Assembly: GCA_037447655.1 (NCBI GenBank)
Contig: JBBHKE010002798.1
Span: 17,249 to 81,248, forward strand
DNA length: 64,000 nucleotides
Source: Zygnema cylindricum
Taxonomy: Eukaryota; Streptophyta; Zygnematophyceae; Zygnematales; Zygnemataceae
Reading direction: 5' to 3'
Under the pieces are notes generated by a model. It was not told the origin of the DNA. It searched no databases and saw only the letters and a program-made list of their open reading frames with translations. Position numbers and translations under genes: made by a program. Positions within the stretch are counted from its first letter, which is position 1. Each line of letters opens with the position of its first letter. Below are positions 1 through 64,000 of this stretch, piece after piece.

Positions 1-356
1 GGTTACCGGGGGTTGGCAAATATACGTCGTAAATGCCAGTAGGCAAAGTAATATAAAAGGTTTCCCTTAACGATTGGCGTCTCTGTTAAAAACGACGCGC
101 GTTCATCAACAGTCTTTAACATGTAAACTTCATGTCAAAGCATGTTCGATGCATGGAAATTCAAATCTAAACTGCCAGTTAGGCAGTTTGTTGAAACTGA
201 CCGCTTTACAACATTGCCGCCAATTTTTTCAAACTTGTTTGACGGATTGACCGTCAAATCTAAACTTAAAGGTACGTAGCTTGTACGAAACTGTACTTCA
301 AATGTACAATTTCTGACAACTACTTGCGCGCAGCAAAAATTGTCTCTGCGGTTAGC

Positions 357-520
357 AATTCCCTTTGGAAAATATAATGAAACGGATGACCGTAAATGCT
401 GCATATAAACGGTTGGGGGCCATTGGGTCATCAAACACAATTCCCTTTGGAAAATATAATGAAACGGATGACCGTAAATGCTACATATAAACGGTTGGGG
501 GCCATTGGGTCATGAAACGC
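357..520. repeat. 82-bp tandem duplication
   Basis: Two near-identical copies of about 82 bp lie head to tail. Each begins at a CAATTCCCTTTGG stretch and ends near GGGCCATTGGGTCAT. I saw only a base or two of difference in the body, so the duplication looks recent. There is no coding potential. Confidence 0.85.
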
Positions 521-529
521 TGCGCTCCC

Positions 530-640
530 TGAATCGCTATTGTACTACAGTACAGTACACCGTGTATCGCTACTACACCGTGAATCGCTATTAGCGTAAT
601 GAAATTGATAGCGTAATGAAACAATTAGCGCTTTTTACGC
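530..640. repeat. Fold-back MITE termini, rearranged
   Basis: Contains two copies of the terminus motif CACCGTG(A/T)ATCGCTA found at about eight places in this window, together with GTACAGTAC palindromes and repeated TAGCGTAATGAAA. It looks like stacked ends of the fold-back family described at 21134-21310. No complete element is visible. Confidence 0.5.
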
Positions 641-1016
641 TAATTGGGAATTTCATGTTTTTTCCAAACAAATATTTATTCTAATTTATCATTAACTCTA
701 ATTTTTAAACTGCTTTGTAATAATGGTCGGCGCAAAATATCTCCATACTAAAATATGTGTATGTATGAAATTGTTCAAATCGTACGCCGTCGCGTTTTTG
801 TGACATCCGCGTCATTTTTTCCAGAGCACATTTACATACGCGCGCGTTAGCGTAAATATTTTTCCTGTACTTTTTTACTTGAAAAAGTACAGAATAATAC
901 GGATCTGACATTCCGTACACCACACTAGTTAGAAGGGCACTATATTACAGTTATAAACCTTATTAGGTGGGGTACCTCAAATAACATTCATAAACATTCA
1001 GAATGATTAATTCTAT
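641..1016. other. AT-rich spacer, no gene seen
   Basis: AT-rich sequence with long T and A runs. The only open frames are short and without recognisable domains. I see no gene or complete repeat. Confidence 0.5.
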
Positions 1017-1020
1017 TTGT

Positions 1021-1076
1021 TTTTCTATTCTATTCTATTCTATTCTATTCTATTAATTCTATTAATTCTATTAACC
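1021..1076. repeat. (TTCTA)n microsatellite
   Basis: Six to seven TTCTA pentamers followed by three TTCTATTAA variants. It directly precedes the non-LTR retrotransposon remnant. Confidence 0.9.
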
Positions 1077-1081
1077 AACCT

Positions 1082-1621
1082 ATCGACTCGGATGGGATTC
1101 ATCTACTCCGTTGCTCTAGGGGCGGTGAACGTACTGTTGCGCATGATTTGGTTTGCGACTCAATTGCTGCAATTGGCACCGACGCAGGCTAAACCGTGAG
1201 GCGCGAAGTTTCTCATGTACTACCTCCTCGCTCCCAGTCTAATGGCCTCCTAAGTCCTCGGGTTGACTTGGTTTTCCTCCATGGGGCTGGGAGGACTTTG
1301 GGTGATGTGGTCCTCAGGGATCCGACTGGGTCCCACGTTTTTTCTCGCGCGGCGGTACATACGGGCGTGGCGGCTCGGGACGCAGCAACTTCTAAGGAAA
1401 GGGATTACGCTCACCGAGACCCGACGGACCAATTTGTGCCATTTACCGCAAAAATTTTCGGTACTTTGGACAAGTCTTTTGATGATTTCCTCCGCAACTG
1501 TGCGAAGAAGACACTTGAGTCTCGCGGTCCGGGGAGCCCTCGCCCGAGCCTTCTTGTTTCGTTTTACCATCAACGAGTATCAGTAGCTCTTCAACGGGCG
1601 CAAGCTGCGACCCTTCTGTAG
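1082..1621 (+). pseudogene. Non-LTR retrotransposon C-terminal remnant
   Basis: Reads as one frame of about 180 codons with a single internal stop (TAA near 1190). The pattern (C-S-R-G-G-E-R-T-V-A-H-D, then REV-H, then GDVVLRDP, FVPF, FG-L, and YHQRVSVALQRAQA near the end) resembles the region downstream of the reverse transcriptase in many LINE-type ORF2 proteins, as I remember them. No RT palm motif is present, so this would be a 5'-truncated copy, the usual outcome of target-primed reverse transcription. The stretch is GC-richer than its surroundings, which suggests a recent arrival or a different origin. The assignment rests on remembered family patterns only. Confidence 0.6.
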
Positions 1622-1984
1622 CGGAACACAGTGGCGGTCTACAGTGGCGGATGACAGGCGGGGCCTCCAAGATCTTCCACCAAGGGATCCAATCCACATC
1701 CACGATCTTCGAGGGTGTGGAGTTTAGTTTGTTAGGGTTGTGTTGTTTTTCCCTTTGTATAGTGTCATCTTTAGTAAACTTGCTTAGTTTTGGCAGTTAT
1801 TCTAATTAGATTTGGTGTCTTCACATGTTTTCTTTACCTTTGTTTTCTTTGGCAATTTTTTAGCATTAAGTGTTTATTTCCCTTTTTTGAACCCTTTCGT
1901 ACATTGATGGATATTTCCATCGCTCTTTTTGAAATAAAGAAGTGATTTGGGAATTTGCCTAAAAAATGGGGTACCCCAATCAGA
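1622..1984. other. Spacer, no gene seen
   Basis: No supported ORF. A hairpin motif GATGG..CCATC followed by AATAAAG lies near 1903-1940. The same arrangement recurs at 17248-17340. Confidence 0.45.
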
Positions 1985-2447
1985 GTCATGAACGCTAATA
2001 GCGATTCACGGTGTAGTGTTGATGTTTGTTTCGCCACTTAAAACACGTTTTCCCGTACACACTTATCCGATTATGGATCTGATGGTTGCGATTGAAAGGC
2101 AAGATTCTCACCTTCGATTGGCGATCTCCATCTGAAAATCGGACAAGCTGCGGGCGATGTTTTGAATGAAAAAAGTAGTAACACTAATAGCGACACACGG
2201 GGTACAGTACGAGTGTACAGATTGCCGTTTATCGCTATTAGCGTCAATAATTTTTTCGCCACTTGAAACATATTTTATCCGTACATACGTTTCCGATTTT
2301 CAGTTTAAGACCGCCTATCGGAAGCTGCGAATCTTACCTTTCAATTGCAACCGTCGGATCCACAATCCGACAATTATGTACGCATAAAAGATGTTTCAAA
2401 GTGGCAAAAAAAACATTAACACTAATAGCAATTCACGGTGTAGTGTA
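1985..2447. mobile_element. Two overlapping fold-back MITEs
   Basis: Shows the terminal motif AACRCTAATAGCGATTCACGGTGTAGTG and its reverse complement several times. The subterminal signature TTCGCCACTTRAAACA..CGTACAC and the inner segment ATTGCAACCGTCGGAT match the copy at 21134-21310. One copy spans roughly 2016-2207 and a second roughly 2218-2447. Neither encodes a protein, so they are non-autonomous. Target-site duplications are not clear because the copies abut each other. Confidence 0.7.
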
Positions 2448-2984
2448 AAGCAATTGGCCAATGGTTAGTGCAGGGGATTAAAAGATTTATTGTAGCTTGA
2501 AGGGTCGTAATTTAAGGGCGTCGATTGAATTATCAACAGTAATAGGCAGTTTAAAGTGTTTGTCGTTTCCGGCTCATAAGTGCAACTAATCGAACTGCAA
2601 AAGCTCAATGATAAAAAAATAAAAATAGTTCTAGGAAATCGGCCAACCAGTTATGGTGTTACATTAAAAAAAATAACAAAAAAAAACGTTGAAACAGTTT
2701 TACCATAAAACCGCCGTGTTTTTTCACATAATTTATGTTCTTCTCGTAGTTTTATGATTTTTCTTTGCAATAGCCACGCGGCGAATTGGGAGCCGCAATT
2801 ATGACCCCAATGGGCCCAACAAACATATTATCGCGCGAAAAAAAACCATTTTTATAAACCGAAAAATACGACGCTAATAGTGATTCACGGTGTAGTGTGG
2901 CGTTTTATGAACCGAAAGTCTGGGTTCCCGTTATCTCATACAACGCTCGTTTCGAGGTGACGCGCTACAGGAGTCGACTCTGAC
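2448..2984. other. Spacer with one MITE terminus
   Basis: AT-rich and without a supported gene. An isolated fold-back MITE end (CGCTAATAGTGATTCACGGTGTAGTG) lies at 2871-2898. Confidence 0.5.
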
Positions 2985-3240
2985 AAGTCAATATTTTGGG
3001 TTAATATCACCTTTGTACGTCACCTAAGAATAAAAAAGCCATACACTTCCGTATATACACGCGGTTGCCTTTCATTTGCTGAATCCTCTTCAAATGGGTA
3101 AACGTGTTTTACTGTTTTTCATCTCCGTTACCATTACGACATCGAAATCGAAGTCGCTCGGTTTCAAAGGAAAACGACCCAAAGGGCTTCCGTCGCTTTC
3201 GCTGTCGTTGACAAATGATTGCGAATCACATTAGGGTTAC
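2985..3240. repeat. Dispersed repeat R1, copy 1
   Basis: About 250 bp shared in the same orientation with 29720-29950. The common blocks include TTAATATCACCTT.GTACGTCACCTAAGAA, CACGCGGTTGC, CATCTCCGTTACCATTACG and GGGCTTCCGTCGCT. The two copies differ by indels, so this is an old dispersed family. I see no ORF and no terminal repeats. Confidence 0.75.
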
Positions 3241-3539
3241 ATTAGGATTACATTTGAGTGAATTTAACGTACAGTTATGTCGATAGAAGTTGGTACTTTC
3301 CTTACATGTTTTGTTTGTTGTTTTTTCCTTCTTTGGGTGTTTTCGGTTTACCTACCATCTTTTTGTATTTTCGCTGCTTTTGCCTTGCTTTTCATTTTTA
3401 TTTATTCCCCGCACATGCAGTCTTCCAATTTTTGCAATACTATCTACTTTTATTCTCATGGACTCGCATGATTTATCATCGTGCTTTCTAAAAAAGTCAA
3501 CCACATATATAACATAAAAATAATCAAAACAATAATGCG
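3241..3539. other. T-rich spacer
   Basis: Strongly T-rich on the plus strand. The open frames here encode only hydrophobic Phe/Leu/Tyr strings forced by composition, so I do not call a gene. Confidence 0.5.
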
Positions 3540-4010
3540 ATAGTCCTAACTATAATCATGATGATGACAAGGATGATAATCAGAGTATCAACAATCATTA
3601 AAATGTGTTTCACATTCGTTTGGTAGGGGAGGAAACCATCCACTTCTGTCCTTTGCGACTTATTTTATTAAAATTTGCGTCCACTTTTAAGTAATGGATC
3701 ACAATAACAAGGATGATAACCCCGAGAACCATGATAGGAAGGATGATAAAAGATTAACAAGGACAATTATGAAGATGAGGACGATTATGTTGATGATGGT
3801 AATAACGATGACGATTACAACAAAATGATAGTAACAACGTAGATGATAACGAGGATCAAAGTAACCTTGATTATAAAAACAAGAACGGTTATAGGACCTG
3901 TCACAATCATGAGGAAGATCATGACCATGATAACAACAACGACGATCACAATCACAACAATTGTAATAACTCACTAAAAGTCAAGAGAAAGAGACTAAAG
4001 AGTGATGAGT
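3540..4010. repeat. GAT/AAC-rich low-complexity tract
   Basis: A degenerate trinucleotide-like tract of GATGATAA, AACAAGG and GATTAC units with no fixed period. Both strands give long but compositionally biased open frames (Asp/Asn-rich on plus, Tyr/Cys/Ile-rich on minus). These are best read as composition artefacts. Confidence 0.7.
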
Positions 4011-5078
4011 AATGTATATGTACGGAATACTGGGCAAATGCAAACTACTTATAAGGCACAAGATTTGTAAGTGCTAGTTGTTAAGTCTAATAATTTTTAC
4101 AAGACACCGAATCGAACGTCCCCTATGGTCGAAGACACCCTGATATAGTGTTTTTTTCCTGTATGCCATGCTCCGTTTTTATGGGGAGCACAGCGAATTT
4201 CCCGGAACATGGGAAAAATGTAAACACAAGTTTATATTCCACTCTTGGGTCCAAGATAACAACGGAAAAGATAGGCTTTTAAGCTAGAGTTTTGCTAGCC
4301 AAGACAAATTTTTAAGAACCTCTTACATCTTGTATTGTTCAATTTCAAATAAAATGCACATATACACTTTATTTATTATAATACATCCCATCACTCAACC
4401 ATAGCAAAAAGTCACATTAAAAATTTATATCAAGACTAACCACTTTCAAGACCATAATATAAGATCTTGCCTTGGCTGACTGCTCAAAATAGTGTGGGTG
4501 TTTTAGTTATAGCTCCTTAGTAAAGACATTCATGACATCGTGTGGCAAGCACATTTTGACCTAAAACGACATCTAAACACCTTACGCTGGTGAATACACA
4601 ACATTTTTCTTTCCCGACGAGACCGTTTGGATATGAAAAGCCTTATATATTTTGGATTTATTGGGAAAAGTATAATGATGATGATGATTCTTTGTTATTA
4701 TGAGTAATGAATTGAAGTTGTCAACAGTTGCAACCAACGCTAAAATCTAAACGTCCACCAAATCACCCATAAGCTAAACCTCCAGCGGCACTAAATTTCT
4801 ACCGGTTTAAACTGGGACTTGTATGTACTATCAAATCAATAACAACTTCCAATTTTGGTATGGGGTCTAGATAAACAGGTCAGATTTAGTTAAGAATTTA
4901 AAAGCAAGTTGACTGTATCCAGTGCCATCCCGCGAGCAATGTTTGCTCCGGAAAAAAATCCGAGGAAACACAATCAAAAAAATGATGGTGACAACAGTAT
5001 TATTTACAACACCCATCGGCCAAAGAAATACGACAGAAACATTATAGTATTTTTGGATACACTTGTACTAGAATGACA
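4011..5078. other. AT-rich stretch, no gene seen
   Basis: Lies downstream (minus sense) of the DUF641-like exon, so it may include its old 3' untranslated region. I find no kinase remnant here, unlike the equivalent place in copy B, and no repeat signature. Confidence 0.4.
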
Positions 5079-6059
5079 TTACTTATAATTCTGAACCCAA
5101 GAAAAAATCATGATTGTCGAAACTGCATTTATTTTTTCCTCCTCCGTCCACTCGTCATCGAATGCACTAATCAGCTTCACGTGAATGCTGTCCACGCTAA
5201 TATTTTCCTTAACACGAATAATCGAAGCAAGCGGATTGAATGAAAAGGCGAGGCAATGGATCTTCATGGCAGAGAGACTGACCTTCGGAAAGTCACTAAA
5301 AAACACATCTATGTTACTAGAGATATCATCAAAACTGCCATTTCCACTATTCGAGAAACTCCTCCAGAGTAGTGCCCACTTTTCATTACGAAATTCTTCG
5401 AGCTTTGGGTTTTTCTTGTAGATTTCCTGAGCCATGCCACCTTCCAAACCTAAGCTTTTTATGAAACGATCGCTACATCGGAAAACCACATCTATGGATG
5501 TCTCTCCACCTGCTTGAAATTGCTAATTCTCAAAGTTTTCAAAGACAAGGTTGACCACTTGGCTAATCAACGCATTCCTTAATACAGTACGACCTTGTTG
5601 TACTATGTGATTCAGTGTGCGGGAGACGTATTTATGCGGATCCATACCTTCCTGCTCAAAAAATATCAAAAGTTTTCGAGTAAAAGTGGCAACGACTTGA
5701 CGAAAGTCAAAAAAGGCGTTTTTGAGATGAGTAGGAGCAAGTACATCAACTCTCGATGAGCCGTTGTCCGCCTCCGATAGCTTAGCATGAGCTGTCTCAA
5801 GGGTTTGAAGGTCGTTTTGCAATTTAGAAATACGCTCATTTGCCGTAGACCGATCATTATGGAGCTCTTTGATTGTATTTATTGTCTTGTTTAATTCTCT
5901 TTCTAAGTAAAGTACATGTTGGTGCGTCATCTTCATTTTTTCTTTGGTCTTCTTCTCTTCAGAAGCGATTCCTTCAACCACACTCATTTTGAAAGGAACG
6001 TGCAAGAGAAAATCCATGAAATATATGTTAATATAGAATAACTTCATTTCGAAATACAA
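5079..6059 (-). pseudogene. GIL1/DUF641-like C-terminal exon (copy A)
   Basis: One frame runs from 6059 to 5079, broken once by a TAG at 5523-5525, giving about 178 plus 146 codons. The first part is a coiled coil (YLERELNKTINTIKEL and following heptads). A helical segment follows, then near the end IHCLAFSFNPLASIIRVK. That last motif closely resembles the LH.LAFSF.P...IFQV signature of plant GIL1/IRKI (DUF641) proteins, which act in light and auxin-related signalling. The splice acceptor expected at the start of this exon reads CTCTTGCAC here but CTCTTGCAG in copy B, so the site is destroyed. With the amber stop and the upstream gypsy insertion, this copy is almost certainly dead. Family assignment is moderately confident; function in this organism is unknown. 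Confidence 0.65.
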
Positions 6060-6368
6060 CTAAGTGAAAAAACTGTGGCGTTGAGTCAACACATGGAAAT
6101 TTAAACTGGCAGTCACTTACTTGATTGCATTTTTCAGGCAAAAAATTAAACTAGTAAAACCACGAAAACAAGTCTAACCTTTGTAAAACTTGCATTCGCA
6201 TATTTCCAGTCTAGAATTGGCCAGATTTCAAAATTATTCCATTTTCAGCTCATCATGAGCTGTAGCATCAGCGGATCGCCATATTATCAAGGACATTTCA
6301 AAATAGAAAAGCACCAAGCTGAAAGGGAAAACATGTTTCAATCGAGTTGTCAGAAATGACAAGCCTAC
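6060..6368 (-). other. Intron of copy A
   Basis: Minus-strand intron between the 6369-6491 exon and the coiled-coil exon. The donor is AAAAAG|GTAGGC at 6368. The matching intron of copy B (about 24814-25190) is similar throughout, which supports common descent. The acceptor in this copy has lost its AG. Confidence 0.55.
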
Positions 6369-6491
6369 CTTTTTCTTCGAATCTTGTAAAGTTCTCTGAG
6401 GTTCTTTTACTGTTGCAGCTGTGGCGGACGACCTTTCATTCCATCCGACAAAGTCTTTAGAAGTCCTTCCTCCCACCTGTGGCACGGACTC
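6369..6491 (-). pseudogene. Copy A exon, portion downstream of gypsy insertion
   Basis: Encodes, in minus sense, VGGRTSKDFVGWNERSSA and following residues to QDSKK at a GTAGGC donor. Copy B has the equivalent residues at 25287-25190. The other part of this exon resumes at 14275 beyond the gypsy element. The last five bases (GACTC, 6487-6491) are the target-site duplication. Confidence 0.65.
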
Positions 6492-7462
6492 TGTAACAGT
6501 AATAGCGGATCGAAATTGTTTATAAAAGGGTATTTAGGAGTTATGATTATAGATTACTAAATTTGGTAGACGTTCGCGAAAGAATCACGCGATTTGGAGT
6601 TATATTTCAAAAGTTATAGCCATGGGTGCACTTAGGTGGCAGTGCGGGGTCTAAATAACAGGTGGGTATCATTGAAACGGGTTAAGGGTCAAATTAGTAC
6701 CGAAATTTCGCGTGAACGTTTCATAAAGTTCTAATGAAACGTTCAGTATGCATGGTACTTCGTTTCGTACAATTTTTAGTACGAAACGTCACTTTCACTT
6801 AAGGGAATTTCGTAGGAAGTTTCACGTGCGAAATTTGTGACGCATGATCGTGCGAAGTCGCGTTTCGTTTGGTGCGCGCTTTTGCACTTAAATGATACGT
6901 AGTGAAACGTAGCGTTTGATTGGTTAATAAAGTGCTAAGTAGTTAGTAAGAGATTTCGCACGTTTTTGCATTGGTAAGTCTGAGTCCTTGCTGATCAATG
7001 ATTGGCCCAGGTAAAAGCCTGTTCAAACGGAGCTTTGACTCTGGCCTGGCGAGTCCAGGGCGATGATGGATAAATAGTGAAGTGTAAGAGGGGAGTATAC
7101 ATCTTTTTCCTTCGGGGAAAGTTTGTGGAAATTCCGGCTGATCTTGGTCCTGAGCTATTAACACCAAATTGGAGAAAAGGCATTTTTGCATGGAAATCTC
7201 TTACTAACTAAATAGTGTTTTAGTAGTTAAGAGATAGAATTATTAAGAGTGGAGAGTAGTGGAAAATACTTTAAAAAGAAGGGTTGAGCCACGAGGGCAA
7301 GAGACCAAGCTAATGTTATGTGGACAAAAGCTTCTTCTAATTTAAAGTTTATCCTTATGTGAGTGTTGTCAAATGTGGATGTGTGTTTTCCAATGTGTGG
7401 AATGTGTGGTTGGAATTGTTTGTAGTAATGGGATTTTCTGAGAGGTAGGAGATCCTGTTACA
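6492..7462 (+). repeat. Gypsy 5' LTR
   Basis: 971 bp, TG..CA. A TATAAAAG box lies only 30 bp inside the LTR (6521-6528). Seven GAAACG/CGTTTC hexamers in both orientations fall between 6674 and 6909. Confidence 0.93.
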
Positions 7463-7464
7463 TA

Positions 7465-7480
7465 TGGGATCAAAGCTTTG
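7465..7480 (+). promoter_or_regulatory. Gypsy primer-binding site (probable tRNA-iMet 3' end)
   Basis: Two bases after the LTR comes TGGGATCAAAGC. Plant elements primed by the 3' end of initiator tRNA-Met usually carry TGGTATCAGAGC, so this is a 10 of 12 match. It is the only candidate at the expected place. Confidence 0.55.
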
Positions 7481-8234
7481 GTTAGAAACCAGGGAGAAGT
7501 TTGCTCACCCGAAAATCGATTGCCGTGATCGGTGAGGGTGCTCTGACCTGTGTCGGTGGAACCACAATGTGAAGTGGTAGGGGATTGGAGGGAAACTAAG
7601 TGACCACACTGCCAGCGGCCGCTGGTTAGATGTGGGGCGTGCTTAGGTCCTAAGGACTAAGGCGGGGTGGGCAGTGTAGCCACCGCTGAAGCTCACTCCA
7701 ATTACCTAGAGGCCAAACAAACTTGCCTTCTCCTAGCAATGATTCATGTGTAGAGGGAGGGCTTGAAGCCATGAAGGGTGAGGATGTGAGGATTATAGAA
7801 CAAAAGATCCTGATGTAGTGGGAAATGGGAATTTGCTAATGGAGGAGAAGGAAAGTGGAGTACTTTACTTCTTCAAGAGCAAAGGAGTCCAGAAATGACT
7901 CAAAACTTTTCAAACCCTAAATTGTTACCTTGATTGATTTCAGTTTTGCTGTTGCAAAATTTATGGTTAAATCTTACTTTTGAGAGCTTTCAATTTTTGC
8001 TATTGCAAAATTGGTGGGGAAATTCTTACATTTATGTTTCAATGTTGGGAAATTGAAAATTTGAATTTGTACTAACTTATTGTCAATGTCTTTTTAATTT
8101 CTCAGATCTTGATCTTTTCAAAGGATTTGTTAAGGAGAAGAAGTTTTGGATTGGAGCAATCTAAGGACTTCAATTCTGCAGCAAATTTCTTTGGGAAATT
8201 ATACTCTATCTTTCCTTTTGCTTGATTTAATTGT
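7481..8234 (+). other. Gypsy 5' leader
   Basis: About 750 bp of untranslated leader between the PBS and the gag start. I see no ORF or distinct signal. Confidence 0.6.
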
Positions 8235-9515
8235 GTGATAATGGCAAATTCTGCATGGAAACGTGAAATGGAGAATGCTTTGAATGTGTTGAAGAAACGA
8301 ACTGTAAAATTGGTAAAAAAATTTAATAATCATTCTGCTGCTGTGGATGAACAAATTTGCGAATTGAAAAGTGAATTGAAAGTTGTTAAAGAAAATGGGA
8401 ATGTTTCAAATGAGAAATTGGATGAGCTCATTAATTTAATTCAGGCAAAGAATGATGTTAATGACCAAAAGGGTGAAAGTAGTAAAAGAAATGCCAATTT
8501 TAGGGAGGATGATCATGATAGACCTAAGAAGATAAGGGATCTGAAATTGTCTATTAGTGAGGCACCATCGTTTGATGGTAAGAAGATTGATGAGTTGGAT
8601 GCTTGGATTTTTCATATGGAGTATTATTTGGAATCTAGGAATTGTGATCGCGATGATTATACTTCTTTTGCAGTTAGCTGTCTGAAAGGCGATGCTCAAA
8701 TTTGGTATTATACTCAGAGAAGGTCTAAATTGATTCCTGATAATGCTGATTGGGAAACTTTTAAAACCGCGATCAAATCGCGTTTCTTGTCTGTCACTTT
8801 TAAATCCAGAATGGAAGAAAAGTGGTTGAATTGTAAGCAGACTGGATCTGTGAAGGATTATATTGTAGAATTTGACTCATCTAGTATTCATGTCATAGGT
8901 TTGACTGATGAAATGGCTAAATTGCATTTCTTGAACTATTTGAATCCTGTACTGAAATCAGAGCTAAAACATCAAAATTTTAATAATTTGAAAGAATTAC
9001 AAGATAAGTCATTGGAATTAGAGGATCAGTTGGGGTATAATCGGGAAACACGATCAGTAAGGGGTAATTTAAATGAAGTATCACAGTGGGATGATGAGGA
9101 ATTTGTTGAAGAGGGTCTGAATGCTGGTCTGGTGAATAGGCAAAATATCTTCAGGGGAAATCAAAGGGGTGGACATAGTGTTAATGCAGGAAATAAATTT
9201 AACAATAGAGGGGGGTACATTAAAAGTCCTAAACCAAACATTAATGCCCAGAAGTCTAACCTTACCATCCCCACATGCACTATTTGTCAGAAAAAGGGTC
9301 ATAGGGCATTTGAGTGTGCACAACTGAAAAAGATTAACTGTTATAACTGTGGAGAGGAGGGACATTTTAGTAGAGAGTGCATAAAACCCAAAAAGAAAGT
9401 CACTTGTTTCAAATGTGGAGGTCCAGATCATTACGCTAAAGACTGTACAGATAAAGGTTCTCTAAAAATAGCCGAAGTAAATGAAGGTCTCCAGAGGATA
9501 TTGCATTATACTTAG
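8235..9515 (+). CDS. gag: Gypsy Gag polyprotein
   Basis: 426 codons from ATG at 8235. The N-terminal third is coiled-coil and lysine/glutamate-rich. The central region (about residues 120-240) matches the retrotransposon Gag capsid fold, with FDGKKIDELDAWIFHMEYYL and the FLSVTF..RM.E.W segment. Three zinc knuckles follow: CTICQKKGHRAFEC, CYNCGEEGHFSREC and CFKCGGPDHYAKDC, roughly residues 349-409. Gag would form the virus-like particle and package element RNA. The frame closes at 9515 just after the knuckles. The next codons of a Gag-like reading (A-L-Y-L-A-E-Q-E-A-Q) continue in the -1 frame, so a frameshift, either mutational or programmed, sits near 9490. Confidence 0.93.
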   Translation: MIMANSAWKREMENALNVLKKRTVKLVKKFNNHSAAVDEQICELKSELKVVKENGNVSNEKLDELINLIQAKNDVNDQKGESSKRNANFREDDHDRPKKIRDLKLSISEAPSFDGKKIDELDAWIFHMEYYLESRNCDRDDYTSFAVSCLKGDAQIWYYTQRRSKLIPDNADWETFKTAIKSRFLSVTFKSRMEEKWLNCKQTGSVKDYIVEFDSSSIHVIGLTDEMAKLHFLNYLNPVLKSELKHQNFNNLKELQDKSLELEDQLGYNRETRSVRGNLNEVSQWDDEEFVEEGLNAGLVNRQNIFRGNQRGGHSVNAGNKFNNRGGYIKSPKPNINAQKSNLTIPTCTICQKKGHRAFECAQLKKINCYNCGEEGHFSRECIKPKKKVTCFKCGGPDHYAKDCTDKGSLKIAEVNEGLQRILHYT

Positions 9516-9736
9516 CTGAGCAGGAAGCCCAAGAAGTGGGAAACGGAAAGGACTAACTGAAAGTCCTCAGTTGAGTCAACCGGATCCAGAAGTTAAAGAG
9601 TTAACTTTGGAGGGCAAATTAATGAATGGAAAAGTTAGGATAGCTGAATTTATTATGATTCTCACTACACTGCATAGTTTAAACAATCCTTCTGATGAAA
9701 TTCTCAACAACAGACCTATGTTAGGACAGTTAAGTA
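9516..9736 (+). pseudogene. Gypsy gag-pol linker, frame-shifted
   Basis: Coding-like sequence moves between frames here. The pol frame is open to a TAA at 9554, then a different frame is open from about 9557 to 9762 and ends with a stop overlapping the start of pol. At least two shifts are needed to link Gag to Pol. Either indels have broken the linker or pol initiates separately at 9737. Confidence 0.55.
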
Positions 9737-12700
9737 ATGATGACACCAGACAGTTTGATTAGATTCGAGTCATTAGTGGAAGGAAAACCGTTGAAAGTAA
9801 TGGTTGATTCAGGTGCCACACAAAATTTTATTTCACAAAAGCTTGTAGAGGAAAATAAAATTCCTACTGTCATAAGGGAAAAACCTTTACATGTTCAAGT
9901 GGCAAATGGTAATAAGTCCACATTAGACTTACAAACTGACACAATTGAAGTGGATATTCAGGGTCATAAAATGAAAGTTGTGTGTGAAATAATGAATTTA
10001 GGAAGTGAGGAACTAATTTTGGGAAAGCCTTGGTTAACAGAACATAATCCTCAAATTAATTGGGAAATTAACACCTTAAAAGTGAAGTCTGAAAACGGTT
10101 GGAAGGTTTTGCAAGCATTATCTCCTAAGAAATTGCATAGGAATCATATAAACAATATAACCAGATTAGGAGTGGAAGGTTTAATATCTGCTAAACAATT
10201 TAAAAAGCACTTAAAAGATAAAACAAATCATGCTTTCTTGTTGTTAGTAACTGAGGCAGTTACTGATGAAAGAGGGGGAGAAAACAATAACATTGATGTC
10301 ATCCCTAAATCAGACACCACTAAAACTTTTGAAAAACTAAAATATGATTTTGTAACTGACATTAATACATCTGATGTTGCTGTTAAAGATTTGATTTTTG
10401 AATTTCAAGATGTTTTTCCTAATGATTTACCCTCAGGAAGGCCACCTTCCCGAGATGTAGAACATGTTATTAACCTTGAACCTGGATGTAATCCTCCTGT
10501 CACAGGAATTTATAAGCACAGTTTCTTTGAGCAAGAGGAGTTAAAGAAACAGATCAAAGAACTCTTAGAGAAAGGACATATTCAGCCCAGCAAATCACCG
10601 TATGGAGCACCAGTTCTCTTTGTCAAAAAAAAGGACGGAACGTTGAGAATGTGTGTCGATTATCGTAGTCTGAACAAGATTACGGTGAAGGATAAGTATC
10701 CGTTACCTTTAATTTCTGATTTGATAGATCGTTTAAAAGGTGCTAAAGTATTTTCATTGATTGACCTGCGTAGTGGCTTTAATCAGGTGCCAATCAGAAT
10801 TGAGGATGTTGATAAAACTGCTTTCAGGACTAGGGTGGGTCATTTTGAATGGATAGTAATGCCATTCGGCTTAACGAATGCACCGCCTACTTACCAAAGA
10901 TTAATGAACCAAACTTTTTCTGATTACATAGATGAGTTTGTTCAGGTGTTTATTGATGATATTCTAATTTACAGTGAATCTAGAGAACAACATGTAATTC
11001 ATTTAAGAAAAGTGTTAGAAAGGTTAAAAGAAAGAAAATTATACGGAAAATTGTCAAAATCCAGCTTTCTTAAAAGTGAACAATTATTTTTGGGACATAT
11101 AGTTAGTGGGGAAGGTGTTAAAACAGATCCATCCAAAATCACTGCAATCCAAAGTTGGAAGCAACCTACTAATGTCACGGAAGTTAGATCATTTTTGGGA
11201 TTGGCCACTTACTACAGGAAATTTATAAAGAACTTCAGTATGATCGCTGCACCTTTGACGGATTTGCTTCGGGAAAAGGAGACGTTTGCGTGGGGAGCTG
11301 ATCAAGAGAGAGCATTCGAGGAACTAAAAGGGAAGTTGACCTCTGCTCCTACACTGGTGTATCCTGACCCTGCTGGGGAATTTGAAGTTCTGATTACTAC
11401 AGATGCATCTGACAAAGGTCTAGGTGCAGTCATAAGTCAAAAAGTCGGCAAACACTTTCATCCTATTGCTTTTGAGTCCAGAAAATTCAATGATGCTGAA
11501 AAGAACTATACAGCACAAGAAAAAGAATTACTTGCAATTGTACATGCATTGGTGAAATGGCGATGTTATTTGCATAATAAAGAATTTACAGTTCACTGTG
11601 ATAATAAAGCCCTTTCTTATTTGCAGAGATTAAGTGATGCACAGATTATGACTGGCAGACAGGTTAGGTGGATGCAAAAATTAGCATATTTCAAATTTAA
11701 TGTCAAACATATTCCTGGGAAGACAAATGTAGTTGCAGATCCTTTAAGTAGATGTTTTGAAATAAGTGTTATGGTTCAGGATGAATTGTTTTTAGATACT
11801 GTTAGAAATGGTTATGATAAAGATCCTTATTTTGCTGTGATTTGCAAAAATATTTCGGGAGGAAATTCTGACCCATTGAATGAGAGGCATGTCAAAAACT
11901 TTAGACTAGAGGCTGGTTTACTGTATTTGCAAATTGGGGATAGATTATGCATTCCTGAAGTCGGAGACTTAAGAAAACAAATTTTACGGGAAGCTCATGA
12001 GCATTTAGGACATCTAGGTCGAGATAAAACCCTTAGTCGGTTGCAAAGTAGATTGTTTTGGCCTGGGATGGCAAAAGAGGTGTCAAAACACGTAGAAAGT
12101 TGTGTCCCTTGCCAACAGAGTAAACCTAGTACCCAAAAACCTAAAGGTCTCTTAAAACCTTTGGATATTCCCGAAAGACCGTGGGAATCTGTCAGTATGG
12201 ATTTTATTGTTAGGTTGCCTGCTACATCTAAAAGGAATGACAGTATCATGGTCGTAGTCGATAGGTTCAGTAAAATGGCAATATTTATCCCTTGCAAAAC
12301 TACTCATTCAGTTGTAGATATTTCAAAGTTATATTTTGACAATGTGGTCAGACATCATGGAGTTCCCCTGTCTATAGTCAGTGATAGGGATTCTAAATTT
12401 ACATCTGCATTTTGGAAAGAATTGCAGCAAAATTTAGGTACTGAATTAAAAATGAGTACCTCTTACCATCCTCAGACAGATGGACAAACAGAAAGGATGA
12501 ATCGTACACTGGAAGAAATGCTTAGGACTATTTGCAGTGGAGTTCAAAACACATGGGAATCCAAACTGCCATTAATGGAATTTGCATACAATTCATGTAA
12601 ACATGCTAGTACAGGATTCTCACCATTTGAAGTTGCATACGGATACCAACCGAGAGAAGCATTAGACTTAATAACAGGGATCACACAAGAGAATAGGGGT

Positions 12701-13255
12701 TCAGGAACGGAATTTTGGGAATATATTCAAACAGTTTGGAGAACTGTCCGTGATGCATTAGTAGAGGCACAAAGGAGGCAAGAATTAAATGCTAACCGCA
12801 AACGGGGTGATTGGGTGTTACGCACAGGTGACAAGGTTTGGCTTTCTACAACTCATTACAGGTGCAAGATCGACGGACAATCGGATCCTACGGGGAAATT
12901 TGCTCCTAAGTTCATTGGACCATTTACTGTAATCGAGATGATATCGTCAGTTGCTGCCAAATTGCACTTTCCGGCGTCAACAAAAATTCATCCAGTGATA
13001 CACATTAGCCAATTGAAACCAGCGAATCTTCGACCAACCGAAGGAGAATTGGAATTGGATCCCTCAGTAATTATAGAACCTGAAGTACACAGATGGGTAA
13101 TAGATTGGGTTGGTCAACGGTTCAAGGTCGGAGATACTATATTCTGGCAAGTGCATTATCTAGGGAGGCCTGAGGATGAGTTGACTCTAGAGGATAAAAA
13201 TTCTGAATTTTTACAGAGGTATTGGAGAGACAATAATATAGAGGTCCCGTCTTGA
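9737..13255 (+). CDS. pol: Gypsy Pol polyprotein (PR-RT-RH-IN)
   Basis: 1,172 codons without interruption. Aspartic protease: VDSGAT near residue 24. Reverse transcriptase: [18 protein letters not shown] near 337, and the FIDD catalytic box near 404. RNase H: DASDKGLG near 555. Integrase: an HHCC zinc domain near 754-795 ([17 protein letters not shown]) and a DDE core with MDFIVRLP near 820, SDRDSKF near 882 and [10 protein letters not shown] near 918. The last 60 residues ([10 protein letters not shown]...[18 protein letters not shown]) look like a divergent chromodomain, which in chromoviruses steers integration to chromatin. All catalytic residues I can locate are kept, so the enzyme could be functional if translated. 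Confidence 0.95.
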
Positions 13256-13289
13256 GAATTAAAAATGTTTTAACTGAGGGCAGTTAAAA

Positions 13290-13304
13290 ATAAGGAGGGG
13301 ATGA
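13290..13304 (+). promoter_or_regulatory. Gypsy polypurine tract
   Basis: A purine-rich run (AAGGAGGGGATGA) directly abuts the 3' LTR. It would be the RNase H-resistant primer for plus-strand DNA synthesis. Confidence 0.85.
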
Positions 13305-14274
13305 TGTAACAGTAATAGCGGATCGAACTAATTTATAAAAGGGTATTTAGGAGTTATGATTATAGATTATTAAATTTGGTAGACGTTCGCGAAAGAATCA
13401 CGCGATTTGGAGTTATATTTCAAAAGTTATAGCTATGGGTGCACTTAGGTGGCAGTGTGGGGTCTAAATAACAGGTGGGTATCATTGAAACGGGTTAAGG
13501 GTCAAAATTAGTACCGAAATTTCGCGTGAACGTTTCATAAAGTTCTAATGAAACGTTCAGTATGCATGGTACTTCGTTTCGTACAATTTTTAGTACGAAA
13601 CGTCACTTTCACTTAAGGGAATTTCGTAGGAAGTTTCACGTGCGAAATTTGTGACGCATGATCGTGCGAAGTCGCGTTTCGTTTGGCGCGCGCTTTTGCA
13701 CGTAAATGTTACGTAGTGAAACGTAGCGTTTGATTGGTTAATAAAGTGCTAAGTAGTTAGTAAGAGATTTCGCACGTTTTTGCATTGGTCAGTCCGAGTC
13801 CTTGCTGATCAATGATTGGCCCAGGTAAAAGCCTGTTCAAACGGAGCTTTGACTCTGGCCTGGCGAGTCCAGGGCGATGATGGATAAATGGAGAAGTGTA
13901 AGAGGAGAGTAGACATCTTTTCCTTTGGGAAAAGTTTGTGGAAATTCCGGCTGATCTTGGTCCTGAGCGATTAATACCAAATTGGAGAAAAGGCATTTTG
14001 CATTGAAATCTCTTACTAACTAAATAGTGTTTTAGTAGTTAAGAGATAGAATTATTAAGAGTGGAGAGTAGTGGAAAACACTTTAAAAAGAAGGGTTGAG
14101 CCATGAGGGCAGGAGACCAAGCTAATGTTATGTGGACAGAAGCTTCTTCTAATTTAAAGTTTATCCTTATGTGAGTGTTGTCAAATGTGGATGTGTGTTT
14201 TCCAATGTGTGGAATGTGTGGTTGGAATTGTTTGTAGTAATGGGATTTTTTGAGAGGTAGGAGATCTTGTTACA
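13305..14274 (+). repeat. Gypsy 3' LTR
   Basis: 970 bp, starting TGTAACAGTAATAGCGG and ending CTTGTTACA. It matches the 5' LTR along its length, including the TATAAAAG box and the GAAACG/CGTTTC array. Confidence 0.93.
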
Positions 14275-14720
14275 GACTGGTTGGGAATGGAATGTGGCAT
14301 TGGCAAACTACTCTATTTCGTGTCCACGTAGCTGGCATTGGCTTCTGAGAACTTGTAGCAGTCCACGTAATCGGGCAGCCCCGATCCGCTATTCCTTTCT
14401 TCCGAATGGTGGTCCAAGAACTGTCCGGTTGTGTCATTGCAAGCACGATCTGGTAGAATCCCAATATGACTGCGTATGACTATTCTATGATGAACATCAC
14501 AATATAACAGGTAATTGTCTACCAGTGATCTCGCAGACGACGTCTCTTCTAAAGAAAAATTGTTGCCGAATCTCCTAACCTTTTCACGGAAGCGGTTCAT
14601 AATGGATAACGCCGTTTGTTTTATCAAGGCTTGAAGGCCTTCCTGTGTCAAGTTATGCAACTGATTGCTCAACCGTATCTCCAATGCCTTTGTGTAGCGC
14701 TCACTCTTTAGCATGAAAAT
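14275..14720 (-). pseudogene. Copy A exon, portion upstream of gypsy insertion
   Basis: A minus-strand frame of 133 codons (14714-14313) containing SNQLHNLTQEGLQAL and SARSLVDNYLLYCDV. It aligns with copy B at 25667-25278. It ends in a TAG where copy B has TGG (CACGAAATAG versus CACGAAATGG), then would continue SSLPMPHSIPN up to the gypsy junction. The domain is unrecognised. Together with 6369-6491 it forms one exon cut by the retrotransposon. Confidence 0.6.
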
Positions 14721-15470
14721 TTTAACAAAGTCACAATGTATGAAGTATCAACATGTAACTGTATTGCCTGATAAATTAGCCATTCGAGGAAGGTACGAGT
14801 GTTGATCTCCAACCTTGGATCATTGTCATATAAGATTGGTAGCTCAGATCACGTGGGCCTTTCGCCGCCATCAACAAGATAGCTGAGTAACCAATGAAAG
14901 TCTTCTTTAGCAAGATGGTTACATAGCTTGACAAAGGCTAAAGATGACTGGTGAAACAGGTTCAACATTTCTTGATGAAAAAATTGATGGCTTGAGGGAC
15001 TAATTTCACATCGTCTAAACCTTTTGCATAATCTGCAAAAACATATGCAGTTCACCTTAAATCAGCAATAGCGAGGAATGGTTCGTACAACTACGTAGCA
15101 AAACTTCAAATGTTCCATTGACATTTTTCAAACAAATCCAGAAAGAAACAATATGTATGTATACACAGATAAAACAGAGGAGCATTAAAACATTTAATTC
15201 CAAAAGTGAAGCACAATGCGAAGTACCTGTCTAGAAAACTCCAACAACGGTAGAGATTAAACCATCGCAACTCAAAAAATGGGTTTTTTTCCAAGTCAAA
15301 AGCCGAGAAAAACTGAACCTGCCAGACTGTGGATTCTAGCCAAATATAAGAGAAACACGTGTTGGACTCCTCATTCATGAGTCCTATTTGGCCGTAAGAC
15401 GGTTGATGCATGAGATAATGAACGAGCATACTGTCGTGACTCACCAACGAGGGGCTAATTTCTCACCTAC
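14721..15470 (-). pseudogene. Copy A upstream exons and introns
   Basis: Aligns along its length with copy B 25690-26480. A coding-like block at about 15000-14760 (SLAFVKLCNHLAKEDFHWLLSYL) corresponds to the copy B block SLAFVKLGNHLVKEDFNWLLSYP but has acquired stops. The region at 15447-15106 is largely intron. A donor AG|GTGAGA near 15463 closes the first recognisable exon. Confidence 0.5.
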
Positions 15471-15690
15471 GATGACATTTTGACATGCCGAGACCTCCAC
15501 GGGACAAGTTTCATCTAGATACTCTAGGACACGAAATGAGTTCTCTAGGAGGGGATCTCCTTGGAGAGAGTAGCTTTCGCATGGGAGAATGGTAATGCAT
15601 CTGAAGCGCCTTTCCGCAGCCTGCTGATGCTCGGACGCGTGCGACACTCGCCGTCTATTCGTTTGTTCAAGAGGAGAGTTTCAGCCACTC
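15463..15690 (-). pseudogene. Copy A first recognisable exon
   Basis: Encodes, in minus sense, LLENSFRVLEYLDETCPVEV and ends at a GTGAGA donor. Copy B has VLENAFLVLEDADNPRPMEV ending at GTAAGA. Upstream of this block the two copies need different frames, so an indel separates them. No known domain is recognised. Confidence 0.45.
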
Positions 15691-15982
15691 GGCTTCACCT
15701 CCCTGGATCTATGAAACCAAGAGCCAGTGACGACATCCATTGTGAGAGGAAGGCAACCGAATGGAGAATGACAGCGAGAGCTAAACAATGGGACAAGGGA
15801 CACAAAACGTGAGAACCAGAACGGAAGAGACAAAGAGGCAAAGTCATCTGAGATTAGCGAAAGCAATAACGACCAACCAACATCTAGCAACTTTGTCGTA
15901 CTTGTTTGTAGGTGTCAGATGAAATGCCTTTTTCTTTCCTCTTCTGTCTTTCTTGATTGCTGTTGTCTGTCCTTTGTCTATA
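15691..15982. other. Spacer, no gene seen
   Basis: Possibly the old promoter side of copy A. No TATA box, repeat or ORF is supported. Confidence 0.35.
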
Positions 15983-16345
15983 ATATAGTTCAAAAGTAGA
16001 CGTTTTTATGGTAGGCCTTTGGTAGACGCACAAAACTTGGCACAAAACTCGCGCAGAGTAGGCATACTGTATGTGTGTGTGTTGTGCACACTCTTGTACG
16101 AACGTACGAATCTGACGTATGATCATAGTACAGCGCACGCCGCCGGACGAAATTTTTAGCGAATTGACACGGCGGAGGATGACATTCCGCGAGAAAGAAA
16201 ACACGGAAAAAATAAAAAAACGCGGACGTAAGTCTTATCGTAAGTTGTGTTATGGGCTTTTCATGTGATCTTATTACATCGCTACTTAGATCAGCGACCG
16301 TCCGATCATCCAAATCTGACGGTTTAAAAAAAATACTTCAAAACT
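15983..16345. mobile_element. hAT-type MITE, 5' portion (partial)
   Basis: Begins with TATAGTTCAAAAGTAG and then follows the complete element at 30174-30670 for over 300 bp (shared: ACAAAACTTGGCACAAAACTC, GTGCACACTCTTGTACGAACG, ATGGGCTTTTCATGTGATCTT, GATCAGCGACCGTCCGATC, AAATCTGACGGTTTA). The 3' terminal repeat is missing, so this copy is truncated. It also carries an extra AT-rich segment of about 50 bp that the other copy lacks. Confidence 0.75.
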
Positions 16346-16740
16346 CACAGAAAAAAAAAATTTATAGTGAGAAGTATGAAAATTGTTAGAAACAAGTCCA
16401 TTATAAAAGGTTGTTCTATGTTTGAAACGGGTGATGTGGCAATAGGCTGCAGTAAACTTAGGTTACAAACGTATACACTGAAGGCGGCTGGCAAGTTTGA
16501 CTGTAGACAAGGACGCCTGGAGGAAGGGTCTCAAAGAGAAGGTCAGACTGGGGCCATGGATATTGGGGTTCATAACCGTGGGTACAGCGATTATACATTC
16601 ACGTACAAATGGTACATTCTTGGCCATTTGTACAAATGTAAATTTTGCAATGGTTTTCGTGGCCGTTGGTACGACAACAACCCTAAAAACGTTCAGATTG
16701 TACATTACCGTGATGCTACTACATATTTTCATCGGCGCAT
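16346..16740. other. Spacer, no gene seen
   Basis: An open frame crosses this stretch and the duplication that follows, but it shows no domain and ends inside repeat DNA. I do not call it a gene. Confidence 0.4.
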
Positions 16741-17003
16741 GCCCGTACACATACGCAGCTGCGATTTTGTCCATTTCGAAATGATGATTATTCCCGGGCG
16801 GCTCAGCAGGACCCGAGTGGTACCAATCGCATTCGAACAACACATTCACTGCCACGACCTGATGGAAGGTCGCCCGTACACATACGCAGCTGCAATTTTG
16901 TCCATTTGGAAATGATGATTATTCCCGGGCGGCTCAGCAGGACCCTACGTGGTACCAATCGCAATCGAACACCACATTCACTGGCACGACCTGATGGAAG
17001 GGT
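16741..17003. repeat. 131-bp tandem duplication
   Basis: Two copies start at GCCCGTACACATACGCAGCTG (16741 and 16872). Each includes a CCCGGGCGGCTCAGCAGGACC block and ends with CACGACCTGATGGAAGG. Divergence is a few percent. A third partial echo (CGTACAATTACTGGGAACGCCTGATTGAAGG) follows at about 17030, so the unit may once have been longer. Confidence 0.85.
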
Positions 17004-17474
17004 GTTACAATTATTACTGCCAGTAAACGTGATCGTACAATTACTGGGAACGCCTGATTGAAGGTTACCCTTAGTAGCGATACACGGTGTACTTTCATGA
17101 TTATCGTGAGAAAACCTCACTTCATTATTTGTTTGTTTTGTTTTGTTTTGTTTTGTTTTAGTATCTGTTGGCTCTTGTAGTCTTTAAATGTTCTATTTCT
17201 TTTTGTTCTATTATTTTTTTTTTCGGTTTTCCACTTTTTGTACTCAGATGGTTTTGCCATAGCAATTTTTGCAATAAAGACTTGTTTCTTTTTACCCCCT
17301 TTGTACTTTGATGGTTTTTCCATCGCACATTATGTAATAAAGTTTACAGAAAACCTCCTGGTGAAATACTATGGACTTCTACTGGAGGCATCTGTTCCTC
17401 CTGCGCTGATCTTCCGAATGCTTCTGCTTGTTGAGGAGCTTTTTTCTCGATTCTGTGTACTCATTTTGAATTAG
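17004..17474. other. Upstream region of the 323-aa ORF
   Basis: Contains a fold-back MITE terminus (17070-17095), a (TTTTG)n run near 17130-17160, a T-tract near 17213, and two imperfect repeats of GTACTY.GATGG..CCAT..(A)ATAAAG at 17240-17280 and 17302-17342. TTTTGAATTAG just before the ORF could be a splice acceptor, which would place a 5' exon upstream. Confidence 0.5.
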
Positions 17475-17480
17475 GTGCCT

Positions 17481-18452
17481 ATGGCGACCTTTTTAGTTGC
17501 CCTTCTGACGGAAGTCGCTGGTACACTCGTCCTTAAAACGATCGTTGCAGTTGTAAAAGGGACAAAGAAATCGGTGTCCAAATATATGAAAAGAGAATCA
17601 TGGTCGATTGAAGTGAAACACAAAAAAGGAGACGACAAGCAAAAATGTATGTTCGAGATTAAACTTGAGAATAACAAATTGTCCATTCACAAGGTTCCAT
17701 ACAGAAAACTGCAACCTTTGATATCAAAGTTATCAAATGTCGGTTGGGAATGGCATAACAATTTATTTCGTCTCCAATGGTGCGAAAGTGAGAGCTCTGC
17801 TTTCATGGATCAGTTGGAGAGGACGGGCTTGGTGGAGGGAAATGTAGCAAATAAGTGCGTCATCATGCGTCTCAAGGATCTGATAGGTCTCATGGCCTGC
17901 TCTCTTGATTTCTTCTGGGAAGGTCTGGTAGCTGAACAAGATTTTAATAGCAGCAGAGCCCTTATGGAATTGAAATGCAGGCAGTATTTGCTGGAAAATG
18001 TGTATGATGGGGAAGTGACGATGAAATTTCCAAGTAAGCTTGCCAGATTTATGGACCTGTCTGTCAATGTGGTGTGTTGTCAGGCTGGGGAAAGGAATAG
18101 CACAGATGCTGGCTTGCAGGAGGAGGTACCGAAGGTTCCAAACAGGGATCCGGGACCAAGTTCGGAATCTTATTGGGAAGATTCTGTAATATTCGAAGGG
18201 GAAGAGGTACCGAAAGTTCCAAACAGGGATCAGGGACCAAGTCCGGAATCTTATTGGGAAGGTTCTGTAATATTCGAAGGGGAAACAACAACAGGGAGTT
18301 ATCTGCTGGATTTATTAGAATTGTCGGCTGAGGAGCCATGCCAAGAGGAAAATCCTAGAATGAGAGAGGGAGAAGGAACGTCAACGGGGCCAAAAACTGG
18401 ATGTGTTCTGCTGGATATGTTTGAGCCAAGAAACGAGGAAAGAGGTCGTTGA
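17481..18452 (+). CDS. Unrecognised 323-aa protein with 27-aa repeat
   Basis: ATG at 17481 is the first methionine after an in-frame TAG at 17472. The N-terminus has a hydrophobic stretch (FLVALLTEVAGTLVLKTIVAVV, about residues 4-25) followed by lysines, which suggests a membrane anchor or signal. Residues about 30-200 form a globular-looking region with several Trp and Cys (VGWEWHNNLFRLQW). An 81-bp direct repeat then encodes two 27-residue units around EVPKVPNRD.GPS.ESYWE (18123-18203, 18204-18284), followed by a Glu-rich tail. After the stop, coding-like sequence continues in another frame to about 18560 (VVEKKGSPESPNVQVFYDEE), so a recent frameshift or a further exon is possible. I do not recognise the family. 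In-frame repeat spacing and long openness favour a real gene. Confidence 0.6.
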   Translation: MATFLVALLTEVAGTLVLKTIVAVVKGTKKSVSKYMKRESWSIEVKHKKGDDKQKCMFEIKLENNKLSIHKVPYRKLQPLISKLSNVGWEWHNNLFRLQWCESESSAFMDQLERTGLVEGNVANKCVIMRLKDLIGLMACSLDFFWEGLVAEQDFNSSRALMELKCRQYLLENVYDGEVTMKFPSKLARFMDLSVNVVCCQAGERNSTDAGLQEEVPKVPNRDPGPSSESYWEDSVIFEGEEVPKVPNRDQGPSPESYWEGSVIFEGETTTGSYLLDLLELSAEEPCQEENPRMREGEGTSTGPKTGCVLLDMFEPRNEERGR

Positions 18453-19060
18453 AAAGAAAGGTTCACCTGAAAGCCCAAATGTTCAGGTATTCTATGACGA
18501 GGAAAAGAAGAAATTGTCTGTTGGAGTGACGACAAATAAGTTTTTTTTTCTGGCTCCTACATGAAAATGGAAAACTTTCTTTAATAAGGTGGAAATAGAG
18601 GTCATGCATGGTCCAGACTTCCATGATTAGTCTGTTCCTATCATTATCTGCGCACAGTAATAATGTATCAATTTGCAGAACTGGTGGAAGCGTTAGCCAG
18701 AGGTGACGATGCATAGTTATCTGCAGTGGAGAGCTTCTTAGTCTTTCGGCTCTTGCAATGCCATCCATTCGCTCCAGTTTGATGGCTGAAGTGAGTGAAG
18801 ATCTCATGGTATAGAAATGCAACAAAAGATTGTACTGCAAATCGGGGTTTGTCCAAATGAGAAGGTCGAAAGAAATTGCAGGCAATGGATAAGGTTATGT
18901 CCAATGAAAGTTGTGTCAATGAGAGTCAGAGCAATGAGAGTCAATGAGTTCAGGAACAGGTTGTGGAAAGGAGTAATGGGCAAATGCCTGATATGGCTGG
19001 AGGAGCAGATGACTTGCAGGCTTGGATGGAGGATTTGATTTTCAGCTGTTGCGAGACGGA
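18453..19060 (+). other. Possible further exons of the 323-aa gene
   Basis: A TTTGCAG acceptor-like site near 18680 precedes ELVEALARGDDA, and a stretch near 18955-19060 reads QVVERSNGQMPDMAGGADDLQAW to a stop. Both are interrupted by stops elsewhere. I cannot connect them in one frame, so this may be a decayed 3' end. Confidence 0.3.
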
Positions 19061-21130
19061 AGTAAAGTGATGCTTTCGAGAATGAGATGAAGGCCAATTA
19101 GACTATCTTTGGCGAAGCACTTGTAGAAATTTGGTCCACTTCTACACGATTTCAAAAAAAGATTTCGAGTATCAGAAATAATTATTTATGTATGAGAATT
19201 CTATAGTGGATTTGTACTTGGAGATATTTGGAAGAAGTGCGCTTTGCATGAAAATCCAAGACTTGTTTGATCTGATGTATTAGTCCCTGCCAACGGACTT
19301 TATTGACTGGTGACTGAACTAGATTACAATAGGTGTGGGCCAATAGAATTAAAAATGCAGCAAATAATTGAGGTATGGTCACGATTCTGGAGCGGCAACA
19401 ATGCGGTACGTGAAGGAGATGGTAGAGTGGATAAATAGACTAGTTTATACTTAGTTTTGTATTTTTTGAACACTGTAGAGAAGGAATGTTGGCATGAAAG
19501 GCCACAGTTGTGAAAGCAGTTATTGTGGAGGTTAGGTAGATTTAACCTTTCTTGCAATTCATGATCGACGTTAGGAAGGTATCATAATAATTCGGCTTTG
19601 TAAGGGATGTATACTTTCTGGTTGCAAATAATCTGTCACATATATATTGGAGTTAGATTAGGCAATTTCATTGCTTGCTTTAATACTTTTGGGGTTACGA
19701 AATGCAGTAAAAAGGTTGTTGGCATCACAGCTCAAATGTTTGCCCATTCTGAAATTTTAGTCATAGCCGTATATACTGTGGATCACTACCAATTTCGAAT
19801 TGTTTAAGCTTTTCTGGTTGTACTCGCTGGTAAATGGATGGCTAAATTGTAATGTGACACACTGTCACCACCTGTCACAGATTCTTAAATTCGACGCTGG
19901 TTACTTAAAGTACAGAATTTACACCATTGGTATTCTTTGAGACTTGCTAAAATCAAAAGCTACCAACGTCTAAGAAATTGTCAGACTACAGCTGACTAAT
20001 ATTGTGGACATTTTTGAGAAACAATCCCAGCTTTTCCGCAAGTAGGTTTCTGCACTGTATTAGAGGAATTAACCAGATAACAGCACATTTCCCATTTAGA
20101 GAACTTAATCCGTATGGGACGCATAGGTAGATTATGGAAGGTTAGAAGAAACGTACCCCAACTGCTCAGCTGTTGGAGACACCTGCATCTGTAGAATTTG
20201 ATTCATTTTAATTGGGATGGTTTAGTGAACCTTATATTTATGAATATTTAGTAAATGCATGGTAGGAATACTAAGTGTGTACAGTTATTGATGATGGAGG
20301 ATCGCTGTGAGTCAATGATGATTCTTTTCACATGTTAAAGAAGAGAATCTCGCTTCATAGTTTTGGTTAACGTAAGGAGGGTAATACACCGCCCTTCGTT
20401 ATGTGCTACTTTTATACAAGACATAGAACTGCAAAGACAGGACACTATACGACCAATTAGAAAACTCCGTTTTCCGAATGATGATTTTGCAGGCGGTTAT
20501 TCATGTACTTTATCTTGACAAGCCTGGAAAAACAAGGAGCCCTAATTCAAACTCTATAAGGAGCTTTATGCCACTTGAAAAGTTGTGGCGCGTATTCCTA
20601 AAAGTTATACTTAATTCATTCTGGGAAGAAAAAGTGGAACTCTTGGAAACATGGAGTGCTGCCATATGTTGTATTGTACTTTTCATTTCTTGTACTGTAT
20701 TTGAATTGAAACGGGAAAGTAAATCTTCATTTAAAAGCCTTATGAACGGAGCGAAAGGTTATACCAACCATTAGCTCAAATACTTGAACAACAAAGAAAT
20801 CGGGTAGCTGAAAAAAACAAAAAATGCAAACCAAACCTTTCAAAACCAGGATTCAAATGTAACTTTAGAAAATATCCTGCGGTTTTTTCTGACTTTGTTT
20901 AGATTCCGGCTACTGGTGACATCTCTCTTTTCAGGTGTTTCCGTACAAGAAGTGTTTTTTTCAAAATGTTCTCAGTTCGATTTGTGTATCTTGTACTTAA
21001 ACTGAGTATTTGTACCTTTTCATGTCACACTATTTGAGGCACATGTCGAAGAGTTCTTTACGGAAATTATTTCAATTACTAAACAGTCCTCTTATCTCTC
21101 CAAATCGGGGGAATACACTTGCGGCCTACG
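19061..21130. other. AT-rich region without supported gene
   Basis: No domain-bearing ORF. The longest candidate (20478-20774, plus, 98 codons) has a hydrophobic segment AAICCIVLFISCTVF but no family resemblance and no repeat or splice support. I leave it uncalled. Confidence 0.4.
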
Positions 21131-21133
21131 AAG

Positions 21134-21310
21134 TACACCGTGTATCGCTATTCGTGTTAATAACTTTTACGCCACTTAAAAACATCTTTTCTCCGTACAC
21201 TTCTAACCTTTCAATTGCAGCCGTCAGATTCTGAATCCGTCAATTGTGTACGGAAAAAAATGTTTTAAGTGGCAAAAAAAACATAAACACTAATAGCGAT
21301 TCTCTGTGTA
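21134..21310. mobile_element. Fold-back MITE, best complete copy
   Basis: 177 bp bounded by TACACCGTGTATCGCTATT and its imperfect inverse AATAGCGATTCTCTGTGTA. The inverted repeat extends about 65 bp inward through GCCACTTAAAA and CCGTACAC. A short unpaired centre carries CAATTGCAGCCGTCAGAT. It has no coding capacity. Other members or ends lie near 540, 2000-2447, 2871, 17070, 26660 and 56243. Confidence 0.8.
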
Positions 21311-21499
21311 GCTTTTGGATGATCGAGGAGACATTTGACCTCGCCTCTCGGAAGGGTTGTAGTGTTGCGCGGTATCGTAATTTCGGTCCAGTTTTTTGGT
21401 CCAAATGTTTCTCGTTTTGGACAACTCTTCCGGTTATGGACAGTTGTCGTAGTTTGGAGAGGTGTTGGGCGACACGCGTTGCAAGTGTTGTTTACATTT

Positions 21500-21605
21500 G
21501 TTCCCTCCCTCCCAGCCTCCCTCCCACGCTCCCTCCGACTCTCCCCCTCCCCCTCCCCCTCCCCCTCCCCCTCCGCCTCTGCCTCTGCCTCTGCCTCTGG
21601 TATTG
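21500..21605. repeat. Polypyrimidine tract with CCCCCT array
   Basis: A C/T tract including (CCCCCT)n near 21541-21575, then GCCTCT repeats. The complementary strand has regularly spaced G5 runs and could form a G-quadruplex. Confidence 0.85.
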
Positions 21606-21713
21606 GTCCATCTGTTAGTTTTTTGGGACAAAAAAACGGCTGATAGTGATGGCAGATCCAGTCCAGGCATTGCCGCGTGGCGAAATTTGTAGGCTGGTTC
21701 AGGACAGTAGAAT

Positions 21714-21966
21714 GGTTGTGGTGGAGAGAGGAGAGGGAGGGAGGAGAGGGAGGAAGGAGAGGGAATGAGGGAGAAGTTTGAGAGGGAGGAAGAGAGGGAA
21801 GGAGTGAGGGGGTGAGAAGGCGAGGGAGAGAGGAGAGGAAGGAGAGGGAAGGATTGAGGAGGAGAGGGGGCGGGGATAGGGAAGGAGTGAGATGGAGGAG
21901 AGGGAGGAAGGGGAGGGAGGAAGGAGTGGGAAGGAGGAGTGGGAAGGAGGAGATGGAGGGAGGAGA
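21714..21966. repeat. 250-bp polypurine tract
   Basis: Almost uninterrupted G/A sequence (GAGGGAGG-type units). It lies about 110 bp from the polypyrimidine tract and is partly complementary to it. The long frames on either strand (Gly/Arg/Glu or Leu/Pro/Ser-rich) are composition artefacts. Confidence 0.88.
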
Positions 21967-22880
21967 AGAATGGAGCCTAAAGGACAATAAAACAAGGTTT
22001 GGCTGGGCAGGGGACTTTTTTTTTTTTGTCAAATGTTGAAGAAAGGAAAAATTTGATGTTAGAAATTTGTGTTTTTTTCCCAATACCTATGGCAAGGAGT
22101 ACTATGGCACCTGCCATTCTTGTGAACCTGCCCTAATGTGTTCCCACTCTGTCCTCTCTCTCGCTTCTCTTTCGTCTCCTCTCTTCTCTGTTAGTCTCTT
22201 TGAATAGAACCCATCAAACATTTACGATAAATAGTGAAGATTGTTGGAACAACAGACTGATGACCAATTTTTTAATAACAACAGATTATCTCCTCATTGG
22301 CTCATTTGCAGTCGCTCCATAAAATCATTAAAGAGAATAAACAAGCAGAGAGGGAAGAAATCGAGGTGGTTTTCTAGAGTTGCGTTCGTGCAATTTTTGG
22401 ACCAAGTAGGAGACTTGGCTGAAAATCAAAATTGTACATCTAAAAAGTTTATCTTAGACTGTCAAAGTAATCTATTATTGTGTCAATCGAACTTGACTGA
22501 CATGTGAATAAATTTCCATCCACCAGGATGACTTTGGTAAAATGATAGTAAATGTAGGCATGGTTACAATATACTCATACTTTTGTCACCATTTTACATT
22601 TTTGTCTTCTACCATCAGTTTCCCATGTCCAGCTAACGGACTCTATGTCTATGTCTATCACACTAAATATTTGAGTACCATCTCATTTTGCAAACTTCAC
22701 TGTCGCTGCCACATTCTATACTTTACAAGACTACAACCAACCAATGAGGTCAGACCAAAAAATTCCCACACTCCCTACACTAACAAGACATAAAATTCCC
22801 TTCTCCGGCAGCTTCTTGGAACCTACTACACTTCGATTCACTAACTATTCGTTTATGACAAATTATTGCAAACGAAATCA
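21967..22880. other. Spacer, no gene seen
   Basis: AT-rich with a short pyrimidine block at about 22150-22200. It lies downstream (minus sense) of the copy B gene. No ORF with recognisable features. Confidence 0.4.
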
Positions 22881-23197
22881 TCAATCCTTAATATCCTGGC
22901 GCCCAAACCTTGGACCTTCTAACTCATACTTTTTCTGCAACTCATCTGCTTTTCCATCGGCTAGTCGTGCCTCTCTTAACAACAATTGCAGATCCACAAT
23001 ATGTTCCCCATTTACTGCCGCAACTATTTCCCGCCTCTTATTCGCAGCCTCCATTCGAAGCCTCTCACATCGAGACATGGCCGTCTCCCTCTCGTCCGCA
23101 TTCGCTTTATCAAAATGAGAAGCCATCGTCTCCATTTCTGTAATGTCCTTTTCCACCGCCTCCAGTTCTGACTGTAGGTTTAGCTTCTCCTTTTCCT
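22881..23197 (-). pseudogene. C-terminal coiled-coil exon of copy B kinase gene
   Basis: An acceptor GTAATTGCAG sits at 23198. The exon reads EKEKLNLQSELEAVEKDITEME and continues as a long heptad-rich helix to a stop at 22881, about 105 residues. Upstream, in splice order, are an exon at about 23385-23230 (TMVAKREKLNQDFW..., acceptor GTTTTGCAG) and a 60-bp exon at 23716-23657 (LTAEEREADEKTARLRAELE between GCAG and GTGAGA). The three together form a coiled-coil tail following a kinase domain. This part of the gene is still open and spliceable. The kinase upstream is not, so the whole is probably a pseudogene. Confidence 0.55.
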
Positions 23198-23760
23198 CTG
23201 CAATTACACAGTCTGTCCTAGATGCTTCACATCACTCCGAGGAGTGCGAGCATTTCAAAATTCCGAGAGCTCATTGCGAACGATATGTTCTGTTGCAATT
23301 CTGACATGCTTTTCTTCGACATTTCTGCACGCTCTTGCACAATCCAAAAGTCCTGATTTAGCTTTTCTCGTTTAGCAACCATTGTCTGCAAAACCAGAAG
23401 TACACTCATATTTCAGAATATCATTAAGTTTCAGGTAGCCAAATTTAACAAATCAAGAAATCCAGACAGTACATCTTGCAAAAGATTAACAAATGGACCG
23501 CCTAAGGAAAATGCATTTTCCACAAATCCAGCCTGTACGACAATGCCAAGCGATTAGGGCAAACATGAACCTACTATGTGACAACAACTGTAACAATTTT
23601 CTTAACGTAATGTTATTTGTTTAATTAGCCACTGACTGCAAAAAACAATATCTCACCTCTAATTCTGCCCTCAACCTGGCAGTTTTTTCATCAGCTTCTC
23701 TTTCTTCAGCTGTTAACTGCAAAACTTATTAAGATTCCACAGATAATTCCAACCGCCCAA
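23198..23760 (-). pseudogene. Coiled-coil exons and introns of copy B
   Basis: Contains the 60-bp exon at 23716-23657 and the exon starting at 23385. GT donors and AG acceptors are recognisable on the minus strand. The donor that closes the 23385 exon is ambiguous, either GTGATG or GTGAAG near 23230. Confidence 0.5.
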
Positions 23761-24440
23761 CTTACCCTTTGCTGGCCTAACCTTGCAGCTCTACTAGGGA
23801 TGACAGGAAGACATCGACGTTGGGCCGATATTCCAACGTGCGTTCCAAACACCTAAGCAGGAGCCGCACAGTCTTCTATAAGGCCTCTCTGGGCATTGCA
23901 GAGCTCTTTGAATCCAGTTTTGTACAGAAATGTACAATAATCTCGTTATCAACAACGTCATCTTTCCCCCATCGGCTTACACAAGAAATTTTCTGAAGTT
24001 CATCTAACAACTTATGAACATCTTGGATACGTTTCATCCCTGTCAGCAGTGCAGAATAATGATTCTAAGTGCACAGGTGTCAGAAGGGGGACCCACACGA
24101 CCGGATCTTGAGATGTACGGATCTATATAGCCGAATGTTCCACATAGGCCCGACATATTCACCTGGTTCCCCTCACACAATTTGGCCAAACACATATCAC
24201 ATATTTTGCTTTTTCATTGTCGTTGAGAAGCACATTCACCGGTTTCAAGTCTCGATGCACCACATTTCGCTTGTGCATGTACGCCACATCAGACGCCATT
24301 TCTCGACAAATTCACACTTTGTCCTTCCAAGTTAAGGCACCTTCCCTTTCTCCGAGGTAGTCTTGGAGGCTGCCTCCTGACATGTAGTCGCTCACTAGAC
24401 AGGGTCCACTAGGATCATAAAGTGAACAGTAGACGATTCC
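23761..24440 (-). pseudogene. TKL-type protein kinase domain, decayed
   Basis: Minus-strand reading shows DPSGPCLVSDYMSGGSLQDY (hinge and helix D), then AYMHKRNVVHRDLKPVNVLL (catalytic loop, HRD at about 24257-24240), then in another frame CGTFGYIDPYI (P+1 loop), and a C-lobe ending LERTLEYRPNVDVFL near 23800. The Lys-Pro after HRDL and the GTFGYIDP loop point to the tyrosine-kinase-like/RLK group. A TGA interrupts the domain after the hinge (DKV then stop), the DFG segment is not found, and the frame changes before the P+1 loop. No active kinase can be made from this copy. Confidence 0.75.
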
Positions 24441-24496
24441 AAAGAAGACGTAAAGTTGACATATCTTCAACAATCAGTAGCTACTCTGAAATTCAA

Positions 24497-24830
24497 TCAT
24501 GTGTGATTATGTGTGTATAAGTTGTTCACAAGCCTCAATTTGATCCCATCTTCAAAATAATTCCTCAACAGACGGACATAACTTAGAATACGCTGACTCA
24601 AGGGCTTGAAGGTCGTTTCGCAATTCAGAAATGCGCTCATTTGCGCATTTGCCGTAGACCGATCATTTTGGAGCTCTTTGATTGTGTTCATTGCCTTGTT
24701 TAACTCTCTTTCTAAATAAACAATACGTTGGTGCGCCATCTTCATTTCTTCTCTGGTTTTGTTCTTTTCAGAAACGATTCCTTCAACCACACTCGTTTTG
24801 AAGGGAACCTGCAAGAGAAAATCCATGAAA
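24497..24830 (-). pseudogene. Coiled-coil exon of copy B (frameshifted)
   Basis: Starts at an intact acceptor CTCTTGCAG and encodes TSVVEGIVSE and the coiled coil YLERELNKAMNTIKELQNDR, parallel to copy A at 5990-5830. An 8-bp duplication (GCGCATTT on the plus strand near 24640) shifts the frame relative to copy A. The DUF641-like C-terminus present in copy A is absent. Kinase sequence follows instead. Confidence 0.65.
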
Positions 24831-25038
24831 CATATGTTTATCAAGAATAGCTTCATTTCGAAATACTACTAAGTGAAAAAACTGTGGCGTTGAGTCAACA
24901 CACGGTAATTTAAAGTGGCGCAGTCATTTATTTGATTGCAACTTTCAGGCAAAAAAATACACTAGTAAAACCACGAAAACAAATCTAACCTTTGTAAAAC
25001 CTGCATTCGCATATTTCCAGTCTAAAATTTGCCAGATT

Positions 25039-25680
25039 TCAAAATTCTTCCATTTTCAGCTCATCATGAGCTCCAGCATCAACAGATCGCCATGTTATCA
25101 AGGACATTCTAAAATGGGAAAGCACCGGGCTGAAAGGGAAAACAGGTATCAATCGAGTTGTCAGAAATGGCAAGCCTACCATTTTTTTCGAATCTTGTAA
25201 CATTCTCTGAGGTTCTTTCACTGTTGCCTCTGTGGCGGACGGCCTTTCATTTTGACCGACAGAGTCTTTAGAAGTCCTTAGTCCCATCTAGTTGGAAATG
25301 GAATGAGGCATCGGCAAGCTACTCCATTTCGTGCCCATATGGCTGGCATTGGCTTCTGAAAACTTGTAGGAGTCCACATAATCGGGCAGCTGCTTTCCGC
25401 TATTCCGTTCTTCCGGATAGTGGTCAAAGAAACGTCCGATTGCGTCATTGCAAGCACGATCTGGTAAGGCCTTACATTGTCACTATGACGAACATCACAA
25501 TATAGCAGGTAACTGTCTACCAGTGATCTCGCAGACAACATCTCTTCTGGTGGACAACCGTTGCCACTTCGGTAGCGGTTGATAATGGATAACACAGTTT
25601 GTTCTTTCAAGGCTTGAAGGCTTTCCAGCTTCAGGTTATGCAACTGATTGCTCAACGGTTTCTCCAATGCATCTGTGTTG
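25039..25680 (-). pseudogene. Copy B exon at the gypsy-free site
   Basis: Contains SNQLHNLKLESLQALKEQ, SARSLVDSYLLYCDV and then, after a frame change, PDYVDSYKFSEANASHMGTK followed by TSKDSVGQNERPSATEAT to a GTAGGC donor near 25190. It matches copy A on both sides of the gypsy element, so this is the uninterrupted counterpart of the insertion site. One stop (TAG before MGLRT) and a frame change show that copy B is also decayed. Confidence 0.6.
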
Positions 25681-26480
25681 CGCTCACTCTTAATCTCACA
25701 TGAGAACTTTTAACAAAGTCACAAAGTGTGAAGTATCAACATGTGACTGTAATGCCTGATCAATTAGCCATTCGAGGAAGGTACGAGCGTTCACCTCCGG
25801 CCTTGGATCATTGTCATTTAAGATTGATAGCTCAGATGACGTGGGCCTTTCGTTGTCATAAATGGGATAGCTCAGTAACCAATTAAAGTCTTCTTTAACA
25901 AGATGGTTTCCTAGCTTGACAAAGGCTAGAGATGGTGAAACTGTTTTAGAATTTCCTGAAGCATGCTCAGTGGCAAAGACACCAATGTTCTAAAAAAAAT
26001 TATGGCTTGACGGATTAATTTAGCATCGTGCAAACGTTTTGAATAACCTGCAAAAAAGCATGCAGTTCGACTTCAGTCTGCAATAGCGGTAAATGGTTCG
26101 TACAATTACCAGCCAAAACTGCATATGTTCCATTGACATTCTTCAAACAAATCCAGAAAGAAACAATATGCATGTGTACACATAAAAAACAGAGGAGCAA
26201 TAAAACATTTGAGCCCCAAAAGTGAAGCACAATGCGAATTAAATGTCTGGAAAACTCCAACAACGACAGAAATTAAACTACCACAACTCAAACATGGGTC
26301 TATTTACAAGTCAAAAGCTGGAAAAAACCGAATCTGCCAGACAGGGGATTCTAAGCAAAATAAAAAGGCAACCGTGTATGAACTCCTCATTCATGAGTCC
26401 TATTTGACAGTAAGACAGTTGATGCATCAGACAGAGCATATTGTCGTGACTCAACAAAAAGGGATTATTTTCTTACCTAC
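25681..26480 (-). pseudogene. Copy B upstream exons and introns
   Basis: Corresponds to copy A 14721-15470. A block after the acceptor TTTTTTTTAG near 25992 reads GVFATEHASGNSKTVSPSLA through FNWLLSYP and WLIDQALQSHVDTS with no stop, better preserved than in copy A. A second block near 26130-26045 reads NVNGTYAVLAGNCTNHLPLL. The domain is unknown. Confidence 0.5.
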
Positions 26481-26655
26481 GACGATCTGTTGATGCGAAG
26501 AGACTTCCATGGGACGCGGGTTATCTGCATCTTCAAGGACGAGGAATGCGTTCTCCAGGACGGCATATTCATCCTGCTGGAGCTCTTCCGCAGCCCTCGC
26601 AGCCGTGTGGCCCTCGCAGCTTATTGGTTTGTTCAAGAGGAGGACTTCGGCTGTT
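26480..26655 (-). pseudogene. Copy B first recognisable exon
   Basis: Reads LLLNKPISCEGHTAARAAEE and on to MEVSSHQQIVV at a GTAAGA donor near 26479. A fold-back MITE end (AACACTAATAGCGATTAGCG, about 26668-26690) lies directly upstream, so the promoter or an earlier exon may have been displaced. Confidence 0.45.
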
Positions 26656-26659
26656 CTAA

Positions 26660-26950
26660 CAAATCATTAACACTAATAGCGATTAGCGTACTGTACTGTA
26701 CTGTGCTGTGCAGTTCAGTACTGTACGGTAGTACTGTAGCTGCTACAGCTGCAGCTGTACAGTTCTGTAGCGTTGGAATGTATCGCAGACTTATCCTCCC
26801 AGTGAATTTACGACGATAAATTGCAATGTTGTATGCCTACAAAGTCTATAGAATATGCGCGAACTTTTGGTCATGGATATCCTGTACAGCGTGAAATACT
26901 GTACAGTACTTGTGCAGTACTACAGTACTGTAGTGTCGTGTATCGAGGGC
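26660..26950. repeat. GTACTGTAC-rich palindromic tract
   Basis: A MITE terminus is followed by many ACTGTAC/GTACAGT units and the palindrome CAGCTGCAGCTG. Similar short palindromes appear near 540-560 and 2207-2215, always beside a fold-back MITE end. Confidence 0.65.
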
Positions 26951-27605
26951 CCCTATCCGATATTCGGTCTGTACCAAATTTTGGGTACCCGACAATCGAT
27001 ATATTGAGAGGCTCAATATCGAGCTATTTTGACGATTTGTCTTCTTGACTTGCCGATAAACCTATTCCACGATATATCGAAGCGACGTTGGGTTCCAAAA
27101 AATAAAAAAAAAGCGCTCTTGATGTTTTGATGATTTTAGTGGAATGTGCTGTTCGGATTTTTATATATGTAAACCTCCACAACTCTGACTATTGGTAGTT
27201 ATTAAAACAACGTGACTGTTGGAATTTATTGAAACAATATTTCATCCATCGCCCCGGACCTTCGTTATTTCAGAACCATCCATCAACAAGGCTGTCGTTG
27301 CTCAGCAATACCAAACACACTTGAATTTAAATAACTCTGGTCAAACAAATTGCAAATAATAAACTCCATTGGAACCACCATCAGGTAATCTCTTCATACA
27401 ACTGAATAATATATATCCTCTACAAGCTGATATTTCTATCCACCAGGCAAACGATAAACTGCAGGCTAGCAATTGCACAGACTGCTTTTTTGTGTTGCAC
27501 ACTATTACTTAATATATGCTTTTCTATGCACACTAACAGTTATCATATGCTTTTTCATGCAACTAATTATCCTTTTAGCAGAAGCCACCATCTGATGTCG
27601 AAGAG
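26951..27605. other. Spacer downstream of the Hsp70-like gene
   Basis: AT-rich. Several ATCGATAT/GATATATCG motifs lie between 26990 and 27090. No gene is seen. Confidence 0.4.
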
Positions 27606-29535
27606 TCAAGACTCAAATCGTACTGGCAACTTCGATGAATTTTCTCCTTCCTCGAAATTGATTCCACGCGCCGTCACTTCAATACAGGTCTTCCCAAAAG
27701 ACATGCTGACCTCAACCATCCTTTCTGTCCCAAGCCTGGTGTCAGGCATGTCCACTGTAAATGTGCCCTCCAGTACCACTCCTGGCTCGTCCACAAACTT
27801 GGGTGACGTCAATTCGGTACTATACACGTTGATTGGCATACGTACGCCATTAGCCTCCACTGGGTTGAGAACTTGCTTTACGACCGAATCTGTCTCAACT
27901 GTTTGTCCATTTCTCACAAATACGGAAAACAAATCGTTGCATCTAACTTCTCCGTTGCTGAGGACCATCCGTTTGCTTTCTGGATCACCATCCTCAAAGA
28001 GCTTGGAACTAGCTACTCCGTACGTTTTTCGTGCAACTCTTGAAAGAATTTTTTCCGGATGCAGAATCTGCAGCAGCGCTCCGTGACAGATGGCGGCACC
28101 GGGTTTGGGCGGCACCACAAACTGTTCAACTGCAGCTCTACTCTTGAAATTCTCCTTCAGTCTCTTAATGAGATAGGCGTTTTCTGAGAACCCCCCCACT
28201 GCAAGAATGGCTTTGCATTTCTGAGCCTCTGACAGTTGTGCCTTCACAAGGCTGATCACTTTATTTACTTCGGGGTCGAAAATTCCCCTCATATCCTCAA
28301 GCGAAAGCTCTATCACATCAAAATCCGGTTCATTTGCACCCGTCTTCTCCCAAGCAGTCGCAAGCTTGCTCGGAACGTCAAAGTTTATCACGTCCTCCTC
28401 ACCACTGACAACATAAAAATGCAACATCCATTGTCAAAAAATTGTCATTGTTCAGAAGAATCGAGCAGTGGGATATTTGTAGGGGAACGTGAGTACAACC
28501 GCGTACAGACACAAGCTACCTCACAACGAAGAAAGAAGAATATCAAAAGCAAAACTAAGTGGGACATGTACCTCGATATCTCTGAAATTTGAGAGTTTTG
28601 ACAGGATAGATGCGACCTCACCTGAATGCCCTCTTGATTTCATCCCATTGCTTCGTCAGCTTTACTACCATGCCCGGATCCTGCTGCAAAAAGCTTCGTA
28701 AACAGCTTATCCTCTGGTTTAAAAAAGTGAAAAAACGGTCGTCGAGGAAGGAAGACCCGCACAGTCCTCCAGTGCTCCTGGTTACCTCTCTCACCTCCGC
28801 TCCCTCTCCCACCTTCTCATGAACCACGATGTCCACTGTGCCTCCTCCCGCGTCAAGAATCAGAATTCTGTCGTTTTTCTGCAGCGGGACCGCCTGCTTG
28901 TGGTGGCAATACGTGGAGGCCGCCTCTGGCTCCAGAATGATGCTGAGAGGCGGAGATCCTTTGACAGTCATCCCGGCTTCTCGAGCGAGATTCCGCATTT
29001 TCTGTTTTGCCTTTTCTCCCCAGATAGCGGGCACAGTGAGCGCCCACTCTACTTCCTTCATTCGCACGTGTGAGCCGAATCTTTTATGCAGATCTTCCAG
29101 AACAAACCCAGCCATGCCTCGCAAGTAGTCGGCTATCGCCATGTCGGCAGTAACACCGGGAGGAAGCCCGCCCTGGATTTCCGGCATGCCTTCCTCGGAC
29201 AGGTGGAGCTTGAATCGCTTCAGAATGTATCCTGCAGGTCTGTCCGACTCCGTTCTGCCGCTGCTCTTACGTTTTGCGGCGACGAGTTCGTCGGTGTAGC
29301 CGACGACGGCCGGCCAGCCCCACGCACGTGCGACCCACGCATTTCGTTCGCCCCGCATGTACCAAAGCGCAGTCGGCGTTTTGCAGTACTCCATCGCAGC
29401 CGCTTTCTGCGCCGGCCAATCGAGGATAAGGACGACATCGTCAGGAAAGGACTTGCGAGCGTATGCGACGCCGGAAAACGTGGTTCCAAAGTCGAGAGCG
29501 ACGACGTATCATCCACCATGGGGCTGCGCTGACAT
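27606..29535 (-). CDS. HSPA12-like Hsp70 ATPase, two exons
   Basis: Exon 1 spans 29535-28622 and exon 2 spans 28404-27606. The 217-bp intron has donor CAG|GTGAGG and acceptor TTGTCAG, and the splice joins in phase (KRAF-SGEED). The total is 571 codons including the stop. Nucleotide-binding motifs are kept: phosphate-1 LDFGTTFSG, connecting AGWALTVPAIW-like segment, phosphate-2 ILDAGGGTVDI, and adenosine motif AVGGFSENAYLIKRL. Length and sequence fit the HSPA12A/B-like branch rather than canonical Hsp70, with no EEVD-type tail. The ATG at 29535 (MSAQPHGG) is in frame, but codon 9 is TGA (29509-29511), just before VVALDFGTT. The next in-frame Met is 29394, which would lose the first phosphate loop. 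Two TATA-like boxes (TATAAAA, minus, 29552-29570) sit just upstream. It is either a very young pseudogene, a readthrough or edited case, or a base error. Confidence 0.85.
28405..28621 (-). other. Intron of the Hsp70-like gene
   Basis: GTGAGG...TTGTCAG, 217 bp. Removing it keeps one frame across the junction with a split Ser codon. Confidence 0.85.
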
Positions 29536-29551
29536 GGCCGAAGGTCGAAGG

Positions 29552-29571
29552 TTTTTATATTACTTTTATAT
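29552..29571 (-). promoter_or_regulatory. TATA-like boxes of the Hsp70-like gene
   Basis: Two overlapping TATAAAA/ATATAAAA motifs on the minus strand, 17-36 bp upstream of the likely ATG. The 5' leader would be very short. Confidence 0.4.
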
Positions 29572-29719
29572 TCCGCTTCGCAGAGGTGACAGAGATAACG
29601 CTTTTTCTGTCACCGGGAAGATGTAAATTGGCTATCGACTCGGGGAGTTCCTTCAAAAAATGAATAACTCTCCCCACTTTTTTTAGTTTGGTTTTCCTAA
29701 TGAAATTTTATCCTTGAAG

Positions 29720-29950
29720 CTCGTCAATCTTTTGGGCTAATATCACCTTCGTACGTCACCTAAGAAAACAAAAACCATACAATTCCGCATATGCACGCGG
29801 TTGCTTTTCAGTCGCTGAACCAGTGAACCCTGTTCAAATGGAAAACCGTGTTTTTCATCTCCGTTACCATTACGGCATCGAAATCGAAGGCGCTCTGTTT
29901 CAAAACCAAGGGCTTCCGTCGCTGTCAAATGATGGCGAATCTCATTAGGG
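29720..29950. repeat. Dispersed repeat R1, copy 2
   Basis: Matches 2985-3240 in the same orientation with several small deletions. It lies about 190 bp upstream of the Hsp70-like start. Confidence 0.75.
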
Positions 29951-30173
29951 TTGTTGGAAACACGCGATCACCGTTATGCCTACAAATAAAAATACAAAAC
30001 CTTCCCAAATATTTTACCCACAAAATGAGTAAAATAGGCGTAGCATATGTAAAATGTACTTTAGTAGGTATCAGAAATATGGATTAAAAAGAGAGTCGTC
30101 AGCTCAAAGTTGAAATGGCCAGTGACGTGGGTGGTTTTTGTTAGATTTTAGACCGAATTAGAGGGTTTAGGAC

Positions 30174-30670
30174 CATAGTTCAAAAGTAGGCGTTATATGG
30201 TAGGCGCACAAAACTTGGCACAAAACTCACGTAAAGTAGGCATACAGTATGTGTGTGCGTTTGTGCACACTCTTGTACGAACGTACGAAGCTGACGTGTG
30301 ATCATAAAACAGCGCATGCCGCTGGAATTAGTTTTTCAGCGAACTGACACGGCGTAGGATGAGTTGTGTTATGGGCTTTTCATGTGATCTTCTTAGATCG
30401 CTACTTTGATCAGCGACCGTCCGATCGTCCAAATCTGACGGTTTAGATAAAAAATACCTCAAAACTCACAGTTTCTTTTTTCTTGTGAAAATGTTTTTCA
30501 AAATTTAGACATAACGTTGAATTCTCTATTGATCGATGTGCAACTCAACCTTGTTACTGTTTTTTTTTTCATTTTGGGACCAATACAATATGGGTCTTAA
30601 GGTCATATTTTATGTTTTACATACAATAGGCATATTGTATGGGCCTACTTTCACCTACTTTTGAACTATG
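30174..30670. mobile_element. Complete hAT-type MITE
   Basis: A 497-bp element with perfect 17-bp terminal inverted repeats (CATAGTTCAAAAGTAGG at 30174, CCTACTTTTGAACTATG ending at 30670). It is flanked by TTTAGGAC (30166-30173) and ATTAGGAC (30671-30678), an 8-bp duplication with one mismatch. CA..TG ends and 8-bp duplications are the mark of hAT transposons. There is no ORF, so it must be mobilised in trans. Confidence 0.85.
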
Positions 30671-30678
30671 ATTAGGAC

Positions 30679-31465
30679 GGAGTAAACAACAGGCGAATTT
30701 GAGGCTTACTGTTAAGTGAATTAACGTTCTTTATTAACCACACTGAAATAGGGTCTCCTTAGAAATTAAGAACCTGTAAAATCACACTGTCAACATCAAA
30801 AACAATTGTCGTATTATTAACATCATCTAATGGTGAAGTTCCATCAGGAAATTTGTAATTTGTACGGCCAACATTACGATTTTGAACAATACTACATCGC
30901 GTAGAGCTTGTAAATCACTTGTTTTAACTTGAATGGTACCACGTAAATTAAGATTGTATATTAAAAATCGTCAAAGATTTTCCACCCCGACCAATTTTAA
31001 CTTCAAATCTTCATTTGCATACCATGTACTTGCGAACAAAGTCATTTTACGACAAAAAAATTGTACTATATGCACACTCATTGTCTTCTAAACTAACTTA
31101 GGTTTTAGTGTTGTTGTGCATCGAGTCAAAAATTAACGCGATAAAATCCATACCGATAATTATGAATTATCTAAAGGTGAAGGGTCCCGGTATATCGCTC
31201 CGCAACTAATAAATATTTTGTCTGTGATAATTGTAGAAAATATTGTAAATTATATCATAATACTTTAAACTATATTGTACTATATCTTATACATTATGTA
31301 GTGTGGTATACCACTTATGACAACCCGTTCGGTATTCTTGTGCATAACTCCCGTACAACTATACGGTTTGTAGCATACAGTTATCGCCGATAATTATAGG
31401 GCTGGATGTTTATCGCTGATTCATCATGATATATCGTTTTTTCATCGAGATAATTATGCCACCGA
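30679..31465. other. AT-rich spacer, no gene seen
   Basis: Carries recurrent TATCG/CGATA words from about 31130 onward (for example CGATAATTAT, GATATATCG). No ORF. It ends at the copia target site TATAC. Confidence 0.45.
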
Positions 31466-31470
31466 TATAC

Positions 31471-32500
31471 TGCAATTCTGTGTCCTCCATTGGACTACAG
31501 AATACAGGAAGCCTCTAGATAGTGTTTAACTAACCCACTTTAAGCCACGACCACTTCTGCTCAAGAAGGCAAACTGACAATTTGACTGCACCCCTGTGCA
31601 GCCTGGACTCCCTTGAGTCCGCAGCAAAAAGAATCACTGAAAACGGCCAACCAGCCGATAAGTTATAGGGTGGCAAAGATGCCAATATATACAAACTCTC
31701 AGAGAGAGGACTATCTACCTAAATTTTCCTAAGTCCTAGTTTTTCCTACTTCCCTCTCACAGCTCCTATCTACTGTCTGTACGAACCAATCACAAAACTG
31801 TATAGTACAAGAAAGTACTACCGCCGATGTACTTTCTGTACGGCCTCTGTACGACAAAGCCATTAAGTGGACGCGTGTCCACTTTCCACTCGTCCGTACG
31901 TTCCTCGGAATTCCCGCGACCGAATGATGTCTTCCCATGTGGCGCCAGGTCATGCCACGTCACTAAATGCCAAAATGACCATTCCGGGATTTCGGTGATG
32001 ATGTGCGCCGTTAGATTTGACGTGAAATTCAATCTCGGCCGTAATAAATACTTGCGCGATATTTGTTTCGCTTTCGAAACAAAATGCGCGATATCCATTT
32101 CAAACAAGTACAGTACTTCGTATTTCGTAGAACTGTATCTATGTGTGGCGTTGAGGGTTTCAGTTAAATGAATCAAGTACATTACAATAGTTTAAATAAT
32201 AATGAAACCCTATATCTCCTAACGGACTTCTACGACAGACTGGTTAGAGCTAACGGCTATGCCGCGCTCTGCCGGTCGGGGGTTCGAGTCCTGCCGGACT
32301 CAACCTTTTGTTGAGAGTGGCTTAAGCCACTCTTTAGTCCTTTGAGGCAGCCATGGCTCCATTGCTCTCTCTCTCTCTCCTTCAGTGACAACAACAAGTA
32401 TGGGGGCGAGAGAGAGAGAAGAGATAGAGGCAGGCTGCCTACATTTTCTTTTCTAATAAATTTAGACCTAGAAAGTATATAAAAACTACTTATTTCAACA
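31471..32500 (-). repeat. Copia-1 3' LTR
   Basis: 1,030 bp. Holds the antisense tRNA-like/hairpin module at about 32225-32447 and an AGAGTGGCTTAAGCCACTCT palindrome near 32314-32333. Confidence 0.95.
32225..32447 (+). ncRNA. Candidate Pol III tRNA-like module, copia-1 3' LTR
   Basis: Plus strand, antisense to the element. An A-box-like TGGTTAGAGC (32241-32250) lies 40 bp before a perfect B-box GGTTCGAGTCC (32281-32291). Then follow a 20-bp palindrome, CT/GA arms that can pair around the conserved core TTCAGTGACAACAACAAG (32381 on), a short inverted repeat AGGCAG.CTGCCT, and TTTT at 32444. The acceptor arms do not pair, so this is not a tRNA gene. Whether it is transcribed is unknown. Confidence 0.5.
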
Positions 32501-32561
32501 CTCCCCTTATTTTCTAGTTATATTTTAATTTTTCTTTTAACCCGCATTTCTCCCGACAATA

Positions 32562-35500
32562 TTATAATTTAGGAGAGGGGACAGGTTTGGTCATCATGTC
32601 AGCCACCATTTCTTCATCAGGTCTATACACAAGATTTAAAATTTTATTTTCAACTTTTTCTCTTACGAAGCTTAATCTTATGTCCATATGTTTTGCTTTG
32701 AAATGATGTTTTGGATTGGCTGCGATTGCGATTGCAGCTTGATTATCGCAAAAGATTTCATGCACTCCCTCCTTCATATATCCCAGTTCTTGCAACAATG
32801 ACTTCACCCACATTAGTTCTTTCACAGCAGAACAAGACGCCATATACTCAGCCTCCATAGTAGACTGAGCAACCACCTTTTGTTGCTTACTGCTCCAACA
32901 ACAAGCACCTTCCCCAACATACAACACATACCTAGAAGTCCGTCGTCTCATAGGTGCGTCCCCATAACTGGCATCACTCCAAGTAGTGATGTCAGTGTGC
33001 TCCCCTCCCAAATGCAACCATAACTCTCTAGTTCCCACCAGATATCTCATGACTCTCTTGGCTGCCTCCCAATCCCTCTTCCTAGGATCATTAAGACTCC
33101 TACTGAGTACACCAACTGCCGCCGCTATGTCCGGCCTGGTACAATTCATAAAATAGATTAAGCTTCCTACGACCTGTCTATAAGGGATAGATTTCATGAA
33201 CTCTCTCTCTTCTGGACTCATCTGATCGTCTAAGATCATCACTCCTCTTTCTACACTCCCATCACTTACTTTTTTCAAGTCCATGGGAGTGGTACAACTG
33301 TTAGCATTTTCCATCTGGAATTTCTCAAGCATATTACCTATTGCTTCTTTCTGAGTAAGTCTGATAATCTTCTTCCCCCTATCTCTCTCCATTTGGATCC
33401 CCAAAATATATTTTGCCTCCCCTAAATCCTTCATATCAAATCTGCCCCTAAGATCTTTCTTTAGCCTATTGATATTCTCCAAAGACTTACTTAACACAAG
33501 CAGATCATCCACATAAATTGCAATAAAAATGACACCATTCTCATCTTCAAACATATAGATAGAATGGTCAGAGCTGATCCGGATGTATCCCAGATCGGTG
33601 AGAAACTCATCTAGTTTCTTATTCCACTGTCGGGGAGCCTGTTTCAGTCCATATAAGGACTTTATGAGCCTGCACACTTTGCTCTCTTCTCCTTCTTCCA
33701 CAAACCCCTCGGGTTGCCTCATAAAAATTTCTTCCTCTAACTCACCATTAAGAAAAGCAGTCTTAATGTCCATCTGGTGAATTTCCATGTCTTCCGCTGC
33801 GGCCAGACTGAGGAGAATCCTTACCGATGGGAACCGAACAACTGGAGCAAAGGTCTCCTCATAGTCAATCCCTTCTTTTTGGGTGAACCCCTTCGCTACC
33901 AATCGAGCCTTATACCTCTCAATTGTATAATCTGGGTTTAGTTTTAGTTTAAATACCCATTTACATCCAATAGGTTTTCTGTCTGGAGGGCAATCCGCTA
34001 GTTCCCAAGTATTTGCTTCCATGATAGAAGCCATCTCATCATTTATGGCTCTAATCCATCTTTCTTTCTCTGGACTATTCACTGCCTCTAAGTAAGACTG
34101 AGGCTCATCTGGGTGAGATAGCTTAGTTACCTTATGAGCAGCTTGTTTTTCCTGTATCCTTTTGCTGCTCCTTCTTCCTCCCTCAAACTCCGAAGCAGGA
34201 ATGGATGGAAGTCTTGGATTTCTTCTCACTGTCTCATCGGCTCCCCTGTCCATAAAAACCGTATCTTGTTCCGCTTCTTCCATCTCCTCGAAGTCCATAG
34301 GAGTATGTGAGGTTTCCGGTGAGTCTCCTGTATCTTCGATCTCCCCTGAATCTGTAATCACAGTTTCACTCATGTCTTTTTCGGGAACGACTGAGTTCTC
34401 CTCACTTTCGAACTCAAATCTGATCCTTATCTTCTTTGTATATTTGAAGGGGTCAAATGACTTCCCTTCATCCATGACAACTAAGTGTTTGACCAGAATG
34501 ATATCTTTCTTTGCTAAGTCATAGACTCTATATCCCTTAACATCCTCATCATATCCCACAAAGTATCCAGGTTTTCCCTTAGCATCTAGTTTCCAGTTTT
34601 TCCTATCTGTGTTAAGACTGTAAACTTGGCTACCAAATACTTTAAGGTGTGAGATATCTAGTTTCCTTCCAACCCATCTCTCATAAGGTGTCACTCCCTT
34701 TACAGCTGAGGTAAGGACTCTATTTTTAATATAGTTGGCACAGTTCATTGCCTCTGCCCAAAATCTCTTTCCTATTTTCTTGTCTGCCAACATACTGCAT
34801 GCACTATCTCCTAGTGTTCTATTCAACCTCTCAGCTACCCCATTTTGTTCTGGGTTATATGGTACAGTTTTCTGGTGTTGCACTCCCTCATCTCTCAGAT
34901 ATTCCTCAAATTGGTTAAAGGTATATTCTCCCCCATTATCACTCCTTATCCTCTTAATAGGGGTTTCATCCAATTTCTCACTCCATGCTTTATATTCTTT
35001 GAAGTAAGTTGATGCTTCAGACTTATTTTTCAGAAAGTAGACTCTAGAGTATCTAGACCAATCATCAGTTATTGTCATCATAAACCTCTTTCCTCCAACC
35101 GAAGGTACTTTTGCAGGTCCCCAAATGTCTGTGTGGACCAATTCTAACACTTTCTCACCTCTATATGTGGCGGCTTTGGGAAAGGGAAGTCTGTGAGCCT
35201 TACCTTGAGCACAACCACTACAATCATCCATCACTTCATTATCCCCAAATTGAATGCCATCTACTACCCCAAGCTTTTTTATTTCCCTTAACCTATCAAA
35301 ATGCACATGCCCCAACCGCTTATGCCAAATCATCACCTTAGGAACACCAACATAGTAAGCATTCTTCTTTTCATTACTCAAGTTAAGCCTAAACATTCCT
35401 TGGCTACCCTTATCTGCTGTAAAGTAAACTTCATCTCGATACTTAGCTGTAAAGACTCCCTTTCTAGTGAAAGTATCAAACTCTTTGTCATCTAACACAG

Positions 35501-36863
35501 ACGTAGAGACAAGATTTTTACTCAGCTGGGGAATGTAAAGTACATCTGAGAATGTAAGTATGGAAGTCTTACCCTCCACTAAGACTTTCAGATCTACTGA
35601 TCCCACTAGATCTGTAGTAACCACTCTCCCATCCCCATACTCTATCTCTACAGTAGGAATCTTTCTTAACTTAGTGAAGAGTTCTTTATCACGACACATA
35701 TGCATGGATGCACCTGAGTCGATGATCCATCCTTCCTGTGGAGCTTCCCGAATTGCTCCAAGGGCACACTTTTGCCTCCGAGGGATCTCCTTCTCCTCCT
35801 GACTCTCGTCAAGAAGAAGCTCCCCATCCTCCTCGGAGGACTCATCCTCGGTTTCTCCTGACACTTTTGTAACCACAAGTGCCTTTTTCTTCCCTCCGGA
35901 AGAACCTCCTCCACGGTTCTCTTGGAGCCTCAACTCTGATAGCTTGACACAATCTGCAATAAAGTGTCCCGACGTTTTGCAATAATGACAAAGACCCTTT
36001 GGGGGCCTCTGTCCCCCAGAATGATCTCTTTCCCCTCTATAAGGTTTCTTCGGGTCCTTCCCCCATCGGTCCCCTCCTGCTGCTAGAGCTTGAATGCTCT
36101 TTCCTCCTCTCCTAATCTCCATTGTGTTTTCCTGCACAAGTATCATCCTGACTACTGTGTTCCATTTCCATGAACTATCAGGCATTCCCTGTACTCGGTA
36201 CACTATGTTTTCAAACTCATCTGGTAATTTCATGATAAGGGTGTTAACTTTCATTTTCATTGTACCTGTCCACCCGGCACTTTCCATTTCCATATACAAA
36301 CAAGAAAGATCATTACAGTAATCTAACATCTTTCCTCCTTTGTAAGTGTAACTCAATAGCTTTTGCTCAGCCAACTGGAGCTCCTGAATAGTTCCAGCTC
36401 TATAAATCTCCACTAAACTCTCCCACAACTCCTCCGCCTTGTAAATGTGAAGATGAGGAGTGGCCAAACCTTGAGTGAGGTGCCTCAGAATGAAGTTCTT
36501 GGCAGCCATGTTTACATCCTCCCACATTTGAGTATCGTTCTCCACGGTCTTCACGGTCGCCGCTCCCGATACTGTGGCAATAGGAGTGAGGGGTGTCTCC
36601 TTCCCTTTTTCCTTTTCGGACACACTGCTGTCCCCATCATCTGCCTCCTCCGCTGAGGCAGCCGTTGTTGCAGAAAACCTTACTCCCCCAAATCCTGATG
36701 GAGTTCTCGAAGGTGGATGTTTCACTTGTCCACTCACGATACCCCAGCATCGTTTTTCACACAAAGCTCCCATCATCATGGCTTCCCAATAGATGAACCC
36801 AGATCCATTGAAGGTGGGCACCCTAGAGGGTGGGCCCATAACCTGCAATTCTGTGTCCTCCAT
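32562..36863 (-). CDS. Copia-1 Gag-Pol polyprotein
   Basis: 1,433 codons, no stop or shift. The ATG at 36863 lies 20 nt inside the 5' LTR, so the first residues (MEDTELQ) come from the LTR and the next (VMGPPSR) from the primer-binding site. Gag: UBN2-type capsid region, about residues 10-260. Zinc knuckle CHYCKTSGHFIADC near 292-305. Aspartic protease DSGAS near 382. Integrase: HKRLGH..C..C zinc domain near 515-552, catalytic Asp in HTDIWGP near 574, SDNGGEY near 637, and Glu in NGVAERLNR near 676. RT: CKWVFKLK near 960 and YVDDLLVLSK near 1116. RNase H: SDASYGD near 1298. No Gag-Pol frameshift exists, as is usual for copia elements. Confidence 0.97.
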   Translation of the reverse strand: MEDTELQVMGPPSRVPTFNGSGFIYWEAMMMGALCEKRCWGIVSGQVKHPPSRTPSGFGGVRFSATTAASAEEADDGDSSVSEKEKGKETPLTPIATVSGAATVKTVENDTQMWEDVNMAAKNFILRHLTQGLATPHLHIYKAEELWESLVEIYRAGTIQELQLAEQKLLSYTYKGGKMLDYCNDLSCLYMEMESAGWTGTMKMKVNTLIMKLPDEFENIVYRVQGMPDSSWKWNTVVRMILVQENTMEIRRGGKSIQALAAGGDRWGKDPKKPYRGERDHSGGQRPPKGLCHYCKTSGHFIADCVKLSELRLQENRGGGSSGGKKKALVVTKVSGETEDESSEEDGELLLDESQEEKEIPRRQKCALGAIREAPQEGWIIDSGASMHMCRDKELFTKLRKIPTVEIEYGDGRVVTTDLVGSVDLKVLVEGKTSILTFSDVLYIPQLSKNLVSTSVLDDKEFDTFTRKGVFTAKYRDEVYFTADKGSQGMFRLNLSNEKKNAYYVGVPKVMIWHKRLGHVHFDRLREIKKLGVVDGIQFGDNEVMDDCSGCAQGKAHRLPFPKAATYRGEKVLELVHTDIWGPAKVPSVGGKRFMMTITDDWSRYSRVYFLKNKSEASTYFKEYKAWSEKLDETPIKRIRSDNGGEYTFNQFEEYLRDEGVQHQKTVPYNPEQNGVAERLNRTLGDSACSMLADKKIGKRFWAEAMNCANYIKNRVLTSAVKGVTPYERWVGRKLDISHLKVFGSQVYSLNTDRKNWKLDAKGKPGYFVGYDEDVKGYRVYDLAKKDIILVKHLVVMDEGKSFDPFKYTKKIRIRFEFESEENSVVPEKDMSETVITDSGEIEDTGDSPETSHTPMDFEEMEEAEQDTVFMDRGADETVRRNPRLPSIPASEFEGGRRSSKRIQEKQAAHKVTKLSHPDEPQSYLEAVNSPEKERWIRAINDEMASIMEANTWELADCPPDRKPIGCKWVFKLKLNPDYTIERYKARLVAKGFTQKEGIDYEETFAPVVRFPSVRILLSLAAAEDMEIHQMDIKTAFLNGELEEEIFMRQPEGFVEEGEESKVCRLIKSLYGLKQAPRQWNKKLDEFLTDLGYIRISSDHSIYMFEDENGVIFIAIYVDDLLVLSKSLENINRLKKDLRGRFDMKDLGEAKYILGIQMERDRGKKIIRLTQKEAIGNMLEKFQMENANSCTTPMDLKKVSDGSVERGVMILDDQMSPEEREFMKSIPYRQVVGSLIYFMNCTRPDIAAAVGVLSRSLNDPRKRDWEAAKRVMRYLVGTRELWLHLGGEHTDITTWSDASYGDAPMRRRTSRYVLYVGEGACCWSSKQQKVVAQSTMEAEYMASCSAVKELMWVKSLLQELGYMKEGVHEIFCDNQAAIAIAANPKHHFKAKHMDIRLSFVREKVENKILNLVYRPDEEMVADMMTKPVPSPKL
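36829..36843 (-). promoter_or_regulatory. Copia-1 primer-binding site, half tRNA-iMet type
   Basis: Directly after the 5' LTR the element reads GGTTATGGGCCCACC. This is complementary to the anticodon stem-loop of plant initiator tRNA-Met (GGTGGGCCCATAACC), not to any tRNA 3' end. Drosophila copia and some algal and protist copia elements are known to prime from a cleaved 5' half of this tRNA. The same 15 bases precede the LTR in copia-4 (53423-53437) and at 41225-41239. Confidence 0.85.
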
Positions 36864-37873
36864 TGGACTACAGAATACAGGAAGCCTCTAGATAGTGTTT
36901 AACTAACCCACTTTAAGCCACGACCACTTCTGCCCAAGAAGGCAAACTGACAATTTGACTGCACCCCTGTGCAGCCTGGACTCCCCTGAGTCCGCAGCAA
37001 AAAGAATCACTGAAAACGGCCAACCAGTCGATAAGTTATAGGGTGGCAAAGATGCCAATTTATACAAACTCTCAGAGAGAGGACTATCTACCTAAATTTT
37101 CCTAAGTCCTAGTTTTTCCTACTTCCCTCTCACAGCTCCTATCTACTGCGTGTACGAACCAATCACAAAACTGTATAGTAGAAGAAAGTACTACCGCCGA
37201 TGTACTTTCTGTACGGCCTCTGTACGACAAAGCCATTAAGTGGACGCGTGTCCACTTTCCACTCGTCCGTACGTTCCTCGGAATTCCCGCGACCGAATGA
37301 TGTCTTCCCATGTGGCGCCAGGTCATGCCACGTCACTAAATGCCAAAATGACCATTCCGGGATTTCGGTGATGATGTGCGCCGTTAGATTTGACGTGAAA
37401 TTCAATCTCGGCCGTAATAAATACTTGCGCGATATTTGTTTCGCTTTCGAAACAAAATGCGCGATATCCATTTCAAACAAGTACAGAACTTCGTATTTCG
37501 TAGAACTGTATCTATGTGTGGCGTTAAGGGTTTCAGTTAAATGAATCTAGTACATTACAATAGTTTAAATAATAATGAAACCCTATATCTCCTAACGGAC
37601 TTCTACGACAGACTGGTTAGAGCTAACGGCTATGCCGCGCTCTGCCGGTCGGGGGTTCGAGTCCTGCCGGACTCAACCTTTTGTTGAGAGTGGCTTAAGC
37701 CACTCTTTAGTCCTTTGAGGCAGCCATGGCTCCATTGCTCTCTCTCTCTCTCCTTCAGTGACTACAACAAGTATGGGGGCGAGAGAGAGAGAAGAGATAG
37801 AGGCAGGCTGCCTACATTTTCTTTTTTAATAAATTTAGACATAGAAAATATATAAAAACTACTTATTTCAACA
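36844..37873 (-). repeat. Copia-1 5' LTR (promoter copy)
   Basis: 1,030 bp. A TATAAAT box in element sense lies at about 37064-37058. A run of GTAC palindromes and a CCAAT box (37150-37270) lies upstream of it. The start codon of the polyprotein is at its downstream end. Confidence 0.93.
37598..37827 (+). ncRNA. Candidate Pol III tRNA-like module, copia-1 5' LTR
   Basis: Same module as in the other LTR. The B-box is at 37654-37664, the conserved 28-bp core at 37753-37780, and T4/T6 runs at 37817-37827. If active here, the RNA would run antisense across the upstream part (U3) of the copia promoter. Confidence 0.5.
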
Positions 37874-38133
37874 TATACCGTACCAAAATATCAGTTGTCA
37901 GTAGGTAAAAACAAAGTACATGTTGGTTATCGGCAAATAGCTACTAATACACAACGTTAATTTTTAGGATTCTTGTTTTTTTCTCATGAGGAAATAGCGT
38001 TGCGAAGTAGAGTGCGACGGAAGTCAGTTGCCAAAAAAAGTGTGACGAAAGAGAGTTGACTTTTGGATTTTCGGTTGGATTTTAGAATGGTACATATCAT
38101 ATGCAAATTTTGAGTCCATTGTGACATGTATCG
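37874..38133. other. Host spacer between copia-1 and solo LTR
   Basis: 260 bp. No ORF or repeat recognised. Confidence 0.5.
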
Positions 38134-39309
38134 TGTTGTTATTTGTGTATTTTCTAGGTTTGTAATAGGATAGAAAAGGGCAGAGGCAGTCTGCCTCTAA
38201 CTCCCCTCTCCAAGCCCCCACACTTGTTGTAGTCACTGAAAGTTGGATAGGGAGCTAGAGTCATGGCTGCCTAAGCTCTCTAGAGAAGACAGGGGGTAAA
38301 TTAGGTAGACTTACCAAAAGTTGGTTGACGGACCCAGGAATTAATCCTGATACCTGCCCTCCGTTAATCACCCATAGCCGGTAGCTTTATTAGTTTAGCG
38401 CTAGTATTCAGACGTATAGGGTTTGATAATTATTTATTTAGTTACACGTAGACTTGTTCATTTAACTGAAAATATATACGTAGTGCATAGATACAGTTAT
38501 AAATAGTACGGAGTACGGTTTAATGTATATGAAACGGATAGCGACATTTGTTTCGAACGCGAAACAAATACCGCGCGCGTATTTATGACGGCTAGGATCG
38601 AAAACTTGTTTTGATCGGACGGTCGAAAAAGGATGCGGAGATCGTGGAAGAAGATTTCGGCGGTTTGGGGTCATCGCCACATAGGATGACACGTGGCAAA
38701 ATGATATTGGATCGCGCCATCTCCGAGGATTACGTGAAAGAATCTCGAGATGACGTGTGTCAAAATTTTGGCCATGTCGTACAATGGCCATACATAAAGT
38801 ACACCGACACCTGTACTTTTCTGTACGACACAGTAATTTGATTGGTGCCGTACTTCAGTAGATAGAGTTTTAGAGGGATATAGGACTTAGAATAATTTGG
38901 CAGATAGGACCCTCTCTCTGAGAGGGCACCTTATATAAATGACTAACTTTGGGCAGCCATAGATATCAATTTACTTGACCATTTTCAGTGATTCTTTTTG
39001 TTGTGGCCTCAGGGGAGTCCACACTACACAGAGGTGTAGTCGGTCAGAGTTTTTGTCTACCAGGGTGGTTCCATTTTTAAGGGAAAGTCAAAGTGGGTGA
39101 ATGTGTCCAAATCTCATATTCTAACTTTGCATTCTGTGGTAGAACTAAGCACACAGAAAGTGTTATTTCACAGGGGTGAATCTATATTGGGGTTATGACT
39201 GTCAAGGGGTCAGCCATTTGGGTTTATATAAACTTGGAGTGGGCTCTTTCTAGATTAGTTTCTTTTGGATCTGCATACTCTGAGGGCCAATGGAGGTCTC
39301 AGAGTTTCA
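38134..39309 (+). mobile_element. Solo copia LTR, opposite orientation
   Basis: 1,176 bp beginning TGTTGTTATTTGTG and ending GAGTTTCA, flanked on both sides by TATCG (38129-38133, 39310-39314). The flanking duplication and the absence of internal sequence show a solo LTR left by LTR-LTR recombination. It is related to the LTR at 41240-42631 rather than to copia-1. The tRNA-like/hairpin module is on the minus strand, again antisense to the LTR. Confidence 0.9.
38174..38395 (-). ncRNA. tRNA-like module in the solo LTR
   Basis: Minus-strand reading: AAGCTACCGGCTAT, then a T-arm-like hairpin CAGG-ATTAATT-CCTG enclosed by ACGGA/TCCGT, then the conserved core (38214-38241), GAGGCAGACTGCCTC, and TTTT at 38177-38174. 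The B-box-like element is GGATTAATTCC (38347-38337). Confidence 0.45.
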
Positions 39310-39389
39310 TATCGTTATTGTCCCACGTGTCCTCACTCTTCGATTTTTGAGGAAGTGGGTTGTAAATTACAAAATAAAGTATTAAAGTT
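39310..39389. other. Short spacer
   Basis: 80 bp between the solo LTR's duplication and the next LTR fragment. Nothing recognised. Confidence 0.4.
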
Positions 39390-40190
39390 TGCAATTCTGT
39401 GTCCTCCATTGGACTCCATAATTCGAAAGCCCATAGATAACTTTTAACTAACCCACTTTCAGCCACAACCACTGCTGCCCAAGAGGATAAATTGACAGTT
39501 GACTGCACCCCTATGCAGCGTGGACTTGGTCCGTAGCAAAAAAGAATCATTGAAAATGACAAACTTGCCAATTAGTTATGAGGTGGCAAAGATGCCAAGT
39601 ATATACAAAACTTTATAAGGGAGAGAGGTCCCTACCGACCAAATTCTCTAAGTCCTAAGCCCCTTTCACAACCCCTATCTTCTGATGTACGAACCAATCA
39701 AACGACTGTAGAGTAGAATAAAGGTACTACGGCTGGTGTACTTTCTGTACGGCATGTGTAAGACAAGGCCATTAAGTGGACGCGTGTCCACTTTTAACTC
39801 GTCCTTCTGTTCTCCGGAATTCCAATTACCGAGTGTTATCTCTCCACGTGTCGCCAGGTCACGCCACGTCCAAAAACCGTCCAGGTGACCATTCCGGGAT
39901 TTTGGTAGCAATATGTGCCGTCGGATCATAAACCGGCATTGAATATTGGTCGTTGAAACACATGTCCGATTAATTTGTTTCGTGCGAGATAATGTTCGCA
40001 CTATATATTACTTAGTTCTATGTTCTTTCATTTGTCATTCCGTTAATCAGACTGAGGATCAAAACACAATTTAAATAAATATCCCACCCTATGTATGTTA
40101 ACGAACTCCTATGACAAACCGGTTAGAGCTGACGGCTACGCCTCGCTCTGCCGGTAGGAGGTTCGAGTCCTGCCGCACTCAACCCCCTTC
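39390..40190 (-). repeat. Truncated copia-1-type LTR
   Basis: Starts TGCAATTCTGTGTCCTCC like copia-1 and follows it to the tRNA-like segment (GGTTAGAGCT at 40131, perfect B-box GGTTCGAGTCC at 40160-40170). It then breaks off before the conserved 28-bp core. No primer-binding site precedes it, so it has lost its own element. Confidence 0.8.
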
Positions 40191-40199
40191 TTCCTCATC

Positions 40200-41265
40200 A
40201 TCCACATTCTAACTTCTAAGTTCTTCCAAACAAGGGCATTTGCCTACAAAAAAAGCAAACCCATTTTTTCAAAGCTCCCCTTTCTTTTCCTCTCCCTATC
40301 TTTCCACCAAAGTTTTGATAAAGTTTACCTTTGTCATTCTTCCTCTCATCACGCGTCCGCCAGTCACCATCACTCCTCTTATCACGCTTCCGCTTGTCAC
40401 CGCCATTCCTCTTATCACGCTTCCGCAAGCCACCACCGACTGTTAGTGCATTCACCCTGTCATTTCCCTTCGAAACTCCAAGGTGTTTTCCCTCACAAGA
40501 ATCATCCCCATGGTAATACTCCAATTCCATGAGGAGCCATCCATTTCATGCATACGATTAATGATATTTTCGTACTCATCTGGGAGTTTTATAATTAGTG
40601 TGTTAATCTTTCTCTCCTCAAATTCTACATACCCTGCACTAGCAAGCTCAATATATAACACAACAATATCATTGCAAAACACTATCATGCTATCGCCTTT
40701 ATAAACATAAGCCTCTATCTCTTGTTTTACTAACTGCTGCCTCTGTATAGTCTCACTCTTATAAATTTGAATTAGTGTTTCCCAAATTTCTGAAGACTTG
40801 GTTAGATTTTTAAGAGTGATAGCTATAGACTTAGACAAGTATCTAAGTATGAGATGTTTTGCTATAGTGTTTTTGTTTTCCCATTTTTCTATCATTTTCT
40901 TCAGTTTTTGGTTTAGTTATAACCCCTACAAGTGAAACTGTAGCCGAGAGCCTAGCTCTCCTTACCATAGGTGTTCCTTTTCCCTTCTCCCCTTTTCCCT
41001 CTTCCATGGCAATGATTTTCCCTTCACCTTCCGTTGCATCTGAAATGCGGTTAATTTCTTGGAAAGCTTCAGATGAATCTCCATGGTGAGTTCCACCAAA
41101 GCTGGGTGGCGGACACCTCACTTGTCCCGAAACAACTCCCCACAAGTGCTTTTCGAAAAGCAATCCCTCCATCGTAAACTCCCAATAAGTGAAGTTTGTT
41201 CCATCAAACAAAGGATCCCTAGATGGTGGGCCCATAACCAAAAATTCTATGGGCTCCATTGCCAC
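40200..41265 (-). pseudogene. Copia gag fragment (copia-2)
   Basis: Minus-strand gag with the ATG at 41265 inside the adjacent LTR, then VMGPPSR from the primer-binding site and FDGTNFTYWEFTMEGLLFEK. Frames break near 40870 and 40490. The last part is Arg/Lys/Gly-rich and ends at CFFC, half of a zinc knuckle, where the fragment joins the truncated LTR. No protease or later domains follow. Confidence 0.8.
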
Positions 41266-42631
41266 ACAGAATTCGCAGATCCTAAGAAGCTAATCTAGAT
41301 AGTGTAGACTCTAAGTTTATATAAACCTAAATGATTGACCCCTTGACTATCAAAACCGCATTAAAGCTTCACCCCTGTGAAATAAGACTTTCTGTGTGCT
41401 CAGTTCCACCACAGAATGAAAAGTTAGAATATGAGATTTGGACACATTCACCCACTTTGACTTTCCCTTAGAAGTGCAGCCACCCTGGCAGGCAGACACT
41501 TTGACCGACTACACTCCTGTGTAGCCTGGACTTCCTTGAGTCCGCAGCAAAAAGAATCACTTAAAATGGTCAAGTAAAATGATAGTTATGGCTGACCAAA
41601 ATTTGCCTTTTATACAAGATGCTCTCTGGGAGAGGCGGCTACCTACCAAAAATATTATAAATTCTAAAACCTACTCACAGCGCTTATAGACCAATAAAAT
41701 TGCAGCACACTGCATAATGTACATTCAAAGTACGGTAGCCGCCATACTTTTTGTACAAAAATATTCGGCACCACTCATGGTCTGCCACGTGGCTAATAAA
41801 TCGTCGCTGTTCTGTCATTTTTTTTCTATGGGCATCCTATAGGATGTTGCCGCGTGTCATTTTGACTTGCCGAACTAAAGTCTGTTGAGCGTTGAATTTC
41901 AACGGTTGTCGTTGCTCGTTGACCGTTGAAATCCGCGTCAACATAGAACCAGTTGAAGTATGGACCAATCATATCTGTACCGTACAAGAAAGTACACGTG
42001 CCGGAGTACAATCTGTACGACCAATATATGACAGCGTCATATTGTGACATTTGTCACATCCGGATTTGTCATCTCGCGTTCCAAAAATCCCGCAATCCTG
42101 CTAGAACTTGCCACGTGTCATCTGACATGGCGGTGCCCGAAAACGCCACGTCGCCCACTCCGAAATCCCGGCTCGCACCACATGCGTCGATTCAGATCAA
42201 ATATTCCATCCGGACCGTCGAAATGAAATGTCGTTTGTTAATTCCGTGCGCTCCGAATTACGTGCGGTCTAATTCTTTTCCGTGTATATTCCTTCCGTAT
42301 TTTGTTAGATGAAAGATACTACTTGGTAATGTTTATACCTTTATCATACCCTATATAATCTTGCACTAGTCCTAGACTATAGGATAAAGCCAACGACTAT
42401 TTGAGATTTGACAGACGACATGTACCAGGATCAAATCCTGGGTCTGTCAAATCTCATTTTGGTAAATCTACCAATTTCAACACATATCTCTCTACAAGGC
42501 ATAGGCAGCCATGGTTCTAGCTCCCTGTTTAGCCTTCAGTGACTCTAACAAGAGCGGGGGCATAGAGGACTTAGAGGCAGACTGCCTCTGCCTTTTGATT
42601 TAGATCTAGAAAATACACAAATATCAACAAC
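41240..42631 (-). repeat. Copia-2 5' LTR
   Basis: About 1,392 bp. In element sense it begins TGTTGATATTTGTG (42631) and ends near CATAGAATTTTT, where the terminal CA has mutated. Directly next to it is the half-tRNA primer-binding site at 41225-41239. It contains the tRNA-like/hairpin module. Confidence 0.8.
42370..42596 (+). ncRNA. tRNA-like module in copia-2 LTR, with 14-bp stem
   Basis: GGATAAAGCCAACGACTAT is followed by a perfect 14-bp stem (42403-42416 with 42442-42455), enclosing a T-arm-like hairpin CCAGG-ATCAAAT-CCTGG. Then come the conserved core (42534-42561), GAGGCAGACTGCCTC, and TTTT at 42593-42596. The long stem is shared only weakly by the other LTRs. Confidence 0.5.
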
Positions 42632-43028
42632 CTCTCCCAGAGAGCACCTTGTATAAATGGTAAACCTTGGCCCGCATAAATTATCAATTTTGGGGACCAA
42701 TTTCAGTGGTTCTTGTTGCTGTGGACTCAGGGGAGTCCAAGCTACACAAGGTTGTAGTCTGTCAAAGTCTTTACTTGTCTGGGTGGCTTCATTTCTAAGG
42801 GAAAGTCAAAGTGGGTGAATGTGTCCAAATCTCATATTCTAACTTTGAAATCTGCGGTGGAACTAAGCACACAGAAAGTGTTATTTCACAAGGTTGAAGT
42901 AATATTGGGGTTCTGATTGTCAAGGGGTCAGTCATTTGGGTTTATATCAAGTTGGAGTCAACACTATCTAGATTAGCTTCTTTTTGATCTGCGAATTCTG
43001 TGTGGCAATGGAGCCCATAGAATTTCAC
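42632..43028 (+). repeat. Copia LTR fragment, opposite orientation
   Basis: 397 bp matching the final third of the solo LTR (from ..CTCTCTGAGAG.GCACCTT to CCCATAGAATTTCA). It starts exactly where the copia-2 LTR ends, so it was created by a rearrangement or by insertion into an older LTR. Confidence 0.8.
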
Positions 43029-43895
43029 CCCCATTATCACTCATTATGCTCTTAATGGGGGATCCATGCAACTTCTCACTCCAAGCTTATATTCTTTAAA
43101 GTATGTTGATGCTTCAGACTTTGTTTTTAGGAAGTAGACTCTAGAGTATCTAGACCAGTCATCGGTTATTGTCATCATAAGCCTCTTTCCACCGAGCGAA
43201 GGTACTTTTGCAGGTCCACAAATAGCTGTGTGGACTAGATCTAGTACTTTCTCACCTCTATGTGTGGCGGCTTTTGGAAAGGGAAGTCTGTGAGCCTTAC
43301 CTTAAGCACAACCACTAGAATCATCCATCATTTCATTATCCCCAAACTAAATGCCTTCTATTAGACCAAGATTTTTCATTTCCCTCAACCTATCAAAATG
43401 CACATGCCCTAATCACTTATGCCAAATCATCAACTTTGGAACACCAACATAGTAAGCATTATTCTTTTTATTACTCAAGTTAAGCCTAAACATTCCTTGG
43501 AAACCCTTATCTGCCGTGAAGTAGACTTCATCCCCATATTTTGCTGTAAAGACTCCCTTTCTAATGAAGGTATCAAACTCTTTCTCATCTAACACAAACG
43601 TAGAGGCAAGATTTTTACTTAGCTGAGGAATGTGGAGTACATCTGAGAAGGTGAGTATATAAGTCTTTCCCTCCACTAAGACTTTCAGATCTATTGACCC
43701 CACTAGATCTCTTGTAACCACTCTCCTATACCCATACTCTATCTATAAAATAGGGATTTTCCTTAGCTTAGTGAAAAGATGTTTATCACGACACATATGC
43801 ATGGATGCACCTGAGTCGATAATCCATCCTTCTTGTGGAGCTTCTCGAATTGCTCCGAGAGCACACTTCTATTTTCGAGGGATCTCCTTCTCCCC
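43029..43895 (-). pseudogene. Copia pol fragment (protease to integrase)
   Basis: Minus-strand copy of the part of copia-1 between about 34930 and 35790: protease end, GAG-pre-integrase with the HFDRL..C..C region, and the integrase start. Stops and altered codons are present. The longest open part (43721-43413) covers the protease/pre-integrase linker. Both ends are abrupt junctions. Confidence 0.85.
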
Positions 43896-44883
43896 CATGT
43901 TGTTCTACAACCACAGTAGCAAGAGGTGAGCTAGGAGCAATAGTAGTGGATGTAGACATCTAAAACAGAAGCAATCAATCACCCTACTCAACAACCAACT
44001 TCAAGATACAAGATAATGCAACTCAGTGATCTATGCAGACTCAAATTCTGCATAACAATAGTAAACACAGTTTAGAATCACTCCTCAAAGATTAAACTCA
44101 ATTGATCCAGTCAACCATAAGATATTCACACTGCAGATTCACAAAAACTGCCTTAGTTGTTTAATATCCAAAGACTCGGATAATCACAATTTGTCTAAGT
44201 CCTAAACTATATACTCACAATGAGTATCTATTGGTCACACTAATTTAAGTGACTGTACTACAGTACTATTCTATTCTACGACAAAGTACTAAAACTGTAC
44301 TTACTATTCTAAGAGTACTTCCAATACCTAATTTTGCCTTTTCTCTAAATCTGAATAGTGCGACACTATTTTAAATTAGCTAAACTACAAAACCTTGTTT
44401 TAGATATTTACAAATAGAAGGCCGCACATTAAATGTTCTTGGCGCTTAGTCAGCTGTGGTCCATAGCATTCAGCTGACAGTTGTCGTGTAGTACGAAGCA
44501 CCTGATACCGTCAAAGTGTGCTTCGTCATTTGTGGTCCCTTCTAAATCGCGTCTGTCAATTCGATGTCAATCAACGACCCTTTTTGGCTGAGCGTACCAT
44601 ACTTTTCCATATATGCGGTTTGCATTCCTTTCGTCTGATTTCATCAATCCGCTCGTTAATCTCCCGACACGTGTAACTGGTCACCGACGCTACTCCGTGA
44701 AACCTGTAACACCCTTTTCTTGCCGACGCGTGTCCAACTGGCCGTACACTACACTATATTATTCTTTTGTTACTGTAACACTATTTGAGGTAAGTATTAC
44801 AGGTTTTTATTTCCCAAAATATTCTAAGTCCTTAATTCCTCCTCACAGCTCTATCTACTAAGTAAAGATTTCTAATTTCAACA
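43896..44883 (-). mobile_element. Truncated copia of another family (LTR, leader, gag start)
   Basis: In minus sense it starts TGTTGAAATTAGAAATC at 44883, runs about 900 bp without the tRNA-like module, and reaches an ATG near 43957 followed by STSTTIAPSSPLATVVVE, a typical Ser/Thr-rich gag start. The gag is cut off within about 25 codons by the pol fragment. The LTR 3' boundary is not clear, and no half-tRNA primer site is present. Confidence 0.5.
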
Positions 44884-47800
44884 CTTAGGTTTGATAAAGA
44901 TAACTACTTGTATTAGAGAGGAATCATATAGCTTTACATTGTCTAAAAAGAGCTCATGAATGTGGTGGACGGCTCATTTGCGGAGACATATCCTACTTGG
45001 AACAAGAAGAACACTTAGTGTGTATGTGCACTCGTGCAGGCACTCGCGGTGGAAATTGTAATGGCGCACATTGAGATGGACAATGCAAAGGAAATTTGGA
45101 TATGAAATGTATCAGCAAAGTAACATTCAACGACAGATGATAACAACTAATAATATTTATGAGTATAATTACAAAGGTGGACGGATTTCATGTTAACTTG
45201 TTCGTCTTAGGAAGATATTTTTAGAAAATGTATGCTCGGAGGACATTCTTCAATGCACAACAAGCCATGTTGCTTATAGGCGGTCTGCTTGAGGAATAAA
45301 AACACGGATTTGAAACACTTTAGAAATTTGATTAGTAATCATGAAATCTCACAACTTCAATTAAGTTAGTGTTAGATGAAGAGTTTAGAAATCAGGGAAT
45401 AAAAAGAAGTAAAACAAGTTAGGTATTTCACACTCAATTTAAGAGCTCAAATTAACATTAGACAAGTCGACAAACCTACGACACTTGAGACTGCTTTTAC
45501 ATCTTTAACATGGGTCGTTTGGTCCGAGAATATCAATTATTGAAAAAATGCAGTCAAACAGGAAATTTTCGAGAAAGATGAAAGAACAACCGACTTTCCA
45601 CAAATAAAAGGCAACACTATAAGCAACCAGAAAAGGCTTTGCAATTTCGGTCGAGACTAAATATAACTCAAAAGAAGAAGGAGACAAAACTGAATAAAAA
45701 CCAATAATTTTCCAATTGTGACAGGAAAGCAAATGTTTGCACGAACAAATGCAAGATTTGGATAAAGAGAACACATAGATTATCGATACAATAGCATTTT
45801 CTCACATGTGTTGTGATAAGAAACTTCTTAAAAAACTTAAGCAAATCCCACCATAAAACATCCACTATTTCGATGGCAGCTGTGTAGTAGCAAGCTCAAA
45901 ATGAAAGGTGAATATGAAACTCAAAATTGATGGTGAAACAGTAGATTGAATTCTGAATAAATTTTTATGTATGAGAGAGTTTAGTAAGAATATGTTTAAT
46001 ACATCCTTGGTCAAGAGCAAAGGTTTTGGAGTAAAGTACATTCTTGGTAGAGAGCGAAGGTATTGAAGTAATGTATATCCTTGGTAGAGAGCAAAGGTTT
46101 TTAAGTAAGCCTAAACATGGAAATTAGTGGTCTGCAATGATGGATTTTGGATTTGTCGCAGTTGTAGGAACTAGAGGATAAAATTTGATCTATAGGCTTG
46201 ATCTTGCATACAGATTTTATAAAAAGAAAGTTATGTACTCAACTATCACAAGTGATAATGATCTATGACATACACGGTTGGGGCATGTCCATCTTGAAAA
46301 GCTAAGGAAAATGGTGAGAAAAAAAACAATCAAAAGAGTACAATTGTCAAACGTTAAATAAAATGAGGTGTGTGAAAGATGTGCTTTAGGAAAGACTCAC
46401 AAACTACCATTTCCAACTGAATGTAATCACAAAGCAAAAGAAGTGTTAAACTTAATTCATTCGGGTGTATGGGGACCTGTAAGGATACCTTCCATGGGAG
46501 GAGTTCGATACGTCATTAAACTAACTGATGACTTATACACTAAGGTGTACTTCATGCAAAAAAAAAGTGAATTTTTTGAACACTTCGGAACATACAAAAT
46601 TTGGAGCGGAAAAATATAAACTGTTCCAATATTAAGTCTCATATCCGACAATGGCGACGAGTATTTCTCACAATTGTTTTCATATTTTCTCAAGGAACAT
46701 GGAATTTCACATCAACTAACAGTTTCATATTCTCTTAAACAGAATGGAGTAGCCAAAAGGCTAAATAGAACCTTAAATGAATGTGTCGGGACCATGGTTG
46801 CCGACAAAGGGGTGGATTTAAAATTTTGGGCAAAGGCTTTTAACGGTGCATTATTTATTAAAAATAAGTTAGAAAGTAGAGCAACCCCAACAAATACACC
46901 TTATGAACTTTGGACAAAGTAGAAAAGAGATGTTGGTCATTTTAAAGTATATGTCGACAAAGTATTTATTCTCAACAATGATCCAAATACATGGAAAATG
47001 AAAATAAAAAGAATGCCTAGCATCCTATTAGGATATGACAATAATGTAAAAAGATACATAATCAACTTACCAGGTATTGATAAAATTGTAGTGGCTAAAA
47101 ATATTTGAGTGAAAGGTGAATCAAATGAAAAGACATATTTACTCTTACACCCAATCAGAGAAACAAAAAAAAAAGAATATGTTATCATCGACGAAGTAAG
47201 TCAAATGTTTGGAGAGCAATCTGCCACTACCTCAACCTCAATAGAAACGGATGGATCCACAAAACCCAAGACAGATAACTCTACTCTTCCCTGCAAACAA
47301 AACTAGAACCTCAAGGAGAGATCTTTTAATTCCAACGTCAAATTTTTCGGAGGTAAAAGACCAACACGAGAGAAGAGGATCAGTTCAAGACTAAGTGATT
47401 CAACAACAATATACGCACACTTAGCACTATCTGAAAAGCCTCTAACTATCGAAAAAGTTTTTTGAATTCCAAAAAAAAGAACACTCGATGAAAACCGTAA
47501 ATGAGGAAGTGAAGTTTATCATGGCGGCTCAAAGTTGGAAACTGGTGGACCTTCCCACCGGATCAAAAAGCCGTTGAAAGTAAGCAGGTATTTAAGGTAA
47601 AACCAAACCCGAATAACACTATACAAAGCTACAAGGCTAGGCTTGGTGCTTAAGGTTATAATCAAAAAGAGGGAATTGATTTTGAAGAGACTTTCTCTAC
47701 GATAGTAAGATTTCCTACAATTACAATGCTGCTAAACCTTAGCGACCATAGATGACATTGATATCCACCAGATCGATGTGAAAACAACCTTCTAACATGG

Positions 47801-47936
47801 GGATCTAGAAAAAGTATTATATATGAAACAACTAGAAATATATGTTAAAAATGGAAATAAAACCTTGTTTGTAAAGTGCTGAAAAGCCTATACAGACTAA
47901 AGTAGGCAACCCAAGAATGGAACATTAAGTTAGATG
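44884..47936 (+). pseudogene. Old plus-strand copia, 5' part (copia-5)
   Basis: Degenerate but ordered. Gag: VVDGSFAETYPTWNKKNT and MAHIEMDNAKEIW near 44955-45100. Pre-integrase HTRLGHVHLEKLRKM near 46270 and CERCALGKTHKLPFP at about 46371. Integrase: GVRYVIKLTDD near 46500, a degenerate SDNGDEY near 46650, NGVAKRLNRTL near 46745. RT start: QVFKVKPNPN near 47590 and EGIDFEETFS near 47670. Many stops. At 47936 the frame is cut by copia-4 and resumes beyond it. Confidence 0.85.
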
Positions 47937-49103
47937 TGCAATCCTATGTCCTCCATTGGACCACAGAATACAGGAAGCCTCTAGATAGTATTTAACTAAC
48001 CCACTTCAAGCCACAACCACTGCTGTCCAGGAAGGCAAAATGACAGTTTGACTGCACCCCTATGCAGCTTGGACTCCCCTGAGTCGGTAGCAAAAAGAAT
48101 CACCGAAAACGGCCAAACAGCCGATAAGTTACGAGGCAGTAAAAATGCCAATTTGTACAAACTCTCAAAGAGAGAGGTGACTACCTACCAAAATTTTCTA
48201 TGTCCTGATTCCCTCTAATAACTTCTATCTACTGAAGTACGGACCAATCAGATTACTGTACCGTACCAAAAAGTACTATTGCCGATGTACCTTTTGTACG
48301 GCCTAGTTACGACAAGGCCATTAAGCGGACCCGTGTCTCTCTAATCACTTCTATCTACTGAAGTACGGACCAATCAGATTACTGTACCGTACCAAAAAGT
48401 ACTACTACCGATGTACCTTTTGTACGGCCTATGTACGACAAGGCCATTAAGCGGACGCGTGTCTCCTTTTCATTCGTCCGTACATTCCTCGGAATTCCTA
48501 TGACTGAATGTCATCTTTCCACGTGGCTCCAGGTCATGCCACGTCACAAAACACCAAAGTGACCACTCCGAAATTTCGGCGATGATGTGCACCGTTGGAT
48601 TCACACCGAGACGCAATCTTAGCCGTTATAAATACTTGCGCGATATTTGTTTCGTTGTCAAAACAAAATGCGTGGTATTCGTTTTGAAAAAGTGTCGTAC
48701 ATCGTACTTTCATAAAACTGTATCTATGCAAGCCGTATACACTTTTAGTTAAATGAATTTGTTCCTCCTTATAGATATATATATATATCTATCACATACT
48801 ATAGCATTTAGCATTAGTCCTAGTCTACTAGGATAAATCTGACCGCTATCGGCCAACCTTGATGAACAGAAGGTACCGGGATCAAATCCCGGGTGCGTTA
48901 GGCATATTTTTAGTAGCCTACTAAAAATAACTGTTTGTTGAACTAAGGGAGCGATGGATCAACCACCCTCTCTATCCTTCAGTGACTACAACAAGTATGG
49001 GGGCTAGAGAGAGGAGGTGGAGGCAGGCTGTCCGTCCTTTTTTTTCTTTTATACTAACCTATTTAAACCTAGAAAATACTCTAAAAATCTATTATTTTCA
49101 ACA
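47937..49103 (-). repeat. Copia-4 3' LTR with 126-bp internal duplication
   Basis: TGCAATCC...TTTTCAACA. The duplicated block begins ACTTCTATCTACTGAAGTACGG at 48221 and again at 48347 and covers the GTAC/CCAAT promoter-like part. The other LTR has one copy. Confidence 0.9.
48830..49045 (+). ncRNA. tRNA-like module, copia-4 3' LTR, T8 terminator
   Basis: An anticodon-arm-like stem ACCTT (48856-48860)/AAGGT (48870-48874), then a T-arm CCGGG-ATCAAAT-CCCGG (48876-48892) with B-box-like GGATCAAATCC. The conserved core is at 48977-49004, and a run of eight T at 49038-49045 would be a strong Pol III terminator. Confidence 0.5.
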
Positions 49104-49116
49104 CTCCCATTATTTT

Positions 49117-52100
49117 CTAGTCTAATTTTATTTTTTCTTTCAACCGGCATTTTTCCCTACAATATTTTAATTTAGGAGAGGGCACAGGTTTGGTCATCAT
49201 GTCAGCCACCATTTCTTCACCAAGTCTATGCACAAGATTTAAAATTTTATTTTCAACTTTTTCTCTTACGAAACTTAATCTTATGTCCATATGTTTTGCT
49301 TTGAAATGGTGTTTTGGATTGGCTGCAATTGCGATTGCAGCTTGATTATCGCAAAATATTTCATGGACTCCCTCCTTCATATATCTCAGTTCTTGCAACA
49401 ATGACTTCACCCACAATAGTTCTTTTACAGCAGAACAAGATGCCATATACTCACCCTCCATAGTAGACTGAGCAACCACCTTTTGTTGCTTACTGCTCCA
49501 ACAGCAAGCACCTTCCCCCACATACAAAACATATCCAGAAGTGCATCTTCTCATAGGTGCATCCCCATAACTGGCATCACTCCAAGTGGTGATATCAGTG
49601 TGCTCCCCTCCCAAATGCAACCATAATTCTCTGGTTCCAACCAGATATCTCATGACTCTCTTGGCTGCCTCCCAGTCTCTCTTTCTAGGATCATTAAGAC
49701 TCCTACTGAGTACTCCAAGTGCTGCCGCTATGTCCGGCCTGGTACAGTTCATAAAGTAGATTAAACTTCCTAGGACTTGTCTATAAGGGATAGACTTCAT
49801 AAACTCTCTCTCCTCTAGACTCATCTGATAGTCTAAGATCATCACTCCTCCTTCTACACTCCCATCACTTACTTTTTTCAAGTCCATGGGAGTAGAACAA
49901 CTATTAGCATTTCCATCTGGAATTTCTCAAGCATATTACCTATTGCTTCTTTTTGAGTAAGTCTCATAATCTTCTTCCCCTTGTCTCTCTCCATTTGGAT
50001 CCCCAAAATATATTTTGCCTCCCCTAAATCCTTCATATCATATCTTTCCCTAAGATCTTTCTTCAGCCTATTGATCTTCTCCAAACACTTACTCAACACA
50101 AGCAGATCATCCACATAAATTGCAATAAAATGACGCCATTCTCATCTTCAAACATATAGATAGAATGGTCAGAGCTGATCCGAATATATCCCAGATCGGT
50201 GAAAAACTCATATAGTTTCTTATTCTACTGTTGGGGAGACTGCTTTTAGTCCATATAAGGATTTTATGAGACTGCAGACTTTGCTCTCTTCTCCTTCTTC
50301 CACAAACCCCTCGGGTTGCCTCATAAAAATTTCTCCCTCTAACTCACCATTGTAAAAAGTTGTCTTAATGTCCATTTGGTGGATTTCCATGTCTTCCGCT
50401 GCTGCCTGGCTGAGGAGAATCCTTACTGAGGGGAACCAAACAACTGGAGCAAAGGTCTCCTCTTAGTTAATCCCCTCCTTTTGAGTGAACCCCTTTGCTA
50501 CCAATCGAGCCTTATATCTCTAAATGGTATTATCTAAGTTCAGTTTTAGTTTAAATACCCATTTACACCCAATAGGTTTTCTGTCTGAGGACAATCCGCT
50601 AATTCCCAAGTATTTGCTTCCATGATAGAAGCCATCTCATCATTTATGGCTCTAATCCATATTTCTTTCTGTGGACTATTCACTGCCGCAGAGTAAGACT
50701 GAGGCTTATCTGGGTGAGATAACTTAGTTACCTTATGAGCAGTTTGTTTTTCCTGTATCCTTTTGCTGCTCCTTCTTCCTCCCTCAAACTCTGAAGCTGG
50801 AATGGATGGAAGTCTTGGATTTCTTCTCACTGTCTCATCGGCTCCCTTGTCCATGGAAGCCGGTTCTTGTCCCGCTTCTTCTATCTCCTCGAAGTCCATA
50901 TGAGTATGTGAGGTTTTCGGTGATTCTCCTATATCTTGGATCTCCCCTGAATCTGCAATCACGGTTTCACTCATGTCCATTTCGGGAACGACCGAGTCCT
51001 CCTCACTGTCGGACTCAGATCTGATTTTTATCTTCTTTGTATATTTGAAGGGGTCAAATGACTTCCCTTCATCCATGACAACTAAGTGTTTGACCAGAAT
51101 TATAACTTTCTTTGCTATGTCATAGACTCTATATCTTTTAACATCCTCATCATATCCCACAAAGTATCCAGGTTTTCCCTTAGCATCTAGTTTGAAGTTT
51201 TTCCTTTCCGTGTCAAGACTGTAAACTTGGCTACCGCATACTTTATGGTGTGAGATATCTGGTTTCCCTCCAACCCATCTCTTATAAGGTGTCACTCCCT
51301 TTATAGCTAAGGTAAGGACTCTATTCTTAATGTAGTTGGCATAATTCATTGCTTCTGCCCAAAATCTCTTTCCTAATTTCTTGTTTGCCAACATACTGCA
51401 TGCACTATCTCCTACTGTTTGATTCAACCTCTCTGCTACCCCATTTTGTTCCGGGTTATATGGTACAATTTTTTGGTGCTGTAATCCCTCATCTCTCAGA
51501 TATTCTTCAAACTGGTTAGAGGTATATTCCCCCCCATTATCAATCCTTATCCTCTTAATGGGGGTTTCATGCAACTTCTCACTCTATGCTTTATATTCTT
51601 TGAAGTAAGTTGATGCTTCAGACTTTTTTTTCAGAAAGTAGATTATACAGTATCTAGACCAGTCATTGGTTATTGTCGTCATAAACCTCTTTCCTCCAAC
51701 CGAAGGTAGTTTTGCTGGTCCCCAAATATCTGTGTGGACCAAGTTTAACACTTTGTCACCTCTATATGTGGCGACTTTGGGAAAGGGAAGTCCGTGAGCC
51801 TTACCTTGAGCACAACCACTACAATCATCCATCATTTTATTATCCCCAAACTGAATGCCTTCTACTATCCCAAGCTTTTTCATTTCCCTCAACCTATCAA
51901 AATGCACATGCTTCAACCGCTTATGCCAAATCATCAACTTAGGAACACCAACATAATAAGCATTCTTCTTTTCATTACTCAGGTTAAGCCTAACCATTCT
52001 TTCGCTACCCTTATTTGCCGTGAAGTAAACTTCATCCCCATAATTAGCTGTAAAGACTCCTTTTCTAGTGAAGGTATCAAACTCCTTGTCATCTAGCACA

Positions 52101-53400
52101 GACGTAGAGACAACATTTTTACTCAGCTGAGGAATGTATTGTACATCTGAGAATGTAAGTATAGATGTCTTACCCTCCACTAAGACTTTCAGATCTACTG
52201 ATCCCACTAGATTTGTAATAACCACTCCTCATCCCCATACTCTATTTCTACAGTAGGGATCTTTCTTAGCTTAGTGAATTGTTCTTTATCACGACACATA
52301 TGCATGGATGCACCTGAGTCGATAATCCATCCTTCCTGTTGAGCTTCTCGAATCGCTCCAAGGGCACACTTCTGTTTTCGAGGGATCTCCTTCTCCTAGG
52401 ATCTCGTCAAGATGAAGCTCCCCATCCTCCTCAGAGGACTCATCCTCGGTTTCTCGTGTCACTTTTGTAGCCACAAGTGCCTTTTTCTTCCCTCCGGAAG
52501 AACCCCCTCCACGGTTTTGTTGGAGCCTCAGCTCTGATAGCTTGACACAATCTGCGTTGAAGTGTCCTGGCTTTTTGCAAAAATGACAAAGACACTTTGG
52601 AGGCCTCGGCCCCCCAGAATGATTTTTTTCCCCTTTGTAAGGTTTCTTCGGGTCTTTCCCCCATTGGTCCCCTCATGCTGCTAGAGCTTGAATGCTCTTC
52701 CCTCCTCTTCTTATCTCCATTGTGTTTTCCTGCACAAGGATCCTGACCACTGTGTTCCATTTCCATGAACTATCTGGCATTTCCTATACTCGATACACTA
52801 TGTTCTCAAATTCATCAGGTAACTTCATGATAAGAGTGTTAACTTTCATTTTCATTGTATCTGTCCACCCGGCACTTTCCATCTCCATATACAAACAAGA
52901 AAGATCATTACAGTAATCTAACATATTTCCTCCTTTGTAAGTGTAACTCACTAGCTTTTGCTCAGCCAACTGGAGCTCCTGAATAGTTCCAGCTCTATAA
53001 ATCTCCACCAAACTCACCCATAATCCCTCGGCCTTGTAAATGTGAAGATGAGGAGTGGCCAAAGCTTGATTGAGGTGATTGAGAATAAAGTTCTTGGCAG
53101 CCTTGTTTACATCCTCCCACATTTGAGTATCGTTCTCTACGGTCTTCACGATCACCGCTCCCCCTACTGTGGCAATAGGAGTTAGGGTGTCTCTTTCCCT
53201 TTCCTTTTTTCGGACACACTGCTGTCCCCATCATCTGCCTCCTCCGCTGAGGCAGCCGTTGCTGCAGGAAACATTACTCTTCCAAATCCTGGTGGAGTTC
53301 TCGAAGGTGGACGTTTCACTTGTCCACTAACGATACCCCATTATCGTTTTTTGCACAAAGCTCCAATCATCATGGCTTCCCAATAGATGAACCCAGATCC
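49117..53400 (-). pseudogene. Copia-4 gag-pol, multiply broken
   Basis: From 53400 downward: gag (53155-52784 is a clean block), zinc-knuckle region near 52560 with a frameshift, protease DSGAS near 52320, pre-integrase and integrase (52225-51584, 51574-50546), RT with altered YVDD region near 50110, and RNase H plus C-terminus (49887-49117) intact. At least six frame breaks or stops separate the blocks. Sequence stays very close to copia-1, so inactivation followed a recent common source. Confidence 0.92.
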
Positions 53401-53437
53401 ATTGAAAGTGGGCACCCTAGAGGGTGGGCCCATAACC

Positions 53438-54466
53438 TGCAATTCTGTGTCCTCCATTGGACCACAGAATACAGGAAACCTCTAGATAGTATTTAATTAA
53501 CCCACTTCAAGCCACAACCACTATTTTCCAGGAAGGCAAATGACAGTTTGACTGCACCCCTATGCAGCTTGGACTCCCCTGAGTCCGTAGCAAAAAGAAT
53601 CACAGAAAACGGCCAACCAACCGATAAGTTATGAGGCAGTAAAAATGCCAATTTGTACAAACTCTCAAAGAGAGAGGTGACTACCTACCAAAATTTTCCT
53701 GATTCTCTCTAATCACTTCTATCTACTGAAGTACGGACCAATCAGATTATTGTACCGTACCAAAAAGTACTACTGCCGATGTACCTTTTGTACGGCCTAT
53801 GTACGACAAGGCCATTAAGCGGACGTGTGTCTCCTTTTCATTCGTCCGTACATTCCTCATAATTCCTATGACCGAATGTCATCTTTCTACGTGGCTCCAG
53901 GTCATGCCACGTCACAAAACGCCAAAGCGACCACTCCGGGATTTTAGCGATGATGTGCGCCGTTGGATTCGCAGCGAGACGCAATCTTAGGCGTTATAAA
54001 TACTTGTTTCGCTGTCAAAACAAAATGCGTGGTATTCGTTTTAAAAAAGTGTCGTACTTCGTACTTCATAAAACTGTATCTATGCAAGCCGTATATAGTT
54101 ATAGTTAAATGAATTTGTTCCTCCTTATAGATATATATATATATATATATCTATCACATACTATAACATTTAGCATTGGTCCTAGTCTAATAGGATAAAG
54201 CTAACCGGTATCGGCCAACCTTGACTAACAGAAGGTATCGGGATCAAATCCCGGGTCCGTCAGGTATATTTTTAGAAGCCTACTAAAAATAGTTGTTTGC
54301 TGAACTAAGGCAGCCATGGATCAACCACCCTCTCTATCCTTCAGTGATTACAACAAGTATGGGGGCTAGAGAGAGGAGGTGGAGGCAGCCTATCCGTCCT
54401 TTTCTTTTCTTTTATACTAACCTATTTAAACCTAGAAAATATTATAAAAATCTATTATTTTCAACA
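53438..54466 (-). repeat. Copia-4 5' LTR
   Basis: 1,029 bp with one copy of the promoter block and a longer (TA)n run near 54128-54152 than its partner LTR. Confidence 0.9.
54185..54403 (+). ncRNA. tRNA-like module, copia-4 5' LTR
   Basis: GGATAAAGCTAACCGGTATCGGC, then ACCTT (54218-54222)/AAGGT (54232-54236), T-arm CGGG-ATCAAAT-CCCG (54239-54253), conserved core at 54339-54366, and TTTT at 54400-54403. Confidence 0.5.
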
Positions 54467-54471
54467 AGATG

Positions 54472-55560
54472 TGTTTCTCACTAAAATAGGTTTTGTTGGG
54501 ATTAGCTCAGATCTTTCCGTCTACATCATGGAAAGGGAAGATAGGGTGATTTATATAGTAGTATATGAAGATAATTTGCTCATAATGAGCAAATTTTTAA
54601 TTGAAATAGACAAAGTTAAAATAGCCATGAACAATACGTTTGAGATGAAGGACTTAGAGATGCAAATATTTATCTTAAGAATACAAGTAGAAACATAATA
54701 GAAAAATCAGACTGACAAAAAAGGAAGCCATAGGGCATTTGCTGGAAAAATTTGAAATAACAGATGCCAAATGTAGTGAAGACTTACGGAATATAGAAAA
54801 ACACTAGATGGAGCACAAAAAATCAAAACAGCTATAATAGCATATGAAACGGAAGATGAAAGTTTTAGTGATATCCCTTACAGACATGTAGTGAGAAGTC
54901 TGATTTATTTTACGAACTACACCCGACCATACATTTTTGCAACCGCGGGAGCATTAAGTATAAGTTTGCAGAATCTTAAGAGTACAGATAAAGATTCACC
55001 TAAAATGGTTATGAGATACTCAGTTGAAACCAATAATCTATCTTGAAGTTTGAGAGGGACTGAAGTGAAAATCAACACTTGGAGTGATCCGAGTTATGGA
55101 GATATACACAGCAGGAAATCTACAATTGGATATGTAATACAGAGAAAAAATGGAACATGGTGATATAGCAAAAAACTTCATAAAGTCACAGCTCAATCGA
55201 CAATAAAAGTAGAGTACATGGCAGCAAGTAATGCGCTAAAAAAAATGTTATGCGTAGAATCTATTTTACACGAACTTGGCTTCATACAAATGGGTGCACA
55301 AGTGGTTTGATGTGAGGTGTGATAATCAGGCAATTATTTCTATTGCCTCTAACCTCAATCATCATTTTAAAAGCAAACAAGTGGATATAAGCCTTCACAT
55401 TGTCAGAGAAAAAATCTTCTCAAAAATTATGAAACTCTAGTTTTTGCTAGATACTAAAATAATAGCCTACATGCTTACAATGGCTTCACCTGCCCCCGAG
55501 CTGGTTTAGTGTAAAGAAGCGTGTGGTCTAAGTGACTGAGAGACGAAATTTCAAAGGGAG
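54472..55560 (+). pseudogene. Old plus-strand copia, 3' part (copia-5)
   Basis: Continues the RT (FVGISSDLSVYIMERED, then VYEDNLLIMSK, where the YVDD box has decayed to YEDN) and RNase H (WSDPSYGDIHSRKSTIGYV near 55080, then CDNQAIISIASN near 55320). It ends with purine-rich CAAAGGGAG at 55552-55560, a likely polypurine tract. Confidence 0.85.
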
Positions 55561-55563
55561 TAT

Positions 55564-56150
55564 TGTTTTATAAACTCCGGTCTCTCAAAACACTTATGTA
55601 AGAGAGACTTTTAATACGTTGAAAGTCTAAGTTCAAAATGTAATAAATCTAGTGCAACAATAACTCATAGCCTATTCCCACCGGAGCATTTGTAACTTTT
55701 TGCCCATTCCGATGATTTTCTAAGAACTCATCGGAAAACGGATCTTGTTTACACGAAAATTTTGGCACGTAACTCTGATTGAAGGTGTCTTGTGACACGT
55801 CATACGCTTCGACGTCATTGAACATAAGCGTGAAAACAAACCTTCAGTTTTTCAAAGTTTTTGTACTTCCTAATACGCGCGAAAACAAAGAAATAGCCGT
55901 TCGGATGTTGTTTTTGCTACGTCAGCTTTTCGGCTACTGTTGGCCTGTTTCAAAGAAAAGCGCAACTTTAACCCGACTTCAATATCCTCAAATATTTAGA
56001 GGAAGTTCGTTTGTATGGTTTTTCGTGAACTTCCGAAAACAAAAAAATCGGTGCTCGGAAAGCCGTACATTATTCGAACGCCCGTCTGGTGCGGACATGA
56101 ATATTTTTCCGGTGGGAATAGGCTATCAGTTAGACACTTGTTAAGAGGAA
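55564..56150 (+). repeat. Probable copia-5 3' LTR
   Basis: Begins TGTTTTATAAACTCC right after the polypurine tract. No 5' partner is visible in the window because that side has been rearranged, so the end is approximate. Confidence 0.4.
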
Positions 56151-56242
56151 ATTAATTCAAAAAGGAAGTTTTGCGTACGATAAATCATTCATATCCAACG
56201 ATGTATACACAAAGCGAAAAACCCGGAATGACTAAGTGGAAT

Positions 56243-56440
56243 CACTACACCGTAAATCGTTATTAGTGTTGATGTTTTTTTAGCCACTTAAAACATTTTT
56301 TCTCAGTACACACTTACCACATCTCGAATTCGACATTTGCGATTGAAAGGTAACATTCTCAACTTCCAATTGGCGGTTTCAAATTGAAAATCCGACAATT
56401 GTGTACGGAGAAAAGTTGTTTTAAATTGTCGGTAAGAATA
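56243..56440. mobile_element. Fold-back MITE, degraded copy
   Basis: CACTACACCGTAAATCGTTATTAGTGTT, then TTAGCCACTTAAAACA, TACACAC, GCGATTGAAAGGTAA, and GTGTACGGAGAAAAG..TTTTAA on the other arm. The far terminus is eroded. Confidence 0.65.
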
Positions 56441-57780
56441 CCGAGCATTGGTAAAAGAGTTTTGCGGATCATGTAGTAGTAATGTTTCCACCAGAGTACA
56501 ACATGTTATATTCGGATTAGTTTTTAGTGTGTATAGTGTAGATTAAAATCTTACAAGGAGAAACCTCTATTGTCAAACACAGAAACACGAGGCAAGTGGC
56601 AAAGGAGGAGTAAGCGTGTTACATAACATTATTAATGAATATATAATAATATAAATAATATATAAGGAATACAGTGCATTATTGCTTCTCTTTCCTTTGG
56701 CTTAGCTTTGATTACAGTTCGCTTTCGCTTCGCTTTAGGTCGCTTTCTAATATATTTCGTAGTTTGTGCGTCAATTTTATAAGACATAAACATTTATTCC
56801 CTTATATCTCTCTCTCTCTCTCCCTCTCCCTCTCCCTCTCTCTCTTTTTTATCTCTATCACTCTTTCTCTCTCTCTCTCTCCCCCCTCCCTATGTATTTT
56901 TTTTAGTTTCTTTAGTAACAAATCATCATTAATGCAAAACTTGCGATGGAAAAACCATCATGGGACAAAAAGGGGTTTTCGAAACTCTACAGGTTCGGTT
57001 TTCGATTCGAACAGCCGGCCCCTCCTTATGCGTTAACTTGCACGCATTTTGACATTTTCGGATTGTCTCGAGACTTGTAATACCGTGACGTGACACGGTT
57101 TTACTCGCCGTAATACGCAGTTGTTACTCCCCAAACTGCGCACAAAAATCAAAACGACAGCAATATATGTGGAGTCCCAATGTCCACGCGAGGACTTCTC
57201 CTTGCTACTTGGAGTACGCTCCAATTTGTTCGGAACAAACAGAAATGCCAACCTGGCACGCAATAGATGACAAAAAAGTTCCGACATCGTCGGCTGTCCT
57301 GCTCTCGAAACTATTTACAAGTCGGATCTGTACAACCACTCACGTGCCATCTCATTTTCTTCCTGTCCTATTGTCCGTCAACTTTGCAGTTTGCACCGCC
57401 ACCAGCGTTACGGATGTGGACGCGCCGATCCACCATCTGGGCAAGATCTTCCACGGCAATTTTGGTAGTTTTGAATATTTAGTACTTGTTCATCAACTTT
57501 ACGGTCGGGATTGGCCAATTGCGATGTTCTAATTCTAGATTAGTTTGCTGTCATTTTCATTTTCCCGGACCTCCGAGCTTTCACATTCTGCGGGAAAATA
57601 TCCCAAACGTAAAGTTGTAACTTGTTCCAAGATTAGAGCGTACCCGGTCAGCCGCCATCAGCATTTGCAACCAAAATAACGGAACTACAACTCCCTTTTA
57701 CATAGATCAACGAGCTTGTACACGTGGCGTAAATTCATTTGCCATCATTCGTTATGCGAATCTCCTGACTGGCCCTGTTT
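56441..57780. other. Upstream region of the kinase gene, no gene supported
   Basis: Contains CT-rich microsatellite at about 56805-56885 and a GATGG..CCATC hairpin on the minus strand near 56946-56961. A plus frame at 57167-57532 (121 codons) has no recognisable domain, and I do not call it. Confidence 0.4.
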
Positions 57781-57903
57781 GACGTCCACTACACGCCGCA
57801 GGTGCTGCGTGCCATCCAAACTTTTTGGATGCTTTTAGCGTGACGTGACAAAAAGCCTGTAACGTGATTGGCAGCTCGTTGACACAAGCCCGTGACGTGA
57901 CCG
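57781..57903. promoter_or_regulatory. ACGT-element cluster upstream of kinase gene
   Basis: GACGTC (57781), TGACGTGA (57841-57848 and 57893-57900) and TAACGTGA (57860-57867), plus an 8-bp hairpin CATCCAAA-CTT-TTTGGATG (57813-57831). ACGT cores are bZIP-binding sites in plants. They sit 270-390 bp before the ATG, a reasonable promoter distance. Confidence 0.45.
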
Positions 57904-58171
57904 AACTTCTGGAATGTACCTGAACGAAATAAAGTAGCCTCTGTGCTTTTCGTGCCTCTGCATACTTTTACTTCCAATTTTTACAGTACAGCACTGTAGT
58001 GCAATAAGCACACTGTTTACTCCAGTTTTCACATTCTTGTGAAGGGCAGGGAAGGAAAAAGAAGCGGGAGAACAAAGTGAAGAGAGTAAGGGAAGCAAGC
58101 TGATTAACAGGGATACGGAAGCAGAGAGTGAGAAAGACAGAGACAGATAAAGAGAGGTAAAGAGGGAGGAA

Positions 58172-60973
58172 ATGGAGGAAATCATCCAATCAGCTTGCAG
58201 AGAGAGTCTCCAGGAAAGGTACACGGTAAAGGACGAAGTCGGTCGTGGCTGTTACGGTACCGTACGTGTCGTACAAGACAAACGTACGGGTGAGCAACTT
58301 GCTTGCAAAACTGTATTGAAGACACGCCTCCGAGGCAGGACAGGTGTCGTAAAACGAGAGGTGGAAGCCTTAGGGCGTCTTAAAGGTCATCCAAACATTG
58401 TTGCTTTAAAAGGAATCTATGAAGATTCTCATTCCGTACATCTTCTTATGGAATATTGCGATGCCGGAGATCTCTGCGACGAGATCAACCGGCAATCATT
58501 GTTTCCGGAGAAACTGGCAGCTCAGGTGTTTTTTCAGGTGGCTACAGCAGTGGCTCACTGCCACGTGGCAGGTGTGATGCACAGGGATTTGAAACCGGAG
58601 AACATACTGTTGTGTCGGTTGAAAGGAGGAGAGGGAGTGAACAAATGTGGTGCAGGAGGGTGGAATTTTTGGAGCATGTTGGCAGAAAGTGACGAGGAGG
58701 AGGAGGGAGAGGGAGAGTGGGAGTGGGAGGGAGAGGGAGACGTGCCTTTTAAAGTGAAATTGGGCGATTTTGGACAAGCGGTGGCATTAAAGAGAGGAGA
58801 GAAGATGGAGGGACAGTGCGGTTCTTTGTAAGCTTCCGCTCCGTTTCAGTTTTTGTTTTTTTCAGCTCTGTTGATTCAGTTTTGCTATTTCAGTTTGATT
58901 CATTCCCTGCCTCTGAAAATGTTATGAAGAAACATTTTATAGTAACCTATGTGTGGTTAGTTTTGTAAACAAATTGTGAGGTTCAAACTGATGTAAACAA
59001 CCAAGTGTTAGTTTAAACGTTTATACGATTCTTATAGTTTTTTGGTTCACAGATTAAATCCAACTTTAGGTATTTTTGATTTCAGTTTTTTCTTTTTTAT
59101 TTAACCTTTTTTTAATTCGGAAAATATTTGTCTCCATGAATTGTTAGTCTGGTTACAGCTCTGTACCTGGGTACACCCTCCCCCCCCCCCCATTTTTTTG
59201 GAGTAAGGGTTTTGAGTAAGGCTTAAGTTTTGTCCTAGACATGTTTTAAGTGTCGATGAGTCATCTCTTGAAGTCTTTTTGTGTCTTGGTTAGATTATTG
59301 TCTTTCGCGGGAGTTTTATATTTCATTGTTTTCCGATCACTAAATTAGATTAATTGTTAGCTCGTTTTTGCAGTTAGTTTTAGTTTTGTCTGTTTGTCGG
59401 TTGGTTTTATCAAATCTTCGAATGTGTGTCACTGAATTTGTCTTTTGTGAAGTGTCAGTTTCATGCCAGTTTTCTGCCACTGTTTCTGTTAGGGTTTTAA
59501 TTCAGTTAGAATTTTATTTGCCAGGTCGACCATTTCTAGGGTAGATGTAAATGAAGGGAGTAGGACAACTTGATAGTCCTTACTTACAGGGAATGGATGT
59601 CGAGAAACTCTTTCTTTCCCTCACTAGGAAGCTCTGTTTCTCTCTCCTCTTCCCTTTCTCCTCTTCCCTTTCTCATCTTCCTTTTTCTCTTCTCTTCCTT
59701 TTCTCTGTCCTCTTCCCGTTTCCTCTCCTCTTCCCTCTCTCCTCGTCCCTTTTCCTCTCCTCTTCACTCTCTCCACTTCCCTTCCTCTCCCCTCCTACCT
59801 TTCCTTCCTCTTTCTCTATCATTCTCTCCCCATCATTTTCTTATCTCCTATTGCCAACCACAGATCTGCATACACATTCTCACACATCCCACTCTCCTAT
59901 CTTTTGGAGGTTTTTTTTCGCTCTTGACCAACTAAGCCGAATCCTCTCTCCTTTGCCCTTCCCTTCCTCTTTCTCTATCCTTTTTTTCCAGATATTATCT
60001 CTCACCAGAAATGTTTCTTGGAAAACGGTACGGTCTGGAAGCTGATATATGGAGTCTTGGGATCATTTTATGGGCTCTTCTCTCTGGACGACTCCCATTT
60101 CTTGACAATAATAAGGATGTCGTCCAAGAAGCAGTTTGTTCCGGACGCTTGGACTTCTCGTCAGAGCCATGGTCGAGAATTTCAAGTGAAGCGAAAGATC
60201 TTATCAGGAGAATGTTGACTTTAGATCCGAGTAAAAGACTGACCGCAGAAGAAATCTTGGCGCATCCGTGGCTGGAAAAGGGAAAGAGTTTGAGACGCCA
60301 GTTTAACAAGCAGGAAATAGAGTATGTGAGAGAGAAGCAACAGTGTTTTTCTAAGAGTGGCGGTAAAAATAGTCCGAAAGAAAATGTGATAATGCCGAAT
60401 GCGAAAGAGGCTAAAGGTTGTTTCATCTCACTTCCTCTTCTTCCTCCTCCTTGTCCGTCTCCTTCTCCTCCTGAGGCAGCAGCCATTCCGAAACCACATA
60501 TATGTTCTCTACCTCCTTGTAATCCTCCTGGACGACTAGATGTATGTGGAGGTTCAGAGAGTGTGGATGGTGGAAGGAAATTAGATGTGGTTTTTGGAAG
60601 CTCAAAAAAATGTGGCTATGATTTGACCGGAGGGAGTGGACAGAGCATCGGACGTCCTCCCATTTTGGGACCGGTAAGCCCTAATGGAAGTGACAGTAGT
60701 GACCGTTTTTTATCTGCCAGTAGTAGTGGATCCAGTCTCGATACTTGTTGCTCTGATGAGGAAGAGTGTCGCGAGGACGTTTCCGTTTCCTTACCTGTTA
60801 GTTATCAAAAAGTTTACAAGGAATCTGGTCTGAGAAGGCTTTTGGATTCAGTTGCTTTTGCTCTTCTAGAAGTGGTGAGAGGACATGCTTTTGAAGAGAA
60901 GAAATGGCAAGAAGACTCAAAGAAAGGACAAGGGAAAACTGTTGGCAATCGACAAGGTGGAGTTAACGCATAG
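58172..60973 (+). CDS. Ser/Thr protein kinase, PEPC-kinase/CDPK-like, two exons
   Basis: Exon 1 58172-58827, intron 58828-59991 (GTAAGC...TTTTCCAG), exon 2 59992-60973. The splice is in phase and gives GSLYYLSPEMF. 545 aa. Kinase motifs in order: GRGCYGTV (about residues 25-32), ACKTV (ATP-binding Lys), MEYCDAGDL hinge, HRDLKPENILL (about 141-151), DFGQA, SPE, DIWSLGIILW and RMLTLDPSKRL..HPWL. The HRDLKPENIL form and lack of EF hands suggest the PEPC-kinase/PEPRK-like branch of the CDPK-SnRK superfamily. An unusual acidic insert (EEEEGEGEWEWEGEG) lies between HRD and DFG. The C-terminal 230 residues are Pro/Ser/Gly-rich with no known domain. The stop TAG coincides with the first base of an inverted-repeat element, so the natural C-terminus may be shortened. 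Confidence 0.92.
58828..59991 (+). other. Intron of the kinase gene
   Basis: 1,164 bp, T-rich. Contains a C10 tract near 59180, a telo-box-like TTAGGGTTT near 59490, and a long CTCTTCCC-type pyrimidine array (59635-59830) before the acceptor. The open frames in it are composition artefacts. Confidence 0.88.
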
Positions 60974-61109
60974 GGTAATCACGCTGTCAAAGTTTTTCCC
61001 TCTTTTTGATGGTAAATCGTACTATTAGACAGTTTTTTGAGTATGGTTTGCCCTCAAACCATTCGATTCACTCTCAACAGGGGGGCAAAAAATTTCAGTG
61101 TGATTACCC
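60973..61109. mobile_element. 137-bp inverted-repeat element at kinase stop codon
   Basis: Ends are GGGTAATCACGCTG and CAGTGTGATTACCC, 13 of 14 complementary, with inner partial pairing (TTTTTCCC / GGGGGGCAAAAAA) and a central hairpin ATGGTTTG-CCCT-CAAACCAT. It looks like a small MITE. The G of the kinase TAG is its first base. No target duplication is recognised. Confidence 0.6.
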
Positions 61110-62220
61110 AATCAGTGGGAAAGTGGATCGGAAGGACAACATTAAATGTGGATGACCGAGACGATGGATAAGAGGCGAATGAGTGACGCTTTCGAATCTG
61201 TCTTGTCGAGGGAACGTCCTACGGTAGAGTTTATTTGTACAGTCGAAATTAAATAACTGAAATAGAAATGTTTATCTCTGAACATAGAATAATCGCATTA
61301 GTAGCTCCACGTCAGTTCTAATGTGTTTTTAGGAGTTATAATGTCGTACGAACTCTTTTGCAGAAACGAATCTGCATTTGTAGTTTCTCGACCTTAAAAT
61401 CTGTTTCGCTGTTTATAGTGCTTTTTTGACAGTCTGGTTCGATTTTGTTCTGTAACATACAAAAATGTCCCCTTTGTCTGGTTTTTTTTTTAATCGACAA
61501 TGTGTTTAATAACGGAGGAGAATCTAGTTTTAATTTAGTTTTTTTTTTTTTAGTTTTAATTTTGTACACTCCTGAAGTTAGTAATATGGGCAGCTGTTAG
61601 GAGTTGGGGTGCATATTTCGAGAAAGTGTCGTTGTCGAATTTTTTTTGTACGATAAATTGCAACAATGTCAAACAATATTAATCAAACTTTTTTTTCCGG
61701 TTGTTCCTATTTTTGTGTTCTTCTGTGACGATGAAAGTCAGGTTTTAGTATGGTGAAAAATGGAGATTAATAAAGGAAATAGTAAAAATGAAGTTCAATA
61801 AAAAGCTTTTTGTTATTATTATTATCTTTTTAGGTTACTTAAAAGTTGCAGATAGTTAAGGCAGAAGAATGGGAAATTATACTGAAGAAATTTACCCTCT
61901 TATTGAGAGTACAATGTTGAGAGCACAGTTTAACGGTTTAACGGAGCATAATAAAACAGAAAAACTATGTGAATTGTACGATTTACCCTCATAACTGAGT
62001 TATTGGAGCTTCGATGGTGTAATTATCCTACGGGCAGATTGAAATAATGTGGACTCTGTATTAATTTGCTCCTCTTTTGGTGTTTACTGCTTTAATTGAA
62101 GGGGGGGAGGGAGAGGGAGGGTTAGTTTTATTTTTGTCCTTTCGATCTTCATGTGCTAGTATTGACTCGTTCTAAGGATATAAAAGGACAGTAATTCTTA
62201 ACTGGCAGTTGTTTATGCTC
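61110..62220. other. Downstream region, no gene seen
   Basis: AT-rich with T-runs. AATAAA signals at about 61770 and 61797 could serve the kinase mRNA only if the 3' UTR is long. No ORF with a domain. Confidence 0.4.
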
Positions 62221-62235
62221 TGTGGTTAGTTTCTT

Positions 62236-62264
62236 AGGATTTTTTAGGGTTTTTAGGGTTTGGC
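62236..62264. promoter_or_regulatory. Tandem telo-box-like motif
   Basis: TTTTTTAGGGTTTTTAGGGTTTGG holds two TTTAGGG-type units. In plants the telo-box AAACCCTAA marks promoters of translation-related genes, but no gene is seen next to it here. Confidence 0.4.
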
Positions 62265-62680
62265 TTGGTTAATTCTATGCTAGTTATTTCAGTTTCGTTT
62301 TGGTTTTTCCGTTCTTTTGTCTCCAGCATTCCGTTTTACAGTCACGTTTTTTAAAAAACATCACTCTTTTGTAATTATCTCTAGAAACAATCGTGAGTCC
62401 CTATGAATTTTTAGAACAATTTGTGCAAATTAAGAAATGTGTTAATGTGACATCCTCCATTTTTCACAAGACACAGCTGAAAAATGGGTGCAATTATTGT
62501 TTTTGGTGGTCGCTCTTGGGACATACAAACAGAGATACACATCGAATCATTATTAGGTAAAGAAATTATAAGAGCACATTTTTGGTTTCATTAGTGAGGT
62601 TAATTCTAATCTAGCTTCGAATGACATGATTGTTTATGAACCGTTTAAAGACTTGACGTTAGAATCAAACATTTCTTATT

Positions 62681-62854
62681 ATTATTGAAACAATTAGTAA
62701 TGTTGTTGAAACAAATAGTATTCTAATTGAAACAATCAGTATTGTTATTAAAATAATCAGTATTGTTATTGAAACAATTATTGTTGTCATTGAAACAATT
62801 AGTGTTGTTATTGAAACAATTAGTATCGTTACTGAAACAATTAGTATTATTATT
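62681..62854. repeat. 24-bp minisatellite
   Basis: About seven imperfect units of ATTGAAACAATTAGTATTGTT. Units differ mainly in the TTATT/TTGTT spacer. Confidence 0.85.
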
Positions 62855-64000
62855 CCTGTCTCGGTTGGCGGTTTAGGTTTACTCTCGACGGCGCGTGTTG
62901 CTTCAGCCGCTTATTTGGGAAGTTGGTGCCTTGTTGCTTCCACTATTCTCTCGTTTTCTAGCTGGGGACACTCCTATTCTTGCGGTTAAAATGAGTATTA
63001 AGAAAAAGGATACAAAGGGACAAAGGAGAATAGCATATGTCTAGGTTTACTTCTCCGTGTTCCGTTTTTCAGTTTCTTTCTAAATGTTTGGTTCCTTTTG
63101 TTCCCATGTAATTACGATGGACTTTTCTCTTTTTAATTTTAAATTTATGTACTTCAGATGGTTTACTATTTCGCTCCCTCCCAGTTCACTTCATATAAAA
63201 GTGACCAGACGGGCACTGCAATTCCATGACCATAAATGAGCTTTCAAAAAAAAAAAAAAAAAAAAAAAACGGGCTTGTAATCTATCATTGTGTACGGAAA
63301 GGAAACAGCGAAAAAGTAACTAAGAAATCCAAACACAAAAGCGAAACAAACCTAAAACAAAAAAGAAAAAATAATTAGAAAAGAGATGACCACACAAAGA
63401 AGGACAAACTAACAAAAGTACAAGGAAAAGAACAAATGTTCTCCACTAGGCTTGGGAGATTAACAGGGTTGGGATTGACGAGGGTTTTCTTTAGGGTTTT
63501 CTTTTAGTGGTTTGTACTCTCTTGTTGGAGGTTGTTTAGGTCGATTTGTTTAAGGCTTTTCTATCTTGTTGTTGGTTTTTTTGTTGAAATCCATAACTAG
63601 AACAAAATTAACATAACCATATGTTCCCATATGCCCATGAGCTTTCTAATAAAGTCGGGTATACATTAAAATAAAACAACCATAACTTAACGTTAGTGGA
63701 AGTAAAATGGAATCCCTGAAACGCTTTAAAGCCCTAGAGAAACATGAACAAACAAAAGACTTGAAGAAGAGGAATAAAGCTCCCGAGATCCCTCGTCTTG
63801 AAAGATAGTCGACCACAAATACAGAGTAACTCATGAAAAGAAACTCCAAAACAACCAAAAATCTGGACATACCTTTCAAATAAAGTCATCTGTGGTATCA
63901 CGACCGCTATACGCAAAATAACCGTATACAACGCATATTGAACACCTATACCGTGTTAAGTGTTTCCAATTGATTTCGCAAATCAAACAAGACAATTTAT
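62855..64000. other. Terminal region, no gene supported
   Basis: Includes a 24-A run at 63246-63269, which may be the tail of an old retroposon, and telo-box-like TTTAGGGTTTTC near 63491. Open frames are short and featureless. Confidence 0.4.

Follow-up and report, generated by a model that had tools for sequence, protein, structure and literature searches.

We asked whether the LTRs of a copia lineage in Zygnema cylindricum carry a tRNA-type small-RNA gene in the style of Pol III that lies antisense to the element, as an initial annotation had proposed from a 64-kb stretch of DNA (the window). The reference element, copia-1, is a Ty1/copia element of 6.4 kb that is read on the minus strand, as indicated by its PPT AAGGGGAG, which adjoins the 3' LTR (Table 1). 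Its two LTRs are 98.4% identical (blastn, 3' vs 5' LTR), and a single frame, whose initial codons fall within the LTR, covers the Gag, integrase and RT domains (Pfam). The PBS next to the 5' LTR is of the half-tRNA type and matches the anticodon arm of what we take to be the tRNA-iMet sequence. Half-tRNA-Met PBSs have also been described in Osser, Bryco and part of Gymco-II (PMC6317226), and this type gives no more than a hint of an algal, bryophyte or gymnosperm host. Among the best 120 of 7921 matches, the copia-1 protein resembled distant plant, algal, oomycete and other proteins, the closest over the whole stretch being 65% identical. Relatives of this protein were not found in viral contigs, nor was the core of the large LTR hairpin described below found in viral contigs or in genome contigs of bacteria and archaea, all of them collections where one would not expect a plant-type element.

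Table 1. Features of copia-1, the related LTRs and the antisense module (positions in the window)
Feature	Position	Strand	Remarks
copia-1	31471-37873	-	Ty1/copia element
copia-1 3' LTR	31471-32500	-	TSD TATAC at 31466-31470 and 37874-37878; blastn, edges
copia-1 5' LTR	36844-37873	-	PBS adjoining; blastn, edges, TSD
copia-1 open frame, 1440 aa stop to stop	32562-36884	-	ORF list, Pfam
A-box-like stretch, copia-1 3' LTR	32231-32250	+	37604-37623 in 5' LTR; best upstream A-box score 6/9
B box GGTTCGAGTCC in T-arm, copia-1 3' LTR	32281-32291	+	37654-37664 in 5' LTR; 10/10 consensus positions
First T4 run, candidate proximal terminator, copia-1 3' LTR	32306-32309	+	
Small hairpin HP2 (AGAGTGGC/GCCACTCT), copia-1 3' LTR	32314-32333	+	fold z -5.10 for 32303-32336
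Large hairpin HP3, copia-1 3' LTR	32345-32440	+	28-nt core 32380-32407; fold z -5.85 for 32337-32447
Inverted-repeat arms, copia-1 3' LTR	32345-32352, 32433-32440		AGGCAGCC and GGCTGCCT, respectively
Distal T-runs (T4, C, T4), copia-1 3' LTR	32444-32452	+	T4 at 32444-32447 and 32449-32452
Inverted solo LTR	38134-39309		own TSD TATCG; carries relative of module
Module, inverted solo LTR	38174-38403	-	B-box position 38347-38337, T4 38319-38316, core 38242-38214, T4 38177-38174
Short LTR	39390-40274		carries tRNA-like part of module
A-box-like stretch and B box, short LTR	40110-40170	+	without HP2, HP3 or T-run near B box
Module, copia-2 LTR	42373-42596	+	B box 42428, T4 42457, core 42534-42561, T4 42593
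copia-4	47937-54466		TSD AGATG; carries relative of module in both LTRs
Module, copia-4 3' LTR	48821-49050	+	B box 48879, T5 48907, core 48977-49004, T8 49038
Module, copia-4 5' LTR	54183-54413	+	B box 54241, T5 54269, core 54339-54366, T4 54400

Several further features of the window were recorded. A gag-like remnant (40473-40766, 66% to copia-1) lies between a short-type and a copia-2-type LTR, and because two unlike LTRs flank it, the stretch 39390-42628 looks chimeric or fused and not like one insertion. The 3' LTR of copia-4 holds an internal tandem duplication at 48203-48465 (spacing 126 nt, 137-nt copies 92% alike), of which the 5' LTR has a single copy. A Ty3-type element at 6691-14274 has open Gag (8226-9515) and Pol (9734-13255) frames and repeats that are 97-98% alike, and its insertion is probably recent. 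A kinase frame matched only kinases among the 120 of 336 matches listed, and the stretch 62667-62854 is a degenerate tandem repeat whose unit is 21 nt long.

An antisense module in the U3 of seven LTRs

The module lies in U3, antisense to the element, in seven LTRs of the window, namely the two of copia-1, the two of copia-4, one copia-2 LTR, the inverted solo LTR and the short LTR. These seven copies represent five kinds, all from one 64-kb window. At the same place in each, an A-box-like stretch is followed, 50-58 nt on, by a B-box position within a T-arm. The order described initially (A-box-like stretch, T-arm with B box, hairpins, T-run), together with its antisense orientation, was borne out in all six complete LTRs. 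The orientation flips with the solo LTR, which is inverted and has a TSD of its own, so the unit belongs to the LTR, as had been argued. Likewise, the 28-nt core is common to the complete LTRs; a 24-base core pattern had six matches in the window, none of them outside these LTRs, whereas 100 shuffles gave a mean of 0.00. On these sequence comparisons, the module is confirmed as a real feature of the LTRs. Parts of the first description needed amendment. The copy at 39390 has only the tRNA-like part and is without the two distal hairpins, but it does not look cut, as the word 'truncated' had implied, and the LTR sequence continues up to GGGGAG at 40275-40280. The inverted repeat AGGCAG..CTGCCT is present, but two of its six pairs are broken in each copia-4 LTR.

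Boxes, T-arm and T-runs

The B boxes were compared with the presumed consensus GWTCRANNC, and the motifs of the scan below are consensus forms presumed in the same way. The B box, noted before as perfect in copia-1, is so, and it is canonical in the short LTR too. It is non-canonical in the other LTRs: the sequence in copia-4 and copia-2, GGATCAAATCC, still agrees with GWTCRANNC, and the B-box position of the solo LTR, GGATTAATTCC, does not, a key C being lost. The best A-box scores upstream were 8 and 7 of 9 in copia-4, 6 in copia-1, copia-2 and the short LTR, and 5 in the solo LTR; the putative A-box matches outside copia-4 are modest. Both strands of the 64 kb were scanned for a B box (10 positions), an A box (9 positions, best in a zone upstream) and a T-stem (5 positions), with a scoring scheme devised after the module had been seen. 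The top six sites were six of the seven module copies. These six sites, which come from related and not independent copies, scored at least 20, as compared with a mean of 0.7 such sites in 20 shuffles. The solo LTR site scored 18, which is background, as shuffles average 25 sites at that level.

The T-arm has a 5-bp stem and a 7-nt loop. Its alignment (7 rows, 46 ungapped columns) contains 12 invariant columns, 7 of which fall within the 11 B-box columns (p 0.003). In the T-stem 28 of 30 cells are paired, and 5 of 500 shuffles pair equally well. One pair changes between C-G, U-G and G-C, and another between A-U, G-C and G-U; 223 of 500 shuffles have at least as many pairs (2) with two-sided changes. 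When the stem was slid by +1 column, the covariation score was higher (0.587 vs 0.493) and the paired cells were fewer (80%). A candidate outer helix below the T-arm was rejected: both helices together were paired in 80% of 80 cells (11 of 500 shuffles as good), helix 1 alone was 72% paired, and the number of two-sided pairs was unremarkable (380 of 500 shuffles). In the copia-2 fold, the strand 3' of the T-stem is paired to the stretch immediately before that stem and not to the 5' end. ARAGORN (bacterial code) reported no tRNA genes in the window, and Rfam gave no tRNA family even among weak matches and no family at gathering score there. By these models, the tRNA-like part of the module is not a tRNA.

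In tRNA genes, a T-run lies a few nt beyond the mature 3' end. The same arrangement was found in six of the seven LTRs, where a T4-T5 run begins 25-29 nt downstream of the first B-box base (the short LTR is without it); as background, 5-12% of LTR positions have a T-run in the slot from +20 to +32. The next T4 run in those six LTRs follows at +159 to +170. The initial annotation had placed the T-run after the large hairpin, and the distal T4-T8 runs are indeed there, but it had overlooked the earlier one. Because the T4-T5 run stands about where a tRNA gene stops, the first product, if read by Pol III, would be roughly tRNA-sized, and a 230-nt RNA would be read-through. As far as sequence can tell, the proposal of a tRNA-type, Pol III-style antisense unit belonging to the LTR thus stands, whereas the proposed product of 180-230 nt would be preceded by a tRNA-sized candidate.

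Hairpins, strand preference and cassette history

HP2 keeps its place in copia-1, copia-4 and copia-2, with unrelated stem sequences, and the solo LTR folds differently there. In HP3, a stem of variable, CT/GA-rich sequence surrounds the nearly fixed 28-nt core. The conserved part is the loop and not the stem, in which HP3 is unlike a miRNA gene. Its weak Rfam matches were MIR473 with 29 bits (gathering score 52) and mir-4716 with 24-25 bits (76). Of the 33 pairs in the HP3 consensus, 5 show two-sided changes. Several cells are broken and the net covariation term is +0.2, so that the fold earns no credit for covariation from the consensus program. The copia-1 module as a whole folds far beyond shuffles (z -9.1).

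HP3 was more stable on the antisense strand in all five copies run, by 3.4-7.8 kcal/mol (the copia-1 3' LTR, near-identical to the 5' LTR, was left out), while 87 control windows taken from these LTRs on average favoured sense, by 4.3 kcal/mol (sd 5.0). The strand evidence other than HP3 stability is mixed. Two U-G pairs of HP3, present in all six rows, become A-C if read in sense. Consensus HP3 energies were close (-33.6 antisense vs -32.2 sense). For whole modules, the antisense energy was lower in five of six and the antisense z-score better in three of six; the T-arm region was more stable antisense in four copies and sense in two. A strand test on G-U vs A-C gave 9 vs 4 for HP1, leaning antisense, although the numbers are small and the related copies are not independent. 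With a Watson-Crick-only skeleton, the test gave 9 vs 3 for HP3 and 1 vs 1 for HP1, the copia-1 5' LTR being outside these totals.

The LTR leaders have structures of their own. At about 31580-31645 and at the equivalent LTR places, two small hairpins downstream of the TATA box (GGACTC..GAGTCC, CTGCAC..GTGCAG) were seen by eye; their stems differ among copies, are mostly still paired, and may be packaging signals. Downstream of its TATA box, the solo leader (38952-38995) contains GGCAGCCAT..TTTCAGTGA at a spacing of 31, and the same words occur in antisense HP3 (38229-38271) at a spacing of 30. It looks as though a piece of this leader was duplicated in inverted orientation; the likeness is weaker in copia-2, and copia-1 and copia-4 have the second word only.

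Conservation of the cassette against the LTR body was compared in three LTR pairs within the 64-kb window. The cassette was the better conserved between copia-1 and the short LTR (83% vs 70% of columns) and between the copia-4 5' LTR and the solo LTR (64% vs 47%). Between copia-1 and copia-4, the cassettes agreed in 41-47% of columns vs 78% for the LTR body, and the internal stretch compared in 92%. The cassette tree groups copia-1 with the short LTR, and copia-4 with copia-2 and the solo LTR (100/100), and a clade of copia-1 and copia-4 was rejected (p 5e-6). The LTR-body tree does not separate copia-1, copia-4 and the short LTR, with an AU p of 0.417 against a copia-1 and copia-4 clade. A cassette swap between lineages was considered for the copia-1/copia-4 difference and rejected, as there is no branching conflict between the trees. 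Only branch lengths disagree, and the sequences suggest that on a single branch the cassette was either replaced or underwent very rapid evolution, which its boxes survived.

Possible origin, role and known parallels

At close to an even chance, we favour the explanation that an old tRNA-derived antisense Pol III unit has been retained in the U3 of an autonomous copia lineage; its transcription, the ends and lengths of its RNAs, and their role are what we infer. A tRNA-derived (SINE-like) internal Pol III promoter would sit antisense in U3 and would have persisted there. With TFIIIC bound to both boxes, Pol III would initiate just upstream of the A box, heading to the LTR 5' end. Most transcripts would end at the T4-T5 run that closely follows the T-arm, giving RNAs of roughly 80-110 nt that are tRNA-like but no tRNA, and a minor share would read through the two hairpins to the distal T4-T8, at about 230 nt. 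Most likely, its product would act as a small, structured RNA that is complementary to the U3 of genomic RNA and tempers or protects the element; as an alternative within this role, TFIIIC binding itself may form a boundary. The fuller claim is that of an autonomous copia with its own antisense U3 Pol III gene, whose two staged terminators would yield a short tRNA-like RNA and a read-through hairpin RNA complementary to U3, controlling or shielding the element. We put this forward tentatively, and regard it as somewhat doubtful.

The same features might be remnants of a tRNA-derived SINE that landed antisense in an ancestral LTR and has since been copied without present function. The module has the SINE order of a tRNA-type head, an unrelated body and a T-rich end (A box, B box, body and short T-rich end in tRNA-derived plant SINEs), it has no cloverleaf match, and the solo B box has decayed. 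However, no target-site repeat flanks the module in the four copies tested, where the longest common word of 6 nt is at shuffle level (an old repeat could have decayed). Within the window, the core is confined to LTRs and is not found free, and the place and orientation of the module in the LTR are fixed, in which it differs from plant SINEs. Stems that still pair and a nearly fixed core are also unexpected for a passive remnant. Thus, we consider it unlikely that the module is such a remnant, even though SINE insertion into an LTR has been proposed as the origin of Helenus (Kojima 2024, PMC10886601).

The hairpins could instead belong to the sense strand and serve packaging, stability or 5'-3' leader contact as part of the U3 of the 3' LTR in genomic RNA. 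The HP3 core could pair in part with a leader motif, TTTCAGTGATTC, the solo leader repeats the two words at 38952 and 38983 with nearly the HP3 spacing, whole-module z-scores are about equal on both strands, and the T-arm region is better in sense in two of six copies. Yet HP3 is more stable antisense wherever it was run, its two constant U-G pairs would become A-C, and the B-box consensus and T-run spacing would be left unexplained. Leader-U3 pairing for genome circularisation was rejected, as the leader motif varies among LTRs and the core side does not change to match. A sense-strand structure is therefore, in our view, rather improbable. On a chance account, the LTRs would simply be AT-rich and contain some inverted repeats, and their B-box match would be shared through descent alone. 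The copies are related, and GWTCRANNC is short, with three further antisense matches elsewhere in the short and solo LTRs; nevertheless, the six top scan sites, the T-stem pairing, the core pattern that shuffles do not reproduce and the fold of the copia-1 module make this account very improbable.

As for the retained antisense unit, we know of no such Pol III unit outside retroviruses and TRIMs, and no autonomous copia with a tRNA-type unit in antisense was found in the literature searched, which lacks most subscription journals. Helenus/TRIMp3 is alike in having a tRNA-like sequence with A and B boxes within its LTRs (PMC10886601), and the copia LTRs have such boxes too, with a modest A box and, in the solo LTR, a decayed B box. 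Most tRNA-like parts of Helenus are not functional tRNAs, and fungal ones seem to ride on Copia (Kojima 2024, PMC10886601). In contrast to copia-1, with its 6.4 kb and 1440-aa frame, Helenus elements are gene-less TRIMs of 311-1263 bp (PMC10886601). In the passages of that paper on Helenus, the tRNA part is taken as the element's promoter, with the strand not spelt out, whereas the copia unit points against the coding strand; by its orientation, antisense in seven of seven LTRs, it would not be the promoter of the element's own genomic RNA. There it is also argued that Pol II is obligatory for autonomous partners, which would hardly have long LTR stretches in common with TRIMp3 (PMC10886601). 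Cassandra similarly has plant LTRs with a small-RNA gene, Pol III promoter and terminator (PMC7215508, PMC10886601). However, it is of the 5S rRNA type, non-autonomous and transcribed from the 5' LTR to the 3' LTR (PMC10886601), whereas the present unit is of tRNA type, antisense and in an autonomous copia; no 5S rRNA-like sequence was found in the LTRs, Rfam giving no family at gathering score in the window.

Like the module, the Pol III miRNA cassettes of foamy viruses and BLV belong to a coding retroelement and combine Pol III promoter and terminator signals with stable hairpins (PMC7104284, PMC6950176, PMC5807749); in the copia LTRs these signals and hairpins are sequence features only. 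Foamy-virus hairpin cassettes sit in the LTR U3, and A/B boxes are reported for the simian ones (PMC7104284, PMC6950176). The retroviral cassettes differ in their predicted dumbbell precursors of 111-128 nt and in host and element, which are unrelated to the copia case, and the word 'antisense' is absent from the main text of the foamy-virus papers (PMC7104284, PMC6950176). Because tRNA-like LTRs in Helenus (PMC10886601) and U3 Pol III hairpin RNAs in foamy viruses (PMC7104284, PMC6950176) are already in print, the novelty is narrower than had been claimed; judged by sequence, the new aspects would be the autonomous copia and the antisense orientation of its unit.

The retained unit predicts two sizes of antisense RNA, roughly 80-110 nt and 230 nt, with U-run ends. 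Because solo LTRs would carry the unit too, the module could mislead small-RNA annotation. So far, LTR small-RNA promoters have been linked to tiny gene-less elements, and U3 Pol III hairpin cassettes to animal retroviruses. If true, the copia unit would represent a third, independent use, with a retroelement in which a different polymerase transcribes each strand of the same LTR.
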